The position numbers and the translations under genes are program-made. The notes beneath the pieces are model-generated. The model searched no databases, was not told the DNA's origin, and was given only the letters and a program-made list of their open reading frames with translations. This document shows, piece by piece, positions 1 through 64,000 of a stretch of 64,000 bases of DNA; positions within the stretch are counted from its first letter, which is position 1, and each line of letters starts with the position of its first letter. The stretch spans positions 496,001 through 560,000 of the forward strand of contig NZ_CP028158.1 in NCBI RefSeq assembly GCF_003030345.1. The letters run 5' to 3'. Origin of the DNA: Plantactinospora sp. BC1 (GTDB lineage Bacteria > Actinomycetota > Actinomycetes > Mycobacteriales > Micromonosporaceae).

Positions 1-3000
1 GCGGTCAGTACGTCCGCCGGTGCCGGTGCCGGCCCGACCCCGTCGTCGAGGCCGAGGGAGGCGAGCAGCCGGCGCAGGTTCTCCGGGTCGTCCGGATGCA
101 GCGCGCCCGCTCTGCCGGGACGGGCCGGATAGCCGTCCAGCATCACGAGCGTGACGTGCTCGCCCTCCGCCTGTAGCCGGGTGGCGATCTCGTGCGCCAC
201 GCCGGCCCCGAACGACCAGCCGAGCAGGTGGTACGGCCCCCGGGGCCGGGCGGCGCGAATCTCCGCGAGATAGTCCTCGGCCATCGCGGCGAGCGAGGCC
301 GGGGCGGCGTCGGGATCGGAGAGCCGGCGCGCCTGCAACCCGTAGACCGGAAGGTCCGGGGGCAGATGGCGCAGCAGGCCCGCGTACACCCAGGCGATGC
401 CGGCCACCGGATGCACGCAGAAGAGCGCGTCCGGTGCCGTACCGGCCCGCAGCGGCAGCAGGACGGCGAGCGGATCGCCACCGGTCGGCGTCGCGCCGGA
501 TCGGTCACGGTCGCCGAGCCGCAGCGCCAGAGCGGCCGGGGTGGGGCTCTCGAACAGGGCCCGGATGCTCAGCTCGGCACCGAACTCGGCCCGAACCTGC
601 GCGATCAGCTTGACGGCGAGCAGTGAGTGGCCGCCGAGGGAGAAGAAGTCCTCGCCGGGGCCGACGTGCGGGACCCCCAGCGCCTCGGCGAAGAGCTCTG
701 CGATCCGCTCGCTGCGAGCGCTCCAGGAGGACTCCGCCGGGCACGGTGCGCCGTCGACGCTCGGCGGGATCCCGGCCGGCCCCCGAGGCGGCTGCGGAAG
801 GAGCGCGGGCAGCCGGCGCGTGGGATCCTCGGCGGCGGCGTGCAGCACCCGCATGTACGCCGCCGCCAGGCCCTCGGCGGTGTCCCGGTCGAGCAGGTCG
901 GTGGCGTATTCCAGCGTGCCGTGCAGCCCGGCCGGCGTGCCGTCCGCGGCCCATCGTTCCTGGAAGGAGTAGAACATGTCGAACTTGGCGCTGCGCCGGG
1001 TCACCCCGGTGCGGGAGACCGCCACCTCCGGCAGCTCCAGCGCCGCGTCCGCGGTGTTCTGGAGCAGGAGCATGACCTGGAACAACGGGTGGTGGGCCAG
1101 CGACCGCCTCGGGTTGACCAGCTCCACGACGCGGTCGAACGGGATGTCGTGGTGGCCGAACGCCGCCAGGTCGGTCTCCCGCACCCGGTCGAGCAGGGTG
1201 GTGAAGCGGGGATCCCCGCTGGTGTCGGTCCGCAGCACGAGCGTGTTGACGAAGAAACCGACGAGGTCGTCGAGCTCCTCGTCGACCCGTCCGGCCACCA
1301 CCGAACCGATCGGCAGGTCCTCCCCGGCGCCGCAGCGGGTGAGCAGCGTGGCGAGGCCCGCGTGCAGGACCATGAAGAGGGTCACCCGGCCGGCACCGGC
1401 GAGTCCCAGCAGTCGGGCGTGCAGCTCGGCGTCGATCTCGATGTCGACGACGTCGCCGACGTGACTCGCCACGGCGGGTCGCGGCCGGTCGGCCGGCAGG
1501 GGCAGGATCTCGGGTACCCCGTGCAGCGTCCGGCGCCAGAAGGCCGCCTGCTCGGCCAGCACACTCGACGGGTCCTCCAGCGCACCGAGCAGGTCCCGCT
1601 GCCACAGCGTGTAGTCGGCGTACTGCACGGCGAGCGGAGCCCAGTCAGGTTCCCGGCCGGCGAGGTGCGCCGCGTAGGCCACCGACAGGTCGTGCAGCAG
1701 TGGACGCTCGGACCAGCCGTCGGTGGCGATGTGATGCGTCAGGAGCAGCAGTACGTGCCGTCCCGGCCCCACCGCGAACAGGGTCACCCGGATCGGCAGC
1801 TCGTGGCGCAGGTCGAAGACGTGCGCCGCCGCGTCCCTGAGGAGTTCGTCGAGTTCGGTCTCGGTGGTGGCGACGAGCGAGACCGGGACGCTGGCCTCCT
1901 CCGGCGCCAGCACCACCTGCTCCGGCTCGCCGTGCATCTCCCGGTAGACCGTGCGGAGGCTCTCGTGCCGGGCGACGACCGCACCGACACTCGCGGTCAG
2001 GGCCGCGGTGTCGAGCGGGCCCTCCAGCCGGAAGGCGAGGGGCAGATTGTAGGCCGCGCTCGGCCCGTCGATCGCGTCGAGCAGCCAGATCCGCCGCTGG
2101 GCGAACGACAGCGGCAGGTGCTCCGGGCGGGCAGCCGCGCGCAGCGCCGGGCGGTCTCCGGCGGCGGTGCTCGACGCGATCCGGCGCGCGAGTCCGGCGA
2201 CCGTCGGCGCCTCGAACAGCGTCCGGATGCCCAGCTCCACGCCGAGCGCCGACCGGATCCGGCCGATCAGGCGGGCGCCGAGCAGGGAGTGACCGCCCAG
2301 CCGGAAGAAGTCGTCGTCCACACCGACCCGTGGCATGCCCAGCACCTCGGCGAAGAGTTCGGTGAGCAGCTCCTCGCGTGCGTCGCGCGGACCGCGGGCA
2401 CCGACGACGGCGTGGCCCGGGGCGGGCAGCGCGGCCCGATCCAGTTTCCCGTTCGCGTTCAACGGGAACGCGTCCATCACGACGAAGGCCGAGGGCACCA
2501 TGTAGTCGGGCAGCGTGCCGGCGACGTGCGCCCGCAGCTCCTCGACGGCCGGCGCCCGGCCGGGGGCCGCGCGGACGTACCCGACGATTCGCCGATCGTC
2601 CGGCCGGTCCCCGCGGACGGTCACCACCGCCTGGGCGACCTCCGGGCAGCGGGTCAGCACCGCCTCGATCTCGCCCAGCTCGATGCGGAAGCCGCGGACC
2701 TTCACCTGATGGTCGACGCGGCCCAGATAGACCAGGCCCTCGCCGGTCCATCGGACCAGGTCACCCGTCCGGTACATGCGGTCACCGGGCGCACCGTACG
2801 GATTGGCGACGAACCGTTCGGCCGTCAGTCCGAACCGCCCCAGATAGCCCCTGGCCAGGCCGGTACCCGCCAGGTACAGCTCGCCGACCACGCCGACGGG
2901 TACGGGCCGCAGCCGGCCGTCGAGCACGTACGCCTGGCAGTTCCGGATCGGCCGGCCGATCGGTGTCGTCCCCCCGACCTCACCCTCGGACGCCCACGAG

Positions 3001-6000
3001 GTGGCGTAGACGGTGTCCTCGGTCGGCCCGTACGCGTTGACCACCCGTACGGCCGAGAACGCCCGCTGGACCGCTGCGGCGGTGGCGCCGGTCAGCGCCT
3101 CGCCGGCCAGCACGACGGTCGGTGCCGAAACTTGCACCGATCCCGTCGCCACGAGCTGCGCCAGCGCCGAGGGCACCCCGCTGACCAGCGTCGGCCTGCC
3201 CAGCGGGGCGTCCGCGGCCGGCGGGCGCTCCGCCAGCGCCAGCGCGTCCCGGAGCACCTCGACGGCGCCGCCGCAGAGCAGCGGGCCGAACATCTCGAAG
3301 ACGGAGACGTCGAAGTTGAGCGAGGTGCTGAACAGCACGTGCGCCAGCCGGTCCGGGCCGAACTCCTCGTGCGCCCAACGCGCGAGGTTCACCGCCGATT
3401 CGTGTGACACGAGCACCCCCTTGGGACGCCCGGTGGACCCCGACGTGTAGATGACGTACGCCGCGTTCTGCGGCGTCAGCCGGCTACGACGCTCCGCGTC
3501 GGTCAGGTCGTCGGCGGCCAGCGCCGCCACCGCCTCCACGGTCCCGGGGGCGTCGAGGACGATGTGGCGGGTCCCCGCGCAGACCGGTGGGAGCACACCG
3601 GCGGTTCCCGACTCGGCGATCACCGCGACCGGCGCCGCGTCACCGAGCATGTACGCGATCCGCTCCACGGGGTAGCCGGGTTCGACGGGCAGGTAGGCGG
3701 CGCCGGACTTCAGCACGGCCAGCAACGCGACCAGCATCCGCGTCGAGCGGGAGAGCGTGATCGCCACCAGGTCCTCGGGCCCGGCGCCGTGCTCGATCAG
3801 GTGCCGGGCCAGCCGGTTCGCCCGGCGGTCGAGTTCCGCGTAGCTGAGGATCCCGTCGTCGCCCAGCACCGCCGGGGCGTCGGGGCTGCGCCGCGCCTGC
3901 GCCTCGAACATCGCGGTGAGCGTGGTACGGGGCAGCGGAGCGGCGGTGTCGTTCCACGAGCGCAGCAGCTCGTGCTCGGCCGGGCCGAGCACCGGCAGCT
4001 CGTCGAGCGGGATGTCCGGCTCCCGCCCGACGGCGTCCAACACCCGTACCAGCGCGTCGGTCATCCGCTGTACGGTCGGACGGTCGAACAGGTCTACCGC
4101 GTACTCGACCTCCAGCGTCATCCCGGCCGGCGTGCCGTTGTCGTGTTGCTCGAAGAAGGCGACGAAGAGATCGAACTTCGCGTTGCCGGCGCTCATCGCC
4201 CGCACCGTGCACTCCAGCCCCGGTGCGCTGAAGTCCGCCCGGGCGTTGTTCTGCAACAGCAGCATCACCTGGAAGATGGGGTGCCGGCCCAGCGAGCGCG
4301 CCGGGTTGACGGCCTCCACCACCCGCTCGAACGGCACGTCCTGGTGGGAGTAGGCGGCCACGTCGACCTCCCGTACCCGGTCGACCAGCTGCCGGAAGGT
4401 CGGGTTCCCCGCCGTGTCGGTGCGCAGCACCACGGTGTTGACGAAGAACCCGACCAACTCGGTGAGCGCCTCGTCCGTCCGGCCGGCGACCGCGGAGCCG
4501 ATCGGCAGGTCGGTGCCGGCGCCGAGCCGGGTCAGCAGGGCGGCCAGCGCGCTGTGCAGCACCATGAAGAGCGTCGATCCGGTACGCCGGGCCACGGTGA
4601 GCAGCCGGGCGTGCAGCGCGGGCGGGAGGTCGACGACGAGCATGCCGCCGCGGTGACTGGCCACCGCCGGACGGCTGCGGTCGGTGGGCAGGACCAGCTC
4701 CTCCGGCGCACCGGCGAGCGTGCGCCGCCAGAAGGCGAGCTGCGCGCTGACCAGGCTCTCCGGACTCTCCTCCCGGCCGAGCAGCCGGTCGTGCCAGAGC
4801 ACGTAGTCGGCGTACTGCACGGGCATCGGCGACCAGGACGGCCGACGGTCGAGGGCGCGGGCGGTGTAGGCGGTGGCCAGGTCCCGCATCAGGGGCCGGA
4901 CGGACCAGCCGTCGCTGGCGATGTGGTGCGGGACCACGAGCACCACGTGCCGGTCGGCGGTGACCCGGAGGACGGTGCAGCGGATCGGCAGCTCGGTGGT
5001 GAGGTCGAAGGGCTGCCGCGCCGCCTCGGCCAGACGCTGCTGCACATCGGCCCGCGAGGTGTCGACGACGTCGAACGGCAGCCGCGCCTCCGGCACCGCG
5101 AGCACCACCTGGTGCGGGTCGCCCTCCGAATCCGGATAGACGGTACGCAGGATCTCGTGGCGTTCCAGCAGGTCGGCGAAGGCGGTCCGGAGCGCGTCCA
5201 CGTCCAGGGGACCGTCGATCGTGATCGTCTGTGGAATGTTGTACGTCGCGCTCGGCCCCTCCAGCTGCCGCAGGAACCACATCCGCCGCTGCGCGAAGGA
5301 CAGCCCCAACGTCTCCGGCCGGCTCGACGGCAGCAGCGGCGGCCGGTCCAGGCTGGAGATCTCCTCCGGTAGCCGCGCCGCCAGCTCCGCCACGGTGGAC
5401 GCCTCGAACAGCAGCCGGATGCTGATGGTCGTGCCGAAGGCGGTCCGGATCCGGCTGATCAGGCGCGCGGCCAGCAGCGAGTGGCCGCCGAGTTCGAAGA
5501 AGCCGACGTCGGCACCGACCCGGTCGACCTCAAGTACCTCGGCGAAGAGCGCGCAGAGCGTCCGTTCGGCGTCGGTGACCGGCTCCCGGCCGGCGTCGGC
5601 GCCGTAGACGGGGGCGGGCAGCGCCTGCCGGTCCAGCTTCCCGTTGGGGGTGCGCGGAAACTCGTCCAGCGGGATCACCACCGACGGCACCATGTAGTCG
5701 GGGAGGGTCCGTGCCACCTCGGCGCGCAGCGCGCCGGGGTCGATGTCCCGCCCCTGGACGTACGCGACCAGGTGGGTGCCGCCCGGCCCGTTGACGTCCG
5801 GCAGCACGACGACCTGGGCCACGCCCGGCGCGGCGGCGAACGCGGCCTGCACCTCCGCCGGCTCGACCCGGTACCCGCGCACCTTGACCTGGTGGTCCAC
5901 CCGCCCGACCACCTCGAACAGGCCCTCGGCCGTGATCCGCCCGAGGTCGCCGCTGCGGTACATGCGTTCGCCCGGCGCCCCGAACGGGTCGGCCACGAAG

Positions 6001-7781
6001 CGTTCCGCCGTCAGGCCGGGCTGGTGCAGGTAGCCGTGCGCCAGGGCGACGCCGGTGAGGTAGAACTCGCCGACGACGCCGACCGGGACCGGGCGCAGCC
6101 ACCGGTCCAGCAGGTACGCGCCCTTGTTCGCCAGCGGCCGGCCGACCGGCAGGGTACGCAGGTGCAGGTCCTCGGGGCGTACGGCGTGCCAGGTGGTGAA
6201 GCCGAGGTTCTCCGCCGGGCCGTAGACGTGTCGTACGCGCAGGTGGGGATAGAGCTGCATGATCTTCCTGACGTGCGGGGTGGACGCCGCCTCGCCGGCG
6301 CTGAACGCCACCCGTACCCCCTTGAAGGTGTGCGGGTACTCGTCGACGAGGAAGTTGAACAGGCTGCCGGAGAGCCGCACCATGGTGACGCCCCGGCCGG
6401 TCACCTCGTCCGCGATGACGGCCGGTTCTGCCTCCTGTGTCGGCAGCAGCACCGATCGGGCGCCGTGCAGGAGTGCCCCCCAGAGTTCGAGGCCCGAGGC
6501 GTCCCAGGAGGGCGGTGCCGCCTGTAGGAACACCTCCTCCGGCCCGAAGTCGGCGTACGTCTGACCGAGGTAGCTGCCGACGAGCGCGCGGTGCGGCGTG
6601 GCCACCCCCTTCGGCTGCCCGGTGGAGCCGGAGGTGAACATGACCCAGAGCAGGTCGTCGGGGCGTACCGGCAGGCGCAGGTCGTCGGCCGGCTGGGCGC
6701 TGATCGCCTCGGTGTCGAGGCAGATCGTGCCGGGATCACCGCCGCTGAGTCCCAGCCACTCCGACCGCCCGCTGGTGGTCAGCACGGCCCGGGCCCGCGC
6801 GGCGGAGAGGATCAGCCGGAGCCTGGCCGGCGGGAACGTCGGATCCAGGACCGTGAACGCCGCCCCGATCTTGGCGATCGCGAGCATCGCGGTCACCATC
6901 TCCGCGTTCCGGGGCAGGAGGATGCCGACTAGTGCGCCGCGAGCCACGCCTCGATCGCGCAGGTGGTGTGCCAGCCGGTTGGCCGCGGAGTTCAGCCCGG
7001 CGTACGTCGTCCACTCGTCACCGCAGATGATCGCCGTCGCGTCCGGGGTCCGCACCGCCCACTCTTCGAACAGCTCGTGCACGCACCGGTCGAGGGGCAC
7101 CTCGACCGCGGTGTCGTTCATCTCCACCACCAGCCGGCGGTGCTCCGCCTCGGAGAGCCGGTCGAGCCGGCGGAGCAGCCGATCGGGTCGTTCGGCGACG
7201 TCCCGCAGGACGCGCGCGAGCACCGCGCCGAGCCGCCCGGCGGCGGCGAGGCCGACCGAGCCGGCCGCCAGCCGGATCGTCACGCCGGTGGCCGGCCCCG
7301 ACGACACGCGGAGCACGATCGGCCACCCCTCGGGCACCGTCTCGACGTCCACCGCCAGGACCGTGTCGAAGAGAGGGGCGGTGGCGCCGTGCGGCGCGCG
7401 GGACTCGTCGGCGCGGGCGCGCACGAGCGAGTCGAGTGTCGCCTCCGGCCCGAGCCGGACCTGCGTCGGACGCACCTCGCCCCGCTCGTCGGCCACCCCG
7501 AAGAGCACCTCCGCCCGCCCCAGCAACTCGCCGAGGGTCACCGCCCAGGCGGCCCGGTAGACCGCCTCCGGCGAGGTCCCGGCTCCGGCCGCGACGGCGT
7601 GCAGCCGGGCGGCGACCCCGGCCGGGAGTTCCACCGGTACGTCCTCGGGAGCCTGCACCGACGCGCGGCCGTCGCCCTGTCCGCGCAGCTCGTCGACGAG
7701 CAGGGTGGGCTCGATGTCGGCGCTCGCGGGCACGGGCGCGGCCGACGCGGGCCTCTGGTCGTGCATCACCTGGTGGGACAC
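1..7781 (-). CDS. Nonribosomal peptide synthetase, (truncated C)-A-T-C-A-T-C-T-TE, 3' end beyond the window
   Basis: Continuous minus-strand frame of about 2,590 codons, open at the left edge. Domains in order, approximate positions: C-terminal half of a condensation domain without HHxxxDG (7781-7110); A1 (7100-5630, [20 protein letters not shown]); T1 (LGGHSLL near 5490); C2 with HHIASDG (near 4917); A2 (3960-2430, [20 protein letters not shown]); T2 (LGGHSLL near 2300); C3 with HHIATDG (near 1725); T3 (LGGHSLL near 635); thioesterase with GWSFG around the nucleophilic Ser (near 215). No epimerase domain is seen. C3 runs straight into T3 through a short linker, so the final module has no A domain. 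GTG at 7781 is chosen because GGAG lies 9 nt upstream; ATG at 7766 is the alternative. Hand-aligned specificity codes are D-A-L-R-F-A-V-G-F-K (A1) and D-V-F-S-V-A-A-V-Y-K (A2); neither gave me a confident substrate. The truncated C suggests an initiation module. Last gene visible in the biosynthetic operon. Confidence 0.95.
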
Positions 7782-7829
7782 GGGTCGAATCTCCGATCGG
7801 CGGTCGAACGGGTGCCGGTGCTGGCGGTG

Positions 7830-8024
7830 CTACCGGCTGCTCGCCGGCCGTAGGTCGGTCCAGTGCGTCTCGACGTAGCCGAGACAGTTCGCCCTGCCGT
7901 CCGGTCCGTGCACGACGGACCAGCCCGCCGGCACGTCGATGTCGGCCGGCCAGAGGCTGTGCTGGTCCTCGGGATTGCGGAGGACCAGGTAGGAACGGTC
8001 GGGGTCCTCGAACGGATTGGTCAT
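7830..8024 (-). CDS. MbtH-like NRPS chaperone
   Basis: 64-residue protein with the MbtH signature: N-terminal NPFED, YLVLRNPEDQHSLWP in the middle, and a conserved Trp-rich stretch (GWSVVHG, then a C-terminal THWTDLRP). MbtH proteins bind adenylation domains and are needed for their solubility or activity, so this one most likely serves A1 and/or A2 of the NRPS that starts 48 nt downstream. The ATG at 8024 is chosen over in-frame upstream starts because GGGAG lies 6 nt before it and the family begins with this NPFED region. The size is typical for the family. Confidence 0.95.
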   Translation of the reverse strand: MTNPFEDPDRSYLVLRNPEDQHSLWPADIDVPAGWSVVHGPDGRANCLGYVETHWTDLRPASSR

Positions 8025-8052
8025 CAGCGGCTCCCGTCCCTGCGGTGCCCGC

Positions 8053-9168
8053 TCATCCGCGCACCGTCCGCGCCGAACTCTCGGCGAACCACTCGGCCGG
8101 CACCGTCGCACCGTGGCCCGGTCCCTCGGGCAGCAGGACCCGGGCTCCCTCCCGGCGGGGGCCGCCGCGGACGTCGCCGTCGTCGAGTACCTCGTACGGG
8201 AAGTAGAAGTCCGAGCCGCTCACCAGATCGCCGGCGAGGCTGTACGCCTGCATGGCCGCGCCCACCCCGAGCCGTGTCTCGTTGAGTGATCCGCAGTAGA
8301 CGGCCAGGCCGTGCCGCTGCGCGCTCTGGAACAGCTCGATCGTCTGCTTCGTACCTCCGCTGCGGCCGAACTTGACCGCCACGACGTCGCAGAGCCCCGC
8401 CCGGGCGACGGGTTCGAGGTCCTCGGCGGTGCTCACCCCCTCGTCCACGCTGATCGGCACGTCGAACCAGCCGCGCAGCCGGGCCAGCCGATCCAGCTGT
8501 CGGGCCCGGAACGGCTGCTCGCAGAACTCGACCCCGCTGTCCCGGGCCGTGCCGAGGATCGCCCGCAGGGCCGTCTCGGTACCGCGCTGGTTGTAGTCGA
8601 GGCGCAGCGCCGCGTCGGGGGCGGCGCGGCGGAGCGCCCGCAGGCGTTCGACGTCCTCGGCCGGCGACAGCGCTCCGACCTTGAGCTTGAAGATGCGGTA
8701 GCCGTCGTCGGCCCGCTCCCGGACCACCCGGTCGACGGAGGCCGGATCCGGCCGGGACACGGAGTAGGAGAGATCGATGGCGAAGCCGGGGTCACCGCCG
8801 AGGAGCGTGTGCACCGCCAGGCCGGTCGCCCGGCCGACGAGGTCGTGGATCGCCATGTCCAGCGCCGCCTTCGCCACCGCGTTGCCCGGCACCGCCGCGT
8901 CCATCGCCCGGGACGCCCCGGCGCGGTCGGTCGGGTCCCGGCCGATCAGGGCGGGGGCGAGGAGCCCGGTGACGATCTCGACGATGGCCTGCGGGGTCTG
9001 CTCGGAGAAGACGGACCAGGCCGACGCCTCCCCGTACCCGTGGTGGCCGGCGTCGTCGGTGACCTGGAGGAAGACCGACTCCTGCACGCCGTTGACGGGT
9101 TGCAGCCCGCGCATCTGCGTCTGGGTCAGCTTGATTTCCCGTACGACGGCCGAGATTGATGTGATCAC
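8053..9168 (-). CDS. Enolase-superfamily enzyme (muconate cycloisomerase/dipeptide epimerase-like)
   Basis: 371 residues. The MR/MLE catalytic set is complete: KLK (K161, K163), D191 in LDYNQ, E217 in FCEQPF, D242 in SVDEG and K266 in VAVKFG. This pattern, with a lysine on each face of the barrel and three acidic metal ligands, is that of the muconate-lactonising subgroup, which also includes dipeptide epimerases and N-acylamino-acid racemases. The reaction is abstraction of a proton alpha to a carboxylate, bound through Mg2+. GTG at 9168 follows AAGGGG with 6 nt spacing. It lies between glutamate mutase and MbtH, so it probably epimerises or rearranges an amino acid or peptide intermediate; no substrate can be read from sequence. 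Methylaspartate ammonia-lyase is also an enolase-superfamily enzyme, but the active-site pattern here is closer to the MLE group. Confidence 0.85.
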   Translation of the reverse strand: MITSISAVVREIKLTQTQMRGLQPVNGVQESVFLQVTDDAGHHGYGEASAWSVFSEQTPQAIVEIVTGLLAPALIGRDPTDRAGASRAMDAAVPGNAVAKAALDMAIHDLVGRATGLAVHTLLGGDPGFAIDLSYSVSRPDPASVDRVVRERADDGYRIFKLKVGALSPAEDVERLRALRRAAPDAALRLDYNQRGTETALRAILGTARDSGVEFCEQPFRARQLDRLARLRGWFDVPISVDEGVSTAEDLEPVARAGLCDVVAVKFGRSGGTKQTIELFQSAQRHGLAVYCGSLNETRLGVGAAMQAYSLAGDLVSGSDFYFPYEVLDDGDVRGGPRREGARVLLPEGPGHGATVPAEWFAESSARTVRG

Positions 9169-9209
9169 TACGTCCCCTTCTCGTGAATGGTGTTCCGCGG
9201 GTCGGCCGT

Positions 9210-10538
9210 TCAGCAGGGCAGCGGTTCCGCCCCGTCCGACGGCGGGCCAATCGCGGCCAGCCGGTCACACTCGCGCTGGATGTGCGTCAGGGCCCGCAAC
9301 AGGCCGTCGGAGGAGAGGCGGCGGCTCCGATCGCCACGGGTGACGATCGGCATCCGGCCGCCGTCGCTCCAGGCCAGCCGGCCGTCCGACTCGATGTAGC
9401 TGCGGCTCAGCCCGGCGTTGTCGGGATGTATGCAGAACGGGACGTCGAGGATCCCGCGCTCGAAGGCGGTCACGATGGCCCGGCCGACGTCGGCATCGAG
9501 GTCGAGCACCGTGTCGATCAACAGACGTGCCTCGGTGTGCACGGCGCTGTCCCGCCCGGAGTCGACCGCGACCGGCGGCCCGGCCCGCCGCGCCACCGCG
9601 GCCGCGTCGGTGAGCGCCGCCACGTTGTCCGCCACGGTGGGGATGCGGAACGCCTCCGCCTGCGTCTTCACCAGCAGACGGGCGACCCCGGTGCGCATCG
9701 CGAGTTCTGCGGCGCGGCGGCCGAGCAGCCGCGCGCCGCCGGGGGTACGCGGGTACGCGCCCATGTAGGTGTAGAGCACGATGTGCCAGTCGGCGCCGAC
9801 CAGCAGCTCGGAGGCGATGCGGTGCAGGGCGAGGATCGCCTCCTCGTCCTGGGCGGGATTCGCCTGCTGGGTGTAGCTGACCGAGACGCTGTGCAGCCCC
9901 TCCTGGACGAAGAAGAGCGCCTCCAGGACCGTGATCGCTACCAGGAGGCCGGGTGGGCAGAGCTGGCCCATCATGCAGCCGCCGAAGCTCTCCAGGTGCG
10001 GCTGGACGCCGGCCCTCGACGCCGCGACGAGCAGCTCGCACGCCCGGCGCCAGCTGACCAGCGCGTCCCGCAACGGCACCCGGCCGTACGGCAGGCAGTA
10101 CGAGGCGGGCCCGCCCTCCGTCGCCGAGAGCCCGGCGGCGATGGCCGCCTCGATGATCCGCTCTGGCCGGGCGGCGCCGTGCCGGACCTGGACGGGGAAG
10201 TCGGGACCGTGAATGCCGTGCAGCACCGCCCGGGTGGTGGCCGCCGAATGGGAGACGATCGGGTAGCCGTTCAGCGGGGCACCGTCGGCCAGCGCGCGCA
10301 GCGCCGCGTCGTGGTCGCCGACCCGGGTGTAGCTGTCCAGCGTCAGCGTGCCGACCGTCGCCCCGCCGACCTGCTTCGTCGCCAGCAGCCCGGCCCGCAT
10401 CATCTCCGGGTCGCCGAAGCCCATCCGGGGCTGCACGACCAACCGGCCCGAGGCGCGGGCCTGGCGGACGTAGTCCCCGAACGACGAGGCGACCACCGGC
10501 GCCCGCTGCTGCTCCGCTGCGCCTGCCGACACCGTCAA
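9210..10538 (-). CDS. glmE: Methylaspartate (glutamate) mutase, epsilon subunit
   Basis: 442 residues resembling the catalytic TIM-barrel subunit of adenosylcobalamin-dependent glutamate mutase (QPRMGFGDPEMM near the N terminus, then PLNGYPIVSH and QVRHGAARPE). With the sigma subunit encoded immediately upstream it would interconvert L-glutamate and (2S,3S)-3-methylaspartate. The start is probably TTG at 10538, overlapping the glmS stop as TTGA; GTG two codons in (10532) is an alternative, and no strong ribosome site separates them. In a peptide gene cluster this enzyme normally supplies 3-methylaspartate or a derivative as a building block, as in friulimicin-type lipopeptide and beta-amino-acid polyketide pathways. 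Confidence 0.92.
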   Translation of the reverse strand: MTVSAGAAEQQRAPVVASSFGDYVRQARASGRLVVQPRMGFGDPEMMRAGLLATKQVGGATVGTLTLDSYTRVGDHDAALRALADGAPLNGYPIVSHSAATTRAVLHGIHGPDFPVQVRHGAARPERIIEAAIAAGLSATEGGPASYCLPYGRVPLRDALVSWRRACELLVAASRAGVQPHLESFGGCMMGQLCPPGLLVAITVLEALFFVQEGLHSVSVSYTQQANPAQDEEAILALHRIASELLVGADWHIVLYTYMGAYPRTPGGARLLGRRAAELAMRTGVARLLVKTQAEAFRIPTVADNVAALTDAAAVARRAGPPVAVDSGRDSAVHTEARLLIDTVLDLDADVGRAIVTAFERGILDVPFCIHPDNAGLSRSYIESDGRLAWSDGGRMPIVTRGDRSRRLSSDGLLRALTHIQRECDRLAAIGPPSDGAEPLPC

Positions 10539-11023
10539 CCACCCACCGCCGAGGTACTGTGGTTCAGGTAGGTTTCCAGCTCCCGGGCCGATGCCTGGTC
10601 GTCGAAGACGGCCGTGAAACCGGCCTCCAGCAGGGCGCGGCTCTGGGCGGCGTCGGGTGACCCGTCGATGCCGAGTTTGCCGCCGATCACCACCGGTACC
10701 CCGGCCAGGGCGGGGTTGGCCCGGAGTTCCGAGATCAGCCGCAGCCCGTCGGTGTGCCCGTGGCCGTTCACGCTGCTGACCACGACAAGGTCCGGACGGT
10801 AGGTCGCCATCTCGCTCAGCACGGTGCCGGTCGGCACGCAGCAGCCGAGGTTGCGCACCCGGTGGCCCAGCTCCTCGATCAGCAACTGCAGGAAGACCAG
10901 GTTCCAGGTGTGTGCGTCGGAGGCCGTGCTGGTCAGCAGCACCCGCATCCGGCGGCCGTCCGGCGGGCCGGCCGGGCCCACCCGGTCGGGGGAGCTGGTG
11001 GCCGGCCGCACCGCGACGGTCAT
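10535..11023 (-). CDS. glmS: Methylaspartate (glutamate) mutase, cobalamin-binding sigma subunit
   Basis: 162 residues with a Rossmann-like B12-binding fold. The base-off motif DxHxxG is present as D36-A-H38-T-W-N41: the lower-ligand His is kept, but the usual Gly is Asn. VVSSVNGHG and VVIGGKLG supply the later S-x-V and GG elements that hold the nucleotide tail. ATG at 11023 overlaps the stop of the AurF-like gene (ATGA), and the stop overlaps the glmE start, so the three are translationally coupled. About 25 residues precede the Rossmann core, so an internal ATG is possible. Acts with GlmE on glutamate. Confidence 0.92.
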   Translation of the reverse strand: MTVAVRPATSSPDRVGPAGPPDGRRMRVLLTSTASDAHTWNLVFLQLLIEELGHRVRNLGCCVPTGTVLSEMATYRPDLVVVSSVNGHGHTDGLRLISELRANPALAGVPVVIGGKLGIDGSPDAAQSRALLEAGFTAVFDDQASARELETYLNHSTSAVGG

Positions 11024-11967
11024 CGGCCGACCTCGAATTCCGTCTCCGCCCCCACCTCGTGGGCGAGTCGCCGCACCCCGGAGAAGTCCCGGACCAGCAG
11101 GGAGTTCCCGGGAAGCCGGCGGCAGTCCTCGACGATGTCGACCGCGTTCCTGATCCCGGCGTGCCGGATGACGATCGGCCACACGTCGAAGTCCTGCACG
11201 ACGAACGCCTCCAGCGCCAGCGGGATGGCGCGGTTGAAGAACTCGCGCTGCCTGCGGTCGAGGTGCGCGTGCAGCTCCCTGCCGACCTCCACCATGACCG
11301 GGCCGTGCGCGGACTCGTCCCGCGCGTGCAGCCGGGTCACCAGCGAGTGCGCCGGCTGGATGGTCTCGTCCCGGGACATCAGCTCCAGGTACGCGTTCAC
11401 GCTCACCTCGGCGACGGTCGCCCAGACGAACGTGAGCAGGTCCCGCTGCCAGGTCTCCGTGACGCGCTCGTGCTCGGCCAGCAGCCGCCGGTAGGTGACG
11501 GTGTGCGGGTAGTCCGGCTCCCGGTCGACGCGCCGCAACAGCCGGGTGTTGCGCATGGCGAGCATGTGCATGTAGGTGTGCCACGTCTCGTCGACGTGCG
11601 CCTGCTGGACCGTCTGCTGGATCTCGAAGCGGTCGATGCCGGGGTAGTCCCCGTGCACGATCTTGGCGAAGGTGGGGTTCGCGACGTACTCCTCGGCCGT
11701 GATGACCCGCTCGTTGTAGACCAGCCAGGCCAGGGTGAGTACCAACTGGCGCTGCTCGTCGGTGGCGTCGAGGAAGTCGGGGTGCTCGGCGAAGGGCAGG
11801 AACTGGACGGGATAGTCCGGCACCGTGTCGTCGTACTCGGCCCGGCCGTGCACGGCGTCGAGATCGGTACGTACGGTGGCCCGCCGTGGCCACGCCTCGG
11901 CGAGGCGTCGCAGCGTGCTCGGGCCGATGGAGTCCTCGCGGTCCAACAGGTCGGATACGGTGTTCAT
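11020..11967 (-). CDS. AurF-type diiron N-oxygenase
   Basis: 315 residues, all-alpha ferritin-like. Seven putative iron ligands can be placed: E92, E127, H130 (ETWH), E187, H214, E218 and H221 (HARDESAH). Their spacings match those of the p-aminobenzoate N-oxygenase AurF (E101, E136, H139, E196, H223, E227, H230, recalled from the literature) along the whole set. AurF-type enzymes oxidise an amine to hydroxylamine and on to nitro, using a non-haem diiron centre. Here the likely target is an amino group of a precursor or of the peptide. ATG at 11967 is preceded by GAGGGAT; only 17 nt separate it from the aminotransferase gene upstream. In-frame upstream extension lies inside that gene and is not used. 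Confidence 0.88.
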   Translation of the reverse strand: MNTVSDLLDREDSIGPSTLRRLAEAWPRRATVRTDLDAVHGRAEYDDTVPDYPVQFLPFAEHPDFLDATDEQRQLVLTLAWLVYNERVITAEEYVANPTFAKIVHGDYPGIDRFEIQQTVQQAHVDETWHTYMHMLAMRNTRLLRRVDREPDYPHTVTYRRLLAEHERVTETWQRDLLTFVWATVAEVSVNAYLELMSRDETIQPAHSLVTRLHARDESAHGPVMVEVGRELHAHLDRRQREFFNRAIPLALEAFVVQDFDVWPIVIRHAGIRNAVDIVEDCRRLPGNSLLVRDFSGVRRLAHEVGAETEFEVGR

Positions 11968-11984
11968 GTCGGTGTGATCCCTCG

Positions 11985-13283
11985 CTAAGACTGGTCTGCG
12001 GCACATTCCCGGACTGAGTCGGCGATCCGATCCAGTCCGGTGTGCAGGGTCGTCGGCTCGGTCGTGACCGGTGGCATCAGCTTGAGTACCTGTCCCCGTG
12101 CGCCGGAGGTCTCGGTCAGCACGCCTCGCTCGAACGCCCGGCGTGAGACCTCCGCGGCCACGCCCGGCCGCGCGAAGAACAGCCCGCGCATCAGGCCACG
12201 ACCCCGCACCTCGGCGCCGAGTGCGGGATGACGGCCGGCGAGTTCGGTCAGCCGCGTGTCGAACTCGGCACAGAGGCTCTGGATCTCCTTCTCGAAGGCG
12301 GGATCCGCCCAGAGGCTCAGCGCGGCCGTGGCCGTGACGAAGGCGAGGTTGTTGCCCCGGAACGTTCCGGCGTGTGCGCCCGGCTCCAGCACGTCGAGTT
12401 CGGGACGGATCAGCGTCAGCGCCATCGGCAGCCCGAACCCGCTGATGGACTTGGCGAGGCAGACGAGGTCCGGCCTGATCCCGGCCTCCTCGAAGCTGAA
12501 GAACCGGCCGGTCCGCCCGCACCCGGCCTGGATGTCGTCGACGATCAGCAGGATGCCCCGGTCCCGCACCACCTGCTCCAGGCGGCGCAGCCACTCGCCG
12601 CCGGCTGCGGCCAGGCCCCCCTCGCCCTGCACCGTCTCCACCACGACGGCCGCGGGCGTCTCGACACCGCCGGCCGGATCGTCGAGGACCGCCTCCAGGT
12701 AGGCGATCGTGTCCATCGACCCGGCGAGGTAGCCCTCGTACGGCAGGTGGACGACGTCGCCGAGGGAGACGCCGCCGGCCGACCGCTTCGACAGGTTGCC
12801 GGAGGCGGCGAGTGCGCCGAGCGAGCCGCCGTGGAAGCCGTTGGTGAAGGCGACGATGTTCGACCGGCCGGTCGCGCGGCGGGCCACCTTGAACGCCGCT
12901 TCGACGGAGTTCGCCCCGGTCGGCCCGGTGAACTGGACGCGGTAGTCGAGGTGCCGTGGGGCGAGGATCACGTTCCGGAACGCGCTCAGGAACGCCGCCT
13001 TCGCGGGAGTGTGCAGGTCGAGGGTGTGCACCGGGCGGTCTTCGGCCAGGTACCCGAGCAGCGCCCGCTTCATCGTGGGGTGGTTGTGCCCGTAGTTGAG
13101 CGCTCCCGCCCCGGCCATGAAGTCGAGGTACTCCCGGCCGTGCTGGTCCCACATCCGGTCGCCGCGCGCCCGGGTGAAGATCGCTGGAAAACGCCGGCAG
13201 TAGGTACGGACGTTCGACTCCAGCTCCTCGAAGACGGTGGTCTCCACGATCTGTTCGTCGGCCCGTGGCGAATCGATCTGCAA
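11985..13283 (-). CDS. Diaminobutyrate-2-oxoglutarate aminotransferase (EctB-type)
   Basis: 432-residue class III PLP aminotransferase. Visible features are FTGPTGANSVEAA (substrate/phosphate loop), VVETVQGEGG, IVDDIQAGCGRTG with the cofactor Asp at about 250, and the Schiff-base Lys278 in CLAKSISGFG. The N-terminal part (ESNVRTYCRRFPAIF, FMAGAGALNYGHNHP) is characteristic of the L-2,4-diaminobutyrate-forming EctB group. It would make Dab from aspartate semialdehyde and glutamate. No other ectoine gene is present, so it is a precursor gene of the cluster. TTG at 13283 is chosen: AGAGGA is 6-7 nt upstream and homology begins just after; the ATG at 13288 is out of frame. Confidence 0.9.
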   Translation of the reverse strand: MQIDSPRADEQIVETTVFEELESNVRTYCRRFPAIFTRARGDRMWDQHGREYLDFMAGAGALNYGHNHPTMKRALLGYLAEDRPVHTLDLHTPAKAAFLSAFRNVILAPRHLDYRVQFTGPTGANSVEAAFKVARRATGRSNIVAFTNGFHGGSLGALAASGNLSKRSAGGVSLGDVVHLPYEGYLAGSMDTIAYLEAVLDDPAGGVETPAAVVVETVQGEGGLAAAGGEWLRRLEQVVRDRGILLIVDDIQAGCGRTGRFFSFEEAGIRPDLVCLAKSISGFGLPMALTLIRPELDVLEPGAHAGTFRGNNLAFVTATAALSLWADPAFEKEIQSLCAEFDTRLTELAGRHPALGAEVRGRGLMRGLFFARPGVAAEVSRRAFERGVLTETSGARGQVLKLMPPVTTEPTTLHTGLDRIADSVRECAADQS

Positions 13284-13324
13284 CTCATGTCCTCTCTGAC
13301 GTCTGTGCCGACGGTGCCGACCGA

Positions 13325-14347
13325 CTACCGGTGGGTCCGGCGGCTGCCCTCCACGACGCGGTCGCGGATGTTCCAGAGGCTGCGCCGGACGTACGTCCGT
13401 TGCAGCCACCGGTCCTTGCCGTCGTACCGGGCGGTGAACCGGGAGCGGGCGTGGATGCCCTTGCGGTTGTTGATGAGCAGCGCCTGGCCCGCCCGGAGGC
13501 TGACGATCTGGGCGACCTCGGGGTGGCGGGCGACCTTCTGCAGGGTGTCGAAGGCGGCGTCGGCCTCCGGCGTCAGCCGGCGCACCCCGTTGGCGGCCAC
13601 GGCGATCTCGGGCGCCTCGGCCGGACCGGTGAGGAGCGGGACCGGTTCGGAGAGCACCTCGCGGCCCCCGGCGAACATCCGCGTGTAGCCGCCCGGCGCG
13701 TTGAGCTGGAACAGCGGGGACCGCAGCACCTCGATCGTCGTGTCGTCGAGGTGGTCGGTGAGGTCGCGCGCGTCGGCGTAGGCGGTCAGCGCCTCGCCGG
13801 CCAGGTCCGGGCGCAGGCAGTTCAGGACGAGGAAGTCGGGGTTGCTCACGTCGTACCGGCCGCCGGCGTCGTGCACGATGTCGTTGTGGAAGTTGAGGAA
13901 CACGTCCGAACCCTGGCTGGTCTGGGTCTGGGCGCCGGCCGCCGTCGGGATGATGTCGTGGACCGCCCGGCCGTCCTTCTCGGTGAGGAAGGAGACCGGC
14001 TCACCGAGCAGGCCCGAGAGACCGAGCAGGACACCCTCCGCGACGTACGTGGACTTGCCGACGCACGGTCCGCCGTTGCTGGGCGTCGGCGGCAGATCGA
14101 GGTCGACCGGGAGGTTCTCCACCAGCGTCACGCCGGGGGTGTCGACGTGCCGCCCGAAGTCGAGGATCGCCTGTAGCGTCTCGGCGGGCAGGGTCGCGAA
14201 CGCCTTGTGTGCCAGCGTCGTCACCCAGTCCATCTGGGGCTCCGGATTCGGTAATCCCTTCAAGTGCTCGAAGAGCGCGTCCCGACTTTCGTTGGACAGA
14301 GCGATGCGGGCGATTCCCTTGACGGGAGTCGTCTGAGTCAGCGTCAT
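13325..14347 (-). CDS. Fe(II)/2-oxoglutarate amino-acid hydroxylase (AsnO/VioC-like)
   Basis: 340 residues of the clavaminate synthase/TauD-like fold. Proposed iron triad: H154, D156 (NFHND) and H299 (GIHARSRFTARYDG). The tail motif ARYDG-x-DRWLQR is the one found in the beta-hydroxylases of free amino acids such as AsnO and VioC. Those two use HxE; here the motif is HxD. The reaction would be hydroxylation, or desaturation, of a free amino acid such as Asn, Arg, Lys or Dab before loading. The ATG at 14347 has an excellent AAGGAG 7 nt upstream, and the in-frame extension above it has no homology. First gene of the minus-strand biosynthetic operon, 41 nt before the aminotransferase. Confidence 0.9.
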   Translation of the reverse strand: MTLTQTTPVKGIARIALSNESRDALFEHLKGLPNPEPQMDWVTTLAHKAFATLPAETLQAILDFGRHVDTPGVTLVENLPVDLDLPPTPSNGGPCVGKSTYVAEGVLLGLSGLLGEPVSFLTEKDGRAVHDIIPTAAGAQTQTSQGSDVFLNFHNDIVHDAGGRYDVSNPDFLVLNCLRPDLAGEALTAYADARDLTDHLDDTTIEVLRSPLFQLNAPGGYTRMFAGGREVLSEPVPLLTGPAEAPEIAVAANGVRRLTPEADAAFDTLQKVARHPEVAQIVSLRAGQALLINNRKGIHARSRFTARYDGKDRWLQRTYVRRSLWNIRDRVVEGSRRTHR

Positions 14348-15054
14348 GCTGTCACTCCTTTTTGGGCAGGGTGAATCGCGACGGGATCGAAATGGTCGGC
14401 AGGCCGTAGCGTGCTCACCAATCGGCTTGCCAGCGATTGTTGCCCGCCGTATTCCACTGCTGCGGGTGAAATGTTTCAAGCGTCCGCGTGTGATGTGCGG
14501 TGATGCTCGCGCGTCACCATCGGGAACGACGCCGCAGACCGCGCGCCGCGAGTCCGGGCGCGGTTTTCCGACGCGTCACCGGGCGTTTGCTACGCCTGCT
14601 ACGAGCCGTTCATATCATGTGGATGCGAAATCAGCGTCATCCCAACCCCCGTGGAAGCTCTGACAGTGGCAGCGACACGCACTCTGCGTGTGTGCTCTCG
14701 ATGACCTCTCGGCGGCGACACTGGGCGCCGGGGTCGTCGGGATCTGGGCGGCAGTCCATGGCCCCGACCCGAACGTGACCGATCGTGGCACACTCGCTAC
14801 GACTGTCGCAAGTGTCGAGTAAAGATGATCAGTCTTTTATCGGAATCACCGCCGCGTGACGATCACCGCCCCAGTGAGGTGATCTCAATCGGTACCGGAG
14901 TGTCCACGTGCGAACCTCAGGCTGGTGGGGGCCTGAGTTGGTGGTGGCCGACGTGCTCGGCCAGTGCGCGCGAGTTCTTCTCCGGTACGTCGGCCGGCGG
15001 CGCTCCGTATGATCAGCCTCTTCACGGCCCTACCACCGGGAACGGTTAACGACA
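14348..15054. other. Divergent regulatory region without a convincing gene
   Basis: About 700 bases between the biosynthetic operon (minus) and the exporter (plus). It has noticeably more A+T than its surroundings around 14600-14640 and 14815-14845, as expected for promoters and operators. Short ORFs here lack ribosome sites and family resemblance. An imperfect inverted repeat (cacgcac/gtgtgtg arms near 14677-14696) is visible. I could not place a clear promoter for the minus operon, nor a full cobalamin riboswitch despite the B12-dependent mutase in the operon. No pathway regulator gene is present in the window. Confidence 0.5.
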
Positions 15055-15083
15055 TTTACAACGGCAGATTAGGCTGTTTTAAT
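15055..15083 (+). promoter_or_regulatory. Putative sigma70-type promoter of the MFS exporter
   Basis: TTTACA at 15055-15060 and TTTAAT at 15078-15083 are separated by 17 bp, in an AT-rich patch that stands out from its surroundings. Transcription would start near 15090 and leave an untranslated leader of about 110 nt before the exporter ATG at 15202. Sequence match only. Confidence 0.45.
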
Positions 15084-15201
15084 TCTGTGTCGGCAGTGCC
15101 TGCCGGCCCGACCGTCGACCGGCAATGCAGGGGGTGTTGCCGTGCACGGGCCGTACGCTGCACCGGCGTGACGATGACGAGACCGCGGGGGAGGTCTTCC
15201 G

Positions 15202-16470
15202 ATGGCGGACGTGCCGGTGTCGGTCGTGGAGCGGGCGAACCTGCGCGCCTTCTGGGCGGCTAGCACGGTCTCGGCCTTCGGGTCCCAGGTGAGTCTCCTC
15301 GCCCTGCCGCTGATCGCGCTCACCGTGCTGGACGTGGCGGGCTGGCAGCTCGGCGTGCTGGCGGCGCTGCAATACCTCCCCACCCTGTTGTTGAGCCTGC
15401 ACGTCGGGTGGGCCATCGACCGGTGGCCCCTGCGCGGCAGCCTGATCACCGCCAACATCCTCTCCGGGGTCTTCGTCGCCGCGGTGCCGCTGCTGCACCT
15501 CGCGGGGCTGCTGAATCTCGGGGTGCTCTGCGTCATCGCCTTCGCGCTTGGCGTCAGCCGCCTCTTCCTGGAGATCGGAAACCAGTCGTACGCGCCGATG
15601 ATCTTCGGGCAGGAGCGGCTGGTCGGGGCGGCCTCCCGGATCAACTCGGGGGCCTCGCTCGCCGAGACTGCCGGTCCGGGCCTCGCCGGCCTGCTGATCC
15701 AGGTGGTGCAGGCCCCCTTCGCGATGCTGCTCGACGGCCTCTCCTTCCTCGTCTCCGCCTTCTTCACCGCCACCACCAAAACCCTGCGCACCGTGACACC
15801 CGTGGAGCGGCCCCGGCGCTGGGTGCGGGCCGGGTTCGGCATCCTGTTCGGCGATCCACGGCTGATGACGCTGGCGGTGACCTCCGCCTGCTTCAACGTC
15901 TGCCTGCGGATCGCGGTGGTGGCGTTCACCGTCTACGCCGTCCGGGGGATCGGCCTGGGGCCGTTCGCGCTCGGTGTCGCCCTGGCGGTCGGTGGGGTGG
16001 GCGCGACGGCGGGCGCCGTCCTGGCCGGGCCGATCGCGCGCCGGATCGGTACCCTGCAGTCGATTTCCAAGGGCATCCTGCTGGCCTCCGTCGGCATGTT
16101 CCTGGTCCCCTGGGGCTTCGGGCCGGTGGCCGGCTTCGTCGTGGCCTGCGTGGGTCTGCTGCTGCAGTGGTTCGGCCTGGGCGTCTACAACGTGCACGTC
16201 ATCGTGTACCGGCAGACGGCCGCACCGCCCGAGGCGCTCGGCGTCGTCAACGCCTGCTACAAGCTGATCTCGCATGGCAGCATCCCGATCGGCGCGCTGG
16301 TCGGCGGCGTGGGCAGCAGCGTCGTCGGTCCCCGGGTCACGCTCATCGGCGCGGGGCTGATCGCCATGGTGGGGGCGCTGGTCGCCGGAGCCAGGCTGGC
16401 CAGGTCCCGGCCGCCGGCCGGCGAACCCCGCGACGTGACACCGGCCGCCACCAGCACGAGCGGGCAGTAG
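15202..16470 (+). CDS. MFS transporter, EntS-like drug/siderophore exporter type
   Basis: 422 residues with about 12 hydrophobic segments evenly spread through the chain. The loop after TM2 reads HVGWAIDRWPLRGS, a variant of the MFS motif A, and GPGLAGLLIQ and the organisation match the MFS_3 (enterobactin exporter-like) group. It probably exports the peptide made by the divergent operon, or gives self-protection. ATG at 15202 is preceded by GGGGGAGG at 7 nt. The hydrophilic Pro/Ala/Thr-rich tail is cytoplasmic. It is the only transport gene next to the cluster on this side. Confidence 0.88.
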   Translation: MADVPVSVVERANLRAFWAASTVSAFGSQVSLLALPLIALTVLDVAGWQLGVLAALQYLPTLLLSLHVGWAIDRWPLRGSLITANILSGVFVAAVPLLHLAGLLNLGVLCVIAFALGVSRLFLEIGNQSYAPMIFGQERLVGAASRINSGASLAETAGPGLAGLLIQVVQAPFAMLLDGLSFLVSAFFTATTKTLRTVTPVERPRRWVRAGFGILFGDPRLMTLAVTSACFNVCLRIAVVAFTVYAVRGIGLGPFALGVALAVGGVGATAGAVLAGPIARRIGTLQSISKGILLASVGMFLVPWGFGPVAGFVVACVGLLLQWFGLGVYNVHVIVYRQTAAPPEALGVVNACYKLISHGSIPIGALVGGVGSSVVGPRVTLIGAGLIAMVGALVAGARLARSRPPAGEPRDVTPAATSTSGQ

Positions 16471-16622
16471 CCTCGACGCCCTCGGTCCGGGCGGCGCAGG
16501 GGGAGGACCCGGCCCGCCGCGCCATCGACGTCCGTCGTGGACGAGGCCGTGCGCCGGAGCCGGCGATCCTGTCCGCCCCCGACCGTCGGTTGCGGCGCCG
16601 TCAGGTGGGTGAGGGGCTGCGG

Positions 16623-17195
16623 TCACGTCGCGCGGCGCAGCGCGAGGATCACGCGTGGCCGGGCGTCCGGGTAGGTCACGCCGTGCCGGGTCAGCGTCTC
16701 CGACACCGGACCGGTCAGCTCGTGCCGGAGCAGTGCCAGCAGGAGGTGACCGGTGCTGATCTCCCGGTGCCGCAGCCCGACCGTTTCGCGCAGGCACAGT
16801 TCGAGGACCGTGCGGGCCCGCGCGTCGAGCGGCCCGGTGAACCAGCCGCGCCGGTCGCGCCCCGCCGGCGGTTCGGGTTGCCGCAGGGATGCGGCGGGTC
16901 CGAACTCCTGCTCGATGCGCCGGAACACCTCGTCGACGTCGGCGTCGACGGCTCGGAGCGCGGAGATCTCCTCGTCGGTGAGTCGCCGCCGCGTGGTCGG
17001 CCGGGCCATCGCCGCCCGCAGCACGGCGGCGGTGACGCCGTACTCGGCCAGGATCCGGGCGCCGGTGCCGGGTGCGTCGTCGGCGAGACCGAGCAGCAGG
17101 TGTTCCGGGCCGGCCCTCGTCGCACCGGTCTCGGCCGCGATCCGGACGGCGGCGGAGACGGTACGACGTGCGTTCGTGGTGAACCGTTCGAACAT
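16623..17195 (-). CDS. Stand-alone Clp N-terminal (ClpC repeat) domain protein
   Basis: 190 residues made of two Clp-N repeats: FTTNARRTVSAAVRIAAETGATRAGPEHLLLGL and, later, LDARARTVLELCLRETVGLRHREISTGHLLLALLRH. There is no AAA+ ATPase part, so it is not an unfoldase; such proteins may act as adaptors or decoys that bind ClpC partners. ATG at 17195 has GGAG 6 nt upstream. Transcription probably starts from the palindrome-covered promoter at 17256-17284. The neighbours are unrelated (MFS exporter, amidohydrolase). Function beyond the fold is unknown. Confidence 0.85.
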   Translation of the reverse strand: MFERFTTNARRTVSAAVRIAAETGATRAGPEHLLLGLADDAPGTGARILAEYGVTAAVLRAAMARPTTRRRLTDEEISALRAVDADVDEVFRRIEQEFGPAASLRQPEPPAGRDRRGWFTGPLDARARTVLELCLRETVGLRHREISTGHLLLALLRHELTGPVSETLTRHGVTYPDARPRVILALRRAT

Positions 17196-17252
17196 GTTCC
17201 GCTCCCGCTCCCCGCTCGGCGGTCGGTCGGTACAGCCGTGCCCCGTACGGTT

Positions 17253-17296
17253 GTCAACCTAGGTTGACGGGGCGGGTCTGTCAACTCGGGTTGACA
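17253..17296 (-). promoter_or_regulatory. Promoter of the Clp-N gene overlapped by two matching palindromes
   Basis: Read on the minus strand: TTGACA (plus coordinates 17279-17284), a 17-bp spacer, then TAGGTT (17256-17261). A perfect 16-bp palindrome GTCAACCTAGGTTGAC (17253-17268) covers the -10. A second palindrome, TGTCAAC-TCGG-GTTGACA (17279-17296), covers the -35. Both share GTCAAC/GTTGAC half-sites, and their centres are 27 bp apart. This is the expected layout of a repressor (or MerR-like activator) operator pair. The regulator is not identified. Confidence 0.7.
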
Positions 17297-17407
17297 ACAC
17301 GTGGACCGGTCTGGCGGAGCAGCCGCTGGGAGGTAGGGCTAGGACCACCCCGTTCCGGGTGTCAGGAGGTGTGCCCCGACCGGCCCGTGCCCGCGACGAT
17401 TCCAGGC

Positions 17408-19000
17408 ATGACGACAGAGTTTTCCCGCCGGGGCGTGCTGGTCGCCGGTCTCGCCGTCGGTGCGACCACCGCTACCTCGCTGGCTGCCGGTACCTCGCTC
17501 GCCGCCACACCGGGCGCGGACCACGGCGGCGGGTCCGCCGCCACGGCTTCCGCCGGCACGGCCTTCACCTCCGCCACCGTGATCGACCCGGCGTCCGGGC
17601 GGGTCCGACCCGACACCACCGTGCTGGTGCGCGGCGACCGCATCGCCGAGGTCGGCCGGACCGGCCAGGTCCGGGTGCCGGCCGGCGCCGCCGTGGTCGA
17701 CCTGCGCGGCAGGTTCCTGATCCCGGGACTCGCGGACATGCACACCCACGGGTACGCCGAGCAGATCGATCCCGCGCTCTGCGTGGCGAACGGGGTGACC
17801 ACGGTCCGGGAGATGTCCGGCACGGCGGCGGTGCGCGACTGGCGGCACAGGATCGAGGCGGGCAGCCTGCTCGGCCCGCGCTACACGATCGGCAGCCGGA
17901 TCATCGACGGGGCGCCGACGGTCTGGGACCCGACGATGCTCAGCGTGCTCTCGGTGGCCGACGCCGAGCAGGCCCGGCAGGCGGTCCGCCAGGTGGTGGC
18001 CGAGGGGGCCGACTTCGTGAAGGTCTACTCCCGGCTGTCGCCGCCGGCGTACCGGGCGATCGTCGCCGAGTGCCGCCGGCTCGGGGTCGAGTTCGCCGGG
18101 CACTGCCCGGACGAGGTACCGATCACCGAGGCGGCCACGCTCGGACAGGCGAGCGTCGAGCACATGTTCTGGACCGCCATCGACACCTCGGGGGAGGAGG
18201 AGCGGCTCCGGGCCAGGATCGCCCGGATCCGTCTGGAGACCGGTGACTACAGCGGCTGGTTCGCCGCGATCCACCCGGTCGAATGGAGCGCCGCACACAG
18301 CTACAGCCCGGCCAAGGCACGTCAGGTCTTCGCGCGACTGGCCGAACGCCGTACCCGTCAGGTCCCGACCCTCGTCATGCACCACGGGCTGGACAACGCG
18401 CGCACCCTCGACCTGTACGCCGACCCGCGCGCCCGCTACCTGCCCGCGCCGATGCTCGCTGGCCTGCAGTACGCCCTCGACGAGCTGTACCTCAAGGACC
18501 GCGCCCCGGCGGAGGACGGGCAGTGGGCGGCGATGTTCGGCCACCGGCTCCGGATGGTCGGCGAGCTGCACCGGGCCGGGGTACCGCTGATGGTCGGCAC
18601 CGACGTCGGCACCTGCGGCACGTACCCGGGATTCTCGGTCCACGACGAGCTGGGCTACCTGGTCGAGGCGGGCCTGAGCCCGATGGCCGCGCTGCACGCC
18701 GCGACCGCCGAACCGGCGAGCTTCCTCGGCGCCCGCACCGGCCGGGTGGCCCGGAACTACGCCGCCGACCTGGTGGTGTTGGAGGCGAACCCGTTGGCGG
18801 CGATCGGCAACACCCGGCGGATCGCCGGGGTGGTGGTGCGGGGCCGCTACCTCGACCGGGCGGCGCTGGACGGGCTGCTGCGCGGGGTCGAGGAGGCGGC
18901 GGCCGCGATCTCCGCGTCGGCGCCGGGCGGCGCGGTGCCGGCGGTCGGCTGTCCGTGCCACGGCGCGGCACCGGCCGGGAAGGGGCGACGGGGGGCCTGA
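17408..19000 (+). CDS. Exported metal-dependent amidohydrolase (imidazolonepropionase/prolidase-like)
   Basis: 530 residues. The N terminus (FSRRGVLVAGLAVGA...) is a Tat-like signal with SRRGV followed by a hydrophobic stretch. The amidohydrolase barrel shows MHTHG (metal ligands), a candidate bridging Lys in FVKVYSR, GHCPDE, SVEHMF and the Asp of GTDVGTCG. The C-terminal beta-sandwich contains NYAADLVVLEANPL. It would hydrolyse an amide or ester bond of a small substrate outside the cytoplasm; the substrate is unknown. ATG at 17408 is chosen because the signal peptide begins there. About 110 nt separate it from the divergent Clp-N promoter. Confidence 0.88.
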   Translation: MTTEFSRRGVLVAGLAVGATTATSLAAGTSLAATPGADHGGGSAATASAGTAFTSATVIDPASGRVRPDTTVLVRGDRIAEVGRTGQVRVPAGAAVVDLRGRFLIPGLADMHTHGYAEQIDPALCVANGVTTVREMSGTAAVRDWRHRIEAGSLLGPRYTIGSRIIDGAPTVWDPTMLSVLSVADAEQARQAVRQVVAEGADFVKVYSRLSPPAYRAIVAECRRLGVEFAGHCPDEVPITEAATLGQASVEHMFWTAIDTSGEEERLRARIARIRLETGDYSGWFAAIHPVEWSAAHSYSPAKARQVFARLAERRTRQVPTLVMHHGLDNARTLDLYADPRARYLPAPMLAGLQYALDELYLKDRAPAEDGQWAAMFGHRLRMVGELHRAGVPLMVGTDVGTCGTYPGFSVHDELGYLVEAGLSPMAALHAATAEPASFLGARTGRVARNYAADLVVLEANPLAAIGNTRRIAGVVVRGRYLDRAALDGLLRGVEEAAAAISASAPGGAVPAVGCPCHGAAPAGKGRRGA

Positions 19001-19018
19001 GGCATTGCCCAACCTCTA

Positions 19019-19147
19019 ATGAGCGAGGGTGGGGCGCCGCACTCCGCGTCGAGCCCGGCGCAGCCCCGGCACCGGGTCGACTGGTACGCCGACAACGCCA
19101 CCTTGCGGGCGGAGAGTTCGTTCCGGCCGACCGCCGGCTGGGCCTGA
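19019..19147 (+). CDS. Possible 42-residue ORF or gene remnant, unknown
   Basis: ATG-TGA frame directly after the amidohydrolase, giving a peptide with a plausible composition (HRVDWYADNATLRAESSF in its second half). No ribosome binding site is visible, and I recognise no family. It may be a remnant of a larger gene, or chance. Included because it fills the space between the amidohydrolase and the LacI-type regulator gene, whose 3' end faces it. Confidence 0.2.
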   Translation: MSEGGAPHSASSPAQPRHRVDWYADNATLRAESSFRPTAGWA

Positions 19148-19201
19148 CACCGCGGGCGAGTCGCACCTCCGGCGCCCCGACCGGCCGTCCCGGCGGCCCG
19201 G

Positions 19202-20254
19202 TCAGCTCCGGGCGGCCGGGGGAGCGGCGGTGCTCTGCCGGATCACCAGGGTCGGCTCGATCGGCGTGGTGCTGGAGAGCACCGGAAGCGGGCCGCCGAC
19301 CCGGCCGGGGGTGTCGAGCAGTTGCAGCAGGGTCGCCATGCCGCGCCGGCCCACCTCGTCGAAGTCCTGCCGGACGGTGGTCAGCGGCGGCAACATGAAC
19401 TCCGCCTCCGGAATGTCGTCGAAGGCCACCACGCTGATGTCGGCCGGCACCCGGACGCCCCGCTCGTGCAGGGCACGCAGCAGGCCGAGCGCCATCTGGT
19501 CGTTGGCGACGAAGACCGCGGTGACGTCCGGGTTGCCGGCCAGCGCGGTGCCGGCCGCGTACCCGGACCGGGCGCTCCAGTCGCCGGAGATGATCGGCGG
19601 TACGGCGGCGCCGGCCTCCTCCAGGCTCTGCCGCCAGCCGATGATCCGGTCACCCGCCTCCAGCCAGTCGCTCGGCCCGGAGACGTGCCACACGGTCCGG
19701 TGCCCGAGTTCGAGCAGGTGCTGGACGGCGAGCCGGGCCCCGGCCACCTGGTCCACCGAGACCGACGGCAGCCCGCTGTCCTGGCCGGCCTCGACCGCCA
19801 CCGCCGCCATCCCCTGGGGGAGGCTGTGCAGCGCGGCGGCGGCGGCCATCTGCGGCGCGATGATGATCACGCCGTCCACACCCTGACCGTCCAGCGCCTC
19901 GACCGCGCTGAGTACGCCACGGCGGTCGACCTTCTCCAGGGTGACGATGCTGACCCCGTAACCGGCGGCCCGGGCGGCGCGCTCGATGCCGAGCAGCGTC
20001 GAGGCCGGGCCGAAGAGGATGGTGTCGAAGCTCACCACCCCGAGTACCCGGGAGCGGCGGCTGGCCAGGGCTCGGGCCATCGCGTTCGGCCGGTAGCTCA
20101 GCTCGGCCATCGCCCGGACCACCCGGTCCCGGGTCTCGGGCCGGACCCGTGGATGGCCGTTGATCACCCGGGAGACGGTCTGGTGCGACACCCCGGCGAG
20201 CCGGGCCACGTCGGTCATCACCGCCGGACGTCCGGTCCGCGACGGTGTGGTCAC
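19202..20254 (-). CDS. LacI-family transcriptional regulator
   Basis: 350 residues. The N-terminal HTH and hinge are clear (MTDVARLAGVSHQTVSRVINGH, then YRPNAMARALASRRS). They are followed by a periplasmic-binding-protein-like effector domain (GVDGVIIIAPQ, DIPEAEFMLPPLTTVRQDF). Such repressors usually control sugar uptake or glycosidase genes, but none adjoins it here. GTG at 20254 is chosen because GGAGGAG is 6 nt upstream; the in-frame extension to 20473 is not protein-like. Confidence 0.92.
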   Translation of the reverse strand: MTTPSRTGRPAVMTDVARLAGVSHQTVSRVINGHPRVRPETRDRVVRAMAELSYRPNAMARALASRRSRVLGVVSFDTILFGPASTLLGIERAARAAGYGVSIVTLEKVDRRGVLSAVEALDGQGVDGVIIIAPQMAAAAALHSLPQGMAAVAVEAGQDSGLPSVSVDQVAGARLAVQHLLELGHRTVWHVSGPSDWLEAGDRIIGWRQSLEEAGAAVPPIISGDWSARSGYAAGTALAGNPDVTAVFVANDQMALGLLRALHERGVRVPADISVVAFDDIPEAEFMLPPLTTVRQDFDEVGRRGMATLLQLLDTPGRVGGPLPVLSSTTPIEPTLVIRQSTAAPPAARS

Positions 20255-20569
20255 GTGGTTCTCCTCCGCCAGCACAATCCCGCTACCGCCTTCCACCCCC
20301 GCCGGCGACGCCGGACGCTCGATCCAGGTTAGCCCCCTCACCATGGTCGACGGTCGCGACGGCGCGCGTTCGACCAGGTTACGTTTCGGTTCATCGTCGG
20401 CGATCACTCCGGTTCCGCGCCGTCGTCGTCGACGGTCGTTCCGGTACCGCCTCGCTGGTCCGGTATGAGGCAACTGTTATGCGCCGATCGACGGGCCGGA
20501 GACCTAGATTAATGAGCATCGATCGAGGGCGTCGCTTCCTCGCCTTCCCCGCTCCCATAAGGAGTCGTC

Positions 20570-21136
20570 ATGCTCAGACGCCACCTCCTCCGGGCCACGC
20601 TCGGCCTGCTCACCCTCGCCACCTCGCTGGTCGGGGTCGAGGTCGCCGCCGCGCCGGCCACCGCCGCGCCCGCGGTGCGTACGGTCTACTACGACGCGAG
20701 CCGGGCCGGGGAGTTCGGCACCAACTTCACCCAGGCCGCCCAGATCTGGAACAGCAGCGTCAGCAACGTGCGCCTGGTGGCCGGCACCCCGGCGACGGTG
20801 ACGATCTACGTCGACAGCGGCTGGCCCCGGGCGTACGTCACCGGGCTCGGCTCCGGCCGGGTCTACATGGGCTGGCAGGCCGTGAACCAGGGGTACGACC
20901 GGACCAGGATCGCCACCCACGAACTCGGGCACATCCTCGGGCTGCCCGACCGGCGTACCGGACTCTGCTCGGATCTGATGTCCGGCAGCAGCGCCCCGGT
21001 CTCCTGCCGCAACGCGTACCCGAGTGCGGCCGAGGCGTCCCGGGTCGACGCGCTGTTCGCCGGCGGCCTCGCCCCCGCGTACGCCGGTGGCGCGGCGGCG
21101 ACAGTGGCCGGCACGTACGTCTGGACCACCGGCTGA
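20570..21136 (+). CDS. Snapalysin-type secreted zinc metalloprotease (peptidase family M7)
   Basis: 188 residues with a Sec signal peptide ending near ATAAPA, then a compact catalytic domain. The zinc site HELGHILGLPD is the extended HExxHxxGxxD motif of snapalysin, where the third ligand is Asp. A Cys pair (LCSDLM...SCRN) probably forms a disulfide. It would act as a small extracellular neutral protease. ATG at 20570 follows AAGGAG with about 5 nt spacing. A perfect 11-bp hairpin follows the stop. No LysR regulator, often paired with this family in Streptomyces, is nearby. Confidence 0.93.
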   Translation: MLRRHLLRATLGLLTLATSLVGVEVAAAPATAAPAVRTVYYDASRAGEFGTNFTQAAQIWNSSVSNVRLVAGTPATVTIYVDSGWPRAYVTGLGSGRVYMGWQAVNQGYDRTRIATHELGHILGLPDRRTGLCSDLMSGSSAPVSCRNAYPSAAEASRVDALFAGGLAPAYAGGAAATVAGTYVWTTG

Positions 21137-21141
21137 GCGTC

Positions 21142-21172
21142 GCGGGCCGCGCGGCGATCCGGCGCGGCCCGC
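21142..21172 (+). terminator. Hairpin terminator after the snapalysin gene
   Basis: GCGGGCCGCGC (21142-21152) pairs perfectly with GCGCGGCCCGC (21162-21172) across a 9-nt loop, 5 nt after the stop codon. There is no U tract, as is common in high-GC actinomycetes. Confidence 0.6.
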
Positions 21173-21505
21173 CCGCGTCCACCTCCCGGTCCGGGCGGCT
21201 CGCCATGCCGCCCGGACCTTCCGGGCTCCGCCGGCACCCGGGTCCCTCCCGGCGGGCGGGCCGGTGCGGGCGCCGCGAGGGCCGGCCCGGGTGGACCGTG
21301 CGGCTGCTCCGCCGGGATCGGCCGCCGAGAGTGGACGGTGTGCCGGGCCGGTTCGTCGGTGGCCGACAGTAGGCTCGCCGACACCGGCGGGCCGCCCCCC
21401 ACCGGTTGAGCCGATTGGTTACCTTGAAGCCGGTCGTCCAAGATCTGACCGGCTGGACCACGTCCGGACCGGCCGTTTCCCGTTGCGGTGTTGGGGAGGT
21501 TTCGG
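21173..21505. other. Intergenic region before the glnX-pknG operon
   Basis: About 330 bases without a convincing gene. It must carry the promoter of the seven-gene operon that follows. A slightly AT-richer stretch (ttggttaccttgaagcc, near 21415-21431) is the most likely promoter zone, but I cannot fix -35 and -10 boxes. Confidence 0.4.
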
Positions 21506-22867
21506 GTGGGTTCGCACGGGTCGGCGGTGGCTGTCACGCCAGGCCGGTTGGCCGTTCCGCCGCAACCCCGCCCACCGGACCTGATGCGCCGGATGACGAC
21601 ACCGTTGCGCCGCACACCCGGCCGGTTCACCGCGATCCTGGCCGGGGTGGTCGTGCTGGGGCTGCTCACCGGGGTGGTCGCCTTCGTCGGCGTACGGCAG
21701 CGCGCGGATCTGGTCCGGGGAGTGACCGCCCGCAGCGGTGAGCTGGCGGTGGCGGCGCAGAGCCTCTACCGTGCGCTCTCCGACGCCGACGCCACCGCCG
21801 CGAGCGCCTTCCTCTCCAACGGTCTCGAGCCGCCCGCGCTGCGCGACCGCTACCAGCGCGACCTGGCCGACGCGGCCTCCGCGCTCACCGTCGTCTCGGC
21901 AGCGGTCTCGGACGACAGCCGGGGTGCCGCGGCGGTCGCCCGGATCACCGCCCGCCTTCCGGTCTACAGCGGGCTGGTGGAGACCGCCCGGACCTACAAC
22001 CGGCAGGGTCTGCCGCTCGGCGTCGCCTATCTCCAGGAAGCCTCCGGCCTGATGCGTGACGAGCTGCTGCCCGCCGCCCAGGAGCTCTACGCGACGGCCT
22101 CGACCGAGCTGGACGAGGCGCGGGACCGGGCGGCCGGCTTCCCCTGGGTGGCGGTACTGCTCGCCGTACTCACCCTGGCGGCACTGGTGCTGACGCAGAT
22201 CCACCTGACCCGGCGGACCAACCGGCTGCTCAACGTGGGTCTGCTGGTCGCCACGGGTGCGACCGTACTGCTGGTGGCCTGGCTGACCGGCTCGGCACTG
22301 GTCGCGGCGGGGAACCTGCGGGACAGCCGGGACTCCGGCTCGGCCCAGGTCAACCTGCTCGCCGAGGCGCGGATCGCCGGGTTGCAGGCCCGCGCCGACG
22401 AGGCGCTGACCCTGGTCGCCCGGGGCAACGGCGCGGCCTTCGAGGAGAACCACGGCGTCCTGATGGAGCGACTCGCCGGGGCCGACGGCTCGGGCGGGCT
22501 GCTGGCGCAGGCTCGGGCGGCGGCGCCGGACGACACCACCCGACAGGCGGTCGAGGCGGCGATCGCCCGGAGCAGGGAATGGTCGGCGGCGCACCGCAAC
22601 GTGCGGGCCCTCGACGACAGTGGCGAGTACGCCAAGGCGGTGGCCGCGACGGTCGGCACCGGCGAGCAGACCACGGCCGCCATCTTCAACAGGTTCGACG
22701 AGGCGCTCGCGCTGGCCATCACCCACAACGGAGACCGGTTCGAACGTGAGGCGGTCAGCGCCGGCCGGGCCCTCACCGGCGTCGACATCGGTATCGTCGG
22801 ACTGAGCCTCCTCCTGCTGGTCGGGGCCGCGGTGGGCATGCAGCAGCGGATTGCGGAGTATCGATGA
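21506..22867 (+). CDS. glnX: GlnX-like membrane protein
   Basis: 453 residues with four predicted membrane segments: one near the N terminus (FTAILAGVVVLGLLTGVVAF), two adjacent in the middle (PWVAVLLAVLTLAALVL and LNVGLLVATGATVLLVAW) and one at the C terminus (IGIVGLSLLLLVGAAVG). Two extracytoplasmic helical regions lie between them. This topology plus the downstream glnH and pknG identifies the GlnX of the actinobacterial glnX-glnH-pknG amino-acid sensing pathway, where GlnX is proposed to pass the GlnH signal across the membrane. GTG at 21506 has GGGGAGG 6 nt upstream; ATG at 21584 is an alternative. The stop overlaps glnH (ATGA). Confidence 0.85.
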   Translation: MGSHGSAVAVTPGRLAVPPQPRPPDLMRRMTTPLRRTPGRFTAILAGVVVLGLLTGVVAFVGVRQRADLVRGVTARSGELAVAAQSLYRALSDADATAASAFLSNGLEPPALRDRYQRDLADAASALTVVSAAVSDDSRGAAAVARITARLPVYSGLVETARTYNRQGLPLGVAYLQEASGLMRDELLPAAQELYATASTELDEARDRAAGFPWVAVLLAVLTLAALVLTQIHLTRRTNRLLNVGLLVATGATVLLVAWLTGSALVAAGNLRDSRDSGSAQVNLLAEARIAGLQARADEALTLVARGNGAAFEENHGVLMERLAGADGSGGLLAQARAAAPDDTTRQAVEAAIARSREWSAAHRNVRALDDSGEYAKAVAATVGTGEQTTAAIFNRFDEALALAITHNGDRFEREAVSAGRALTGVDIGIVGLSLLLLVGAAVGMQQRIAEYR

Positions 22868-23856
22868 GACATCGGCATCTCGCCGGCCGGGTCCTTGCCG
22901 GCGTCCTCGTGGCGGTGGCCACGGTGGGTCTCGCCGCCTGCGGCACCGACGAGCAGGCGCTGCCCGACAACCGGATGGTGGCCGACCCGCCCCGGCCGGT
23001 CGGGATGCAGGATCCGGCGGTCATCCCCACCGGCCCGGCGGCCTCGTCCGGCTCGTGCAACCCCCGGGCCAGCCTGCGGCCGTCCGGCGCGCTGCCCCGT
23101 CCCCGACAGATGCCCTCCGGCAGCGCCATGGACAAGATCGTCCAGCGTGGACGGCTGATCGTCGGGGTCGACCAGAACAACTACCAGTTCGGGTTCCGGG
23201 ATCCGCTGACCGGCCAGCTCACCGGCTTCGACGTCGACATCGCCCGGGAGATCGCCCGGGGCCTCTTCGGCGATCCGGGCCGGATCCAGTTCCGGGCGAT
23301 CAGCTCGGCCGACCGGATCAAGGTGGTCAAGGACGGCACCGTCGACATGGTGGTCCGGACCATGACGATGAACTGCGAACGGTGGCAGGAGGTCAGCTTC
23401 TCCACCGAATACTTCACCGCGGGCCAGCGCGTCCTGGTCACCCGTGGCTCCGGGGTGAAGAGCATCGACGACCTGCGCGGCAAGAAGGTCTGCGCGGCGG
23501 CCGGCAGCACCTCGATCCGGAACATCGCGGAGAAGGGCACCGCACCGGTCTCGGTGGTCAACTGGACGGACTGTCTCGTGCTGCTCCAACAGAACCAGGT
23601 CGTCGCGGTCTCGACCGACGACAGCATCCTGGTCGGGCTCGCCGCCCAGGACCCGAACACCGAGGTCGTCGGCCCGCGGTTCAGCGACGAGCCGTACGGG
23701 GTGGCGATCTCCCGCGAGGCGCCTGAGCTGGTCCGGTTCGTCAACGGCGTACTCGCCAAGATCCGCCTCGACGGCACCTGGACCCGGCTGTACACCCGAT
23801 GGTTGACGTCGCTGGGCCCGGCGCCGGCGCCGCCGGTCGCGCGTTACCGGGACTAG
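22864..23856 (+). CDS. glnH: GlnH-like amino-acid-binding lipoprotein
   Basis: 330 residues. The lipobox VGLAAC places the lipidated Cys near residue 26. A Pro-rich linker leads to a type 2 periplasmic-binding domain (RLIVGVDQNNYQFGF, GFDVDIAREIA, MVVRTMTMNCERW, GKKVCAAAGSTS). In mycobacteria the orthologue binds Asp/Glu and signals to PknG through GlnX; the same role is inferred here. No ABC permease or ATPase is encoded in the operon, which supports sensing rather than uptake. Starts at the ATGA overlap with glnX; a 91-nt gap follows. Confidence 0.9.
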   Translation: MRHRHLAGRVLAGVLVAVATVGLAACGTDEQALPDNRMVADPPRPVGMQDPAVIPTGPAASSGSCNPRASLRPSGALPRPRQMPSGSAMDKIVQRGRLIVGVDQNNYQFGFRDPLTGQLTGFDVDIAREIARGLFGDPGRIQFRAISSADRIKVVKDGTVDMVVRTMTMNCERWQEVSFSTEYFTAGQRVLVTRGSGVKSIDDLRGKKVCAAAGSTSIRNIAEKGTAPVSVVNWTDCLVLLQQNQVVAVSTDDSILVGLAAQDPNTEVVGPRFSDEPYGVAISREAPELVRFVNGVLAKIRLDGTWTRLYTRWLTSLGPAPAPPVARYRD

Positions 23857-23947
23857 CGTGTCTCGTGGACCTTCCAGTGCGGTGGCGGGGCACCGCCGGG
23901 CACCCGGCGGCGCCGGCCGGCAGCACGGGATCCGGTCAGCCCCGCCG

Positions 23948-25315
23948 ATGAGCGTGCCGCCGCCGTCACCGATGGGCCGGGCCGAGGTCGACCGGGTGCT
24001 CGGCGCGCTCGGTGCGGCGCTCGACCGGGCCTCGGCCGCGATGTACGCCCTGGACAGCCGCCCCGAGCTGGCCCTGCTGCGGGACACCCGGCCGACCGGC
24101 GAGACCGCCCGGGTCGCCGCCGACGTGCGCGCCCGGACCGCTGCGCTCTGGTCGCAGTTCGCCGCCTTCGGGGTGCTGCTCGACCAGGCCCGCGCGGTAC
24201 GCGCCCGGCGGTCCCGGCCCGGCGACCCCGAGCTGCGGGAACTCGGTGCACTGCTCACCTCCCCGGCCGTCGCGCTCGACGCGGACGGAACGGTGCTGGA
24301 CGACCCGGCAGGCGCGGCGGCGCACCGGATCGCCTTACCCGAGCTGGCCCGGCGGATCGAGGCGGAGGCCGCCGCGCTGGCCGGCACGCTCGACGCGCTG
24401 GCGGCCGCACGGGCCCGGCTCGCCGGCTGGTTCGGCCAGCTCACCGACGGCCTGCACCGGCTGCGGGCAGAGGTCGTCGAGCTGAGCGGGTCGGTACGGC
24501 CCGACGAGCCGGCGGGTACCGGCGCTCCGGCCGGACCCGGTGCCGCCCCGGCCGTCGGCGCGCGGGCCGGCGTCGCGGCGGCGGGATCGGGTACCGCCGA
24601 GGTGCCGCGCGACGAACTCGAACGGCTCGGCCGGGCGGTCGAGGAGGCGTACCGGAGCGCGCTCGCCGACCCGCTCGGCGCGGCCGGGTCCGGGTCGACC
24701 GCGACAGTCCTGCGGGACCGGCTGCGGCGGTTGGCGGCCGAACTCGCCGCCCTGACCGGTCGAGTCGCCGAGTTGACCGAGGTACGCGACGGCTATCCCG
24801 GGCGTACCGCACGGCTGGCGGCCGAACTGGACGAACTCGGTACGGCCGTCGCCGAAACCGCCCGGACGTACGCGCTGGCACGCACCAAGATCGCCAACTC
24901 GGCCCTGCCCGACCCGACCCCGGATCCGACCCCGGCGCTGCGTGCCCAGTTCGCCCAGCTCGGTCAGGTGCACCGGGAGCGGCGGTGGAGCCGGGTCGGC
25001 ACGGAACTGGCCGCGCTCGAACGGGGCGTGGCGGACGCCCGGCGCCGGACGGCCGAGTCGCACGAGGCGGCGGACGGGCTGCTGCGGCGGCGTGCCGAAC
25101 TGCGGGGCCGGCTCGACGCGTACCGGGCCAAGGCGGGGCGGCTCGGCCTGATCGAGCACACCGCACTCTCCGCCCGCTACCGGCAGGCCCGCGACCTGCT
25201 CTACACCAGCCCGTGTGATCTGTCGGCGGCGACCCGGGCCGTGGTCGCGTACCAGCGTCACCTCAACGATCTCGCCGAGCGCCCGGCGCCCGGCGCGAAG
25301 GGAGCCGTTCCATGA
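23948..25315 (+). CDS. Long alpha-helical/coiled-coil protein of the pknG operon, function unknown
   Basis: 455 residues, very rich in Ala, Leu, Arg and Glu, with long heptad-like runs (RIEAEAAALAGTLDALAAARARL and RLRRLAAELAALTGRVAELT), broken by a Pro/Gly/Ala linker. No catalytic motif, signal or membrane segment is seen. Its position between glnH and pknG suggests a scaffold or regulator of kinase signalling. ATG at 23948 is preferred, but GTG at 23858 would add 30 residues and no ribosome site decides. Codon 130 is TTA (24335-24337), rare in these genomes. The stop overlaps the pknG start. Confidence 0.75.
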   Translation: MSVPPPSPMGRAEVDRVLGALGAALDRASAAMYALDSRPELALLRDTRPTGETARVAADVRARTAALWSQFAAFGVLLDQARAVRARRSRPGDPELRELGALLTSPAVALDADGTVLDDPAGAAAHRIALPELARRIEAEAAALAGTLDALAAARARLAGWFGQLTDGLHRLRAEVVELSGSVRPDEPAGTGAPAGPGAAPAVGARAGVAAAGSGTAEVPRDELERLGRAVEEAYRSALADPLGAAGSGSTATVLRDRLRRLAAELAALTGRVAELTEVRDGYPGRTARLAAELDELGTAVAETARTYALARTKIANSALPDPTPDPTPALRAQFAQLGQVHRERRWSRVGTELAALERGVADARRRTAESHEAADGLLRRRAELRGRLDAYRAKAGRLGLIEHTALSARYRQARDLLYTSPCDLSAATRAVVAYQRHLNDLAERPAPGAKGAVP

Positions 25316-28092
25316 GCACCCGCTGCCTGCGACCCGGTTGCCCCGGCTCCTACCTCCCCGACGGCTACTGCGACGAGTGCGGTCGGCGGGCACCGGCCGC
25401 CGGGTCGACGACGGGGCCGGAGAGCACCGGCGGCGCGACGGGTACCGGCCCGGTAGCCGCCTCGACGGGTACCGGCCCGATCGGGACCTCGACGGGTACC
25501 GGTCCGGTCGGGACCTCGACCGGTACCGGACGGGGCGCGGCGCCGACCGGGACGGGCCGGGCGTCGGTACCGACCGGAACCGGCCGGGCGTCGGTGCCGG
25601 CCGCCGCCGTCGGTGTCGGCCCGGGCGTCGGCCCGGGCGGCCGCGCCATCGCCGGACACGGCTCGGTGCCGGGACAGCCAGCGGGGCCGACCGGGCACGC
25701 CGCGCTCTCCACCGGTCAGCGCCCGGGACCGGCCTCGACGGGCCAGGGCCCGGCGCAGGCCGGCTCGCCGGGCCCGGCGTCGACCGGGCAGGGCTTGGCG
25801 TCCGGGCAGGGCTTGGCGTCTGGGCAGGGCTTGGCGTCTGGGCAGGGCTTGGCGTCGACGGGGCAGGGTCCGGCGTCGACCGGCCAGGGACCGGCGTCCA
25901 CCGGCACCGGGTGGGGCTCGACGCCGAGCGGGATCGGCACCGTGCCGAGCCGGGGCACCTCGAACTCCGGCTCGCGGAGTTCCACCCGGTCCCGCAGCGC
26001 GTCCCGGGGTGGTCTCGGCGCCGGCCTGGTCGACATCGCCCGGGTACCGCTGCGCGACCCGGCCACCGCCGTGATGGCCGAGCCGAAGGTCGCCGAGTCG
26101 CGACGGTTCTGCGTGAGCTGCGAGAAGCCGGTGGGGCGGGGCCGGGAGGACCGCCCGGGTCGGGCCGAGGGCTTCTGCCCGCACTGCGGCACCCAGTTCT
26201 CCTTCGTACCCCGGCTCGGCCCGGGCGACGTGATCAATCGACGGTACGAGATCCTCGGGGCGCTCGCGTACGGCGGACTGGGTTGGATCTACCTCGCCCG
26301 GGACCGCAACGTCAGTGACACCGTCAGCGACCGCTGGGTGGTACTCAAGGGACTGATCAACACCTCGGACGAGGACGCGATGGCGTCGGCCGTGGCGGAG
26401 CGTCGCTTCCTGGTCGAGCTGGACCACCCCAACATTGTCAAGATCCACGATTTCGTGGAGCACCCCGACCCACGCACCGGGATCCCGGTCGGCTACATCG
26501 TGATGGAGTACGTCGGCGGCCAGTCACTGCGGGACATGCTGCTGGCCCGGCGCCGGGACACCGGCCAACGCGCCCTGCCGCTGCCCGAGGTGATCGCCTA
26601 CGGGGTGGAGATCCTGCCCGCCCTCGACTACCTGCACGACCGCAACCTGCTCTTCTGCGACTTCAAGCCGGACAACGTCATCCACGCCGAGGAGCAGCTC
26701 AAACTCATCGACCTCGGCGCGGTACGCCACGTCGACGACAGCACCAGCGCGATCTTCGGCACCCCCGGTTACCAGGCGCCGGAGGTCGGCACGCTCGGCC
26801 CCTCGGTCGCCTCGGACATCTACACCGTCGGGCGGGCGCTGGCCGTACTCAGCCTCGACTTCCGCGGCTTCTCGACCACGTACGCCAACCGGCTGCCGGA
26901 GCCGGCCGACACGCCGCTGTTCACCGCCGAGATGTCGTACCACCGGCTGCTGCGCCGGGCCACCCACCCCGATCCGGACCGGCGCTTCCAGAGCGCCGGG
27001 GAGATGAGCGAGCAACTCCTCGGCGTACTGCGCGAGGTGCTCTCCGCCGCCGACGGCGTACCCCGGCCGGCGGTGTCCCGGCAGTTCACCCCGGAGCGGC
27101 GCGCCTTCGGTACCGAGGCCGGCGAGGTCGGCCGGGCGGTCGCCGGACGGGCCTGGGGCGCCGGAGGTGGCGTACCACCCGGTGCGATCGCCCCGGCGCC
27201 GCCGGTGGTCGCCGCGGCACTGCCGCTGCCGCAGGTCGACGTCCTCGATCCCGGTGCCGGCTTCCTCGCCTCGCTCGGCGCGACCGACCCGGCGGAACTG
27301 GTCCGGCAGCTCACCGCCGCACCGGTCCGCAGCGTGGAGGTGGCGCTGCGGCTGGCCAGGGCCCGGATCGAGGGCGGAGACCTGGCGGGAGCGGCCGCGG
27401 ACCTGGACCGGCTGGCCGCGGCCGACCCGTTCGACTGGCGCGTCGACTGGTACCGGGGCCTGGCGGCGCTGACCGCGAACCGCCCCGCCGAGGCGCGGGT
27501 CGCCTTCGACGCGGTCTACGACGTCCTGCCGGGCGAACCGGCGGCCCGGCTCGCGCTGGCGGTCAGCGCGGAGTGCACCGGCGACCGGGAGATGGCGACC
27601 CGGCTCTACGACCGGGTCTGGCGGGTGGACCACGGCTATCTGAGCGCCGCGTTCGGGCTGGCCCGGATCCGGTTCCTGGTCGGCGACCGGGCGGGCGCGC
27701 TCGCCGTACTCGACCAGGTGCCGGACAGTTCGAGTCAGCACGTGGCGGCGCAGGTCGCCGCCGTCCGGGCCAGTCTGCCCGGGTTGACGGCGGGCACCAC
27801 CGGCCCGGACGACCTGCTGCGGGCGTCCGCCCGGCTGGAGCGGCTCGGCCTGGACGTGGAGCGGCAGACCCGGCTCACCATCGAGGTGCTGGAGGTGGCC
27901 CTGGCCTGGGTACGGAACCGGTCGACGGCCGCCTCCGGGGCGCGTCTGCTGGGGCACGAACTCTCCGAACGCGGGCTGCGGTTGGGGCTGGAACGGGCGT
28001 ACCGGACGCTGGCCCAGCTCTCCCGCGATCCCGAGCTGCGGATCGCGCTGGTCGACCACGCGAACGCCGTCCGGCCGAGGACGCTGGTGTGA
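25312..28092 (+). CDS. pknG: PknG-type serine/threonine protein kinase
   Basis: 926 residues, longer than mycobacterial PknG (about 750). Order: N-terminal zinc ribbon (CLRPGCPG...YCDECG); a Gly/Thr/Ser-rich linker of about 200 residues with internal repeats; the PknG rubredoxin-like domain (CVSC...CPHCG); the kinase domain (GGLGWIYLARD, VVLKG, catalytic loop CDFKPDN, DLG in place of DFG, GTPGYQAPE); and a C-terminal TPR region (RLARARIEGGDLAGAAADLD). The iron/zinc centre and TPRs are hallmarks of PknG, a soluble kinase that controls glutamate/2-oxoglutarate metabolism by phosphorylating an FHA protein. ATG at 25312 overlaps the previous stop; the end overlaps the phosphatase gene. Confidence 0.95.
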   Translation: MSTRCLRPGCPGSYLPDGYCDECGRRAPAAGSTTGPESTGGATGTGPVAASTGTGPIGTSTGTGPVGTSTGTGRGAAPTGTGRASVPTGTGRASVPAAAVGVGPGVGPGGRAIAGHGSVPGQPAGPTGHAALSTGQRPGPASTGQGPAQAGSPGPASTGQGLASGQGLASGQGLASGQGLASTGQGPASTGQGPASTGTGWGSTPSGIGTVPSRGTSNSGSRSSTRSRSASRGGLGAGLVDIARVPLRDPATAVMAEPKVAESRRFCVSCEKPVGRGREDRPGRAEGFCPHCGTQFSFVPRLGPGDVINRRYEILGALAYGGLGWIYLARDRNVSDTVSDRWVVLKGLINTSDEDAMASAVAERRFLVELDHPNIVKIHDFVEHPDPRTGIPVGYIVMEYVGGQSLRDMLLARRRDTGQRALPLPEVIAYGVEILPALDYLHDRNLLFCDFKPDNVIHAEEQLKLIDLGAVRHVDDSTSAIFGTPGYQAPEVGTLGPSVASDIYTVGRALAVLSLDFRGFSTTYANRLPEPADTPLFTAEMSYHRLLRRATHPDPDRRFQSAGEMSEQLLGVLREVLSAADGVPRPAVSRQFTPERRAFGTEAGEVGRAVAGRAWGAGGGVPPGAIAPAPPVVAAALPLPQVDVLDPGAGFLASLGATDPAELVRQLTAAPVRSVEVALRLARARIEGGDLAGAAADLDRLAAADPFDWRVDWYRGLAALTANRPAEARVAFDAVYDVLPGEPAARLALAVSAECTGDREMATRLYDRVWRVDHGYLSAAFGLARIRFLVGDRAGALAVLDQVPDSSSQHVAAQVAAVRASLPGLTAGTTGPDDLLRASARLERLGLDVERQTRLTIEVLEVALAWVRNRSTAASGARLLGHELSERGLRLGLERAYRTLAQLSRDPELRIALVDHANAVRPRTLV
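25786..25857 (+). repeat. 18-bp minisatellite inside pknG (four units)
   Basis: Four consecutive copies of gggcagggcttggcgtct, with changes only at the last base or two of the unit, encode GQGLAS repeated. They lie in the disordered linker between the zinc ribbon and the rubredoxin-like domain. Diverged related units (GQGPAS) continue downstream. The near-identity at DNA level suggests recent slippage, so copy number may vary between strains. Confidence 0.9.
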
Positions 28093-29927
28093 CCGGCGTC
28101 GGAGCCGGCGCTGCCGGCAGCATGCCGAAACCGTGTCCCGAGCACGGCGCCCCGGACGACCCGGCGCACCGCTACTGCGAGGAGTGCGGTCGGGAATTGG
28201 AGCGCGTTCCGTTCGGGGAGGCGGCTGGCGCCTCCGGCCGGGCGGCCCCGGTGATCGGCTCGGTCGCTCCGGTCGGTCCGGTCGCTCCGGTCGCTCCGGT
28301 CGGGACGTCCTGGTCGACCGCCACGCCCGCGACCGGGCGGTCCGACGCATCCGGCTGGGCCGAGGCGTCCGGCTCGGTCGAGTTGCCCGAGTCCACCGAG
28401 CTGCTGAGGCTGGCCGAGATGTCCGGGCCGACCGCGCTGTCCCGGCTGGAGGCGCTGGCCGGACCGACCGGATCGTCCGGTCCTACCGGATCTCCTGGTT
28501 CGACTGCGCCCCCGGGTTCGACTGCGCCCCCGGATTCGACTGCGACCCCTGGTTCGGCGACGACGAGCTGGAGCAGCCAGCCCGGCCCGGCGCCGGCCGC
28601 GCCACCCGGTACGGCGGGCTGGGGTCCGCCCGGGCATCCCGGCGTACCGGCCGGAGCCGGCAACCGGGCCGGCTACCCGCCGCCGGCCGCGTCGCCCGGT
28701 TGGACGGGTCACCCCGCACCGCCCGCCCCGCCCGGCTGGACCGGCTCGGTCCCGCCGCCCCGGCCACCCGTGGCAGCCGGTGCTCCGCCCGCCGCAGTTG
28801 CACCGCCTGGCGCAGTCGTACCGCCCGGTGCACCACCCGCAGTCGTGCCGCCCGGTGCTCCGCGTGGCGCAGTCGCGCCGCCCGGTGCTCCTTACGTGGT
28901 GCCGCCGGTAGCCGGCGGTCCGTTCGGGGCGCCACCGGTTCCGGCCGGTACCAGCGGCACCTCACCCGGTCCGGGCGCGGCCGGCAGGTCGGCCAATCCG
29001 GGCGACGCACCTGTCCCACCGGGTCCCTGGCTCTCGTCACGCGCGGTCGGCCAGCCCTGCCCGAGCTGCGGTACCCCGCCCTCCGGCCACTCCGGCCACT
29101 GTGACCACTGTGGACGGCGGGCGTCCGTCGGCCGGGACCGTGCGGACCTGGACCTGGGGGCCGTCGCCGCCGTCACCGACCGGGCCCGGCGGCGCCGCAA
29201 CGAGGACGCGGTCACCGTCGGGCGGCTCGGCCAGACCATCGCCGCGGTGGTCTGCGACGGGGTCTCCACCTCGCTCCGGGCCGATCTCGCCGCGCACGCG
29301 GCCGCAGAGGCGGGGCTCGCCGCGATGCTCTCCGCGCTCGGGAACGGTACCGCCGCGCCCGACGCCATGGTCGCCGCCGGTCGGGCCGCGGCCGTGGCTG
29401 CCCGGGCGACCGCGGTGCAGGACGACGGACAGGTGCCGTCCAGTTGCACCTTCGTGGCGGCCGCCGTCACCGCCGGCTCGGTCACCGTCGGTTGGATCGG
29501 TGACAGCCGGGCGTACTGGCTCGGTCCGGACGGTGCCGTGCACGAGGCGGTCTGCCTGACCGTGGACGACTCGGTGGTCGGCCAGATCCGGGCCGGGCGG
29601 CCGGTACCGCCCGGCGCCGAGCAGGACCCGACCTCCAAGGCGTTGATCCGGTGGCTCGGCGCGGACTCCGGCGACGCCGACCCGCAGGTGGTGACGTTCC
29701 AGCCGGCCCGGCCGGGCAGACTGGTCATCTGCTCGGACGGGCTCTCGCACTACCTGCCGAACGCGAGGGCGTTGGCGGCCCGGGTACCGGGGCCGGGCGG
29801 TGCCACGCCGATCGCGATCGCCCGGGACCTGACCCGGTTCGCGGCCGAGGCCGGCGGACACGACAACATCGCCGTGGCCGTACTGCCGTTTCCGCCCGCC
29901 GCCGGATCGGGGGAGGCAGGCAGGTGA
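28089..29927 (+). CDS. PP2C-family serine/threonine phosphatase with zinc ribbons
   Basis: 612 residues. It begins with a zinc ribbon (CPEHG...YCEECG), continues through a long Pro/Gly/Ser-rich disordered segment and a second ribbon (CPSCG...CDHCG), and ends with a PP2C catalytic domain: RRRNEDA, VVCDGVS, WIGDSRAYW, CSDGLSHYLP and GHDNIAVAV contain the metal-binding Asp residues. It would reverse phosphorylation by PknG. GTG at 28089 overlaps the pknG stop as GTGA; ATG at 28122 is possible. No membrane segment, so it is cytoplasmic. The end overlaps the VWA gene by GTGA. Confidence 0.92.
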   Translation: MTGVGAGAAGSMPKPCPEHGAPDDPAHRYCEECGRELERVPFGEAAGASGRAAPVIGSVAPVGPVAPVAPVGTSWSTATPATGRSDASGWAEASGSVELPESTELLRLAEMSGPTALSRLEALAGPTGSSGPTGSPGSTAPPGSTAPPDSTATPGSATTSWSSQPGPAPAAPPGTAGWGPPGHPGVPAGAGNRAGYPPPAASPGWTGHPAPPAPPGWTGSVPPPRPPVAAGAPPAAVAPPGAVVPPGAPPAVVPPGAPRGAVAPPGAPYVVPPVAGGPFGAPPVPAGTSGTSPGPGAAGRSANPGDAPVPPGPWLSSRAVGQPCPSCGTPPSGHSGHCDHCGRRASVGRDRADLDLGAVAAVTDRARRRRNEDAVTVGRLGQTIAAVVCDGVSTSLRADLAAHAAAEAGLAAMLSALGNGTAAPDAMVAAGRAAAVAARATAVQDDGQVPSSCTFVAAAVTAGSVTVGWIGDSRAYWLGPDGAVHEAVCLTVDDSVVGQIRAGRPVPPGAEQDPTSKALIRWLGADSGDADPQVVTFQPARPGRLVICSDGLSHYLPNARALAARVPGPGGATPIAIARDLTRFAAEAGGHDNIAVAVLPFPPAAGSGEAGR

Positions 29928-31216
29928 GCGCGGTACCGCACTTCGTCGCCGAGGTCGACCACAACGAGTACCTGCCGGCAGGTGGCCAGGTGGTGGACGC
30001 GATCCTGACCGTGACCGCGTCCGGTCCCGACCTGCGCAACCCGGCGACCGTTCCGACGGCGGCGCAGGTGATCATGGTGGACACCTCGGGTTCGATGTCG
30101 ATGCCGCCGACGAAGCTCGCCGAGGCGAAACGGGCCACGGCGGTAGCCATCGACACCCTGCGCGACGGTGTGGCCTTCGCGGTGGTCTCCGGAACCGCGG
30201 TCGCCCGGATGGTCTACCCGGTACAGCCGGGGATGGTGCCGGCCAACGCCCAGACCAGGGCGGCGGCGAAGGCGGCGGTGGCCGGGCTGCGGGCCGACGG
30301 CGGTACCGCCATCGGCCGCTGGCTGGACCTGGCCAACTGGCTGTTCGCCAGCTATCCGACCGAGGTACGACACGCGATCCTGCTCACCGACGGACGCAAC
30401 GAGCACGAGCAACCCGAAGACCTGCGCCGGATGCTCGCCGTCTGCGAGGGGCGGTTCGTCTGCGACAGCCGGGGCATCGGCAGCGGCTGGGTGGCCAGCG
30501 AGCTGCGCGCCATCGCCTCGGCCCTGCTCGGCACGGCCGACGGGCTGGAACACCCGGCGCAGTTGCCGGCCGCGTTCCAGGCGATGACGGCGTCCGCGAT
30601 GGGCAAGCGGGTGGCAGACGTCGCGCTGCGGATCTGGAGTCCGGCCGGCGCGACGGTACGGATGGTCAAGCAGGTCTTCCCACACGTCGAGGAACTCACC
30701 GCACGGCGTGCGACGGTCAGCGCCCGGATCGGGGACTATCCGACCGGCGCATGGGGAGCGGAGACGCGCGAATACCACCTGTCCGTGACCCTCGAACCCG
30801 ACTCGGTCGGCGAGGAGGTGCTGGCCGCCCGGGTCAGCCTGGTCAGCGCCGGTCAGGTGTTGACAGAACGGCTGATCCTGGCCAGGTGGACCGACGACAC
30901 GGCGCTCTCCACCCGGATCAGCCCGCAGGTGGCGCACTACACCGGGCAGGCCGAACTCGCCGCCGCGATCCAGGAGGGGCTGCGGGCCCGGGAGGCCGGC
31001 GACCTGGAGACCGCGACCGCCCGACTGGGTCGGGCCGTGCAACTGGCCGCCGAGTCGGGACACGACGAGACCGCGATGCTGCTCGGCCGGGTGGTCGAGG
31101 TCGTCGACGCGCCGACCGGCACGGTACGGCTCAAGCGGCAGGTAGCCGCGCTGGACGCCGAGCTGACCGACGTACGGTCGGTGAAGACGGTGCGGGTGAA
31201 GAAGGAGCAGGGATGA
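29924..31216 (+). CDS. VWA-domain protein of the kinase operon
   Basis: 430 residues. A von Willebrand A domain with the MIDAS motif DTSGSMS (about residue 50) and LLTDGRNEHE fills the first half; beta-rich and helical segments follow (TTLEPDSVGEEV-like beta region, then REAGDLETATARLGRAVQLA, TPR-like). VWA domains bind proteins through a metal ion, so it may assemble the kinase, phosphatase and FHA protein. GTG at 29924 overlaps the phosphatase stop and follows GGGAGGCAGG. No signal peptide. The FHA gene follows within 5 nt. Confidence 0.88.
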   Translation: MSAVPHFVAEVDHNEYLPAGGQVVDAILTVTASGPDLRNPATVPTAAQVIMVDTSGSMSMPPTKLAEAKRATAVAIDTLRDGVAFAVVSGTAVARMVYPVQPGMVPANAQTRAAAKAAVAGLRADGGTAIGRWLDLANWLFASYPTEVRHAILLTDGRNEHEQPEDLRRMLAVCEGRFVCDSRGIGSGWVASELRAIASALLGTADGLEHPAQLPAAFQAMTASAMGKRVADVALRIWSPAGATVRMVKQVFPHVEELTARRATVSARIGDYPTGAWGAETREYHLSVTLEPDSVGEEVLAARVSLVSAGQVLTERLILARWTDDTALSTRISPQVAHYTGQAELAAAIQEGLRAREAGDLETATARLGRAVQLAAESGHDETAMLLGRVVEVVDAPTGTVRLKRQVAALDAELTDVRSVKTVRVKKEQG

Positions 31217-31220
31217 GGCC

Positions 31221-32036
31221 GTGACGGCAGCCACCTGCTCCCGGGGACACGTCTCGTCCACGATGGACTACTGCGACGTCTGCGGCGTACCGATGTCACG
31301 TGGTTCCGCCGCGCCGGTCGGCGAGGGCGCCGAAGCCGCGCGCCCGGCGTCGGCGGTCGGCGTACCGGCGGGGCAGGGGAGCGGCGCGGCGTCGGCGAGT
31401 GGTGGGGCGGAACCGGCCGGGCAGCCCGCTCCGGCCGCCGCACCGTGCCCCCACTGCGGTACACCGAGAGCGGGGCGGTTCTGCGAGGAGGACGGCTACG
31501 ACTTCCTGCTGGCCCCGCCCGCCGAGGGCGTCGATCCGGACGCGTCCGGTCCGGTCCGGGCCCGAGCCGAACCGGGCACCGGCGGTCCGGTCGGATCCGG
31601 CGACGGCAGCCCGGCGTCCGGGCAGGGAACCGCCTGGCTGCTGGTGGTGGACGCCGACCCCGGATACTTCGACCTGGTCACGTCCTTCGGCGGTACGGAC
31701 GCCGCAAGCCTGACCTTTCCCCGCTTCGTCGTGCCTCGCGGGTTCACCCTGGAACCCCGGCAGTTGCTGATCGGTCGGCGTAGCCGGTCTCGGGGCGTGC
31801 AGCCGGACATCGACCTGGTCGGGCCGCCGGAGGATCCCGGAGTCTCCCACCTGCACGCACTGCTGCTCCCGCAGCCGGGCGGCTGGGCGGTGGTGGACCT
31901 GGGTTCCGCCAACGGCACGTACCTCAACGATCCGTCGACGCCGCCGATCGTGGCCAACACCGCGGTCCCGCTGGGCGACGGCGACCGCGTCTACCTCGGT
32001 GCCTGGACCCGCCTGACGATCCGAGCCGATCGCTGA
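31221..32036 (+). CDS. FHA-domain protein with N-terminal zinc ribbons
   Basis: 271 residues. An N-terminal ribbon (CSRGH...YCDVCG), an Ala/Gly/Pro linker and a second partial ribbon (CPHCG...FCEEDG) precede a C-terminal FHA domain (LLIGRRSRSRG, SHLHALLL, DLGSANGTYLND), which binds phosphothreonine. It is the likely phospho-reader or substrate of PknG. It is larger than GarA/OdhI, and the short N-terminal Thr-containing phosphorylation motif of those proteins is not evident, so equivalence should not be assumed. GTG at 31221 is the only suitable start. Last gene of the operon. Confidence 0.9.
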   Translation: MTAATCSRGHVSSTMDYCDVCGVPMSRGSAAPVGEGAEAARPASAVGVPAGQGSGAASASGGAEPAGQPAPAAAPCPHCGTPRAGRFCEEDGYDFLLAPPAEGVDPDASGPVRARAEPGTGGPVGSGDGSPASGQGTAWLLVVDADPGYFDLVTSFGGTDAASLTFPRFVVPRGFTLEPRQLLIGRRSRSRGVQPDIDLVGPPEDPGVSHLHALLLPQPGGWAVVDLGSANGTYLNDPSTPPIVANTAVPLGDGDRVYLGAWTRLTIRADR

Positions 32037-32141
32037 CCGGCCGCATCACCCGCGTGCCGACCAACTCCGGCCGCCCGGCGAGCAGCTCCGCGGGCCAGCC
32101 GACAATCGAGGCCGGCACCGCCGCTGCCGCGGGTACGTCGC

Positions 32142-33413
32142 TCAGGCCGATGCCCGCTCCTGGTTCTGCCGCCAGGTCCGGACCCAGCTCTGTGCGGTGT
32201 GCCGAGGAACTCCGTAGTGGTCGGCCACGGCGGTGACGGTACCGGCCTGGTTGAACACCTGCGCGAGGTCGTCCGGGGCCCGCCGGTAGGAACGGCTCGC
32301 CGTCGGAGTCGCGGCGGTGGCCGGGCTGGGGGCGCGTCGCCGGCCGGTCGTCCGGGTGGTGGCGGTGTCCGGGGCGCTCTTCGCCGCCCGGCCGTTGGCG
32401 CGCTTGGCGGTGGTCGTGACGGCGGTCGCCGGAGCCTTCCTGGCCGGGGTCGCCTTCCCGGCCGGGGTCGCCTTCCGGCCTGTGGTCGCCTTCCGGCCTG
32501 CCGTTGCCGTACCGGAGCCGGCGGCGGTCCGCCCCTTCACACCGGTACGCCCATCGGTCGCGGCCCTGCCCACAGCCGTGCCGCCGCTCTTGGCCGTGCT
32601 GGCGCGCTTGGTGGCACTGCTGGTCTTGGTGGCACTGCTGGTCTTGGCGGGGCCGCTGCTCTTGGCGGGGCTGGTCCGCTTGGCGGTGCCGGTCGCCTTG
32701 CCGGCACGACTCCTGGTGGGAGTCTCCTTCGCCGTGGAGCCTCGGCTCGACGGGCTCTTCCTGGCGGTACTCCGGGTCGGCGCCGCCTTCCTGACGGCGC
32801 CGCGCGTACCCGCCGCCCGGTAACCGTCCGCCGGCTCGACCTCCCCGGTGGTCGCCGCCTTGGCCGGGGCGACGGCGAGCGCGCCTGCCGAACGCTCCAC
32901 GGTGGACAGCCCCGACCCCGACGCGTCCGCACCCGACTCGCCAGACGACGAGTCCAACGACAACGAGTCCGACGACAACGAGTCCGACGACGACGAGGGG
33001 ACCGGCAATGACTGGTCCGTCGCCGCCGAGCTTGACGAGGAGGCTTCGGGTGACACGGCTTGCGGTGCGGCGCCGATCGGTGTGACCGCCTCGGCGGGGC
33101 CGGAGTCGGAGGATGCCAACGGGGTCGGCGCAGCAGGGGCGGTCGGAGCCGCACCGGCCGGCATCACGGCGCGGAGCAACTGGTCGACGTCGACCGTGGG
33201 CAGTTCGCCAGCGGTGAGTCCACCGCCCTCACCGGCCCGTACGAGCAACTCGGTGATCCGGGTGGTGCCCCCGGTGACCTCCACCCGCAACGTCGTGGTC
33301 GCCCGCGTCCCGTCGTCCGGGGAAATCGTAATTGTGTAGGCACTCACCGGGACCCAGCCTCCAATAACCACGCCACTCGCCACCGTCGCGCTCCCGGCCC
33401 CGTCAACGGTCAC
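32142..33413 (-). CDS. Histone H1-like nucleoid protein with C-terminal HTH
   Basis: 423 residues. An N-terminal globular part (YTITISPDDGTRATTTLRVEVTGG...) is followed by a Ser/Asp-rich acidic stretch (about residues 130-170), then roughly 200 residues of Lys/Ala/Thr/Ser-rich, H1-like sequence with many TAKS/TARK/GRKAT repeats, and finally a compact HTH (DDLAQVFNQAGTVTAVADHYGV). The basic tail would bind DNA non-specifically and the HTH could add specificity. Probably chromosome packaging. Its DNA is repeat-rich. It converges on the FHA gene; its promoter lies in 33414-33600. Confidence 0.75.
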   Translation of the reverse strand: MTVDGAGSATVASGVVIGGWVPVSAYTITISPDDGTRATTTLRVEVTGGTTRITELLVRAGEGGGLTAGELPTVDVDQLLRAVMPAGAAPTAPAAPTPLASSDSGPAEAVTPIGAAPQAVSPEASSSSSAATDQSLPVPSSSSDSLSSDSLSLDSSSGESGADASGSGLSTVERSAGALAVAPAKAATTGEVEPADGYRAAGTRGAVRKAAPTRSTARKSPSSRGSTAKETPTRSRAGKATGTAKRTSPAKSSGPAKTSSATKTSSATKRASTAKSGGTAVGRAATDGRTGVKGRTAAGSGTATAGRKATTGRKATPAGKATPARKAPATAVTTTAKRANGRAAKSAPDTATTRTTGRRRAPSPATAATPTASRSYRRAPDDLAQVFNQAGTVTAVADHYGVPRHTAQSWVRTWRQNQERASA

Positions 33414-33768
33414 GTCGGTACGACTCTTCCGATGTCGGCGGCCAAGCTACCTCCCGGTAGGGCGGTTGGCCAAGTCCGGTGCGGGGTGAGGTGCTGCCAG
33501 GACCGGTCCGGGTCGGCCCCAGCAATCGACGTACCGGGGTGGCCTATCTAGGATAAGTCGTCAATGTTCCCCCCATCGACAATCTCTTTTCCCCCGTAGT
33601 CAGCCGTTCTCGGTACGGCCCGCCCCGACCATTCCGACAACCCCCGGAATGCGCCGCATCGTCCGATGCGGACAGTGCTCCGCCCCGAACGCCGCGACAA
33701 CCGGTCCGGGGGCGGCCAGCGCGGCGTCGGGCGCCGACCCACGAGGACCGGTCGAGAGGAGCAACTCC
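33414..33768. other. Divergent intergenic region with a near-perfect palindrome
   Basis: About 355 bases between the histone-like gene (minus) and the S15 peptidase (plus). An AT-richer segment (tcaatgttccccccatcgacaatctcttttcccccgtag, near 33561-33600) probably contains promoters. CCGCATCG-TC-CGATGCGG (33654-33671), with perfect 8-bp arms, is a candidate operator about 100 nt before the peptidase start. No gene is seen. Confidence 0.5.
33654..33671. promoter_or_regulatory. Palindrome, candidate operator upstream of the S15 peptidase
   Basis: CCGCATCG and CGATGCGG are exact inverted copies separated by TC. The site sits between the AT-rich presumed promoter zone and the peptidase start. The regulator is unknown. 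Confidence 0.45.
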
Positions 33769-35646
33769 ATGCCATCAGCAGGTCCCGTGAGGATTCTCGG
33801 GGCGTACGCGCTGGGCCTGGCCCTGGTCGCGGCACCGTTACCGGCCCGCGCCGCCCCGGCCGCGCCGCCGCCGGGCATCGTCGTGCAGGACGGCATGACC
33901 CAGCCGGTCTTCTCCCTCGCCGACGCCATCGAGGAACGGGTGTGGGTCGAGACCCCGCTCGACACCGACCACGACGGCCGGCGTGACCGGGTGGTGGTCG
34001 ACATCTCCCGGCCCCGGGAGACCGACACCTCGGCGCTGCGGGTGCCGGTGATCCTGGAACACTCGCCGTACCGGAAGGACACCTGGGGCGACGTACCCTA
34101 TCCGAGCGTCCTCGTCGACGACCTGCCGCAGAACTCGTCGACCGGCACGTCCGCCCGGCGGGCCGAGCAGCCCGGCGTCCTGCGGGCGCAGGCGAAGGCG
34201 AACCTGCCCGGCCAGCTCGACGACTACTACGTGCCGCGTGGCTACGCGGTGGTGCTGGGGCAGAGCGTCGGCACCGGCGACTCCGACGGCTGCCCGACCA
34301 CCGGTGACTCGGCCGAGACGCTGGGCACCAAGGCGATCATCGACTGGCTGGGCGGGCGGGCCAGGGCGTACGACGCCAGCGGCGCACCGGTACGGGCCGG
34401 CTGGACCACCGGGGCGGTCGGGATGACCGGCGTCTCCTACAACGGCACCCTGCCGAACATGGTGGCGACGACCGGCGTCGAAGGGCTCAAGACCATCGTC
34501 CCGGTCGCCGCGATCAGCAACTGGTACGACTACTACCGGGCGAACGGCCTGGTGGTGGCGCCCGGCGGATACCAGGGTGAGGACGCCGACATCCTCACCA
34601 TGTACACCGCCGGGCGGGCTCGTTCCGAGGGGACCTGTGCCGACGAGATCGCCGAGATCGCCGAGGAACAGGACCGGGTCACCGGCGACTACACCAGGTT
34701 CTGGCGGGAGCGGGACTATCTGCCCGGTGCGCGCAAGGTCCGGGCCAGCGTCTTCGTCGTACACGGGCTCAACGACTGGAACGTGAAGACCGGGCAGTTC
34801 GCCGACTGGTGGGACCAGCTCGACCGGTACGGCGTGCCGCGCAAGCTCTGGCTGCACCAGGGCGGTCACGGCGGACCGGGCAGCGCCGCCACGGTGACGC
34901 TGCCGGACGGGCGGTCGTGGACCTACAAGCAGACCGAGAACCGCTGGTTCGACTACTGGCTGTGGGGCGTCGACAACGACATCATGGCCGAGCCGAGGGC
35001 GGTGTTGCAGCGCGAGGACCGGGTCTACACGACGTACCGGGACTGGCCGGACCCGGCCACCCGAGAGGTGTCGCTCGGGCTCTCGGCGAGCGACGCCACC
35101 GCGCCGGGCCGGCTGGTCGAACACGGCGGGCGGGGCCGCACCCTGCAGAGCATGGTCGACTCGGGGCGGACGATCACCCCGGCCGAACTGGTGGCGGGAC
35201 CGGATGCCGCCAACCCGAACCGGCTCGTCTACACCTCCCCGGCACTGGGTCGGGACGTCCGGATCTCGGGGCGGCCGGAGCTGCGGGTACGGCTCTCCGT
35301 CGACAACCGGACGGCCGCGAACCTGACCGGCTACCTGGTCGACTACGGTCCGGTCGGCTCGACCGACGCGCCGGTGGTGGTCAGCCGGGGCTGGCTGGAC
35401 CCGCAGAACCGCATTAGCGAGGCGCACGGCCGGCCACTCCGGCCGGGGCGCCTGGCGGACTACCGCTGGACGATGGAGCCGAAGGACTACGTGTTCCGCT
35501 CCGGGCACCGGCTCGGTCTGGTGATCTTCTCCAGTGACCAGGACTACACGCTGCTGCCGCTGCCCGGTACCCGGTTGACGGTGCTGCCGGCGTCGAGCAC
35601 CCTGACCCTGCCGGTGGTGGGCGGCCGGGGCGCGCTCGACTTCTGA
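33769..35646 (+). CDS. Secreted X-Pro dipeptidyl-peptidase/S15 hydrolase
   Basis: 625 residues. A Sec signal peptide ends near ARAAPA. The alpha/beta-hydrolase domain contains the nucleophile in GMTGVSYNG, Asp in HGLNDWNV and His in LHQGGHGG, and the C-terminal jelly-roll domain (LRVRLSVDN, PGRLADYRW, RLGLVIFSSD) is typical of the S15/CocE family. In bacteria these remove X-Pro dipeptides or hydrolyse esters outside the cell. ATG at 33769 has GAGAGGAG about 7 nt upstream. Codon 24, inside the signal peptide, is TTA (33838-33840), suggesting bldA-dependent translation. A strong terminator follows. Confidence 0.93.
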   Translation: MPSAGPVRILGAYALGLALVAAPLPARAAPAAPPPGIVVQDGMTQPVFSLADAIEERVWVETPLDTDHDGRRDRVVVDISRPRETDTSALRVPVILEHSPYRKDTWGDVPYPSVLVDDLPQNSSTGTSARRAEQPGVLRAQAKANLPGQLDDYYVPRGYAVVLGQSVGTGDSDGCPTTGDSAETLGTKAIIDWLGGRARAYDASGAPVRAGWTTGAVGMTGVSYNGTLPNMVATTGVEGLKTIVPVAAISNWYDYYRANGLVVAPGGYQGEDADILTMYTAGRARSEGTCADEIAEIAEEQDRVTGDYTRFWRERDYLPGARKVRASVFVVHGLNDWNVKTGQFADWWDQLDRYGVPRKLWLHQGGHGGPGSAATVTLPDGRSWTYKQTENRWFDYWLWGVDNDIMAEPRAVLQREDRVYTTYRDWPDPATREVSLGLSASDATAPGRLVEHGGRGRTLQSMVDSGRTITPAELVAGPDAANPNRLVYTSPALGRDVRISGRPELRVRLSVDNRTAANLTGYLVDYGPVGSTDAPVVVSRGWLDPQNRISEAHGRPLRPGRLADYRWTMEPKDYVFRSGHRLGLVIFSSDQDYTLLPLPGTRLTVLPASSTLTLPVVGGRGALDF

Positions 35647-35687
35647 GCGCGCCGCCGCAGGGCGCAGGACCGGCCCGGAACAGATCA

Positions 35688-35720
35688 CGGGCCCCGGACG
35701 CCGTTGGCGTCCGGGGCCCG
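35688..35720. terminator. Bidirectional hairpin terminator
   Basis: CGGGCCCCGGACGCC (35688-35702) and GGCGTCCGGGGCCCG (35706-35720) form a perfect 15-bp stem with a 3-nt loop between two convergent genes (S15 peptidase and FKBP). No U tract on either side. Confidence 0.85.
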
Positions 35721-35773
35721 TCGGCCGGGGCGGACGTACCCCGGGCGGGTCGGAACAGGTCAGGACCGGCGGG

Positions 35774-36145
35774 TCAGAACTTGACGTCCACCAGGTCGAC
35801 CACGAAGACGAGGGTGGCGCCCGGCTTGATCCGGTTGCCGACACCCTGGTTGCCGTAGCCGAGCTGCGGTGGGATCACCAGCTTGCGCCGGCCGCCGACC
35901 CGCATCCCGAGTACGCCCCGGTCCCAACCCTCGATGACCTTGCCGCCACCGACGGGGAAGCTGAACGGCGAGCCGCGGTTCCACGACGAGTCGAACTCGT
36001 CGCCGGTGTCGAACGAGACGCCGACGTAGTGCACCACGGCCCATTGGCCCGGCTGGACCTCCTGGCCCGTGCCGATCGTAATGTCCTCGATGACAAGGTC
36101 TGGCGGCGGCGGACCGTCGACCAGACCCACGGTGGGCTTTTCCAT
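35774..36145 (-). CDS. FKBP-type peptidyl-prolyl cis-trans isomerase
   Basis: 123 residues forming a single FKBP domain: VHYVGVSFDTGDEFDSSW, FSFPVGGGKVIEGWDRGV, RRKLVIPPQLGYG and GATLVFVVDLVDV hold the aromatic pocket and active-site residues (Tyr, Asp, Val-Ile, Trp, Tyr). There is no signal peptide, so it is a cytosolic folding isomerase. Size is as expected for the actinobacterial small FKBP. ATG at 36145 follows AAGG. Confidence 0.95.
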   Translation of the reverse strand: MEKPTVGLVDGPPPPDLVIEDITIGTGQEVQPGQWAVVHYVGVSFDTGDEFDSSWNRGSPFSFPVGGGKVIEGWDRGVLGMRVGGRRKLVIPPQLGYGNQGVGNRIKPGATLVFVVDLVDVKF

Positions 36146-36425
36146 CCGGGTACCTTAACGCCGGCCCGGGATCGTGATCACTTCCCCGCCGGGAGTGTCG
36201 CGGCAGGTGAGCGCCACAACCGGCGCCGTGGTGCGGATCGGCGGCCCGTGGCCGGGCGGGAACAACGGCCTGTCTCGATGTCCGCGGGCTCCTCGACCGG
36301 GCTCCGATCGGTACGCTGAGGATCTGGAAACCGGTGCGGACACCGGGCTCGCCGGTACGGGCTGGCCGGTACGGGTGGCCGGGCGAGCCGGGGTGGCGAA
36401 GACACCGAGCTGGCGGAGTGTGACG

Positions 36426-37232
36426 GTGACACGACCGGACTGGGCGCCCGACGACATCGATACCGACCGGCCCAGCGCCTCGCGGATCTACGACGTGTGG
36501 CTCGGCGGATCGCACAACTTCGAGGTCGACCGGGAGATCGCCCGGAAGACCGTGCTGGCCTGGCCCGACGCGGTCCGCTACGCCCGGGCCAACCGCGCCT
36601 TCCTCGGTCGGGCGGTACGGTTCCTCGCCGCGCAGGGCGTCCGGCAGTTCCTGGACATCGGCTCCGGCATCCCGACCGCGAACAACGTGCACGAGGTCGC
36701 CCGACAGTTCGACCCGGAGGCCCGGGTGGTCTACGTGGACATCGATCCGGTCGCGGTGGCACACAGTCGGGCCATCCTGGCCGGCGACGACCGTACCGCC
36801 GTACTCCAGGCAGACCTGCGGCGGCCGCAGGACATCCTCGACCAGGTCCGCGACGGCGGCCTGCTCGACCTGGCCCGACCGACCGCGCTGCTGCTGGTCG
36901 CGCTGCTGCACTTCGTACCCGACTCCGACGACCCGCACGGGGCGATCGCGCGGTTGACCGAGGGGATGCCGTCGGGCAGCTACCTGGTGGTGACCCAGGG
37001 CGCGCACGGGGCCAGCGAGGAGTCCGACGAGGAGATCAAGGAACTCTACCGGCGTACTCCGACGCCGCTGACCGCCCGGGACCGGGCCGAGACCGAGCGG
37101 TTCTTCACCGGCTTCGAACTGGTGGAGCCGGGCCTGGTGAACCTGCCGGACTGGCGTCCGGATCCGTCCGAGACGGTCGACGACCGCTACCGGGGCGCCC
37201 TCGTCTACGCCGGAGTGGGACGCAAGCGGTGA
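36426..37232 (+). CDS. SAM-dependent methyltransferase of the Methyltransf_19 (DUF574) family
   Basis: 268 residues. The family signature is clear: PSASRIYDVWLGGSHNFEVDRE at the start, FLDIGSGIPTANNVHEVA as the SAM-binding loop, and VYVDIDPVAVAHSRAIL for the ribose-binding acid. These methyltransferases are abundant in Streptomyces and Micromonosporaceae, and their substrates are largely unknown. GTG at 36426 is preferred because GGAG is 7 nt upstream; GTG at 36420 is also in frame. The gene is monocistronic, divergent from the FKBP gene. Confidence 0.92.
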   Translation: MTRPDWAPDDIDTDRPSASRIYDVWLGGSHNFEVDREIARKTVLAWPDAVRYARANRAFLGRAVRFLAAQGVRQFLDIGSGIPTANNVHEVARQFDPEARVVYVDIDPVAVAHSRAILAGDDRTAVLQADLRRPQDILDQVRDGGLLDLARPTALLLVALLHFVPDSDDPHGAIARLTEGMPSGSYLVVTQGAHGASEESDEEIKELYRRTPTPLTARDRAETERFFTGFELVEPGLVNLPDWRPDPSETVDDRYRGALVYAGVGRKR

Positions 37233-37369
37233 CCCGGCCCGCCGGTGCGGTGGTTCGGCCGGCCCGGTGAACCGGACTTACCGCACCGGACGGGTGTCGC
37301 ACCGGACGGGTGTCGGCGGGGCGGGTGTCGGCGGGACGGATGGCACCCGGGCGGGTGCCGGCGGGGCGG

Positions 37370-37409
37370 AAAAACTGGTTGATGCGGTCCCGACCTGCTG
37401 AGCTAGGGT
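37370..37409 (+). promoter_or_regulatory. WhiB7/WblC-type promoter upstream of erm
   Basis: An AAAAA tract (37370-37374) lies 4 nt before TTGATG (37379-37384), followed by a 19-bp spacer and TAGGGT (37404-37409). An A-rich element just upstream of the -35 is the known hallmark of WhiB7 (WblC)-activated promoters of antibiotic-resistance genes in actinomycetes. The expected start of transcription, about 7 nt after the -10, falls on the first base of the upstream ORF. Confidence 0.65.
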
Positions 37410-37415
37410 GGGCGG

Positions 37416-37532
37416 GTGTCCGGCACCTTCCACGCCCTGATCCGCGGGTCCCTGACCGGGACGTGCACCGCCGACTGGGCGCCCCAGCTCCTGATCCGCC
37501 CTCGGGCCGGCCGCTCCGCCCTGGTCGGCTGA
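37416..37532 (+). CDS. Leaderless 38-residue upstream ORF (putative regulatory leader peptide of erm)
   Basis: GTG at 37416-37418 lies 7 nt after the predicted -10, so the mRNA would start at or next to the start codon, with no ribosome site needed. The peptide (VSGTFHALIRG... ending RSALVG) resembles nothing I can name. Upstream ORFs commonly precede WhiB7-regulon and erm genes, where ribosome stalling by a drug changes downstream RNA folding. The stop at 37530-37532 is just before the hairpin at 37550. The coding claim is inferred from position. Confidence 0.5.
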   Translation: MSGTFHALIRGSLTGTCTADWAPQLLIRPRAGRSALVG

Positions 37533-37549
37533 GCGCGGGAGCACCTGGG

Positions 37550-37637
37550 TTCGATCGCCGACGCCGCTGACGCGGCGCCGTCGAACGCCGGTCCCATCCT
37601 TTTGCGGTTTGTGACGTGCCGCGACGCCGTCGGCGTC
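37550..37637 (+). promoter_or_regulatory. Hairpins and T-rich stretch between leader ORF and erm (possible attenuator)
   Basis: TTCGA...GCCGC-TGAC-GCGGC...TCGAA (about 37550-37584) forms a long imperfect stem and is followed by cccatccttttgcggttt, a T-rich run unusual for this genome. A second perfect hairpin GACGCC-GTC-GGCGTC lies at 37623-37637. Together with the leader ORF this looks like transcriptional or translational attenuation. No folding calculation was made. Confidence 0.45.
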
Positions 37638-37776
37638 CGTGTCGTCCTGTGCCGCCGTTTGCGTGTGGTGCGCTGTCCAGGGTCATCCGAGTCCTGATCA
37701 CTTCCGGACAGGTCGTGGCGATCGCGCCCGCCTGCCCACAAACCGGCCCGGAGCGTCCGGGCGGGAGGACACGGCT

Positions 37777-38661
37777 GTGCCGCACCATCATCCGAATCGA
37801 GAGAACCGTCCGCACGCCCACCGGACGAACCCGCCGACCCACCGGCAACCCGACCGGCCCGCCCGACCGGCGGTGCCGCGTACCGGGCAGGACCGGTCGC
37901 GCCGGGTTCTCGGGCAGAACTTCCTCCGCGACGAGCGGACCATCGGGCAGATCGTCGCGTCGGCCCGCCCGGACCCGACCGGGCTGATCCTGGAGGTCGG
38001 CGCGGGGCAGGGGGCGCTGACCAGGGAGCTGGTTCGGCGGTGTCGCCGGGTCGTCGCGTACGAGATCGACCCGGCGCTGGTCGCCCGGCTCGGCGAGGAG
38101 TTCCGCGCCGAGCCGGGACTCCGGCTCGTACACGGAGACTTCGTCGCCGCCGTGCCGCCGACCGAGCCGTTCGCGGTGGTCGGCAACATCCCGTACGCCT
38201 CGACGAGCCGGATCGTCGACTGGTGCCTGGACGCCCCGCGGCTGACCAGCGCCACCCTGGTCACCCAGCTCGAGTACGCCCGGAAGCGCTGCGGCGACTA
38301 CGGCCGGTGGACGCTGCGGACCGTGCAGACCTGGCCGTGGATGAACTGGCGGCTGGCCGGCCGGATCCCCCGGGAGCGGTTCCGGCCGATGCCCCGGGTG
38401 GACTCCGGCATCCTGCGCCTGGAGCGCCGGGCGGTGGGCCTGCTGCCGGGACGTCAGCTCGCCGCCTACGAACGGTTCGTCGCGCTCGGCTTCGGCGGGG
38501 TGGGCGGCTCGCTGCGGGCCTCGTTGCACCGTGGCTACCCGGCCCGCCAGGTCGACGCCGCGCTGCGGGCCAACCGGGTGCCGGCCGACATCCTCGTCGG
38601 GTACGTCTGGCCGGAGCAGTGGATCTCCCTCTTCCAGGCGATCCATTCGAGCCGACGGTGA
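37777..38661 (+). CDS. Erm-type 23S rRNA (adenine-N6) methyltransferase
   Basis: 294 residues. A basic, His/Pro/Arg-rich N-terminal extension (about 45 residues) precedes the Erm/KsgA core: VLGQNFLRD, ILEVGAGQGALTREL (SAM loop), VAYEIDPAL, VHGDF and VVGNIPYAST (the catalytic NIPY motif), then an all-helical C-terminal domain. It would methylate A2058 of 23S rRNA and give resistance to macrolides, lincosamides and streptogramin B. GTG at 37777 has GGAGG 8 nt upstream. Regulation by the WhiB7-like promoter and leader is inferred. A KsgA (16S) identity is unlikely, given the extension and the VGNIPY context. Confidence 0.88.
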   Translation: MPHHHPNRENRPHAHRTNPPTHRQPDRPARPAVPRTGQDRSRRVLGQNFLRDERTIGQIVASARPDPTGLILEVGAGQGALTRELVRRCRRVVAYEIDPALVARLGEEFRAEPGLRLVHGDFVAAVPPTEPFAVVGNIPYASTSRIVDWCLDAPRLTSATLVTQLEYARKRCGDYGRWTLRTVQTWPWMNWRLAGRIPRERFRPMPRVDSGILRLERRAVGLLPGRQLAAYERFVALGFGGVGGSLRASLHRGYPARQVDAALRANRVPADILVGYVWPEQWISLFQAIHSSRR

Positions 38662-38801
38662 GGTGACGCGTAGGACGACGACGTACTCCGGTCGGCCCGG
38701 CGCTGTCGCGGCGCCGGCCGCCGGACCCGGCGCGGTGGCGACCCGCGCGGTGGGCGACCCGCGCGGTGCCTACCCGCAGTGCCGGCCCGCCGTCGGGTCC
38801 G

Positions 38802-39257
38802 TCAGTCGAGGCAGCGTACGTGCACGGCGATGTGCTGGGGTTCGGCGCCGACATCCCGGTGCAGCACCTCGAGTTCCACCCGGTGCCGGTCGGTGGAGAC
38901 GGGGTCGTCGGCCGCACCGGCGAGGCAGCTCGGATAGCTGCCCTCGCCGTGCAGCGTGCCGCCCGCGTCCTGCCAGCCGTCGGCGATCACGGTGTAGACG
39001 GTGTCACCGTGCAGCGGGTCGGGCACGGCGCCGTCCCGTTCGAGGACGAACAGCCTGGTCCGGTCGTTCGACCAGGTCACCGTGCCGGTGACCAGCTCCG
39101 ACCGGGCGGTGTGCGGGTCGTCGGCGAGCTTCGTCGCGCTGACACCGATCAGCACTCCGATCGTGACGAGGACCAGCGGGAGCGCGACCCGGACGAGGGC
39201 CCGGCGCGGCCGAGGGGCCACGACACCGCGCACCGGATCGGCGGAAGCTGCTGCCAT
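38802..39257 (-). CDS. Single-pass membrane protein, function unknown
   Basis: 151 residues: a short Arg-rich cytoplasmic start, one membrane segment (VALPLVLVTIGVLIGVSA, about residues 24-42), then an extracytoplasmic domain with beta-rich segments (ELVTGTVTWSNDRTRLFVLE, DTVYTVIADGWQDAGG) and two Cys residues (SYPSCLAG, VRCLD) that could pair. I do not recognise a family. ATG at 39257 is the natural start because homology-like composition and the membrane segment begin there; the ribosome site is weak. Monocistronic. Confidence 0.7.
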   Translation of the reverse strand: MAAASADPVRGVVAPRPRRALVRVALPLVLVTIGVLIGVSATKLADDPHTARSELVTGTVTWSNDRTRLFVLERDGAVPDPLHGDTVYTVIADGWQDAGGTLHGEGSYPSCLAGAADDPVSTDRHRVELEVLHRDVGAEPQHIAVHVRCLD

Positions 39258-39394
39258 GCGAGCAAGGTACGCGACCGGCGCGGGACCGTGCGGTCGTCGG
39301 GTGCGGCGGAGGTGACGACGGTGAGGCGTCCACCGGGGGTACGGCCCGGGGCGGCGCGACCACGGCCGCCGCGCCTCCACCGGCGCTCGACGGG

Positions 39395-40468
39395 TCAGTA
39401 GGTGATGAAGCCGTACAGGGCCAGGTGGTTCGACCTGGTACCGGCCACCGTGTGGTCGACCGCCGACGGCTGCACACTGCCCCGGACGAAGAGATAATCG
39501 ATCTTGCTGGAGCCGCTGGTGGCCCTGGAACCGTAGCCGGTCATGCCGTAACCGCTCAACGTCGACGCCGGGATGCCGGTCCGGTTCGCGTCGATGCCGA
39601 CCACCCGAATCGTCGAGGCGTTCATCAGGCTGGTGGCGTCCGCCCCGATGTGGATGCCGGTGCCACCGATGCCGGTGTAGCCGGCCCCGGCGCAGGCGTT
39701 CTGCCGGTTCTCCTGCGGCAGGTGCATGGTGGCGGCGAAGACGGTGGTGCCGGTCGCCTTGATGGTGAACCTCGCCGCGATGGCGCTGGTCCGCTTCCAC
39801 TTGTGGTAGTCGGTGCTGTCCGGGTCGCTGTTCGGCGGCTTGTAGAGCGTGCACCCGGCACCGTTCGCGTACGCCGTCCCGGGCCGCAGCCAGCCGGCAC
39901 TCCAGTATTTCGAGACGTCGCCGGAGGCGAGGCTCAGGGTCCGGGTGTTGTAGAGGATGCCGTTGGTCTGCTTCTTCTTCAGGTCACCGAGCGACTGGGA
40001 GCTGCACTTGTGGGTGCTGCCCCACGGCTCCGGGTCGCTCCAGGCCACGATCGCCCGGTAGGTGCCGGCCGGATAGCCGAACTTGGCCGAGAGCTGGTCC
40101 GCGTACGCCTCCGCCTGCCCGGTGCCCCGGACCTGCTGCACGATCAGCAGGTCCGGTGCCGCCACACCGGCGGTACCCGTCCGGCCGCTGTCGTCGACGA
40201 GGATCGAGGTGAGATGGTCCGGACCGGAGATCCGGGTGCAGGTGCCGTCGGCGTTGTTCACCACGAGGTTCTCGATGTTGTTGTTGTAGACCCGCAGCAC
40301 CCGCTCCGCCGCCACGGCGCCGTCACCGGCCGCCATCCGGGTGTCGCCGGCCGTGGGCCGGGTGTCGCCGTCGTGCGCCGACGCGTCCCCCGTCGGGATC
40401 GCGACCAGCGCGACGGCCGTGAGCAGGGTGGCGGCGGTCCGGGGCGACCGACGTGCGGCGGTGGCCAT
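39395..40468 (-). CDS. Secreted endonuclease/exonuclease/phosphatase-fold protein
   Basis: 357 residues with a Sec signal peptide (AATLLTAVALVAIPTGDASA). The fold is indicated by VYNNNIENL near the start, IVQQV, FAATMHLPQENR, VVGIDANRTGIP, SSKIDYLFVRG and the closing SNHLALYGFI. These correspond to the Asn, Glu, His, Asp-x-Asn and final Asp-His elements of the DNase I/phosphatase superfamily, although the last is SNH rather than SDH and the Glu position reads Gln (IVQQV). It may be a secreted nuclease or phosphatase with altered activity. ATG at 40468 follows AGGAG. Confidence 0.82.
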   Translation of the reverse strand: MATAARRSPRTAATLLTAVALVAIPTGDASAHDGDTRPTAGDTRMAAGDGAVAAERVLRVYNNNIENLVVNNADGTCTRISGPDHLTSILVDDSGRTGTAGVAAPDLLIVQQVRGTGQAEAYADQLSAKFGYPAGTYRAIVAWSDPEPWGSTHKCSSQSLGDLKKKQTNGILYNTRTLSLASGDVSKYWSAGWLRPGTAYANGAGCTLYKPPNSDPDSTDYHKWKRTSAIAARFTIKATGTTVFAATMHLPQENRQNACAGAGYTGIGGTGIHIGADATSLMNASTIRVVGIDANRTGIPASTLSGYGMTGYGSRATSGSSKIDYLFVRGSVQPSAVDHTVAGTRSNHLALYGFITY

Positions 40469-40611
40469 GGCGGGCTCCTGTCCGGGTGGCGTTCCGACGG
40501 GGTACCGGCGCGCACCGGTGGCCGGGACTCTACCGCGACCGCACCGTCCTCAGGGGAGCGTGCCGACCCCGCCGGGACGGTGTGGCGGCGCCGATTGACC
40601 GTCCCGTCGGG

Positions 40612-41649
40612 CTATCCGCCGCCCCCGGCCCCGGAGGCGTGCGCCGGATTCAGGCCGAGCCCGTCGAGCGCGTGGGCGAGGCGGGCGTTCTCGGCCCGGA
40701 GGAAGTCGCCGAATCCCGCGCCGTCGAGGTACGCGTCGGTCCAGCCGTACTTGGTCAGCACCGTCCGCCACTGTGCCGAGGCGTGCAACCGGGCGACCAT
40801 CTCGCGCATGGCCGCCACGTCCCCGCCGTCCAGTCCGGGCGGCGCGACGATGCCCCGCCAGTTGGTGAAGACGACGTCGACACCGCGCTCCCGCAGGGTC
40901 GGCGCCTCGGTGCCGGCGAGCCGGAACTCGCTGGTGACGGCGAGTACCCGGAGCTGGCCGGAGGCGATCTGGTCGGCGTACTCGCTGCGGCCGGAGACGC
41001 CGAAGTCGACCTGGTGGTCGAGGATCGCGGCGAGCAGGTCGCCGCCCCCGTCGAACTGCCGGTAGCTCACCTGTCGGGGCGGGATGCCGACCGCCTCCGC
41101 GATCAGCATCGGGGCGAGATGGTCCGGCCCACCGGCGGACGAGCCGCCGCCCACCGGTACGGCCGCCGGGTCGGCCCGCCAGGCCGTGATCAGCCCGTCG
41201 ATGTCCCGGTACGGCGAGTCCCGGGTCACCACCACGATCGCCGGCTCCTCGATGAGCCGGGCGATCGGCGTGGTGTCCTGGAGCGTGAACCGGGCCCCGG
41301 AGGCGTACTGGCTGCCGACCACGCCGAGCCCCATCAGCATCATCAGGTCCGGGTTGCCCCGCTCGTAGCCGAGCCGTCGGAGCCCGACGACGCCACCGCC
41401 GCCGGGCAGGTTGAAGACCTCCACCGCCCGGGCGATCCCGGCGTCGGCCAGGGACTTGGCGGCGGTGCGCGCGGTCACGTCGTAGCCGCTCCCCGGTGGG
41501 TTCGGGACGAGCAGGCGCAATTCGGCGGCGCCGTCCGCGAGGCGCCCCGCGCAGCCGGAGACGACGATCAGCACGACCGCGAGACCAGCGGCGACCGAGC
41601 CGGCCAGCCGCCTCGCCACCGGACACCTCGTCGCCGGATACCTCGCCAC
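40612..41649 (-). CDS. TctC-family solute-binding lipoprotein (orphan, divergent from the sensor kinase)
   Basis: 345 residues with a lipobox (VVSGCAG) after an N-terminal hydrophobic stretch. The Bug/TctC fold is shown by LRLLVPNPPGSGYDVTAR, VEVFNLPGGGGVVGLRRL, VGGGSSAGGPDHLA and FTNWRGIVAPPGL. Such proteins bind carboxylates outside the cell. No transporter membrane genes are attached, and it diverges from a CitA-type kinase 234 nt away, so it may present ligand to that sensor, as described for BctC with BctE in Bordetella. GTG at 41649 has GGAGG upstream; ATG at 41700 is an alternative. Confidence 0.87.
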   Translation of the reverse strand: MARYPATRCPVARRLAGSVAAGLAVVLIVVSGCAGRLADGAAELRLLVPNPPGSGYDVTARTAAKSLADAGIARAVEVFNLPGGGGVVGLRRLGYERGNPDLMMLMGLGVVGSQYASGARFTLQDTTPIARLIEEPAIVVVTRDSPYRDIDGLITAWRADPAAVPVGGGSSAGGPDHLAPMLIAEAVGIPPRQVSYRQFDGGGDLLAAILDHQVDFGVSGRSEYADQIASGQLRVLAVTSEFRLAGTEAPTLRERGVDVVFTNWRGIVAPPGLDGGDVAAMREMVARLHASAQWRTVLTKYGWTDAYLDGAGFGDFLRAENARLAHALDGLGLNPAHASGAGGGG

Positions 41650-41883
41650 CGCACACCTCCGCACCGGATACCTCGTCGTCCGACCCCTCGTACCGTCCAT
41701 CCGCCGATCCTGGCCGCCCGACGCCCGGTTGTCACCACCCGTGACGGGTCCGGTCCGCCGGTTGACGTCGGGGCTGGTCAGGTGAGAACTTCCCGGTTGC
41801 CCGGCGCCGCGACCGGGTGTCGTCGCGGGGCAGGCGACCGTGCCGGTACCGGACCGGCGCGACGAACCGGACGAGGAGGAGCG

Positions 41884-43647
41884 ATGCGGCAGCGGATGTC
41901 CCTGGCCGGTCAGTTCCTGCTGTTGCAGCTCGGCATCGTCCTGCTGGTCGTCTGCACGGTGGCGGCCGTCTCGATCACCGAGTCCGACGCGGCGTTCCGC
42001 CGGGACGAGGGCTCCCGGCTGCGCTCGGTGGGGGAGAACGCGGCGATCAACCGGACCGTACGGATGGGGATCGGCGACCCGCACGGCCAGGAGGCGCTGG
42101 CGGCGGTGGCGGAGAGCGCGCGGGCGGTCTCCGGCGCGACGTACGTGCTGATCGCCGACGCCACCGGCAAGCTGGTCACCGGCCCGGACGCCGGATCGCC
42201 GATGGTGCTCGGCAGCAGCGACGGCCTCACCGGCCGGTCCTGGGTCGGCGTGGTCGACGACGGCTCCAAGGCGCTGGTCGCGCACGTGCCGGTCCTCGAC
42301 GAGCGGGACGGCCGCTTCCTCGGCCTGATCGTGGTCGGCCAGACCTATCCGACGCTGCCTGAGCAGCTCGCGGCCGGCCTCACCAACCTGCTCACCTATC
42401 TGCTGCTCGGCGGGGTGCTCGGGGTGGCCGGGTCGCTGCTGCTGGCCCGGCGGGTGAAGCGACAGACGCTGGGGCTGGAGCCGCGCGAGATCACCGGTCT
42501 GGTCGAGCACCGGGAGGCGATGCTGCACGGCATCAAGGAGGGCGTGCTCGGCACCGACACCGCCGACCGGGTGACCCTGGTCAACGACGAGGCGGTCCGG
42601 CTGCTCGGGCTGGCCGCGCTGCCGGTCGGCCGGTCGCTGCACGCCGAGCCGATGGAGCCCCGGCTGCGGGACGTACTCACCGGCAGGGTCACCGGGGTCG
42701 ACCAGATCGTCCTGAGCGACGACCGGGTACTGGTGCTCAACCGCCGGCCGGTGCTGGTCCGGGGGCGCCGGGTCGGCTCGGTCACCACGCTGCGGGACCG
42801 GACCGAGCTGACGGCGCTCCGCCGTGAGCTGGACGCGAGCCGGCAGACCACCGAGGCACTGCGGGCGCAGGCACACGAGTTCTCCAACCGGCTGCACACG
42901 ATCGCCGGGCTGATCGAACTCGGCGAGCACGACGAGGTGATCCGGTACGTCAACCGGGCCAGTCAGGTGCACGAGAAGCTGAACCGGGACGTCACCGAGC
43001 TGGTCCGGGATCCGGCGCTGGCCGCGCTGCTGATCGCCAAGGCCAGTCTCGCCGCCGAGCAGGGTGTCCGGCTGGGGGTCTCGCCGGAGTCGGATCTGCC
43101 GGCGGTCGACGAGCAGCTCGCCGCCGATCTGGTCACGGTGGTCGGCAACCTGGTCGACAACGCGCTGGACGCGGCCGGCTCCGGTGGCCGGGTGGAGGTC
43201 GTCCTCGCCCGGGTCGACACCGAGGTCGTGGTCCGGGTCGGCGACTCCGGTCCGGGGGTACCGCCGGAGCGGGTCGAGGAGGTCTTCCGGCAGGGTTACA
43301 GCACCAAGGACCCGGCCCGGGGGCACCACGGGCTGGGGCTGGCACTGGTCCGGCTGATCTGCCAGCGCCGGGGCGGCAGCGTCGAGGTCGACGGCGCATC
43401 GTTCCGGGCCCGGCTGCCGCTGCCCGCCACCGGCCGGGCCCGGCTGCCACTGGCCGCCGCCGGCCGGGACCCGGCTCGGCCCGCCGCCGGCCGGGATCCG
43501 GCTCGGCCCGCCGCCGGCCGGCATCCGGTCCCGTCGGTCACCGGTGCGGATCCGGTCCCGTCGGTCGACGAGCCGGCCGGGGACACCGCGCCGCCGGCCG
43601 GCAGCCCGGTCCGGGACGGCGCGCTGCCCGGGAGGGCGCCGACATGA
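41884..43647 (+). CDS. CitA/DcuS-type sensor histidine kinase
   Basis: 587 residues: TM1 (FLLLQLGIVLLVVCTVAAVS), an extracytoplasmic PDC/Cache-like sensor (TYVLIADATGKLVTG, GLIVVGQTY), TM2 (LLTYLLLGGVLGVAGSLLLA), a PAS domain, and a kinase core with phospho-acceptor His in AQAHEFSNRLHTI, N-box NLVDNALDAA, and G-boxes GDSGPGVP and GHHGLGLALV. This HEFxNxLH pattern is typical of the citrate/C4-dicarboxylate family. The tail of about 90 residues is Pro/Ala/Arg-rich with a 9-residue repeat. ATG at 41884 follows AGGAGGAG. The stop overlaps the regulator gene as ATGA. Confidence 0.93.
   Translation: MRQRMSLAGQFLLLQLGIVLLVVCTVAAVSITESDAAFRRDEGSRLRSVGENAAINRTVRMGIGDPHGQEALAAVAESARAVSGATYVLIADATGKLVTGPDAGSPMVLGSSDGLTGRSWVGVVDDGSKALVAHVPVLDERDGRFLGLIVVGQTYPTLPEQLAAGLTNLLTYLLLGGVLGVAGSLLLARRVKRQTLGLEPREITGLVEHREAMLHGIKEGVLGTDTADRVTLVNDEAVRLLGLAALPVGRSLHAEPMEPRLRDVLTGRVTGVDQIVLSDDRVLVLNRRPVLVRGRRVGSVTTLRDRTELTALRRELDASRQTTEALRAQAHEFSNRLHTIAGLIELGEHDEVIRYVNRASQVHEKLNRDVTELVRDPALAALLIAKASLAAEQGVRLGVSPESDLPAVDEQLAADLVTVVGNLVDNALDAAGSGGRVEVVLARVDTEVVVRVGDSGPGVPPERVEEVFRQGYSTKDPARGHHGLGLALVRLICQRRGGSVEVDGASFRARLPLPATGRARLPLAAAGRDPARPAAGRDPARPAAGRHPVPSVTGADPVPSVDEPAGDTAPPAGSPVRDGALPGRAPT
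43454..43534 (+). repeat. 27-bp tandem repeat in the kinase C-terminal tail
   Basis: Two near-identical 27-bp units (43454-43480 and 43481-43507) and a third, partly diverged, encode AAGRDPARP-like segments after the ATPase domain. They lie in a disordered tail and should not affect catalysis. Confidence 0.75.
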
Positions 43648-44318
43648 TCCGGGTACTGGTGGTGGACGACGACTTCATGGTCGCCCGGGTGCAGCGGGGC
43701 TTCGTCGAGCGGACGCCCGGCTTCACCGTCGTCGGGGTGGCGCACACCGGCGCGGAAGCGCTCGACGCGGTGCACCGGCTCCGCCCCGACCTGGTACTGC
43801 TCGACATCTACCTGCCGGATCTCTCCGGGCTGGAGGTGCTGCGTCGGCTGCGCGAGGGCGAGGTGGTGGTGGACGTACTCGCGGTGACGGCGGCCCGGGA
43901 CGTCGACACGATCCGGACCGCCCTGCGCGGCGGGGTCGTGCACTATCTGATCAAGCCGTTCGGCTCGGACGCGCTGCGCGACCGGCTGGAGCGGTACGCC
44001 GCCGCCCAGCAGCGGCTGGCCGGATCCGGAGAGGTCGGCCAGGAGGACGTCGACCGGCTCTTCGTCGCGCTCCGGCCGGCCCCGGTCGAGTTGCCGAAGG
44101 GCCTGACCCAGCCGACCGCCGACCTGGTCGCCACGGCACTGCGGTCGACCGACGGCGATCTCTCCGCCACGGAGTGCGCCGATCGGGTCGGGCTGTCCCG
44201 GGTCAGCACCCGCCGCTACCTGGAGCACTTCGTCGGGGCCGGCAAGGCCGGGGTGAGCCTGCGGTACGGCTCCGCCGGCCGACCGGAGCGCCGCTACCGG
44301 TGGACCGGCGGAACCTGA
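43644..44318 (+). CDS. CitB/DcuR-type response regulator
   Basis: 224 residues. The receiver domain has DDDF, the phospho-acceptor Asp in LLDIYLPDLSG, and the conserved Lys in HYLIKPFG. A C-terminal winged HTH (LSATECADRVGLSRVSTRRYLEHF) is that of the CitB family. With the upstream kinase it should activate the adjacent tct genes in response to a tricarboxylate or related acid. It overlaps the kinase by ATGA and converges on tctA. A 17-bp direct repeat covers its last codons and stop (44305-44321) and recurs at 44362-44378. Confidence 0.93.
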   Translation: MIRVLVVDDDFMVARVQRGFVERTPGFTVVGVAHTGAEALDAVHRLRPDLVLLDIYLPDLSGLEVLRRLREGEVVVDVLAVTAARDVDTIRTALRGGVVHYLIKPFGSDALRDRLERYAAAQQRLAGSGEVGQEDVDRLFVALRPAPVELPKGLTQPTADLVATALRSTDGDLSATECADRVGLSRVSTRRYLEHFVGAGKAGVSLRYGSAGRPERRYRWTGGT

Positions 44319-44385
44319 CCGACCCTGCCGGCCACCGGAACCCGCCGGGGGGCCTGCCCGGCCGGCGGAACCTGACCGGGCGTGC

Positions 44386-45933
44386 CTAGTCGTCCTCGCC
44401 GAAGGTGAGCCGCCGTGCCGTGGCGGGCCGGCCGCGCAGCCGGGCGACGATCCGGGGCAGGAACGGCACCAGCACCGCCAGCACGACCAGTCCGAGGAGT
44501 ACGGCGGTGAGTGGCCGGGTGACGAAGACGCTCAGGTCCCCGTTGGAGAGCACCAGCGTGCGACGGAACTGCAACTCCATCATCGGACCGAGGATGGCAC
44601 CGAGAATCACCGGTGCGATCGGGAACTCGAAGTGCCGCATGAAGAACCCGACCACCCCGATCCCGTACGCGATCAGCACCTGGGTCACACTGCTGGTGGC
44701 CGCGTAGACGCCGAGGGTGGCGAAGACCAGAATACCGGCGTAGAGGATCGGCCGGGGGATCTGGAGCACCTTCACCCAGAGCCGAATCAGCGGCAGGTTC
44801 AGCGCCAGCAGCAGTACGTTGCCGACGTAGAGCGAGGCGATCAGCGCCCAGACCAGTTCCGGGGACTTGTCGAAGAGCTGCGGTCCCGGCTGCACGTTGA
44901 AGATCTGGAACGCCGCCAGCATCACCGCCGCGGTCGCCGAGGTGGGGATGCCGAGGGTGAGCAGCGGGACGAGTACCCCGGAGAAGGCCGCGTTGTTCGC
45001 CGCCTCCGGCCCGGCGACCCCCTCGATCGCCCCCTTGCCGAACTCGGCCCGGTTCTTCGCCCGGCGCCGCTCGTAGGTGTAGGAGAGGAAGGTCGGGATG
45101 TCGGCGCCGCCGGACGGCAGGGCGCCGAACGGGAAGCCGACGGCGGTGCCGCGCAGCCAGGGTCGCCACGACCGGGCCCAGTCCCGCCGGCTCAGCCAGC
45201 CGAAGCCGCCCCGGGCCGGTTCGAGCGGGGTGACCCGGTCGGGGAGTTGTCCCAGCCGGCTCGCGACGTAGAGCGTCTCGCCGATGGCGAAGAGGCCGAC
45301 GATGATCACCACGACGTCGATGCCGTCGAGCAGTTCCAGGGTGCCGAAGCTGAACCGGGCCTGCCCGGTGAGTTCGTCGAGCCCGACCAGGCCGAGCAGG
45401 AGGCCGAGGCAGAGCGAGATGAGGCCACGGACCAGCGAGCGGCCGACCAGGGCGGTGACCGCGACCATCGCCAGCAGGGCCAGCGCGAAGTAGTCCGCCG
45501 CGCGGAACTCGACGGCGAGCGCGGCCACCGGCTTGGCGAAGAGGGTGAGCAGCAGCGTCGAGATGGTGCCGGCGACGAACGAGCCGATCGCCGCCGTCGC
45601 CAGCGCCGCCCTGGCCCGGCCGCGCCGGGCCATCTGGTACCCCTCGATCGCGGTCGCCACCGAGGCGGACTCGCCCGGGGTGTTCAACAGGATCGACGTG
45701 GTCGAGCCGCCGTACATGGCGCCGTAGTAGATGCCGGCGAACATGATGAACGTGCCGATCGGGTCGTCCAGGTTGAACGTGACCGGCAGCAGCAGGGCGA
45801 TGGTCAGGGCCGGGCCGATCCCGGGCAGTACCCCGACGAAGGTGCCGAGCGTGACGCCGATCGCCGCGTAGAGCAGGTACTGCGGTTCGAGGACGGTGCC
45901 GAAGCCGCCGAGCAGGTCGCCGAAGACGTTCAC
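44386..45933 (-). CDS. tctA: Tripartite tricarboxylate transporter, large membrane subunit TctA
   Basis: 515 residues, almost entirely hydrophobic helices. TctA hallmarks are [21 protein letters not shown] near the N terminus, [24 protein letters not shown], and [16 protein letters not shown] in the second half. It forms the Na+/H+-coupled channel that receives substrate from TctC. GTG at 45933 overlaps the tctB stop. Last gene of the tctC-tctB-tctA operon; the 3' end faces the response regulator. Confidence 0.95.
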
Positions 45934-46547
45934 AGCGGCAACACCCCGGCCGGCAGCGCGATGTCGAGTCCCCGGGTGAAGCCGTAGTAGACGCCGACGA
46001 CGAGCGGCACCGCGACCGCGACGTCGCGGATCCAGCGCCGGCTGCCGAGGATCCGGGCGCACGCCACGAAGAAGAGCGCCGAGGCGAGTACGAAGCCGGC
46101 CGGGTCGAGCAGCAGCACATAGCCGAGCAGTGCCACGCAGAGCAGGGCCGGGGAGAGCCAGCGTACGGGCGGCGCCGGCTCTTCCACCGGCCCGGCGGTG
46201 GAGGTGTCGGCGTCGTCGGTGGAGCTGTTGGGATCGTCGGTGGAGCTGGTCGGATCGGTGGGGGAGTGGGCCGGGTCGTCGGCGCCGGGTGGCTCGGCGG
46301 GGGACGGCGTCCGGAACTGGCCGACCAGGTACCAGCCGGCCAGCACCACCCAGCCGCTCGTCACCACCAGTGGGGCCAGCCACGGTCCGGCGACCGAGTA
46401 GTCGCCGTCGGCGGCCCGGTACGCCGTCCAGAGCAGGAACAGCCCGCCGGCCAGCAGTACGGAGCCGAGGATCCGGGCTCCCCGGCGGGTCGGTACGGGG
46501 GCGGCCGGCTCGACCACCCCCGTCCGGTTCGGCGACTCCGAGGGCAT
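45930..46547 (-). CDS. tctB: Tripartite tricarboxylate transporter, small membrane subunit TctB
   Basis: 205 residues with four hydrophobic segments, in two pairs separated by an acidic linker rich in Pro, Thr, Ser and Asp (about residues 80-125, with a [19 protein letters not shown] repeat). This is the TctB topology with an unusually long loop. ATG at 46547 shares a base with the tctC stop (TGATG); the end overlaps tctA. It acts as the small membrane partner of TctA. Confidence 0.9.
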
Positions 46548-47635
46548 CAGCCGGCCAGTCCGATCTCGGTGAGCACGTCGGTGATCCGCTTGCTCTCCTG
46601 CGCGAAGAACGCCTCCGCCTCCGCACCGCTGCGGTAGAAGTCGTCCCACTTCTGCGCGGCCAGGGTCTGCTTCCACTGCTCCGAGGCGTGCAGCCTGTCG
46701 ACGAGTTCGATGATGGCGGCCCGCTCGCCGTCCTTGATCCCCGGTGCGGCGACGAGTCCGCGCCAGTTCATCAGCTCGACGTCGTACCCGGATTCCTTGA
46801 TCGTCGGGGTGGGCTTGCCGGCGCCGACGTCGATGGCGGTGGCGCCGGAGACGGCGAGGGCGCGGACCTGGCCGCCGCCGACCAGGTCGGCGTACTCGCT
46901 GGCGCCGGAGACGGCCGCGGTCAGGTCGCCGGAGAGCAGCGCGGCCTTCGACTCGCCGCCGCCGGAGTAGGCGACGTACTTCATCGCCTTCGGGTCCGCG
47001 CCGGCCGCCTTGGCGAGCAGCCCGACGAGGATCTGGTCGGTGCCACCGGCGGAGCCGCCACCCCAGTTGATCGACCCGGGATTCGCCTTGGCGTCGGCCA
47101 TCAACTGTTGCAGGGTGGTGTACTTCGAGTTCGCCGGTACGACGATGACCTCCTGCTCGGCGGTGAGCGTGGCGATCGGGGTGGTCTGCCCGAGGTTCAC
47201 CGGGGACTTGTTGGTCAGCACGCCGCCGATCATCACCAGGCCGGTCACCATGAGGTGGTGCGCGTCGCCCCTGTTCTTGGTGACCAACTGGGACAGTCCG
47301 AGCGTGCCGCCCGCACCGGTCACGTTGGTCACCTCGACCGATTCGGTGACCAGCTTGCCGTCGGTCAGCGTCTTCTGCAGGGCCCGGGCGGTGCTGTCCC
47401 AGCCTCCACCGGGTGCGGCCGGCGCCATCAACTGGATCGTCCGGGTCGGATACTTCACGGCCGAGGCGTCGCCGCCCCCGGCGCCGTTCTGGCCACAGCC
47501 GGCTGCCGCGAGTGCGATCAGCGGTACGCAGGCGAGTGCCGCGACCCGCCGCCGGCCGCCCGTACCCGAGCCGGGGGCGCCGGGCGGGCGGGAGCCGCCC
47601 CGGAGCCGGCCGGGCGCGTTCCGAAGGTCTGTCAT
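46547..47635 (-). CDS. tctC: Tripartite tricarboxylate transporter substrate-binding lipoprotein TctC
   Basis: 362 residues. The lipobox (LAAAGCG) follows an Arg-rich N terminus. The Bug fold is shown by [45 protein letters not shown] and [13 protein letters not shown]. It captures a carboxylate and delivers it to TctA/TctB, encoded directly downstream. ATG at 47635 follows GGAGAGA. It is related to, but clearly different from, the orphan protein encoded at 40612-41649. Confidence 0.94.
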
Positions 47636-47877
47636 CGGTCTCTCCTCGACGGACGAAGCTGTTGCCGCAGCGTTACCGCTGGGTTGCGTAGATGGTTCCG
47701 TCCGAGGTGACGGCCGTCACGGTTACGGTCATGGAGTTCGTTGTGGTCTTTGTGGTCACCGGCCCGCGCGCTGCGGAGCGCCGGCCCGGTTGGCGGCGCC
47801 TAGCGGTCGGCGTCGATATCTGGTAGGAATTCTTCAAACATCGCGGCTGCGGGTAAGGATTTCTCCAGGAGGCTCGG

Positions 47878-49599
47878 ATGAAGAGAACCGTGGCGGGCCT
47901 GACCGGCCTCGCCGCCGTGGTCGCCGGCTCGACGATGGCGGTCCTGCCGGCCCGGGCCGGCCTCGTCGACGACCCGGCCGGGCCGGAGCGCAGCCGCACG
48001 GTGAGCTACCAGGGCTACCGGGTCACCGTGCCGCAGAGCTGGCAGGTCGTCGACCTCGCCGCCCGGCCGCACGCCTGCGTCCGGTTCGACCGCCCGGCCG
48101 TCTACCTCGGCCGTCCGGGCGACCAGGCCGAGTGCCCCGCCCGACTCGTCGGGCGGACCGCCGGGCTGCTGCTCGAACCGGTCGACGCCGACTCGGCGCA
48201 GCGGCTGCCGACCGCTGCCGCCACCACCGCGCCCGGCGCGGCGACCGTCGCCGCGCCGCCGTCCCGGGACGACGCGATCCAGATCGCGGTCCGGGACGCG
48301 GGCGTACTCGTCACGGCCGTGCACACCCCGCTGACCGAGGGCCTCGTCCGACGGATTCTGGCCGGCGCGACCCTCGGACCGGACGCGGTACCGCTGTCGC
48401 CGTCCGCCCTCGGGGCGCTGACCCGACCCGCCACCCCGGTCGCCCCACTGGCGGCGGCCGGCCCGCAACCCGGCACCTTCCTCGGCCGGGGCTTCGACAC
48501 CTGCACCGCGCCGTCCCAGTCCACGATGAACACCTGGCGGGCCAGCTCGCCGTACCGGGCCGTCGGGATCTACATCAGCGGGGCCAGCCGCTCCTGTGCC
48601 CAGCCCAACCTGACGGCGACCTGGGTGACCAACCAGACGAACAACGGTTGGCGCCTGATCCCCATCGAACTCGACCGCCAGGCCCCCTGCGGCACCCGGA
48701 CGCCGAAGATGTCCGCCGACCCGGCCACGGCACGTTCCCAGGGCGCCAGCCGGGCGACCAGCGCGGTGAACGCCGCACAGGCCCTCGGCATCCTCGCCGG
48801 CAGCACGATCTACAACGACATCGAGCACTACCCGTCGAACGCGTCGTGCCGGGCCGCCGTGCTGTCGTACCTCTCCGGCTGGACGGAACGGCTGCACGCC
48901 CTCGGCTACCTCTCCGGGATGTACTCCAGCGGCTCGTCCGGGGTCGCGGACCTGTGCGGCGCGTACAACGACCCGGCCTACACCCGGGTGGACCAGCTCT
49001 GGTTCGCCTGGTGGAACGACGCGGCGAACGTCGACGCCGGCCCGTACTGCCCGGCGGAGTACTACGCGAACCACCAACGGCTGCACCAGTACACCGGTGA
49101 CGTCTACGAAACCTGGGGCGGGGTGCAGATCAAGATCGACCGCAACTACCTCGACGTCTCGACCGACGGGGGTGGTGGCCAGCCGCCCGCCTGGAGCAGC
49201 ATCGTCGACAACGGTACCGCCGGCCGGTTCACCGCGAGCGCCAGCTGGGGCACGTCCGCCTACTCGGGCCAGCGGTACGGCGCCGACTACCGCTTCGCCG
49301 ACCCGGTGGCGGCCAGCGACGTCGCCTGGTACCGGGTGAACGTGCCGGAGACCGCCAGTTACGAGGTCTCGGTCTGGTACGCGGCCAACCCCGACTACAA
49401 CGACTCCACGCCGTTCATCGTCGCCACCACCGGCGGCAACCAGACGGTACGGGTGAACCAGCGCCTCACCGGTGGCCAGTGGGTGTCACTCGGCGTCTTC
49501 GCGCTGGCCGCCGGTGACGCGGACCGGGTGGGCGTGAGCCGGTGGACCGGCGGTACCGGCTACGTCATCGCCGACGCGGTCCGGGTCACCCGGGTCTGA
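47878..49599 (+). CDS. Secreted DUF1906 (Rv2525c-like) protein with C-terminal golvesin/CBM-like domain
   Basis: 573 residues. A Sec signal peptide is followed by an N-terminal region of about 180 residues of unknown fold, then a DUF1906-type glycoside-hydrolase-like barrel (FLGRGFDTCTAPSQSTMNTW, YRAVGIYISGASRS, IYNDIEHYP, YLSGMYSSGSSG, DQLWFAWWND). The C-terminal beta-sandwich (SIVDNGTAGRFTAS...YVIADAVRVTRV) resembles the xanthan-lyase/golvesin-type carbohydrate-binding domain. Probably acts on cell-wall or environmental glycans. ATG at 47878 follows AGGAGG. Confidence 0.85.
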   Translation: MKRTVAGLTGLAAVVAGSTMAVLPARAGLVDDPAGPERSRTVSYQGYRVTVPQSWQVVDLAARPHACVRFDRPAVYLGRPGDQAECPARLVGRTAGLLLEPVDADSAQRLPTAAATTAPGAATVAAPPSRDDAIQIAVRDAGVLVTAVHTPLTEGLVRRILAGATLGPDAVPLSPSALGALTRPATPVAPLAAAGPQPGTFLGRGFDTCTAPSQSTMNTWRASSPYRAVGIYISGASRSCAQPNLTATWVTNQTNNGWRLIPIELDRQAPCGTRTPKMSADPATARSQGASRATSAVNAAQALGILAGSTIYNDIEHYPSNASCRAAVLSYLSGWTERLHALGYLSGMYSSGSSGVADLCGAYNDPAYTRVDQLWFAWWNDAANVDAGPYCPAEYYANHQRLHQYTGDVYETWGGVQIKIDRNYLDVSTDGGGGQPPAWSSIVDNGTAGRFTASASWGTSAYSGQRYGADYRFADPVAASDVAWYRVNVPETASYEVSVWYAANPDYNDSTPFIVATTGGNQTVRVNQRLTGGQWVSLGVFALAAGDADRVGVSRWTGGTGYVIADAVRVTRV

Positions 49600-49620
49600 G
49601 CCGCCGGCCGGCGACTCCGG

Positions 49621-50700
49621 TCAGGGGCGCTCGCCCACGCCGGTGCCGGCCTCGGCGAGCCGGCCACCGGTGAGCCGGGGCGTCAGCGGTGCGGTCGGCA
49701 TCCCGGCGGTGCTGCGCAGTCCGTGCAGGAACTCCTCGATCGCCTCCCGGGCGCTGTGTCGTGGTGTCCAGCCGAGTTCGGTCCTGGCCCGGGTGATGTC
49801 CATGATCGGCACTCGGAGCACCGCGTCGAGCAGGTGCGGGGAGGCCGGCACCAGGTGCAGGTGCCAGGCGAGCGCGAGCGCGGCGCGGACCGGCCCGGAG
49901 GGCAGCCGTACCCGCCGGGCCCGCAGGATGTCGGCGAGCAGCCGGCCGTCGACGACCGGCTCGGCGGCCACGTTGAAGGCGCCGCGCACGTCGCGCAGCA
50001 CCGCCAGCCGGTACGCCTCGGCGGCGTCCGCCGAGTGCAGGGCCTGGAACCGCAGGCCGGGCAGGTCGGGGAGGAGCGGTACGGTCCCCGGCCGCACCAG
50101 CCGGCCCGGCAGCAGCGGGCCGGTGAAGAGTCGACGTTGCTGGCTGGCGGACTCGCGCTTGAAGATGAACCCGGGCCGCAGTCGTACCACCCGCATCTGC
50201 GGGTGCCGGTGCTCGAAGGCGTCGAGGGCACGCTCCAGGTACGCCTTCTCCCGGGTGTACCCGGCGATCGGCCAGCCGTCGGTCGGCCAGCTCTCGTCCA
50301 CCGGCCGGTCCTTCGGCCCCGGCGAGTACGCGCCGACCGACGAGGCGTAGACCAGTGCCGGTACGCCGGCCCGGGCCGCCGCGGCGAAGACCCGGCGCCC
50401 GCCGACGACGTTGACCCGCCAGGTGGTCAGCGGCCGGTGGGTGGGTTGGAAGAGCCAGGCGAGGTGCACCACGACGTCGGCACCGTCGAAGACCTCGACG
50501 AGGTCGGCGCTGACGATGTCCGCCTCGGCCCACTCGGTCTTCGGGGGCCGCCACCGGGGTGGCCGGCGGGCCACTCCGACGATCGTGCCGACCGCCGGGT
50601 CCCGGCCGAGCGCCTCGACGAGACTCGTTCCGACGTTGCCGGTCGCGCCGACCACCACCACCCGCAGGCCGGAACCGGTGCCACCCCCCGCCGCCGTCAC
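49621..50700 (-). CDS. NAD-dependent epimerase/dehydratase (extended SDR)
   Basis: 359 residues. The NAD motif VVGATGNVGTSLV is at the N terminus, followed by ADVVVHLAW, the catalytic Ser region YASSVGAY, and Y-T-R-E-K as the YxxxK pair. The C-terminal half is the substrate domain (AFNVAAEPVVDG, ELGWTPRHSAREAIEEF). The substrate is probably a nucleotide sugar or small ketone; it cannot be read from sequence. GTG at 50700 is the listed start; no clear ribosome site is seen. Isolated, with the 3' end facing the DUF1906 gene. Confidence 0.9.
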   Translation of the reverse strand: MTAAGGGTGSGLRVVVVGATGNVGTSLVEALGRDPAVGTIVGVARRPPRWRPPKTEWAEADIVSADLVEVFDGADVVVHLAWLFQPTHRPLTTWRVNVVGGRRVFAAAARAGVPALVYASSVGAYSPGPKDRPVDESWPTDGWPIAGYTREKAYLERALDAFEHRHPQMRVVRLRPGFIFKRESASQQRRLFTGPLLPGRLVRPGTVPLLPDLPGLRFQALHSADAAEAYRLAVLRDVRGAFNVAAEPVVDGRLLADILRARRVRLPSGPVRAALALAWHLHLVPASPHLLDAVLRVPIMDITRARTELGWTPRHSAREAIEEFLHGLRSTAGMPTAPLTPRLTGGRLAEAGTGVGERP

Positions 50701-51184
50701 CGGTCGGTCCCGTCGTGCCGCTCGCTTGCGCCGGGCCGGTGGTCCGGGACGGTCTGGTCGTGCCGGTCGGTTGGGCCGTCGGCGGCCACCCGAACGCTCA
50801 TGGCGACAGCCGTTCCCGCCGATCGCCGCGCCAAACGTCGATCACGCCGACAAATCCGGGTACCCGCTGTCCCGCCGGTGTCCGGCCGCCGGCCGGGCCC
50901 CCGTCCAGGCCGCCGGTGCGACCTACGTCTACCTGCGTCAACCAAATCCCGACGGGGCCGCCCGGCACGCGTTGACAGTACCGACCCGGCCAGTAACATA
51001 GACGTAAATCAATCGATGGTGATACGCCGGCATCCCCGCCGGGGTTCCGCCCGGCCGCTCCGGCGACCGGTGCGGCTCGCGCTCGCCGCCGGGCGGGCGA
51101 ATCCCGGTCCCCGCCGTCCAGCACACCGCCTGCCGGGGTCCACGTTCCCCGTCGATTCACCCACCATCGTTCGGAGGACCAGCA
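50701..51184. other. Divergent intergenic region, epimerase versus CBM2 protein
   Basis: About 480 bases without a convincing gene. It holds a good promoter for the plus-strand gene (50972-50999) flanked by inverted TACGTCTA (50924-50931) and TAGACGTA (50999-51006). The 150 bases between the promoter and the start codon can be read as an Arg/Pro-rich frame, but without a ribosome site. Confidence 0.5.
50972..50999 (+). promoter_or_regulatory. Putative sigma70-type promoter of the CBM2-fusion gene
   Basis: Consensus TTGACA (50972-50977), a 16-bp spacer, and TAACAT (50994-50999) in an AT-richer patch. It predicts a leader of about 180 nt before the ATG at 51185. Confidence 0.5.
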
Positions 51185-52936
51185 ATGCGCCTACATCGTC
51201 CCCGGTCCCGGCTGTGGTCAGCCGTGACCGTGGCAGCCGTGGCCGCCGCCAGCGGTACGGCCATCACCATCGCCGGGCCCGCGGTGGCCGCCGCCGGTTG
51301 CGGCGTCACCTACACGGTCGGCTCCCAATGGCAGGGCGGCTTCACCGCGACGGTCACCGTGAACAACGTCGGGGACCCGATCAGTTCCTGGACGCTCACC
51401 TGGAGCTACGACGCCGGCCAGCGGATCACCCAGGCCTGGAACGCCACCGCGACGCAGAGCGGCAGTCAGGTCACCGTCCGCAACGCCACCTACAACGGCA
51501 GCATTGCCACCGGAGCCAGCGTCTCGTTCGGCTTCAACGGGTCCTGGAACGGGAGCAACCCGGCGCCGACCAGCTTCGCGGTGAATGGCACCACCTGCAC
51601 CGGAGCCCCTGGTCCCAACCCGACGACCGGGCCGACGACCCAGCCGACGAACCCGCCGACGACCCAGCCCAGCACGCCGCCGAGCACGGCACCGCCCGGC
51701 AACCCGACCTGGGGCAGCGCGCTGCCCCCGGCGAGCGCCGAGCGGAGCCGGGCGTACGAGCTGATCTCCACGGCCAACGAGAAGGGGTACCTGCCGAGGT
51801 CCGGCGAGTGCTCCGTCGACATCCACGCCCGCTACTGGACGTACGGCCCCGACGGGAAGGTCTATCCGACCTGGCACCCGACCCGGGACCCCAGTGGTTG
51901 CAACTTCGGTCACGAACACGGCGACGACCCCCGGCCGTCCGACCTCTACAGCACGGTGGGCTGGCCGGCCTTCGGCTACACCAGCGAGGTGATGCTGGAC
52001 AGCATGCCTGAGCACAGTCACCGGCACGAGGACCACGTCGGGCACAAGGTCCTGACGGTCAACAACGTCAACGTGATCCAGGGTGACAACGGCACCAGCT
52101 TCTTCCCGCCGCAGGGCACCACGATCGCGACCTGCGACACCCTGCTCAAGTTCCACCAGGGCACCCACTCGCCGGACGCGTTCAGCAACAACGTCCACGA
52201 GCTGCTCTTCAACCAGCGCTGCACCGCGAGCAACGGTGGCCAGGTCACCGAGGCGCGGTACAACGCGATGATCCCGCTCGGCCGGGCCGGGGGATTCAGC
52301 CCCAGCGAATGCCCGGGCTTCGGCGGTGCGTTCATCAACGTCGCGCCCGCGGTACCGGCGGACTCGCCGTCGGACACCCGCTCGCTGGGTCGGCTGATCA
52401 CCGAGCCGGGCTGCGTGCAGGCGATCCGGGAGGGCCGTACCCACAACGACCCGCTCTATCCCAACCCGGTGCCGTTCACCGTCTCCGACATGGACGACTT
52501 CTGGTTCTCCGACTTCCAGGTGACGGGTTCCGGGCTGAACTTCCGGCTCGCGCCGCTGTTCTACGTGGTCAACCCGTCGCGCTACTACGACCCGACCAAG
52601 CCGAACAACCTGGGCCGGATCGTGGACCTGTGCTACACCAACCTCGCCGGTGGTGACTACTGCGCCCAGGCGCGCCAGGCCGGGCAGAACCTCGCCTGGG
52701 ACGACCCGCGCTCGCCGTTCAAGGGCACCCTGCGGGAGTTCCGGCCGGGCACCTTCCAGGTGCAGAACAGCAGCGGCTCGACCACGGTCTACACCGACGT
52801 GTACGGCCGCAACGCCTCCAGCACACCGTTCACCGGCTCCATCCGGCAGTACTTCTCCGGTAACCAGTCCTCCACCATGTACGTCCGTGGTGCTACCAGG
52901 GACTGGGCCGCCAACGGGGTGCACGCCCCGAACTGA
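51185..52936 (+). CDS. Secreted CBM2 protein fused to an uncharacterised His-rich domain
   Basis: 583 residues. After the signal peptide comes a family 2 carbohydrate-binding module (CGVTYTVGSQWQGGFTATVTV...NGTTC) with the bracketing Cys pair and surface Trp residues, then a Pro/Thr linker (about residues 140-180). The last 400 residues carry clustered metal-binding-type residues: HARYWTYGPDGKVYPTWHP, FGHEHGDDPRPSD, EHSHRHEDHVGHKV, and several Cys pairs. I recognise no glycosidase or LPMO active site, and His is not at the mature N terminus. Probably an extracellular cellulose-targeted enzyme or metal-binding protein. ATG at 51185 follows GGAGG. Confidence 0.85.
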   Translation: MRLHRPRSRLWSAVTVAAVAAASGTAITIAGPAVAAAGCGVTYTVGSQWQGGFTATVTVNNVGDPISSWTLTWSYDAGQRITQAWNATATQSGSQVTVRNATYNGSIATGASVSFGFNGSWNGSNPAPTSFAVNGTTCTGAPGPNPTTGPTTQPTNPPTTQPSTPPSTAPPGNPTWGSALPPASAERSRAYELISTANEKGYLPRSGECSVDIHARYWTYGPDGKVYPTWHPTRDPSGCNFGHEHGDDPRPSDLYSTVGWPAFGYTSEVMLDSMPEHSHRHEDHVGHKVLTVNNVNVIQGDNGTSFFPPQGTTIATCDTLLKFHQGTHSPDAFSNNVHELLFNQRCTASNGGQVTEARYNAMIPLGRAGGFSPSECPGFGGAFINVAPAVPADSPSDTRSLGRLITEPGCVQAIREGRTHNDPLYPNPVPFTVSDMDDFWFSDFQVTGSGLNFRLAPLFYVVNPSRYYDPTKPNNLGRIVDLCYTNLAGGDYCAQARQAGQNLAWDDPRSPFKGTLREFRPGTFQVQNSSGSTTVYTDVYGRNASSTPFTGSIRQYFSGNQSSTMYVRGATRDWAANGVHAPN

Positions 52937-52953
52937 CGGCAGCGACCGGTGGT

Positions 52954-52989
52954 CCGGGCCCGCGGCGGATCCGTCCGTCGCGGGCCCGG
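52954..52989. terminator. Bidirectional hairpin terminator
   Basis: CCGGGCCCGCG (52954-52964) pairs perfectly with CGCGGGCCCGG (52979-52989) across a 14-nt loop, between the convergent CBM2 and YceI genes. Confidence 0.7.
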
Positions 52990-53011
52990 CCCGCACCGAC
53001 CGGCGGTCCGG

Positions 53012-53680
53012 TCAGGACTGCCGGATCGCCTCGCCGGCTATCTCGATCCGTACGCTCCTGCCGACCAGTACCCCGCCGCTCTCCAGGGCCACGTTCCAGA
53101 CCAGCCCGTACTCCTCGCGTTCGATCTCGGTCGAGGCGCTGAACCCGAAGATGTCCTGGCCGTACGGGTCGCGCCGGGCGCCACCGAACTCGACCTGGAG
53201 GTCGACGGGTCGGGTGATCCCCTTGATGGTCAGCTCTCCGGTGAGCACGAACCGGCCCGACGTCTTCTCGACCTGTTCCGGTACGGCGACCTCGCTGCGC
53301 CGGCCCGGGCGCTGGCTCCGTAACCGGGCCCAGTAGAAGATCGAGTCGTTGCGGTCCGGCCGCCACCTGATCCCGGTACTGCGGTACTCGAGCGTGGGGT
53401 ACCGCGCCACGTCGAGGAAGTCGGGGCTGCTCAGGTGGGCGTCCCGGTCGGCGTTGCCGGTACCGATGCTGGCCGATCTGATCGTCGCGGTCACCGAGGA
53501 GGACAACGGATCCGGCTCGACGAGGATCTGCGCGGTCGCCTCGCCGAACTCACCGCGTACCGGGCTCACCATCATGTGCCGGGCGAGGAAGCCGACCCGC
53601 TTGTGCGCGGGGTCGAGGAGATATGTCCCGGGCGCCGGAATCGTCATGCCCTGCCAGGAGCGTGTGGCGGAACCGGTCAT
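53012..53680 (-). CDS. YceI-family protein
   Basis: 222 residues, one YceI lipocalin-like barrel: PGTYLLDPAHKRVGFLARHMMVSPVRGEF, SIGTGNADRDAHLSSPDFLDVARYPTLEY, TGELTIKGITRPVDLQVEF. Family members bind polyisoprenoid or similar amphiphiles. No signal peptide is visible, so it is likely cytosolic, as in many actinomycete members. ATG at 53680 follows GGGGGGAAAG; the longer upstream frame is not used. Confidence 0.93.
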   Translation of the reverse strand: MTGSATRSWQGMTIPAPGTYLLDPAHKRVGFLARHMMVSPVRGEFGEATAQILVEPDPLSSSVTATIRSASIGTGNADRDAHLSSPDFLDVARYPTLEYRSTGIRWRPDRNDSIFYWARLRSQRPGRRSEVAVPEQVEKTSGRFVLTGELTIKGITRPVDLQVEFGGARRDPYGQDIFGFSASTEIEREEYGLVWNVALESGGVLVGRSVRIEIAGEAIRQS

Positions 53681-53818
53681 GCTGGTACTTTCCCCCCGGA
53701 CGGCTGCTGTGCGGCGCGGTGATCTTTCCGCTAACCGATTCCACAGAGTAGTCAGAGGGCCGACGAGGCATCCCTGACCTGGGCGGCGTCCGTGACGATC
53801 ATCACCTTCAGTAGCCGA

Positions 53819-53898
53819 CGCGGCTGGCGGGCGTCGGTCAACCCTCGGTCCCCAGCCGCGCGGCTGGCGGGCGTCGGTCAACCCTCGGTCCCCAGCCG
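53819..53898. repeat. Exact 40-bp tandem duplication spanning a stop codon
   Basis: Two identical adjacent 40-bp units (53819-53858 and 53859-53898). The right-hand unit contains the last codons and stop of the minus-strand nitroreductase gene (stop at 53878-53880). The left-hand unit repeats them past the stop, so the protein is unchanged. Probably recent slippage. Confidence 0.95.
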
Positions 53899-55317
53899 GG
53901 GCACGACCGGCCGGAACGGCGTCGGGGCGCCCGGGTCACCGGCACGGCGCGACCGGTATGCGGGCACCCCCACACAGGTGAAGAGCAGCGCCGCGAGGTC
54001 GGCCGGCTCGCCGAGCAGCCCGGGCACCTCCGCGTCGACGAAGGTCATGCCGCTGGCGCTGGCGCCGAGGGCGTACGCCGCGAGGTGCAGGCGTCCCTCC
54101 ACCAGGCCGGCGGCCAACTGCGCGTCGCGGTAGCCCCGGTCGTCCAGCCCGGCCAGCGGCGTCGCCGCGACGACGACGTAGGCCGCGTCCGCGGCGAGGC
54201 TCTGGTCGAGGCAGACCTGCAGCAGTTCGGCGCGGTGGTCACCGGCGCGCACCGGATGCGCCAGCTCCGGCCACCGGTAGATCCCCGGGGCCAGCCCGTC
54301 GACGCCGTGCACGGCCACCCAGTGCGGCACCCGCACGCCGCGCAGTGCCGCCCGCAGCGGCCAGTCCAGCAACGCGCGGGGCAGCGTGCGGCGCCGGTCC
54401 ATCCGGCGCTGCGAGCCGCGCCGCCGGACCACCTCGTCCACGGACTCCGCCGCCGGCACGTCCGGCAGTTCGGGCCCCTCCGGCCAGGCCGGTCCGAGGT
54501 CGTCGCACTCGCCCGCACGCTGCGCGGCGGTGCAGAGCGGCAGCTCGACCGGCGGCAGTTCACCGGTGGCGGCCGGCCCGGTGGGTGCCACCGCCGGCTC
54601 GCCGTCACCGAGGCGGAGCAGCGCCAGCGGGTATTCGTGGGTCCCGTCGGCGCCGACCAGCGTCCGAAGCCGGGCGTCCGGAAACCGGCTGTGCAGGCGC
54701 GGTCGCAGCCCGGCGCTCGCCGCCGCCGCGTGCAGTTGCGAGAGCAGGGTGCCGGCGTCCCAGTAGAGGTGCCGCCAGCCCCGCTCGGCGTAGCGCCAGC
54801 CCGTCCGCCACGGCACACCGGTGACGACCAGGGTGGTGGCGGCGCCGTCGGCGGGCGGGCCGACCCGCACCAGGGCGTGCCGCTGCCCGTCGTACCAGTG
54901 GACTCCGTCGGGGACGCCGGCCACTCCCCGGGTACTGGCGTAGAGCTCCAGCGGAAAGCGCCCGCCCGCCGACCCGGCGGCGCGGAACGGCAGCACGATC
55001 CCGTCGCGCTCGGCGACCCGGACCACCCCGGCGCCGAGGAAGAGCACCCGGCCCAGCTGCGCGGCGTCCAGCGGCCGTGCCGGAGCCCGCTGCCCGGCCA
55101 GTACGGCGGTCGCGGAGACGCCCGGATCCGGCAGCTCACGTGGCAGCGGTACGACCGGCAGCCCGTGGTACGCCTTCATCGGCGGCGGCCGGGTGCCGGA
55201 ATCGTTCGGTACGAGGTCGTGCCGGACCCGCGGATCGTCGACCGGCACGTCCCACTGCCGATCCGGCGCGTACGACGTCAGCCGGTGCAGCAGCCCGGCG
55301 CCCGATTCCAGATCCAC
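53878..55317 (-). CDS. SagB-type nitroreductase-family protein (two tandem domains)
   Basis: 479 residues with two nitroreductase-like halves: LGRVLFLGAGVV...GGRFPLELYASTRG in the first, and RRRGSQRRMDRRRTLPRALLDWPLRAALRG...LAPGIYRW, QSLAADAAYVVVAATP and GASASGMTFVDAEVPGLLG in the second. This matches the SagB-type FMN oxidoreductases, which in other loci oxidise azolines in RiPPs. No YcaO cyclodehydratase or precursor peptide is seen here, so its substrate is open. ATG at 55317. The gene lies 82 nt after a small unknown gene read in the same direction. Confidence 0.85.
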   Translation of the reverse strand: MDLESGAGLLHRLTSYAPDRQWDVPVDDPRVRHDLVPNDSGTRPPPMKAYHGLPVVPLPRELPDPGVSATAVLAGQRAPARPLDAAQLGRVLFLGAGVVRVAERDGIVLPFRAAGSAGGRFPLELYASTRGVAGVPDGVHWYDGQRHALVRVGPPADGAATTLVVTGVPWRTGWRYAERGWRHLYWDAGTLLSQLHAAAASAGLRPRLHSRFPDARLRTLVGADGTHEYPLALLRLGDGEPAVAPTGPAATGELPPVELPLCTAAQRAGECDDLGPAWPEGPELPDVPAAESVDEVVRRRGSQRRMDRRRTLPRALLDWPLRAALRGVRVPHWVAVHGVDGLAPGIYRWPELAHPVRAGDHRAELLQVCLDQSLAADAAYVVVAATPLAGLDDRGYRDAQLAAGLVEGRLHLAAYALGASASGMTFVDAEVPGLLGEPADLAALLFTCVGVPAYRSRRAGDPGAPTPFRPVVPRLGTEG

Positions 55318-55399
55318 CGACCCATCCTCGCAGGTCCGGTCGTCGGTGGACCGGTGCCTACCGGGCGGCCCGGCCCTGGACCGTGGCCCGGGACCGGGC

Positions 55400-55951
55400 T
55401 CACGCCTCGGGGCTGACGGTGTCGACGGCGACGCAGGGCCGCACCTCCACCTCGCCGACGACCACCCGGACTCCGGGGGTCGCCGGGACGGGCCGCTGCG
55501 GTTCGAGCCGGGCGACGAGCGCCGCGCGCAGCCCCGCCAGATCCTCCGGACGATGGCGCCCGTCCAGGCGACCGGGGCGGAGCGCCGTGCGGAGGGACTG
55601 GCGCAGATCCGACAAGCCGCGCCGGTGACGTGCCCGGACCACCTCGACCGGGTCGACGACCGTGCAGTGGAAGATCACCGTTATCGGGAACTCCCATCCG
55701 GCCTCGGCACTGCGTACCCGGTCGGAGGTGTAGATCGACACGTCGCGGCGGATGTCGACGACGGTGGCGGCGACCGCCCGACCGGCCCGCGCCGGATCGA
55801 GCGGGCCCGGCAGGTACTCCTCGCCGAGCTGGTAGACCAGGATCTCGTGCCGCCCGGCGACCAGCGGATGCCGGCGCTGGCGCAGGGCGTTCGGCCGGAA
55901 CCGGGGCCAGAGTTCCCGGTGCGCGACGATCGGATAGTGGCGGCTCGCCAT
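55400..55951 (-). CDS. Small protein, possibly SPFH-like, function unknown
   Basis: 183 residues. The middle (RRDVSIYTSDRVRSAEAGWEF, then FHCTVVDPVEVVRARHRRGLSDLRQSLR) resembles the beta-strand/helix pattern of an SPFH domain, but no membrane segment is present and the assignment is weak. ATG at 55951 has GGGAGG about 6 nt upstream. It lies 23 nt after the ArsR-type regulator gene and before the SagB-like gene, so the three probably form one operon. Confidence 0.6.
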   Translation of the reverse strand: MASRHYPIVAHRELWPRFRPNALRQRRHPLVAGRHEILVYQLGEEYLPGPLDPARAGRAVAATVVDIRRDVSIYTSDRVRSAEAGWEFPITVIFHCTVVDPVEVVRARHRRGLSDLRQSLRTALRPGRLDGRHRPEDLAGLRAALVARLEPQRPVPATPGVRVVVGEVEVRPCVAVDTVSPEA

Positions 55952-55974
55952 CTCAAACCTCCCACTCCGGTGAC

Positions 55975-57048
55975 TCAGTACTGCAACGCCGTCGCCACGT
56001 CCCGCCCGATCCGTTCGACCGCCGCGAGGTCGAGCCCGTAGAGCACGTAGCGACCGTGCCGTTCCACCCGCACCAGTCCCAGGTCGCGCAGCACCCGCAG
56101 GTGCCGGGAGACCTGGGGGCGGGTCATCGACAGCCGGTCCGCCAGGTCGGCGGTGGTCATCGACTGCCGGGCGATCAGCCGGCACAGCCGGACCCGGCGT
56201 GGATCGGTGAGCGCCAGCAGGCGACTGCGGGCCAGGGTGACCCCGACGTCCGGCGCCTCCACCGGGAAGTGCACCACCGGCGGCAGTCCCGGCTCGTTCT
56301 TCACCAGCAGGTGCGGGGCGCCGTGCCGGGTGGGGATGAGCAGGACCGGGGTACGGGACGGGCTGATCACCGCGTGGTGCACCTTGTCGAAGACGACCCG
56401 GGACGGCCCGGTCGACGGGGTGGCCAGGCGGGCGGTGGAGGGGCTGAGCGCGATCAGGGCGGCCGCCGGACCCTCGTCGGCCAGCCGCTGCCGCAACCGG
56501 TGCGCGGCCCGGGCGAGGATCGGCTCCGTCCGCGCCCAGAGGTCGGCGAAGTAGACCCGGTGGCACAGGTCGAGGAAGTCGAGCAGGTCGGCCCGGAGCG
56601 CCTCGGGGTCGCGCAGCAGATCCTCGGCCAGACCCAGGTGCGGCTCCGGCAGCCGGGCGGCGGCCTGCCGCAGCGCGCCGGCCTGGGCCGGGTCGTGCAG
56701 TACCCGGCCGAAGTCGAAGCCGTGGTAGCCGCTGGCGCAGGTGAACGCCGTGAGTTCGGCGAACCGGTGCAGTGGGATCCCGGTCAGCGCGGCGGACGGT
56801 GCGGTCGTGCCGAGCCCCGGATAGAAGGCCCGCCAGCGCAGCGCCGTCCACAGTGGTGCGAAGCGCAGCAACCCGGCCCGGAAGGCGGGTGGTGCGGTCC
56901 GGGAGACCTCGGCCGCCCAGGTCGCGTGCTCGGGGTGGTGACGGTGACCGGTCAGCACGTGCAGGCTGGCCGCCAGCTCCGCCAGTGGCGACACGACGAC
57001 GGGAAATCGGTCGGGGCCCACCCCCGCGAGGAGGATCACAACCGACAT
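55975..57048 (-). CDS. ArsR-type winged-helix regulator with DUF5937-like N-terminal domain
   Basis: 357 residues. The C-terminal 80 residues form a winged HTH: LLALTDPRRVRLCRLIARQSMTTADLADRLSMTRPQVSRHLRVLRDLGLVRVERHGRYVLYGLD. The larger N-terminal part (RFPVVVSPLAELAASLHVLTG...) is the helical domain found in many actinobacterial regulators of this type and probably senses a ligand or partner. It likely controls its own operon. ATG at 57048 has no strong ribosome site; TACACT lies 7 nt upstream, so the mRNA could be leaderless. Confidence 0.85.
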   Translation of the reverse strand: MSVVILLAGVGPDRFPVVVSPLAELAASLHVLTGHRHHPEHATWAAEVSRTAPPAFRAGLLRFAPLWTALRWRAFYPGLGTTAPSAALTGIPLHRFAELTAFTCASGYHGFDFGRVLHDPAQAGALRQAAARLPEPHLGLAEDLLRDPEALRADLLDFLDLCHRVYFADLWARTEPILARAAHRLRQRLADEGPAAALIALSPSTARLATPSTGPSRVVFDKVHHAVISPSRTPVLLIPTRHGAPHLLVKNEPGLPPVVHFPVEAPDVGVTLARSRLLALTDPRRVRLCRLIARQSMTTADLADRLSMTRPQVSRHLRVLRDLGLVRVERHGRYVLYGLDLAAVERIGRDVATALQY

Positions 57049-57075
57049 GACGCCGAGTGTATGGTCGGCACCTCG

Positions 57076-58281
57076 TCACACCCGTACCTCGGACTGCGCC
57101 GCGAACTCCGCCCGCGCCGCCGCCAGCAGGTCCGGCCGGGTGAGCAGTTCGGCGACCACCCGGGCCAGTCCGGTCGCCGCGACCTCGGTGCGGTCGTGCG
57201 CGAGGGGCGTCGCCGCCGCCTCGCGCATCGCCGCCGAGTGGCTCGGCGTGCCGGGCTCGGCGATCTGGACGTACGGGTGGATGACCGGCAGCAGCCCGGA
57301 GAGGTTGCCGATGTCGGAGGAGCCCGCCGGCCCGTCCGGCTCACCGGGCAGGATCTGCACCCCGAGGGCCCGTACCGCCGCACCGAACCGCTCGGCGAGC
57401 ACCATGTTGTTGCGGCGTTCGGCGTACATCGGGCCGGTTTCCCGGAGCGCCGCCGCCGTTCCGGTGGCCAGCGCCGCCCCGTCGGCCGCAGCCCGGACCC
57501 GGTCGACCAGCGCCTCGACCGAGGCTGCCGTCCGGTCCCGGACGTAGAGGTCCACGGCGGCGTACGCGGGTACGACGTTCGGGGCCGCTCCGCCGTCGGC
57601 GACGATGCCGTGCAGCCGTACGGTGGGCGGCACGAACTGGCGCATCGCGTCGACCGCCTGGAGGAAGAGTTGGGCTCCGGCCAGCGCACTGCGGCCCAGC
57701 CAGGGGGAGACCGAGGCGTGTGCGCTGGTGCCGGTGAAGGTGATCCGCAGGTGCGCGGCGGCCAGTCCGGGGCGGGCGGTCAGCGAGCGGTCGCCGGGAT
57801 GGAACATCACCGCCGCGTCGACGCCGTCGAAGACCCCCGCCTCGATCAGCCGGATCTTGCCGGCGCCGCCCATCTCCTCGGCGGGGGTACCGAGCACGGC
57901 GACGGTGCCCGGATGGTCGGGCAGCGTCCGGACGACCGCGATCGCCGCCGCGGCGGCACCGGCCGCGATGAGGTTGTGGCCGCAGCCGTGCCCCAGGCCG
58001 GGCAGTGCGTCGTACTCCGCGAGTACCGCGACGTACGGTCCGGGCCGGCTCCCCTCGTGTACGGCCGCGAACGCCGTCTCCATCCCGCCCAGCGGCGCCC
58101 GCACCGTGAAACCCGACTCGGCGAGCCAGCCGGTCAGCAGCTTCCGGGCGTGGAACTCGGTGAACTTCAGCTCGGGGCGGGCGTGGATGGCCAGGCTGAC
58201 CGCCTCCATCCGGGGCCGGAGCGCGGCGACGGCGGTGCGAAGGACCTCCAGCGCCGGGGTGGCGGTGGACGTGGTGGACAT
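57076..58281 (-). CDS. M20-family metallopeptidase/amidohydrolase (AbgB/PM20D2-like)
   Basis: 401 residues. The dinuclear metal site is visible: AEYDALPGLGHGCGHNLIA (His and Asp ligands), TPAEEMGGAGK (catalytic Glu and ligand Glu), and a distal His in GTPSHSAAMREA. The dimerisation domain sits in the middle (LRITFTGTSAHASVSPW). Members of this branch cleave N-acyl amino acids or p-aminobenzoyl-glutamate. No signal peptide, so it is cytosolic. Sits 28 nt upstream of the ArsR-type gene in the same direction, so it may be the first gene of that operon. Confidence 0.92.
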   Translation of the reverse strand: MSTTSTATPALEVLRTAVAALRPRMEAVSLAIHARPELKFTEFHARKLLTGWLAESGFTVRAPLGGMETAFAAVHEGSRPGPYVAVLAEYDALPGLGHGCGHNLIAAGAAAAAIAVVRTLPDHPGTVAVLGTPAEEMGGAGKIRLIEAGVFDGVDAAVMFHPGDRSLTARPGLAAAHLRITFTGTSAHASVSPWLGRSALAGAQLFLQAVDAMRQFVPPTVRLHGIVADGGAAPNVVPAYAAVDLYVRDRTAASVEALVDRVRAAADGAALATGTAAALRETGPMYAERRNNMVLAERFGAAVRALGVQILPGEPDGPAGSSDIGNLSGLLPVIHPYVQIAEPGTPSHSAAMREAAATPLAHDRTEVAATGLARVVAELLTRPDLLAAARAEFAAQSEVRV

Positions 58282-58489
58282 GGCGACTCCCGTGGTAGGC
58301 GGCGATCGGTGTGCCGACGCGCCTCGGCGGAGGCCGTGCGTCGTCAGGTACTCCGAGACTGCGGCCGTCCGGAGCGCGGTGGCGGCGGATTGCCGCGGCC
58401 GAGGTAACCGTCGCCCGCTGACCGCTGGGACCGCCCGGGCGGCCCGCCGGCCGGTGGCGCGAAGCCGTTCCGTCCGGCGGGCCGCACAC

Positions 58490-60427
<1,938 letters not shown>

Positions 60428-61516
60428 ATGCGACTACGACCATCTCTTCGGACCACCACCGCGACGATCGCCATCCTGACCGCCACCGTCCTGTCGTCGA
60501 CGCTGACGGCGGCGGGCGCCACGGCCGCCCCGGCGGCGGATCCCGCCGGGGTCAGCTCGACCTCGGTCCGGCTCAGCCCGGAGGCCGCCGCGCTGGGCAG
60601 CACTCCGGAGACCGCACTCGCCCGGTTCTGGACGAAGGAGCGCATCGCCGCAGCCAAGCCGGCCGACAACGGCGTCTCGCTCGCCGAACTCCGCAAGACC
60701 GCGCAGAGTTCCGTACTCGGTGAGACCGTCGTGGCGGGACTGCCGCCGCGCGCCGCCGCGACCGGCCTCGACGGGCAGGCCGGGACCGGCTCGGCCAAGG
60801 CGGCCCGGGGCGACGCGTCCGTGCTGGCCGGCCCGACCGGCACCTCCTGGCCGTGGCGGCACGACTTCGTCTCGCTGACCAACGGCAAGGTGCTCTACCA
60901 GCACAACGGCGGGCTCTGGCACTGCTCGGGCGTGGTCGTCAGCACCGAGGCCCGCAACACCGTCTTCACCGCGGGACACTGCGTGCACGAGGGCTCCGGC
61001 GGTGTCTGGCAGAACACCAACTGGACCTTCATCCCGGACTACTACTACGGCGACCGGCCGCTCGGCACCTGGACCGCCCGGGAACTCTGGTCGCTGAACG
61101 GCTGGATCAACGACGGCGACCGGGCGTACGACGTCGGGGTCGCGGTGATGCACCTGAACGCCGGGCGCCGGCTCGCCGACGTCACGGGCAGCCAGGGCAT
61201 CCGGATCAACGGGCCGACCACCCCGTCGGTGTGGCACTTCGGGTTCCCGCTGAACTCCCCGTTCGACGGCGAGGACCTGATCACCTGCGACGGTCCGACG
61301 TCGCGTCGGTACGTCATCACCGGCGACCTGAAGCTGGCCTGCACCATCCAGGGCGGTGGCAGCGGTGGCGCCTGGCTGGCCGACTTCAACGGCGACTCGG
61401 GCTACACGATCAGCGTCAACAGCTACCACGTCGGCAACGACCTGACGCAGATCTACGGACCCTACTTCGGTGACGGGGTGTCGAACCTCTACGCAGCGGT
61501 GCGTAACCTTAGCTGA
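60428..61516 (+). CDS. Secreted trypsin-like (chymotrypsin-fold) serine protease
   Basis: 362 residues. A signal peptide ending near AAPAAD is followed by a pro-region of about 100 residues, then a protease domain with the triad His in FTAGHCVH, Asp in RAYDVGVAV and Ser in GGGSGGAW. A Cys pair flanks the His (HCSG...GHC). It fits the glutamyl endopeptidase/trypsin-like peptidases of actinomycetes. ATG at 60428; the ribosome site (GGGAC) is weak. It shares a base with the lipoprotein gene downstream (TGATG), so the two are co-translated. Confidence 0.93.
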   Translation: MRLRPSLRTTTATIAILTATVLSSTLTAAGATAAPAADPAGVSSTSVRLSPEAAALGSTPETALARFWTKERIAAAKPADNGVSLAELRKTAQSSVLGETVVAGLPPRAAATGLDGQAGTGSAKAARGDASVLAGPTGTSWPWRHDFVSLTNGKVLYQHNGGLWHCSGVVVSTEARNTVFTAGHCVHEGSGGVWQNTNWTFIPDYYYGDRPLGTWTARELWSLNGWINDGDRAYDVGVAVMHLNAGRRLADVTGSQGIRINGPTTPSVWHFGFPLNSPFDGEDLITCDGPTSRRYVITGDLKLACTIQGGGSGGAWLADFNGDSGYTISVNSYHVGNDLTQIYGPYFGDGVSNLYAAVRNLS

Positions 61517-61932
61517 TGCGTTCCGTACGCCGCCGGGTTGTCGCCATGGTCGTCCTCTCGACCGTGGCGGCAACACCGGCGGCGTGTGCGGGTGCGGACC
61601 CGGGCGGTGACCCGGCCTCGCCCCGGGTGGTTCCGGCGCTGAGCCTCACCCTCGAACGCAGCCCGGGGCCCGCCGACCGCGAACTGCGGATCCGGGTGGC
61701 GATGTCGGCGCTGGCCGACGGCATCGACCGGGTCGAGCAGCGCCGCGACGGCGACCGGTTGGGCCTGCTGGTCTGGGTACGGGAACGGGCGGCCGGTCCG
61801 GCCGAGGCGGTGCCGAACTCGGCGCGGGTCGAGAGCACCGCCGTACCGCTCGACGAGCCGGTCGGTACCGCCCGGGTGGTCGACCTCTCCACCCGGCCAC
61901 CGCGACCGGTCCCGGTGGTTCCGGCCCCCTGA
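61516..61932 (+). CDS. Small lipoprotein of unknown function
   Basis: 138 residues. Basic N terminus, hydrophobic stretch, and lipobox-like TPAACAG with Cys at about 24. The mature part is mostly charged and beta-prone (LSLTLERSPGPADRELRIRVAM, RLGLLVWVRERAAGP), ending in a Pro-rich tail. No recognised family. It starts within the protease stop (TGATG), which suggests it works with the protease, for example as an inhibitor or anchor; that is a guess from position. Confidence 0.72.
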   Translation: MRSVRRRVVAMVVLSTVAATPAACAGADPGGDPASPRVVPALSLTLERSPGPADRELRIRVAMSALADGIDRVEQRRDGDRLGLLVWVRERAAGPAEAVPNSARVESTAVPLDEPVGTARVVDLSTRPPRPVPVVPAP

Positions 61933-62076
61933 CCCGGGCGATGAGAGCCGCCCGGCCGGCGGTCGTGACCGGCGGGACCCGGTTGACATTTGTCACGGGC
62001 CCGACCGGGTGCGCCGCACGGAAACCGGTGAGCGGTGGCACTGCCGCCGGCCGGCCACGGCCCGAACAATCGAGAC

Positions 62077-63078
62077 ATGAACCAGACCATGACGGCCACC
62101 GACCCCGGGTCCGGGGCGCTGGACCGGGAGACCGTCGTCCAGGTCGACGACCTACGGCGACGGTACGGCGGAAGTGGCGGCTTCGAGGCGGTGCGCGGGA
62201 TCTCCTTCTCGGTCGGCCAGGGCGAGCTGTTCGCGCTGCTCGGCACCAACGGTGCGGGCAAGACCTCCACACTGGAACTCGTCGAGGGACTGGACCGGCC
62301 CAGCGGCGGCACGGTCCGGGTCTTCGGGCGGGACCCCTACCGGGACCGGGCGGCGGTACGGCCCCGCACCGGCGTGATGCTCCAGGAGGGCGGCTTCCCC
62401 GCCGACCTGACCGTGACGGAGACCGCCCGGATGTGGGCCGGTACGCTGCCCGACCCGCAACCCGTCGACCGGGTACTGGAACTGGTGGACCTGCGCCACC
62501 GGGCGCGTACCCAGGTCAAGGCGCTCTCCGGCGGCGAGCGGCGCCGGCTCGACCTCGCCATGGCGATCCTCGGCCGGCCGGACGTGCTCTTCCTCGACGA
62601 GCCGACCACCGGGCTGGATCCGGAGAGCCGGCACAACACCTGGCAGTTGGTCCGGGCGCTGCTCGTCGACGGCCTCACGGTACTGCTCACCACGCACTAC
62701 CTCGCGGAGGCGGCGGAACTCGCCGACCGGCTGGCGATCATGCACCGGGGACGGATCGTCACCGCCGGTACCGTCGCCGAGGTGGTGGCCGCCTACCCGG
62801 CCCGGATCAGCTTCGTACTCCCGGACGGGCTCGACCGCGCTGAGCTGCCGGCGCTGCCCGGCGCCCAGCCGCCGCCGGCCGGTGCGCCGGCCGCCGGTGC
62901 CGGCGGCCGGCTGACCCTCTACACCGACGCGCTGCAACCCGCGCTGACCACGCTGCTGGGCTGGGCCAACGGGCGCGGCCTCGAACTGGCCGGACTGGAC
63001 GCCCGGTCCGCGTCCCTGGAGGAGGCGTTCCTCGCGGTGGCGCACTCCGAGGAACCCGTCGAGGAGGAGATCCGATGA
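62077..63078 (+). CDS. ABC-2-type exporter, ATP-binding protein
   Basis: 333 residues: Walker A GTNGAGKTS, Q-loop MLQEGG, signature LSGGERRRLD, Walker B VLFLDEPTTGLD, and H-loop LTTHY. The C-terminal extension (LTLYTDALQPALTTLLGWA) is the usual regulatory part of DrrA/CcmA-type exporters. It pairs with the permease encoded directly downstream (ATGA overlap). ATG at 62077 is chosen over the longer frame because homology starts there. Confidence 0.95.
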   Translation: MNQTMTATDPGSGALDRETVVQVDDLRRRYGGSGGFEAVRGISFSVGQGELFALLGTNGAGKTSTLELVEGLDRPSGGTVRVFGRDPYRDRAAVRPRTGVMLQEGGFPADLTVTETARMWAGTLPDPQPVDRVLELVDLRHRARTQVKALSGGERRRLDLAMAILGRPDVLFLDEPTTGLDPESRHNTWQLVRALLVDGLTVLLTTHYLAEAAELADRLAIMHRGRIVTAGTVAEVVAAYPARISFVLPDGLDRAELPALPGAQPPPAGAPAAGAGGRLTLYTDALQPALTTLLGWANGRGLELAGLDARSASLEEAFLAVAHSEEPVEEEIR

Positions 63079-63914
63079 CCGCATCGACGCAGGCGACCGG
63101 CGGTGGTGGCCTTCTCCGGCGGCTCGGGCTCGGCCGGGTGAGCCTGCGCCGGATCGGCGCGCTCGGCCGGGCCGAGATGATCCTGCTGCTGCGCAACAAG
63201 ACCGCCACGACCACCGCGCTGCTGCTGCCGCTGGGCACGGTGGCGCTCTTCTCGACCTTCATCGACGGTGCCGGGCACGTCTCCACCGGGGCGATGCTCG
63301 CCACCACCATGTTCGGCTTCGTCCTGCTCTACGTCGTCTACTACAACCTGGTCACCACCTACGTGGCGCGGCGCGAGGAGCGGGTGCTCAAACGGCTGCG
63401 GACCGGGGTGGTCACCGACGCCGAGATCCTGGTCGGCGCGGCGGTGCCGGCCCTGGCGCTGGCCCTGGTCCAGCTGCTGCTCACCGTCGTCGCGGCCACG
63501 GTCTTCTTCGGCCTGCCGGTACCGGTCAACCTGCCGCTGCTGCTCGTCGCGGTGCTGGCCGGCTGTGCCATCTTCGTACTGCTCGCCGCCGCGTCGTCGG
63601 GCTTCACCAGGACGGTGGAGACCGCACAGATCACCACGCTGCCGGTACTGGTGCTGTCGATGATCGGTTCCGGGTTCACCGGCCCGGTGGAATCGCTGCC
63701 GGACGGGATCGCGGCGGTGTTCCAGATGCTGCCGCTGACTCCGGTGCTCGAACTGGTCCGGCTCGGCTGGGTCGGCACCACCGGAACGGACGCGCCGCGC
63801 GACTTCGTCGGCGTACTGGCCGAGGCGGGGCGACCGGCGCTGATCATACTGGTGTGGCTGGCTGCGGGTGTCTCGGCGACCCGCCACTGGTTCCGCTGGG
63901 ACACGCGACACTAG
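63075..63914 (+). CDS. ABC-2-type exporter, permease
   Basis: 279 residues with six predicted membrane segments (for example TALLLPLGTVALFSTF, AMLATTMFGFVLLYVVYY, ALALALVQLLLTVVAATVFF, LLVAVLAGCAIFVLLAAASSGF). This is the DrrB-like membrane partner of the upstream ATPase, and its cargo is unknown. Overlaps the ATPase gene by ATGA. The following gene begins 27 nt later. Confidence 0.93.
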   Translation: MTASTQATGGGGLLRRLGLGRVSLRRIGALGRAEMILLLRNKTATTTALLLPLGTVALFSTFIDGAGHVSTGAMLATTMFGFVLLYVVYYNLVTTYVARREERVLKRLRTGVVTDAEILVGAAVPALALALVQLLLTVVAATVFFGLPVPVNLPLLLVAVLAGCAIFVLLAAASSGFTRTVETAQITTLPVLVLSMIGSGFTGPVESLPDGIAAVFQMLPLTPVLELVRLGWVGTTGTDAPRDFVGVLAEAGRPALIILVWLAAGVSATRHWFRWDTRH

Positions 63915-63940
63915 TCGACGGAGGACAGGGAGGTCCCGGG

Positions 63941-64000
63941 ATGCGTGAGCTGATCGGCTGGTGGACCAGACGTGGCCAGCCCGAGCGGTTCGACCTGGTG
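63941..64000 (+). CDS. Start of a gene cut by the window edge, probably a sensor histidine kinase
   Basis: Twenty codons from ATG at 63941, preceded by GGGAGG at 7 nt. The peptide begins MRELIGWWTRRGQPERFDL. In actinomycetes an ABC-2 ATPase/permease pair with this spacing is often followed by a DesK-like kinase and regulator. The identity is inferred from context only. Confidence 0.45.
   Translation, partial: MRELIGWWTRRGQPERFDLV

Follow-up and report, generated by a model that had tools for sequence, protein, structure and literature searches.

A short NRPS operon of Plantactinospora sp. BC1 that may turn a glutamate mutase product into a nitro amino acid

Our analysis of a 64,000-nucleotide stretch of the Plantactinospora sp. 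BC1 genome (the window) points to an eight-gene operon that may make a peptide of about three residues, in which one carbon skeleton would pass first through glutamate mutase (MutS and MutE, together MutSE) and an oxygenase (OX), and then through an EctB-type aminotransferase and an AurF-type N-oxygenase. We put the probability of this reading at roughly 0.4. It is built on genes, motifs, gene pairings and the kinship of the first adenylation domain (A1), all visible in the DNA, from which every reaction and product is deduced. The features concerned are as follows.

1..7781 (7781 down to -303), minus strand: NRPS, 2694 aa, A1-T1-C1-A2-T2-C2-T3-TE, ending outside the window
507..2117 (approximate limits), minus strand: C2 and T3 of the NRPS, A domain absent between them
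2427..3908 (approximate limits), minus strand: A2 domain, pocket DVFSVAAVY
5577..7100 (approximate limits), minus strand: A1 domain, pocket DALRFAVGF, 3-methylaspartate (SlgN1) type
7830..8024, minus strand: MbtH-like protein, profile match
8053..9168, minus strand: ENO, muconate-lactonising-enzyme (MR/MLE) subgroup of the enolase superfamily, with K-x-K, D/E/D metal ligands and opposite K
9210..10538, minus strand: MutE, catalytic subunit of glutamate mutase, by profile and homology
10535..11023, minus strand: MutS, B12-binding subunit of glutamate mutase, DAHTWN motif
11020..11967, minus strand: AurF-type ferritin-like diiron N-oxygenase, PF11583 E 2.2e-39
11985..13283, minus strand: EctB-type aminotransferase (aspartate semialdehyde to 2,4-diaminobutyrate type), AKSIS lysine motif
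13325..14347, minus strand: OX, Fe(II)/2-oxoglutarate oxygenase of AsnO/VioC/clavaminate-synthase type, TauD family, H-N-D and distal H
15202..16470, plus strand: MFS transporter, divergent neighbour of the operon

Layout of the operon

Eight intact frames run along the minus strand in the order OX, EctB, AurF, MutS, MutE, ENO, MbtH and NRPS, and every gap is 48 bp or less (41, 17, -4, -4, 41, 28 and 48 bp in that order). The eight functions assigned by the sequence-only reading were all recovered in these frames. Its boundaries need amending: the eight-gene operon stands, but the NRPS gene extends 303 bp past the window start, and the MFS gene, although present, lies on the opposite strand; its protein is a possible exporter of the product. 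A gene group beyond the window start was considered as part of the pathway and set aside, since its nearest genes are transcribed from the opposite strand towards the NRPS gene, and since, when 12 of its proteins were compared with 20 loci, only three found a match (28-38%).

The combination of genes had been called undescribed. Indeed, the complete eight-gene set had no second occurrence among the loci and genomes examined, and 'glutamate mutase' and 'AurF' stand together in no paper of the open-licence literature searched by text. The operon is not a one-off, however: EctB with AurF recurs in four other clusters and OX with MutE is widespread, so that the operon looks like two pre-existing modules, EctB-AurF and MutSE-OX, brought together on an NRPS.

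The EctB-AurF pair

The window EctB passes the TIGR02407 equivalog cut-off (593.5 against 552.2 bits) and would convert a 4-semialdehyde of aspartate type to the 4-amine. An ectoine cluster was rejected, as neither EctA nor EctC is found among the operon proteins. AurF would oxygenate the amine made by EctB, probably to a nitro group, and the two enzymes together would yield an amino acid of 2,4-diaminobutyrate type with an oxygenated gamma nitrogen.

EctB lies directly before AurF in the window, in Nonomuraea sp. SYSU D8015 and in three genomes of one genus (G724, G963 and G1063), the window EctB matching the other four at 65-68%; the EctB tree did not recover a branching order. Since G724 and G963 carry nearly one cluster (AurF 98% identical), we count about three independent contexts. 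MutSE and OX accompany the pair in two of the clusters, those of the window and Nonomuraea. Like the window, the Nonomuraea locus holds EctB, AurF, MutS, MutE and OX in one gene run; unlike the window, it has a lone A-T protein, a P450 and ATP-grasp proteins, and ENO, MbtH and a modular NRPS were not found there. In G724, G963 and G1063 neither MutSE nor OX was found in the 36-38 kb around the pair, which is preceded by a class-I aminotransferase and a PanB-like hydroxymethyltransferase, and the clusters also hold an amino-acid ligase. No EctB match was seen near related AurFs in G818 (36 kb), G1111 (36 kb) and G932 (51 kb), nor near aureothin-type copies in Embleya (33 kb), G724 C2 (16 kb) and G1113 (17 kb).

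Could the window AurF instead have the aureothin activity, turning cellular p-aminobenzoate into 4-nitrobenzoate as a peptide cap? It keeps all seven iron ligands and is 50% identical to the p-aminobenzoate N-oxygenase AurF of S. thioluteus over 300 aligned residues, yet we consider such a cap very improbable. The window copy falls outside a group (100/99) that contains S. thioluteus AurF together with four copies at 67-85% identity, for which reason an aureothin-type identity was rejected, and it differs from that group at positions 92, 197, 198, 202 and 204; the AurFs beside EctB in the other clusters likewise lie outside. Moreover, pabA and pabB are absent among the neighbours scanned, the aspartate for binding an alpha-amino group is kept in A1, and the EctB partner would be left unexplained.

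Y202 and E204, both shared by the five EctB-linked AurFs, were tried as a marker and dropped because the distant G333 copy has both and Y202 occurs in 6 of 6 distant copies; thus L202 and A204 of the aureothin group may be the derived state. Four distant rows (Pantoea, G149, B. glumae and G333) were present in a first AurF tree and removed from a second; the pairing of the window and Nonomuraea copies has 98/95 in the former and is not resolved in the latter.

Other AurF relatives resemble the window enzyme, as a candidate, in acting on non-aryl nitrogen. In the excerpts available, HamC (HamC/PvfB) acts on a tethered valine amine (PMC11659414), LitN perhaps on an amide (PMC10616846) and Dob3, of the AurF family, on a hydrazone; these excerpts do not mention EctB for them. 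A table excerpted from PMC12542777 gives one co-regulated run of Collimonas pratensis genes (NKI69421-NKI69438) both a diaminobutyrate aminotransferase and an AurF protein, 14 numbers apart and in the company of a ketoacyl synthase, a desaturase and others; the excerpts name neither a glutamate mutase nor a product.

Glutamate mutase, OX and the carbon skeleton

The glutamate mutase is complete, with both subunits present, and their scores fall short of the NCBIfam equivalog cut-offs (162.7 against 390.1 bits for MutE, 42.1 against 110 bits for MutS), marking them as divergent members. The mutase would convert glutamate to 3-methylaspartate, which OX would then hydroxylate. The nearest solved structure to OX is AsnO (2og5, E 2.4e-35). 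Of 54 cases of OX, 50 also have glutamate mutase in the genome, with weak matches making up four of the 50; among the 36 MutE flank matches four are weak (28-34%, proteobacteria). In 4 of 54 genomes with OX no MutE was detected, although draft assemblies may be incomplete. Aspartate kinase and semialdehyde dehydrogenase accompany OX and MutE in 32 of the 54 loci (in 29 of them with an identity of at least 45%), which suggests that methylaspartate is reduced to the semialdehyde in those loci. No dedicated kinase or dehydrogenase was found in the window operon or near the Nonomuraea one, and the semialdehyde dehydrogenases of the two genomes, just 38-42% to the OX-linked enzyme, are thus ordinary enzymes. 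In the OX tree the window and Nonomuraea copies group together (100/99), each on a long branch. The two MutE proteins fall on different sides of their tree (split 98/77), so that the five common genes did not descend together as a single unit.

Most likely, we infer, the MutSE/OX and EctB/AurF halves share one carbon skeleton. The methyl group of 3-methylaspartate would be hydroxylated and the product taken to its semialdehyde by the housekeeping aspartate kinase and semialdehyde dehydrogenase; EctB would then aminate the hydroxylated semialdehyde, and AurF would oxidise the resulting amine, giving 2-amino-3-(hydroxymethyl)-4-nitrobutanoate. In G724-type clusters the same residue would arise by PanB-like hydroxymethyl addition after AurF. 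Since AsnO and VioC are beta-hydroxylases, OX may attack C3, not the methyl. In general form, a kinase, a reductase, EctB and AurF would act in turn, four steps that convert the carboxyl group on the side chain of a glutamate mutase product into nitromethyl, and two convergent routes, MutSE with OX and PanB-type hydroxymethyl transfer, would lead to one branched aliphatic nitro amino acid, built into peptides by NRPS or ATP-grasp ligases. We hold this fuller proposal to be rather unlikely as a whole.

The NRPS and its possible product

All NRPS motifs are intact (HHxxxDG in two copies, GGxS in three, the TE GxSxG in one). The two A domains counted earlier are there, but the carriers number three, and since no A domain stands between C2 and T3, loading of the third residue must fall to an A domain elsewhere. 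A1 would load the modified residue and A2 a second, T3 being charged by A1 or A2 or in trans, and the MFS protein may export the product. NRPS residues 1-227 have no Pfam match; a condensation-domain remnant there was dropped, as the likeness to the C1 end is limited to the last 43 residues (E 0.005). The NRPS has no E domain, and ENO, whose catalytic and metal residues (K-x-K, D, E, D, K) are all intact, may thus epimerise a residue. None of the stretches read around the four other EctB-AurF pairs contained a match to ENO, and relatives at E 1e-50 or better occur in 2 of 394 genomes, the window genome included; the second is 41% identical and lies about 0.5 Mb or more from the MutE of its genome.

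In its specificity region A1 is closest to SlgN1 (4GR4/4GR5; 149 bits, next chain 90 bits), and this kinship links the glutamate mutase with the NRPS. An excerpt of PMC11253843 lists SlgN1 with (2S,3S)-beta-methyl-L-Asp. Of the nine pocket positions read, A1 and SlgN1 differ at four. In a comparison whose A domains came solely from loci retrieved for holding MutE or OX, positions 278 and 322 carry R and V in A1, but Q and G in SlgN1 and the three nearest codes. A1 looks like an acid-binding domain, a type that would suit unmodified methylaspartate.

It is a real possibility, only slightly less likely in our view than the single skeleton, that the operon makes two building blocks: MutSE and OX would provide hydroxylated 3-methylaspartate for A1, EctB and AurF would make N4-oxygenated diaminobutyrate from ordinary aspartate semialdehyde for A2 or T3, and the NRPS would join both. 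The methylaspartate type of A1 fits this, as do an EctB that passes the cut-off for plain diaminobutyrate enzymes, the absence of a dedicated kinase or dehydrogenase from the operon, and the occurrence of EctB-AurF and MutSE-OX apart in other genomes. R278 and V322 of A1 speak against it, and it leaves unexplained why, in G724-type clusters, MutSE and OX are replaced by an aminotransferase and a PanB-like enzyme that could add the same kind of carbon.

Glutamate mutase with Dab formation had been said to recall friulimicin-type lipopeptides, but the closest link we found is SlgN1, the streptolydigin A domain. Friulimicin-type lipopeptides do combine methylaspartate and diaminobutyrate in one NRPS product, made on long assembly lines with an acyl starter, and we know of no AurF in their clusters; this type was rejected because the window NRPS is short (two A domains) and the operon has no acyl ligase gene. 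Streptolydigin, a PKS-NRPS tetramic acid, shares the glutamate mutase and the 3-methylaspartate A-domain subtype, with an MbtH domain, while to our knowledge its cluster has no EctB, AurF, AsnO-type oxygenase or enolase-type enzyme. Vicenistatin-type macrolactams use methylaspartate as the source of the beta-amino unit from which a PKS starts, and we know of no EctB or AurF in their clusters. They have in common with the window a glutamate mutase and a 3-methylaspartate domain, the dedicated VinN (excerpts of PMC11253843 and PMC11284099).

A small siderophore appears improbable. AurF would halt at the hydroxylamine to give a diaminobutyrate hydroxamate, beta-hydroxylated methylaspartate would be a second iron-binding group, and with three residues the donor atoms could number as many as six. 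Classical ligands of iron include beta-hydroxyaspartate and hydroxamates; this favours the idea, as do the three carrier domains and an FhuF-like protein about 14 kb past the NRPS gene end, outside the window. The FhuF-like gene is, however, separated from the NRPS by a group of other genes, no iron ABC importer turned up in the selection of neighbouring proteins that was scanned, and in an excerpt of PMC6783550 AurF itself takes the amine through to nitro.

More generally, the occurrence of AurF beside EctB in five clusters supplies an enzyme and a likely substrate, both well defined, and several loci in which to test them. We know of few enzymes that place oxidised nitrogen on an aliphatic amino acid, and the pairing would give a handle for genome searches for nitro amino acid peptides. 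Nitropeptin, a dipeptide antibiotic from a streptomycete, is a peptide that carries a nitro group. A second pairing is widespread: an AsnO-type oxygenase occurs with glutamate mutase, along with a dedicated aspartate kinase and semialdehyde dehydrogenase. The operon itself could open the way to a natural product of a new kind, one that carries a nitro or hydroxamate group.

The operon and its surroundings

The window covers bases 496001–560000 of one 8.33 Mb contig. Our analysis places eight minus-strand genes in a run whose spacings are only 41, 17, −4, −4, 41, 28 and 48 bp, and which is therefore probably a single operon. In order of transcription, Pfam and NCBIfam give a TauD-family oxygenase (OX, of the AsnO/VioC type), EctB, AurF, the glutamate mutase subunits MutS and MutE, a muconate-cycloisomerase-like enolase-superfamily member (ENO), MbtH and the NRPS. 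With all eight frames and key motifs intact and the genes so closely spaced, the gene set that the sequence-only reading had assigned to one operon stands. The NRPS, of 2694 residues, is laid out A1-T1-C1-A2-T2-C2-T3-TE (HHxxxDG twice, GGxS three times, GxSxG once), and its residues 1–227 have no Pfam match.

Genes in and around the operon (negative coordinates lie before the window)
14347 to −303, minus strand: the eight-gene run
15202–16470, divergent from the operon: MFS gene
20570–21136: neutral protease gene of the M7 family, adjoined by a LacI-family regulator
−24853 to −366: two TauD oxygenases, one Cs1/GntD-like
−24853 to −366: haem-oxygenase-like protein, SARP-type regulator, FhuF-like protein
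−24853 to −366: LysA-like decarboxylase, fatty-acid-desaturase-like protein, Asp/Asn hydroxylase
−24853 to −366: isochorismatase, methionine-gamma-lyase-like enzyme

The dense group from −24853 to −366 (L001, L002), outside the window, is probably a separate cluster.

The EctB–AurF pair

EctB stands immediately ahead of AurF in five clusters: that of the window, one of Nonomuraea sp. SYSU D8015 and those of G724, G963 and G1063, three genomes from a single genus which we take to be Streptomyces; the other AurF-linked EctBs are 65–68% identical to the window copy. In Nonomuraea an ATP-grasp protein, a P450 and a lone A-T protein come ahead of the two genes, with MutS, MutE and OX after them. 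In the other three genomes a class-I aminotransferase and a PanB-like protein, similar to ketopantoate hydroxymethyltransferase, stand before the pair; after it come an MFS protein, a TauE protein and an L-amino-acid ligase, and neither MutE, MutS nor OX was found within 36–38 kb. A luciferase-like monooxygenase and a flavin reductase occur at the G724 and G963 clusters and were not found at the G1063 cluster. Since the G724 and G963 clusters are near-identical, we count about three independent contexts. We regard EctB plus AurF as the core. As the partner that never changes is EctB, the compound it makes is the likeliest substrate for AurF.

Two further EctB-type genes lie near NRPS genes in the Plantactinospora genome (G000:C1:444508-445740 and 5515246-5516487; 55 and 49% identity), each at most 3 kb from a condensation domain. 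The Nonomuraea locus might carry a self-resistance gene: a frame some 4 kb from OX (L112, 14636–16882), in which GyrB ATPase and transducer domains precede a methyltransferase domain.

The window AurF is 50% identical to Streptomyces thioluteus AurF over 300 residues and retains E101, E136, H139, E196, H223, E227 and H230. Three genome sets that overlap in part were searched, 350 from the family, 394 from the class and 367 from the genus to which G724 belongs. They gave further copies adjoining EctB (G724, G963, G1063; 62–63%), copies without EctB (G818, G1111, G932; 55–57%) and aureothin-type copies (G724 C2, G1113). In a 15-row tree, AurF and four copies at 67–85% identity form one group (100/99) with the window copy outside, the branching among the latter and its nearer kin being left open. 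Positions 202 and 204 read L/A in all five rows of the aureothin group, Y/E in the five EctB-linked copies and F/D in the three unlinked ones. We rejected Y202/E204 as a mark of EctB-linked enzymes, since Y202 occurs in all six distant copies and one of these, G333, has E204 as well; the letters show only that the window AurF lacks the aureothin L/A pair.

Methylaspartate and the glutamate mutase

Among solved structures, A1 matches the streptolydigin A domain SlgN1 (4gr5), described as a (2S,3S)-beta-methyl-L-Asp enzyme (PMC11253843, PMC11355689), with 518.7 bits; linear gramicidin synthase totals are higher, but are the sum of two domains (265 + 292 bits). Over a stretch of 141 residues round this domain's specificity pocket, the score is 149 bits for SlgN1 and 90 for the next structure. 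The nine pocket letters were taken from an alignment anchored on A1 at what we presume to be the GrsA positions, with the tenth, K, assumed. A1 has DALRFAVGF and SlgN1 has DALQIGGGF; NRPSs of three other MutE loci read DALQFAGGF, DALQFGGGF and DGLQFGGGF. From this likeness A1 is predicted to be of the methylaspartate kind, with R278 and V322, which could fit a modified methylaspartate; A2 reads DVFSVAAVY. By the kinship of A1 with SlgN1, glutamate mutase and NRPS are predicted to belong together.

The S. celluloflavus NRPS region (L122–L124) holds MbtH, MutSE and a SlgN1-type A domain (DALQFGGGF), with an OX of 66% about 32 kb from MutE. The usual cobalamin motif is DxHxxG; the window MutS (10535–11023) has DAHTWN, N replacing G, and the Nonomuraea MutS is identical there.

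Two peptide patterns from the OX alignment, scanned over the named genome collection, gave 54 OX loci. At 36 of these the flanking sequence retrieved contains MutE (at ≥45% identity in 32, as weak proteobacterial matches in four), and whole-genome searches of the remaining 18 found it in 14 and not in L057, L088, L098 or L104. OX and MutE are 12.5 kb apart in A. orientalis; for most other Amycolatopsis the coordinates point to some 12 kb. Aspartate kinase and semialdehyde dehydrogenase accompany both at 32 of the 54 loci (29 at ≥45%), and only Nonomuraea (L051) has EctB at 60% or AurF at 40%. One module recurs at L032, L033, L035 and L049 and at 29 of the 54 loci L051–L104: MutS, MutE, semialdehyde dehydrogenase, aspartate kinase and OX. 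In most instances a solute-binding protein accompanies it, and once leuC/leuD are annotated alongside.

In the OX tree the window and Nonomuraea copies group together (100/99), each on a long branch. The MutE tree puts the window copy with NRPS-type and the Nonomuraea copy with OX-linked MutEs, a split at 98/77, not strong, that suggests a MutE history different from that of OX. That a mutase of another origin stands beside these same partners speaks for a need of its product alongside theirs.

One residue or two

The genes, their motifs, the pairings and the A1 kinship were observed directly; from these we infer all the reactions. MutSE would convert glutamate to 3-methylaspartate, OX would hydroxylate, EctB would aminate a 4-semialdehyde and AurF would oxygenate the nitrogen, to nitro if it behaves like AurF; A1 and A2 would load residues and TE release the product. 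If OX hydroxylates the methyl group and the acid is reduced ahead of EctB, the result would be 2-amino-3-(hydroxymethyl)-4-nitrobutanoate. The enzyme set of G724-type clusters matches a route to the identical residue, in which diaminobutyrate would pass through AurF, transamination, PanB-like hydroxymethyl transfer and transamination back.

Chiefly because these routes converge, we slightly favour a single residue. Against the single residue speak the score of EctB, which is that of an ordinary enzyme, the beta-carbon attack usual for AsnO-type enzymes, and our finding no dedicated kinase or dehydrogenase in the window operon or near the Nonomuraea operon.

ENO retains both lysines, and as no match to it turned up at the four other EctB–AurF clusters, it may act on something peculiar to this product; as the NRPS lacks an E domain, our guess is epimerisation of a residue.

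A paper on Collimonas pratensis places a diaminobutyrate aminotransferase and an AurF protein 14 numbers apart in one co-regulated run of this proteobacterium (NKI69421–NKI69438; PMC12542777), the passages on it naming no product; this may be a further such pairing in another setting. Among the matches listed, of the other papers with AurF beside diaminobutyrate or methylaspartate terms, one has AurF only in an abbreviation list and one in a gene table. Since in the open-licence literature no paper was found with both 'glutamate mutase' and 'AurF', nor by related terms, while AurF relatives acting on non-aryl nitrogen are already on record, we read the operon as an NRPS pathway of the methylaspartate type to which an EctB–AurF pair has been joined.
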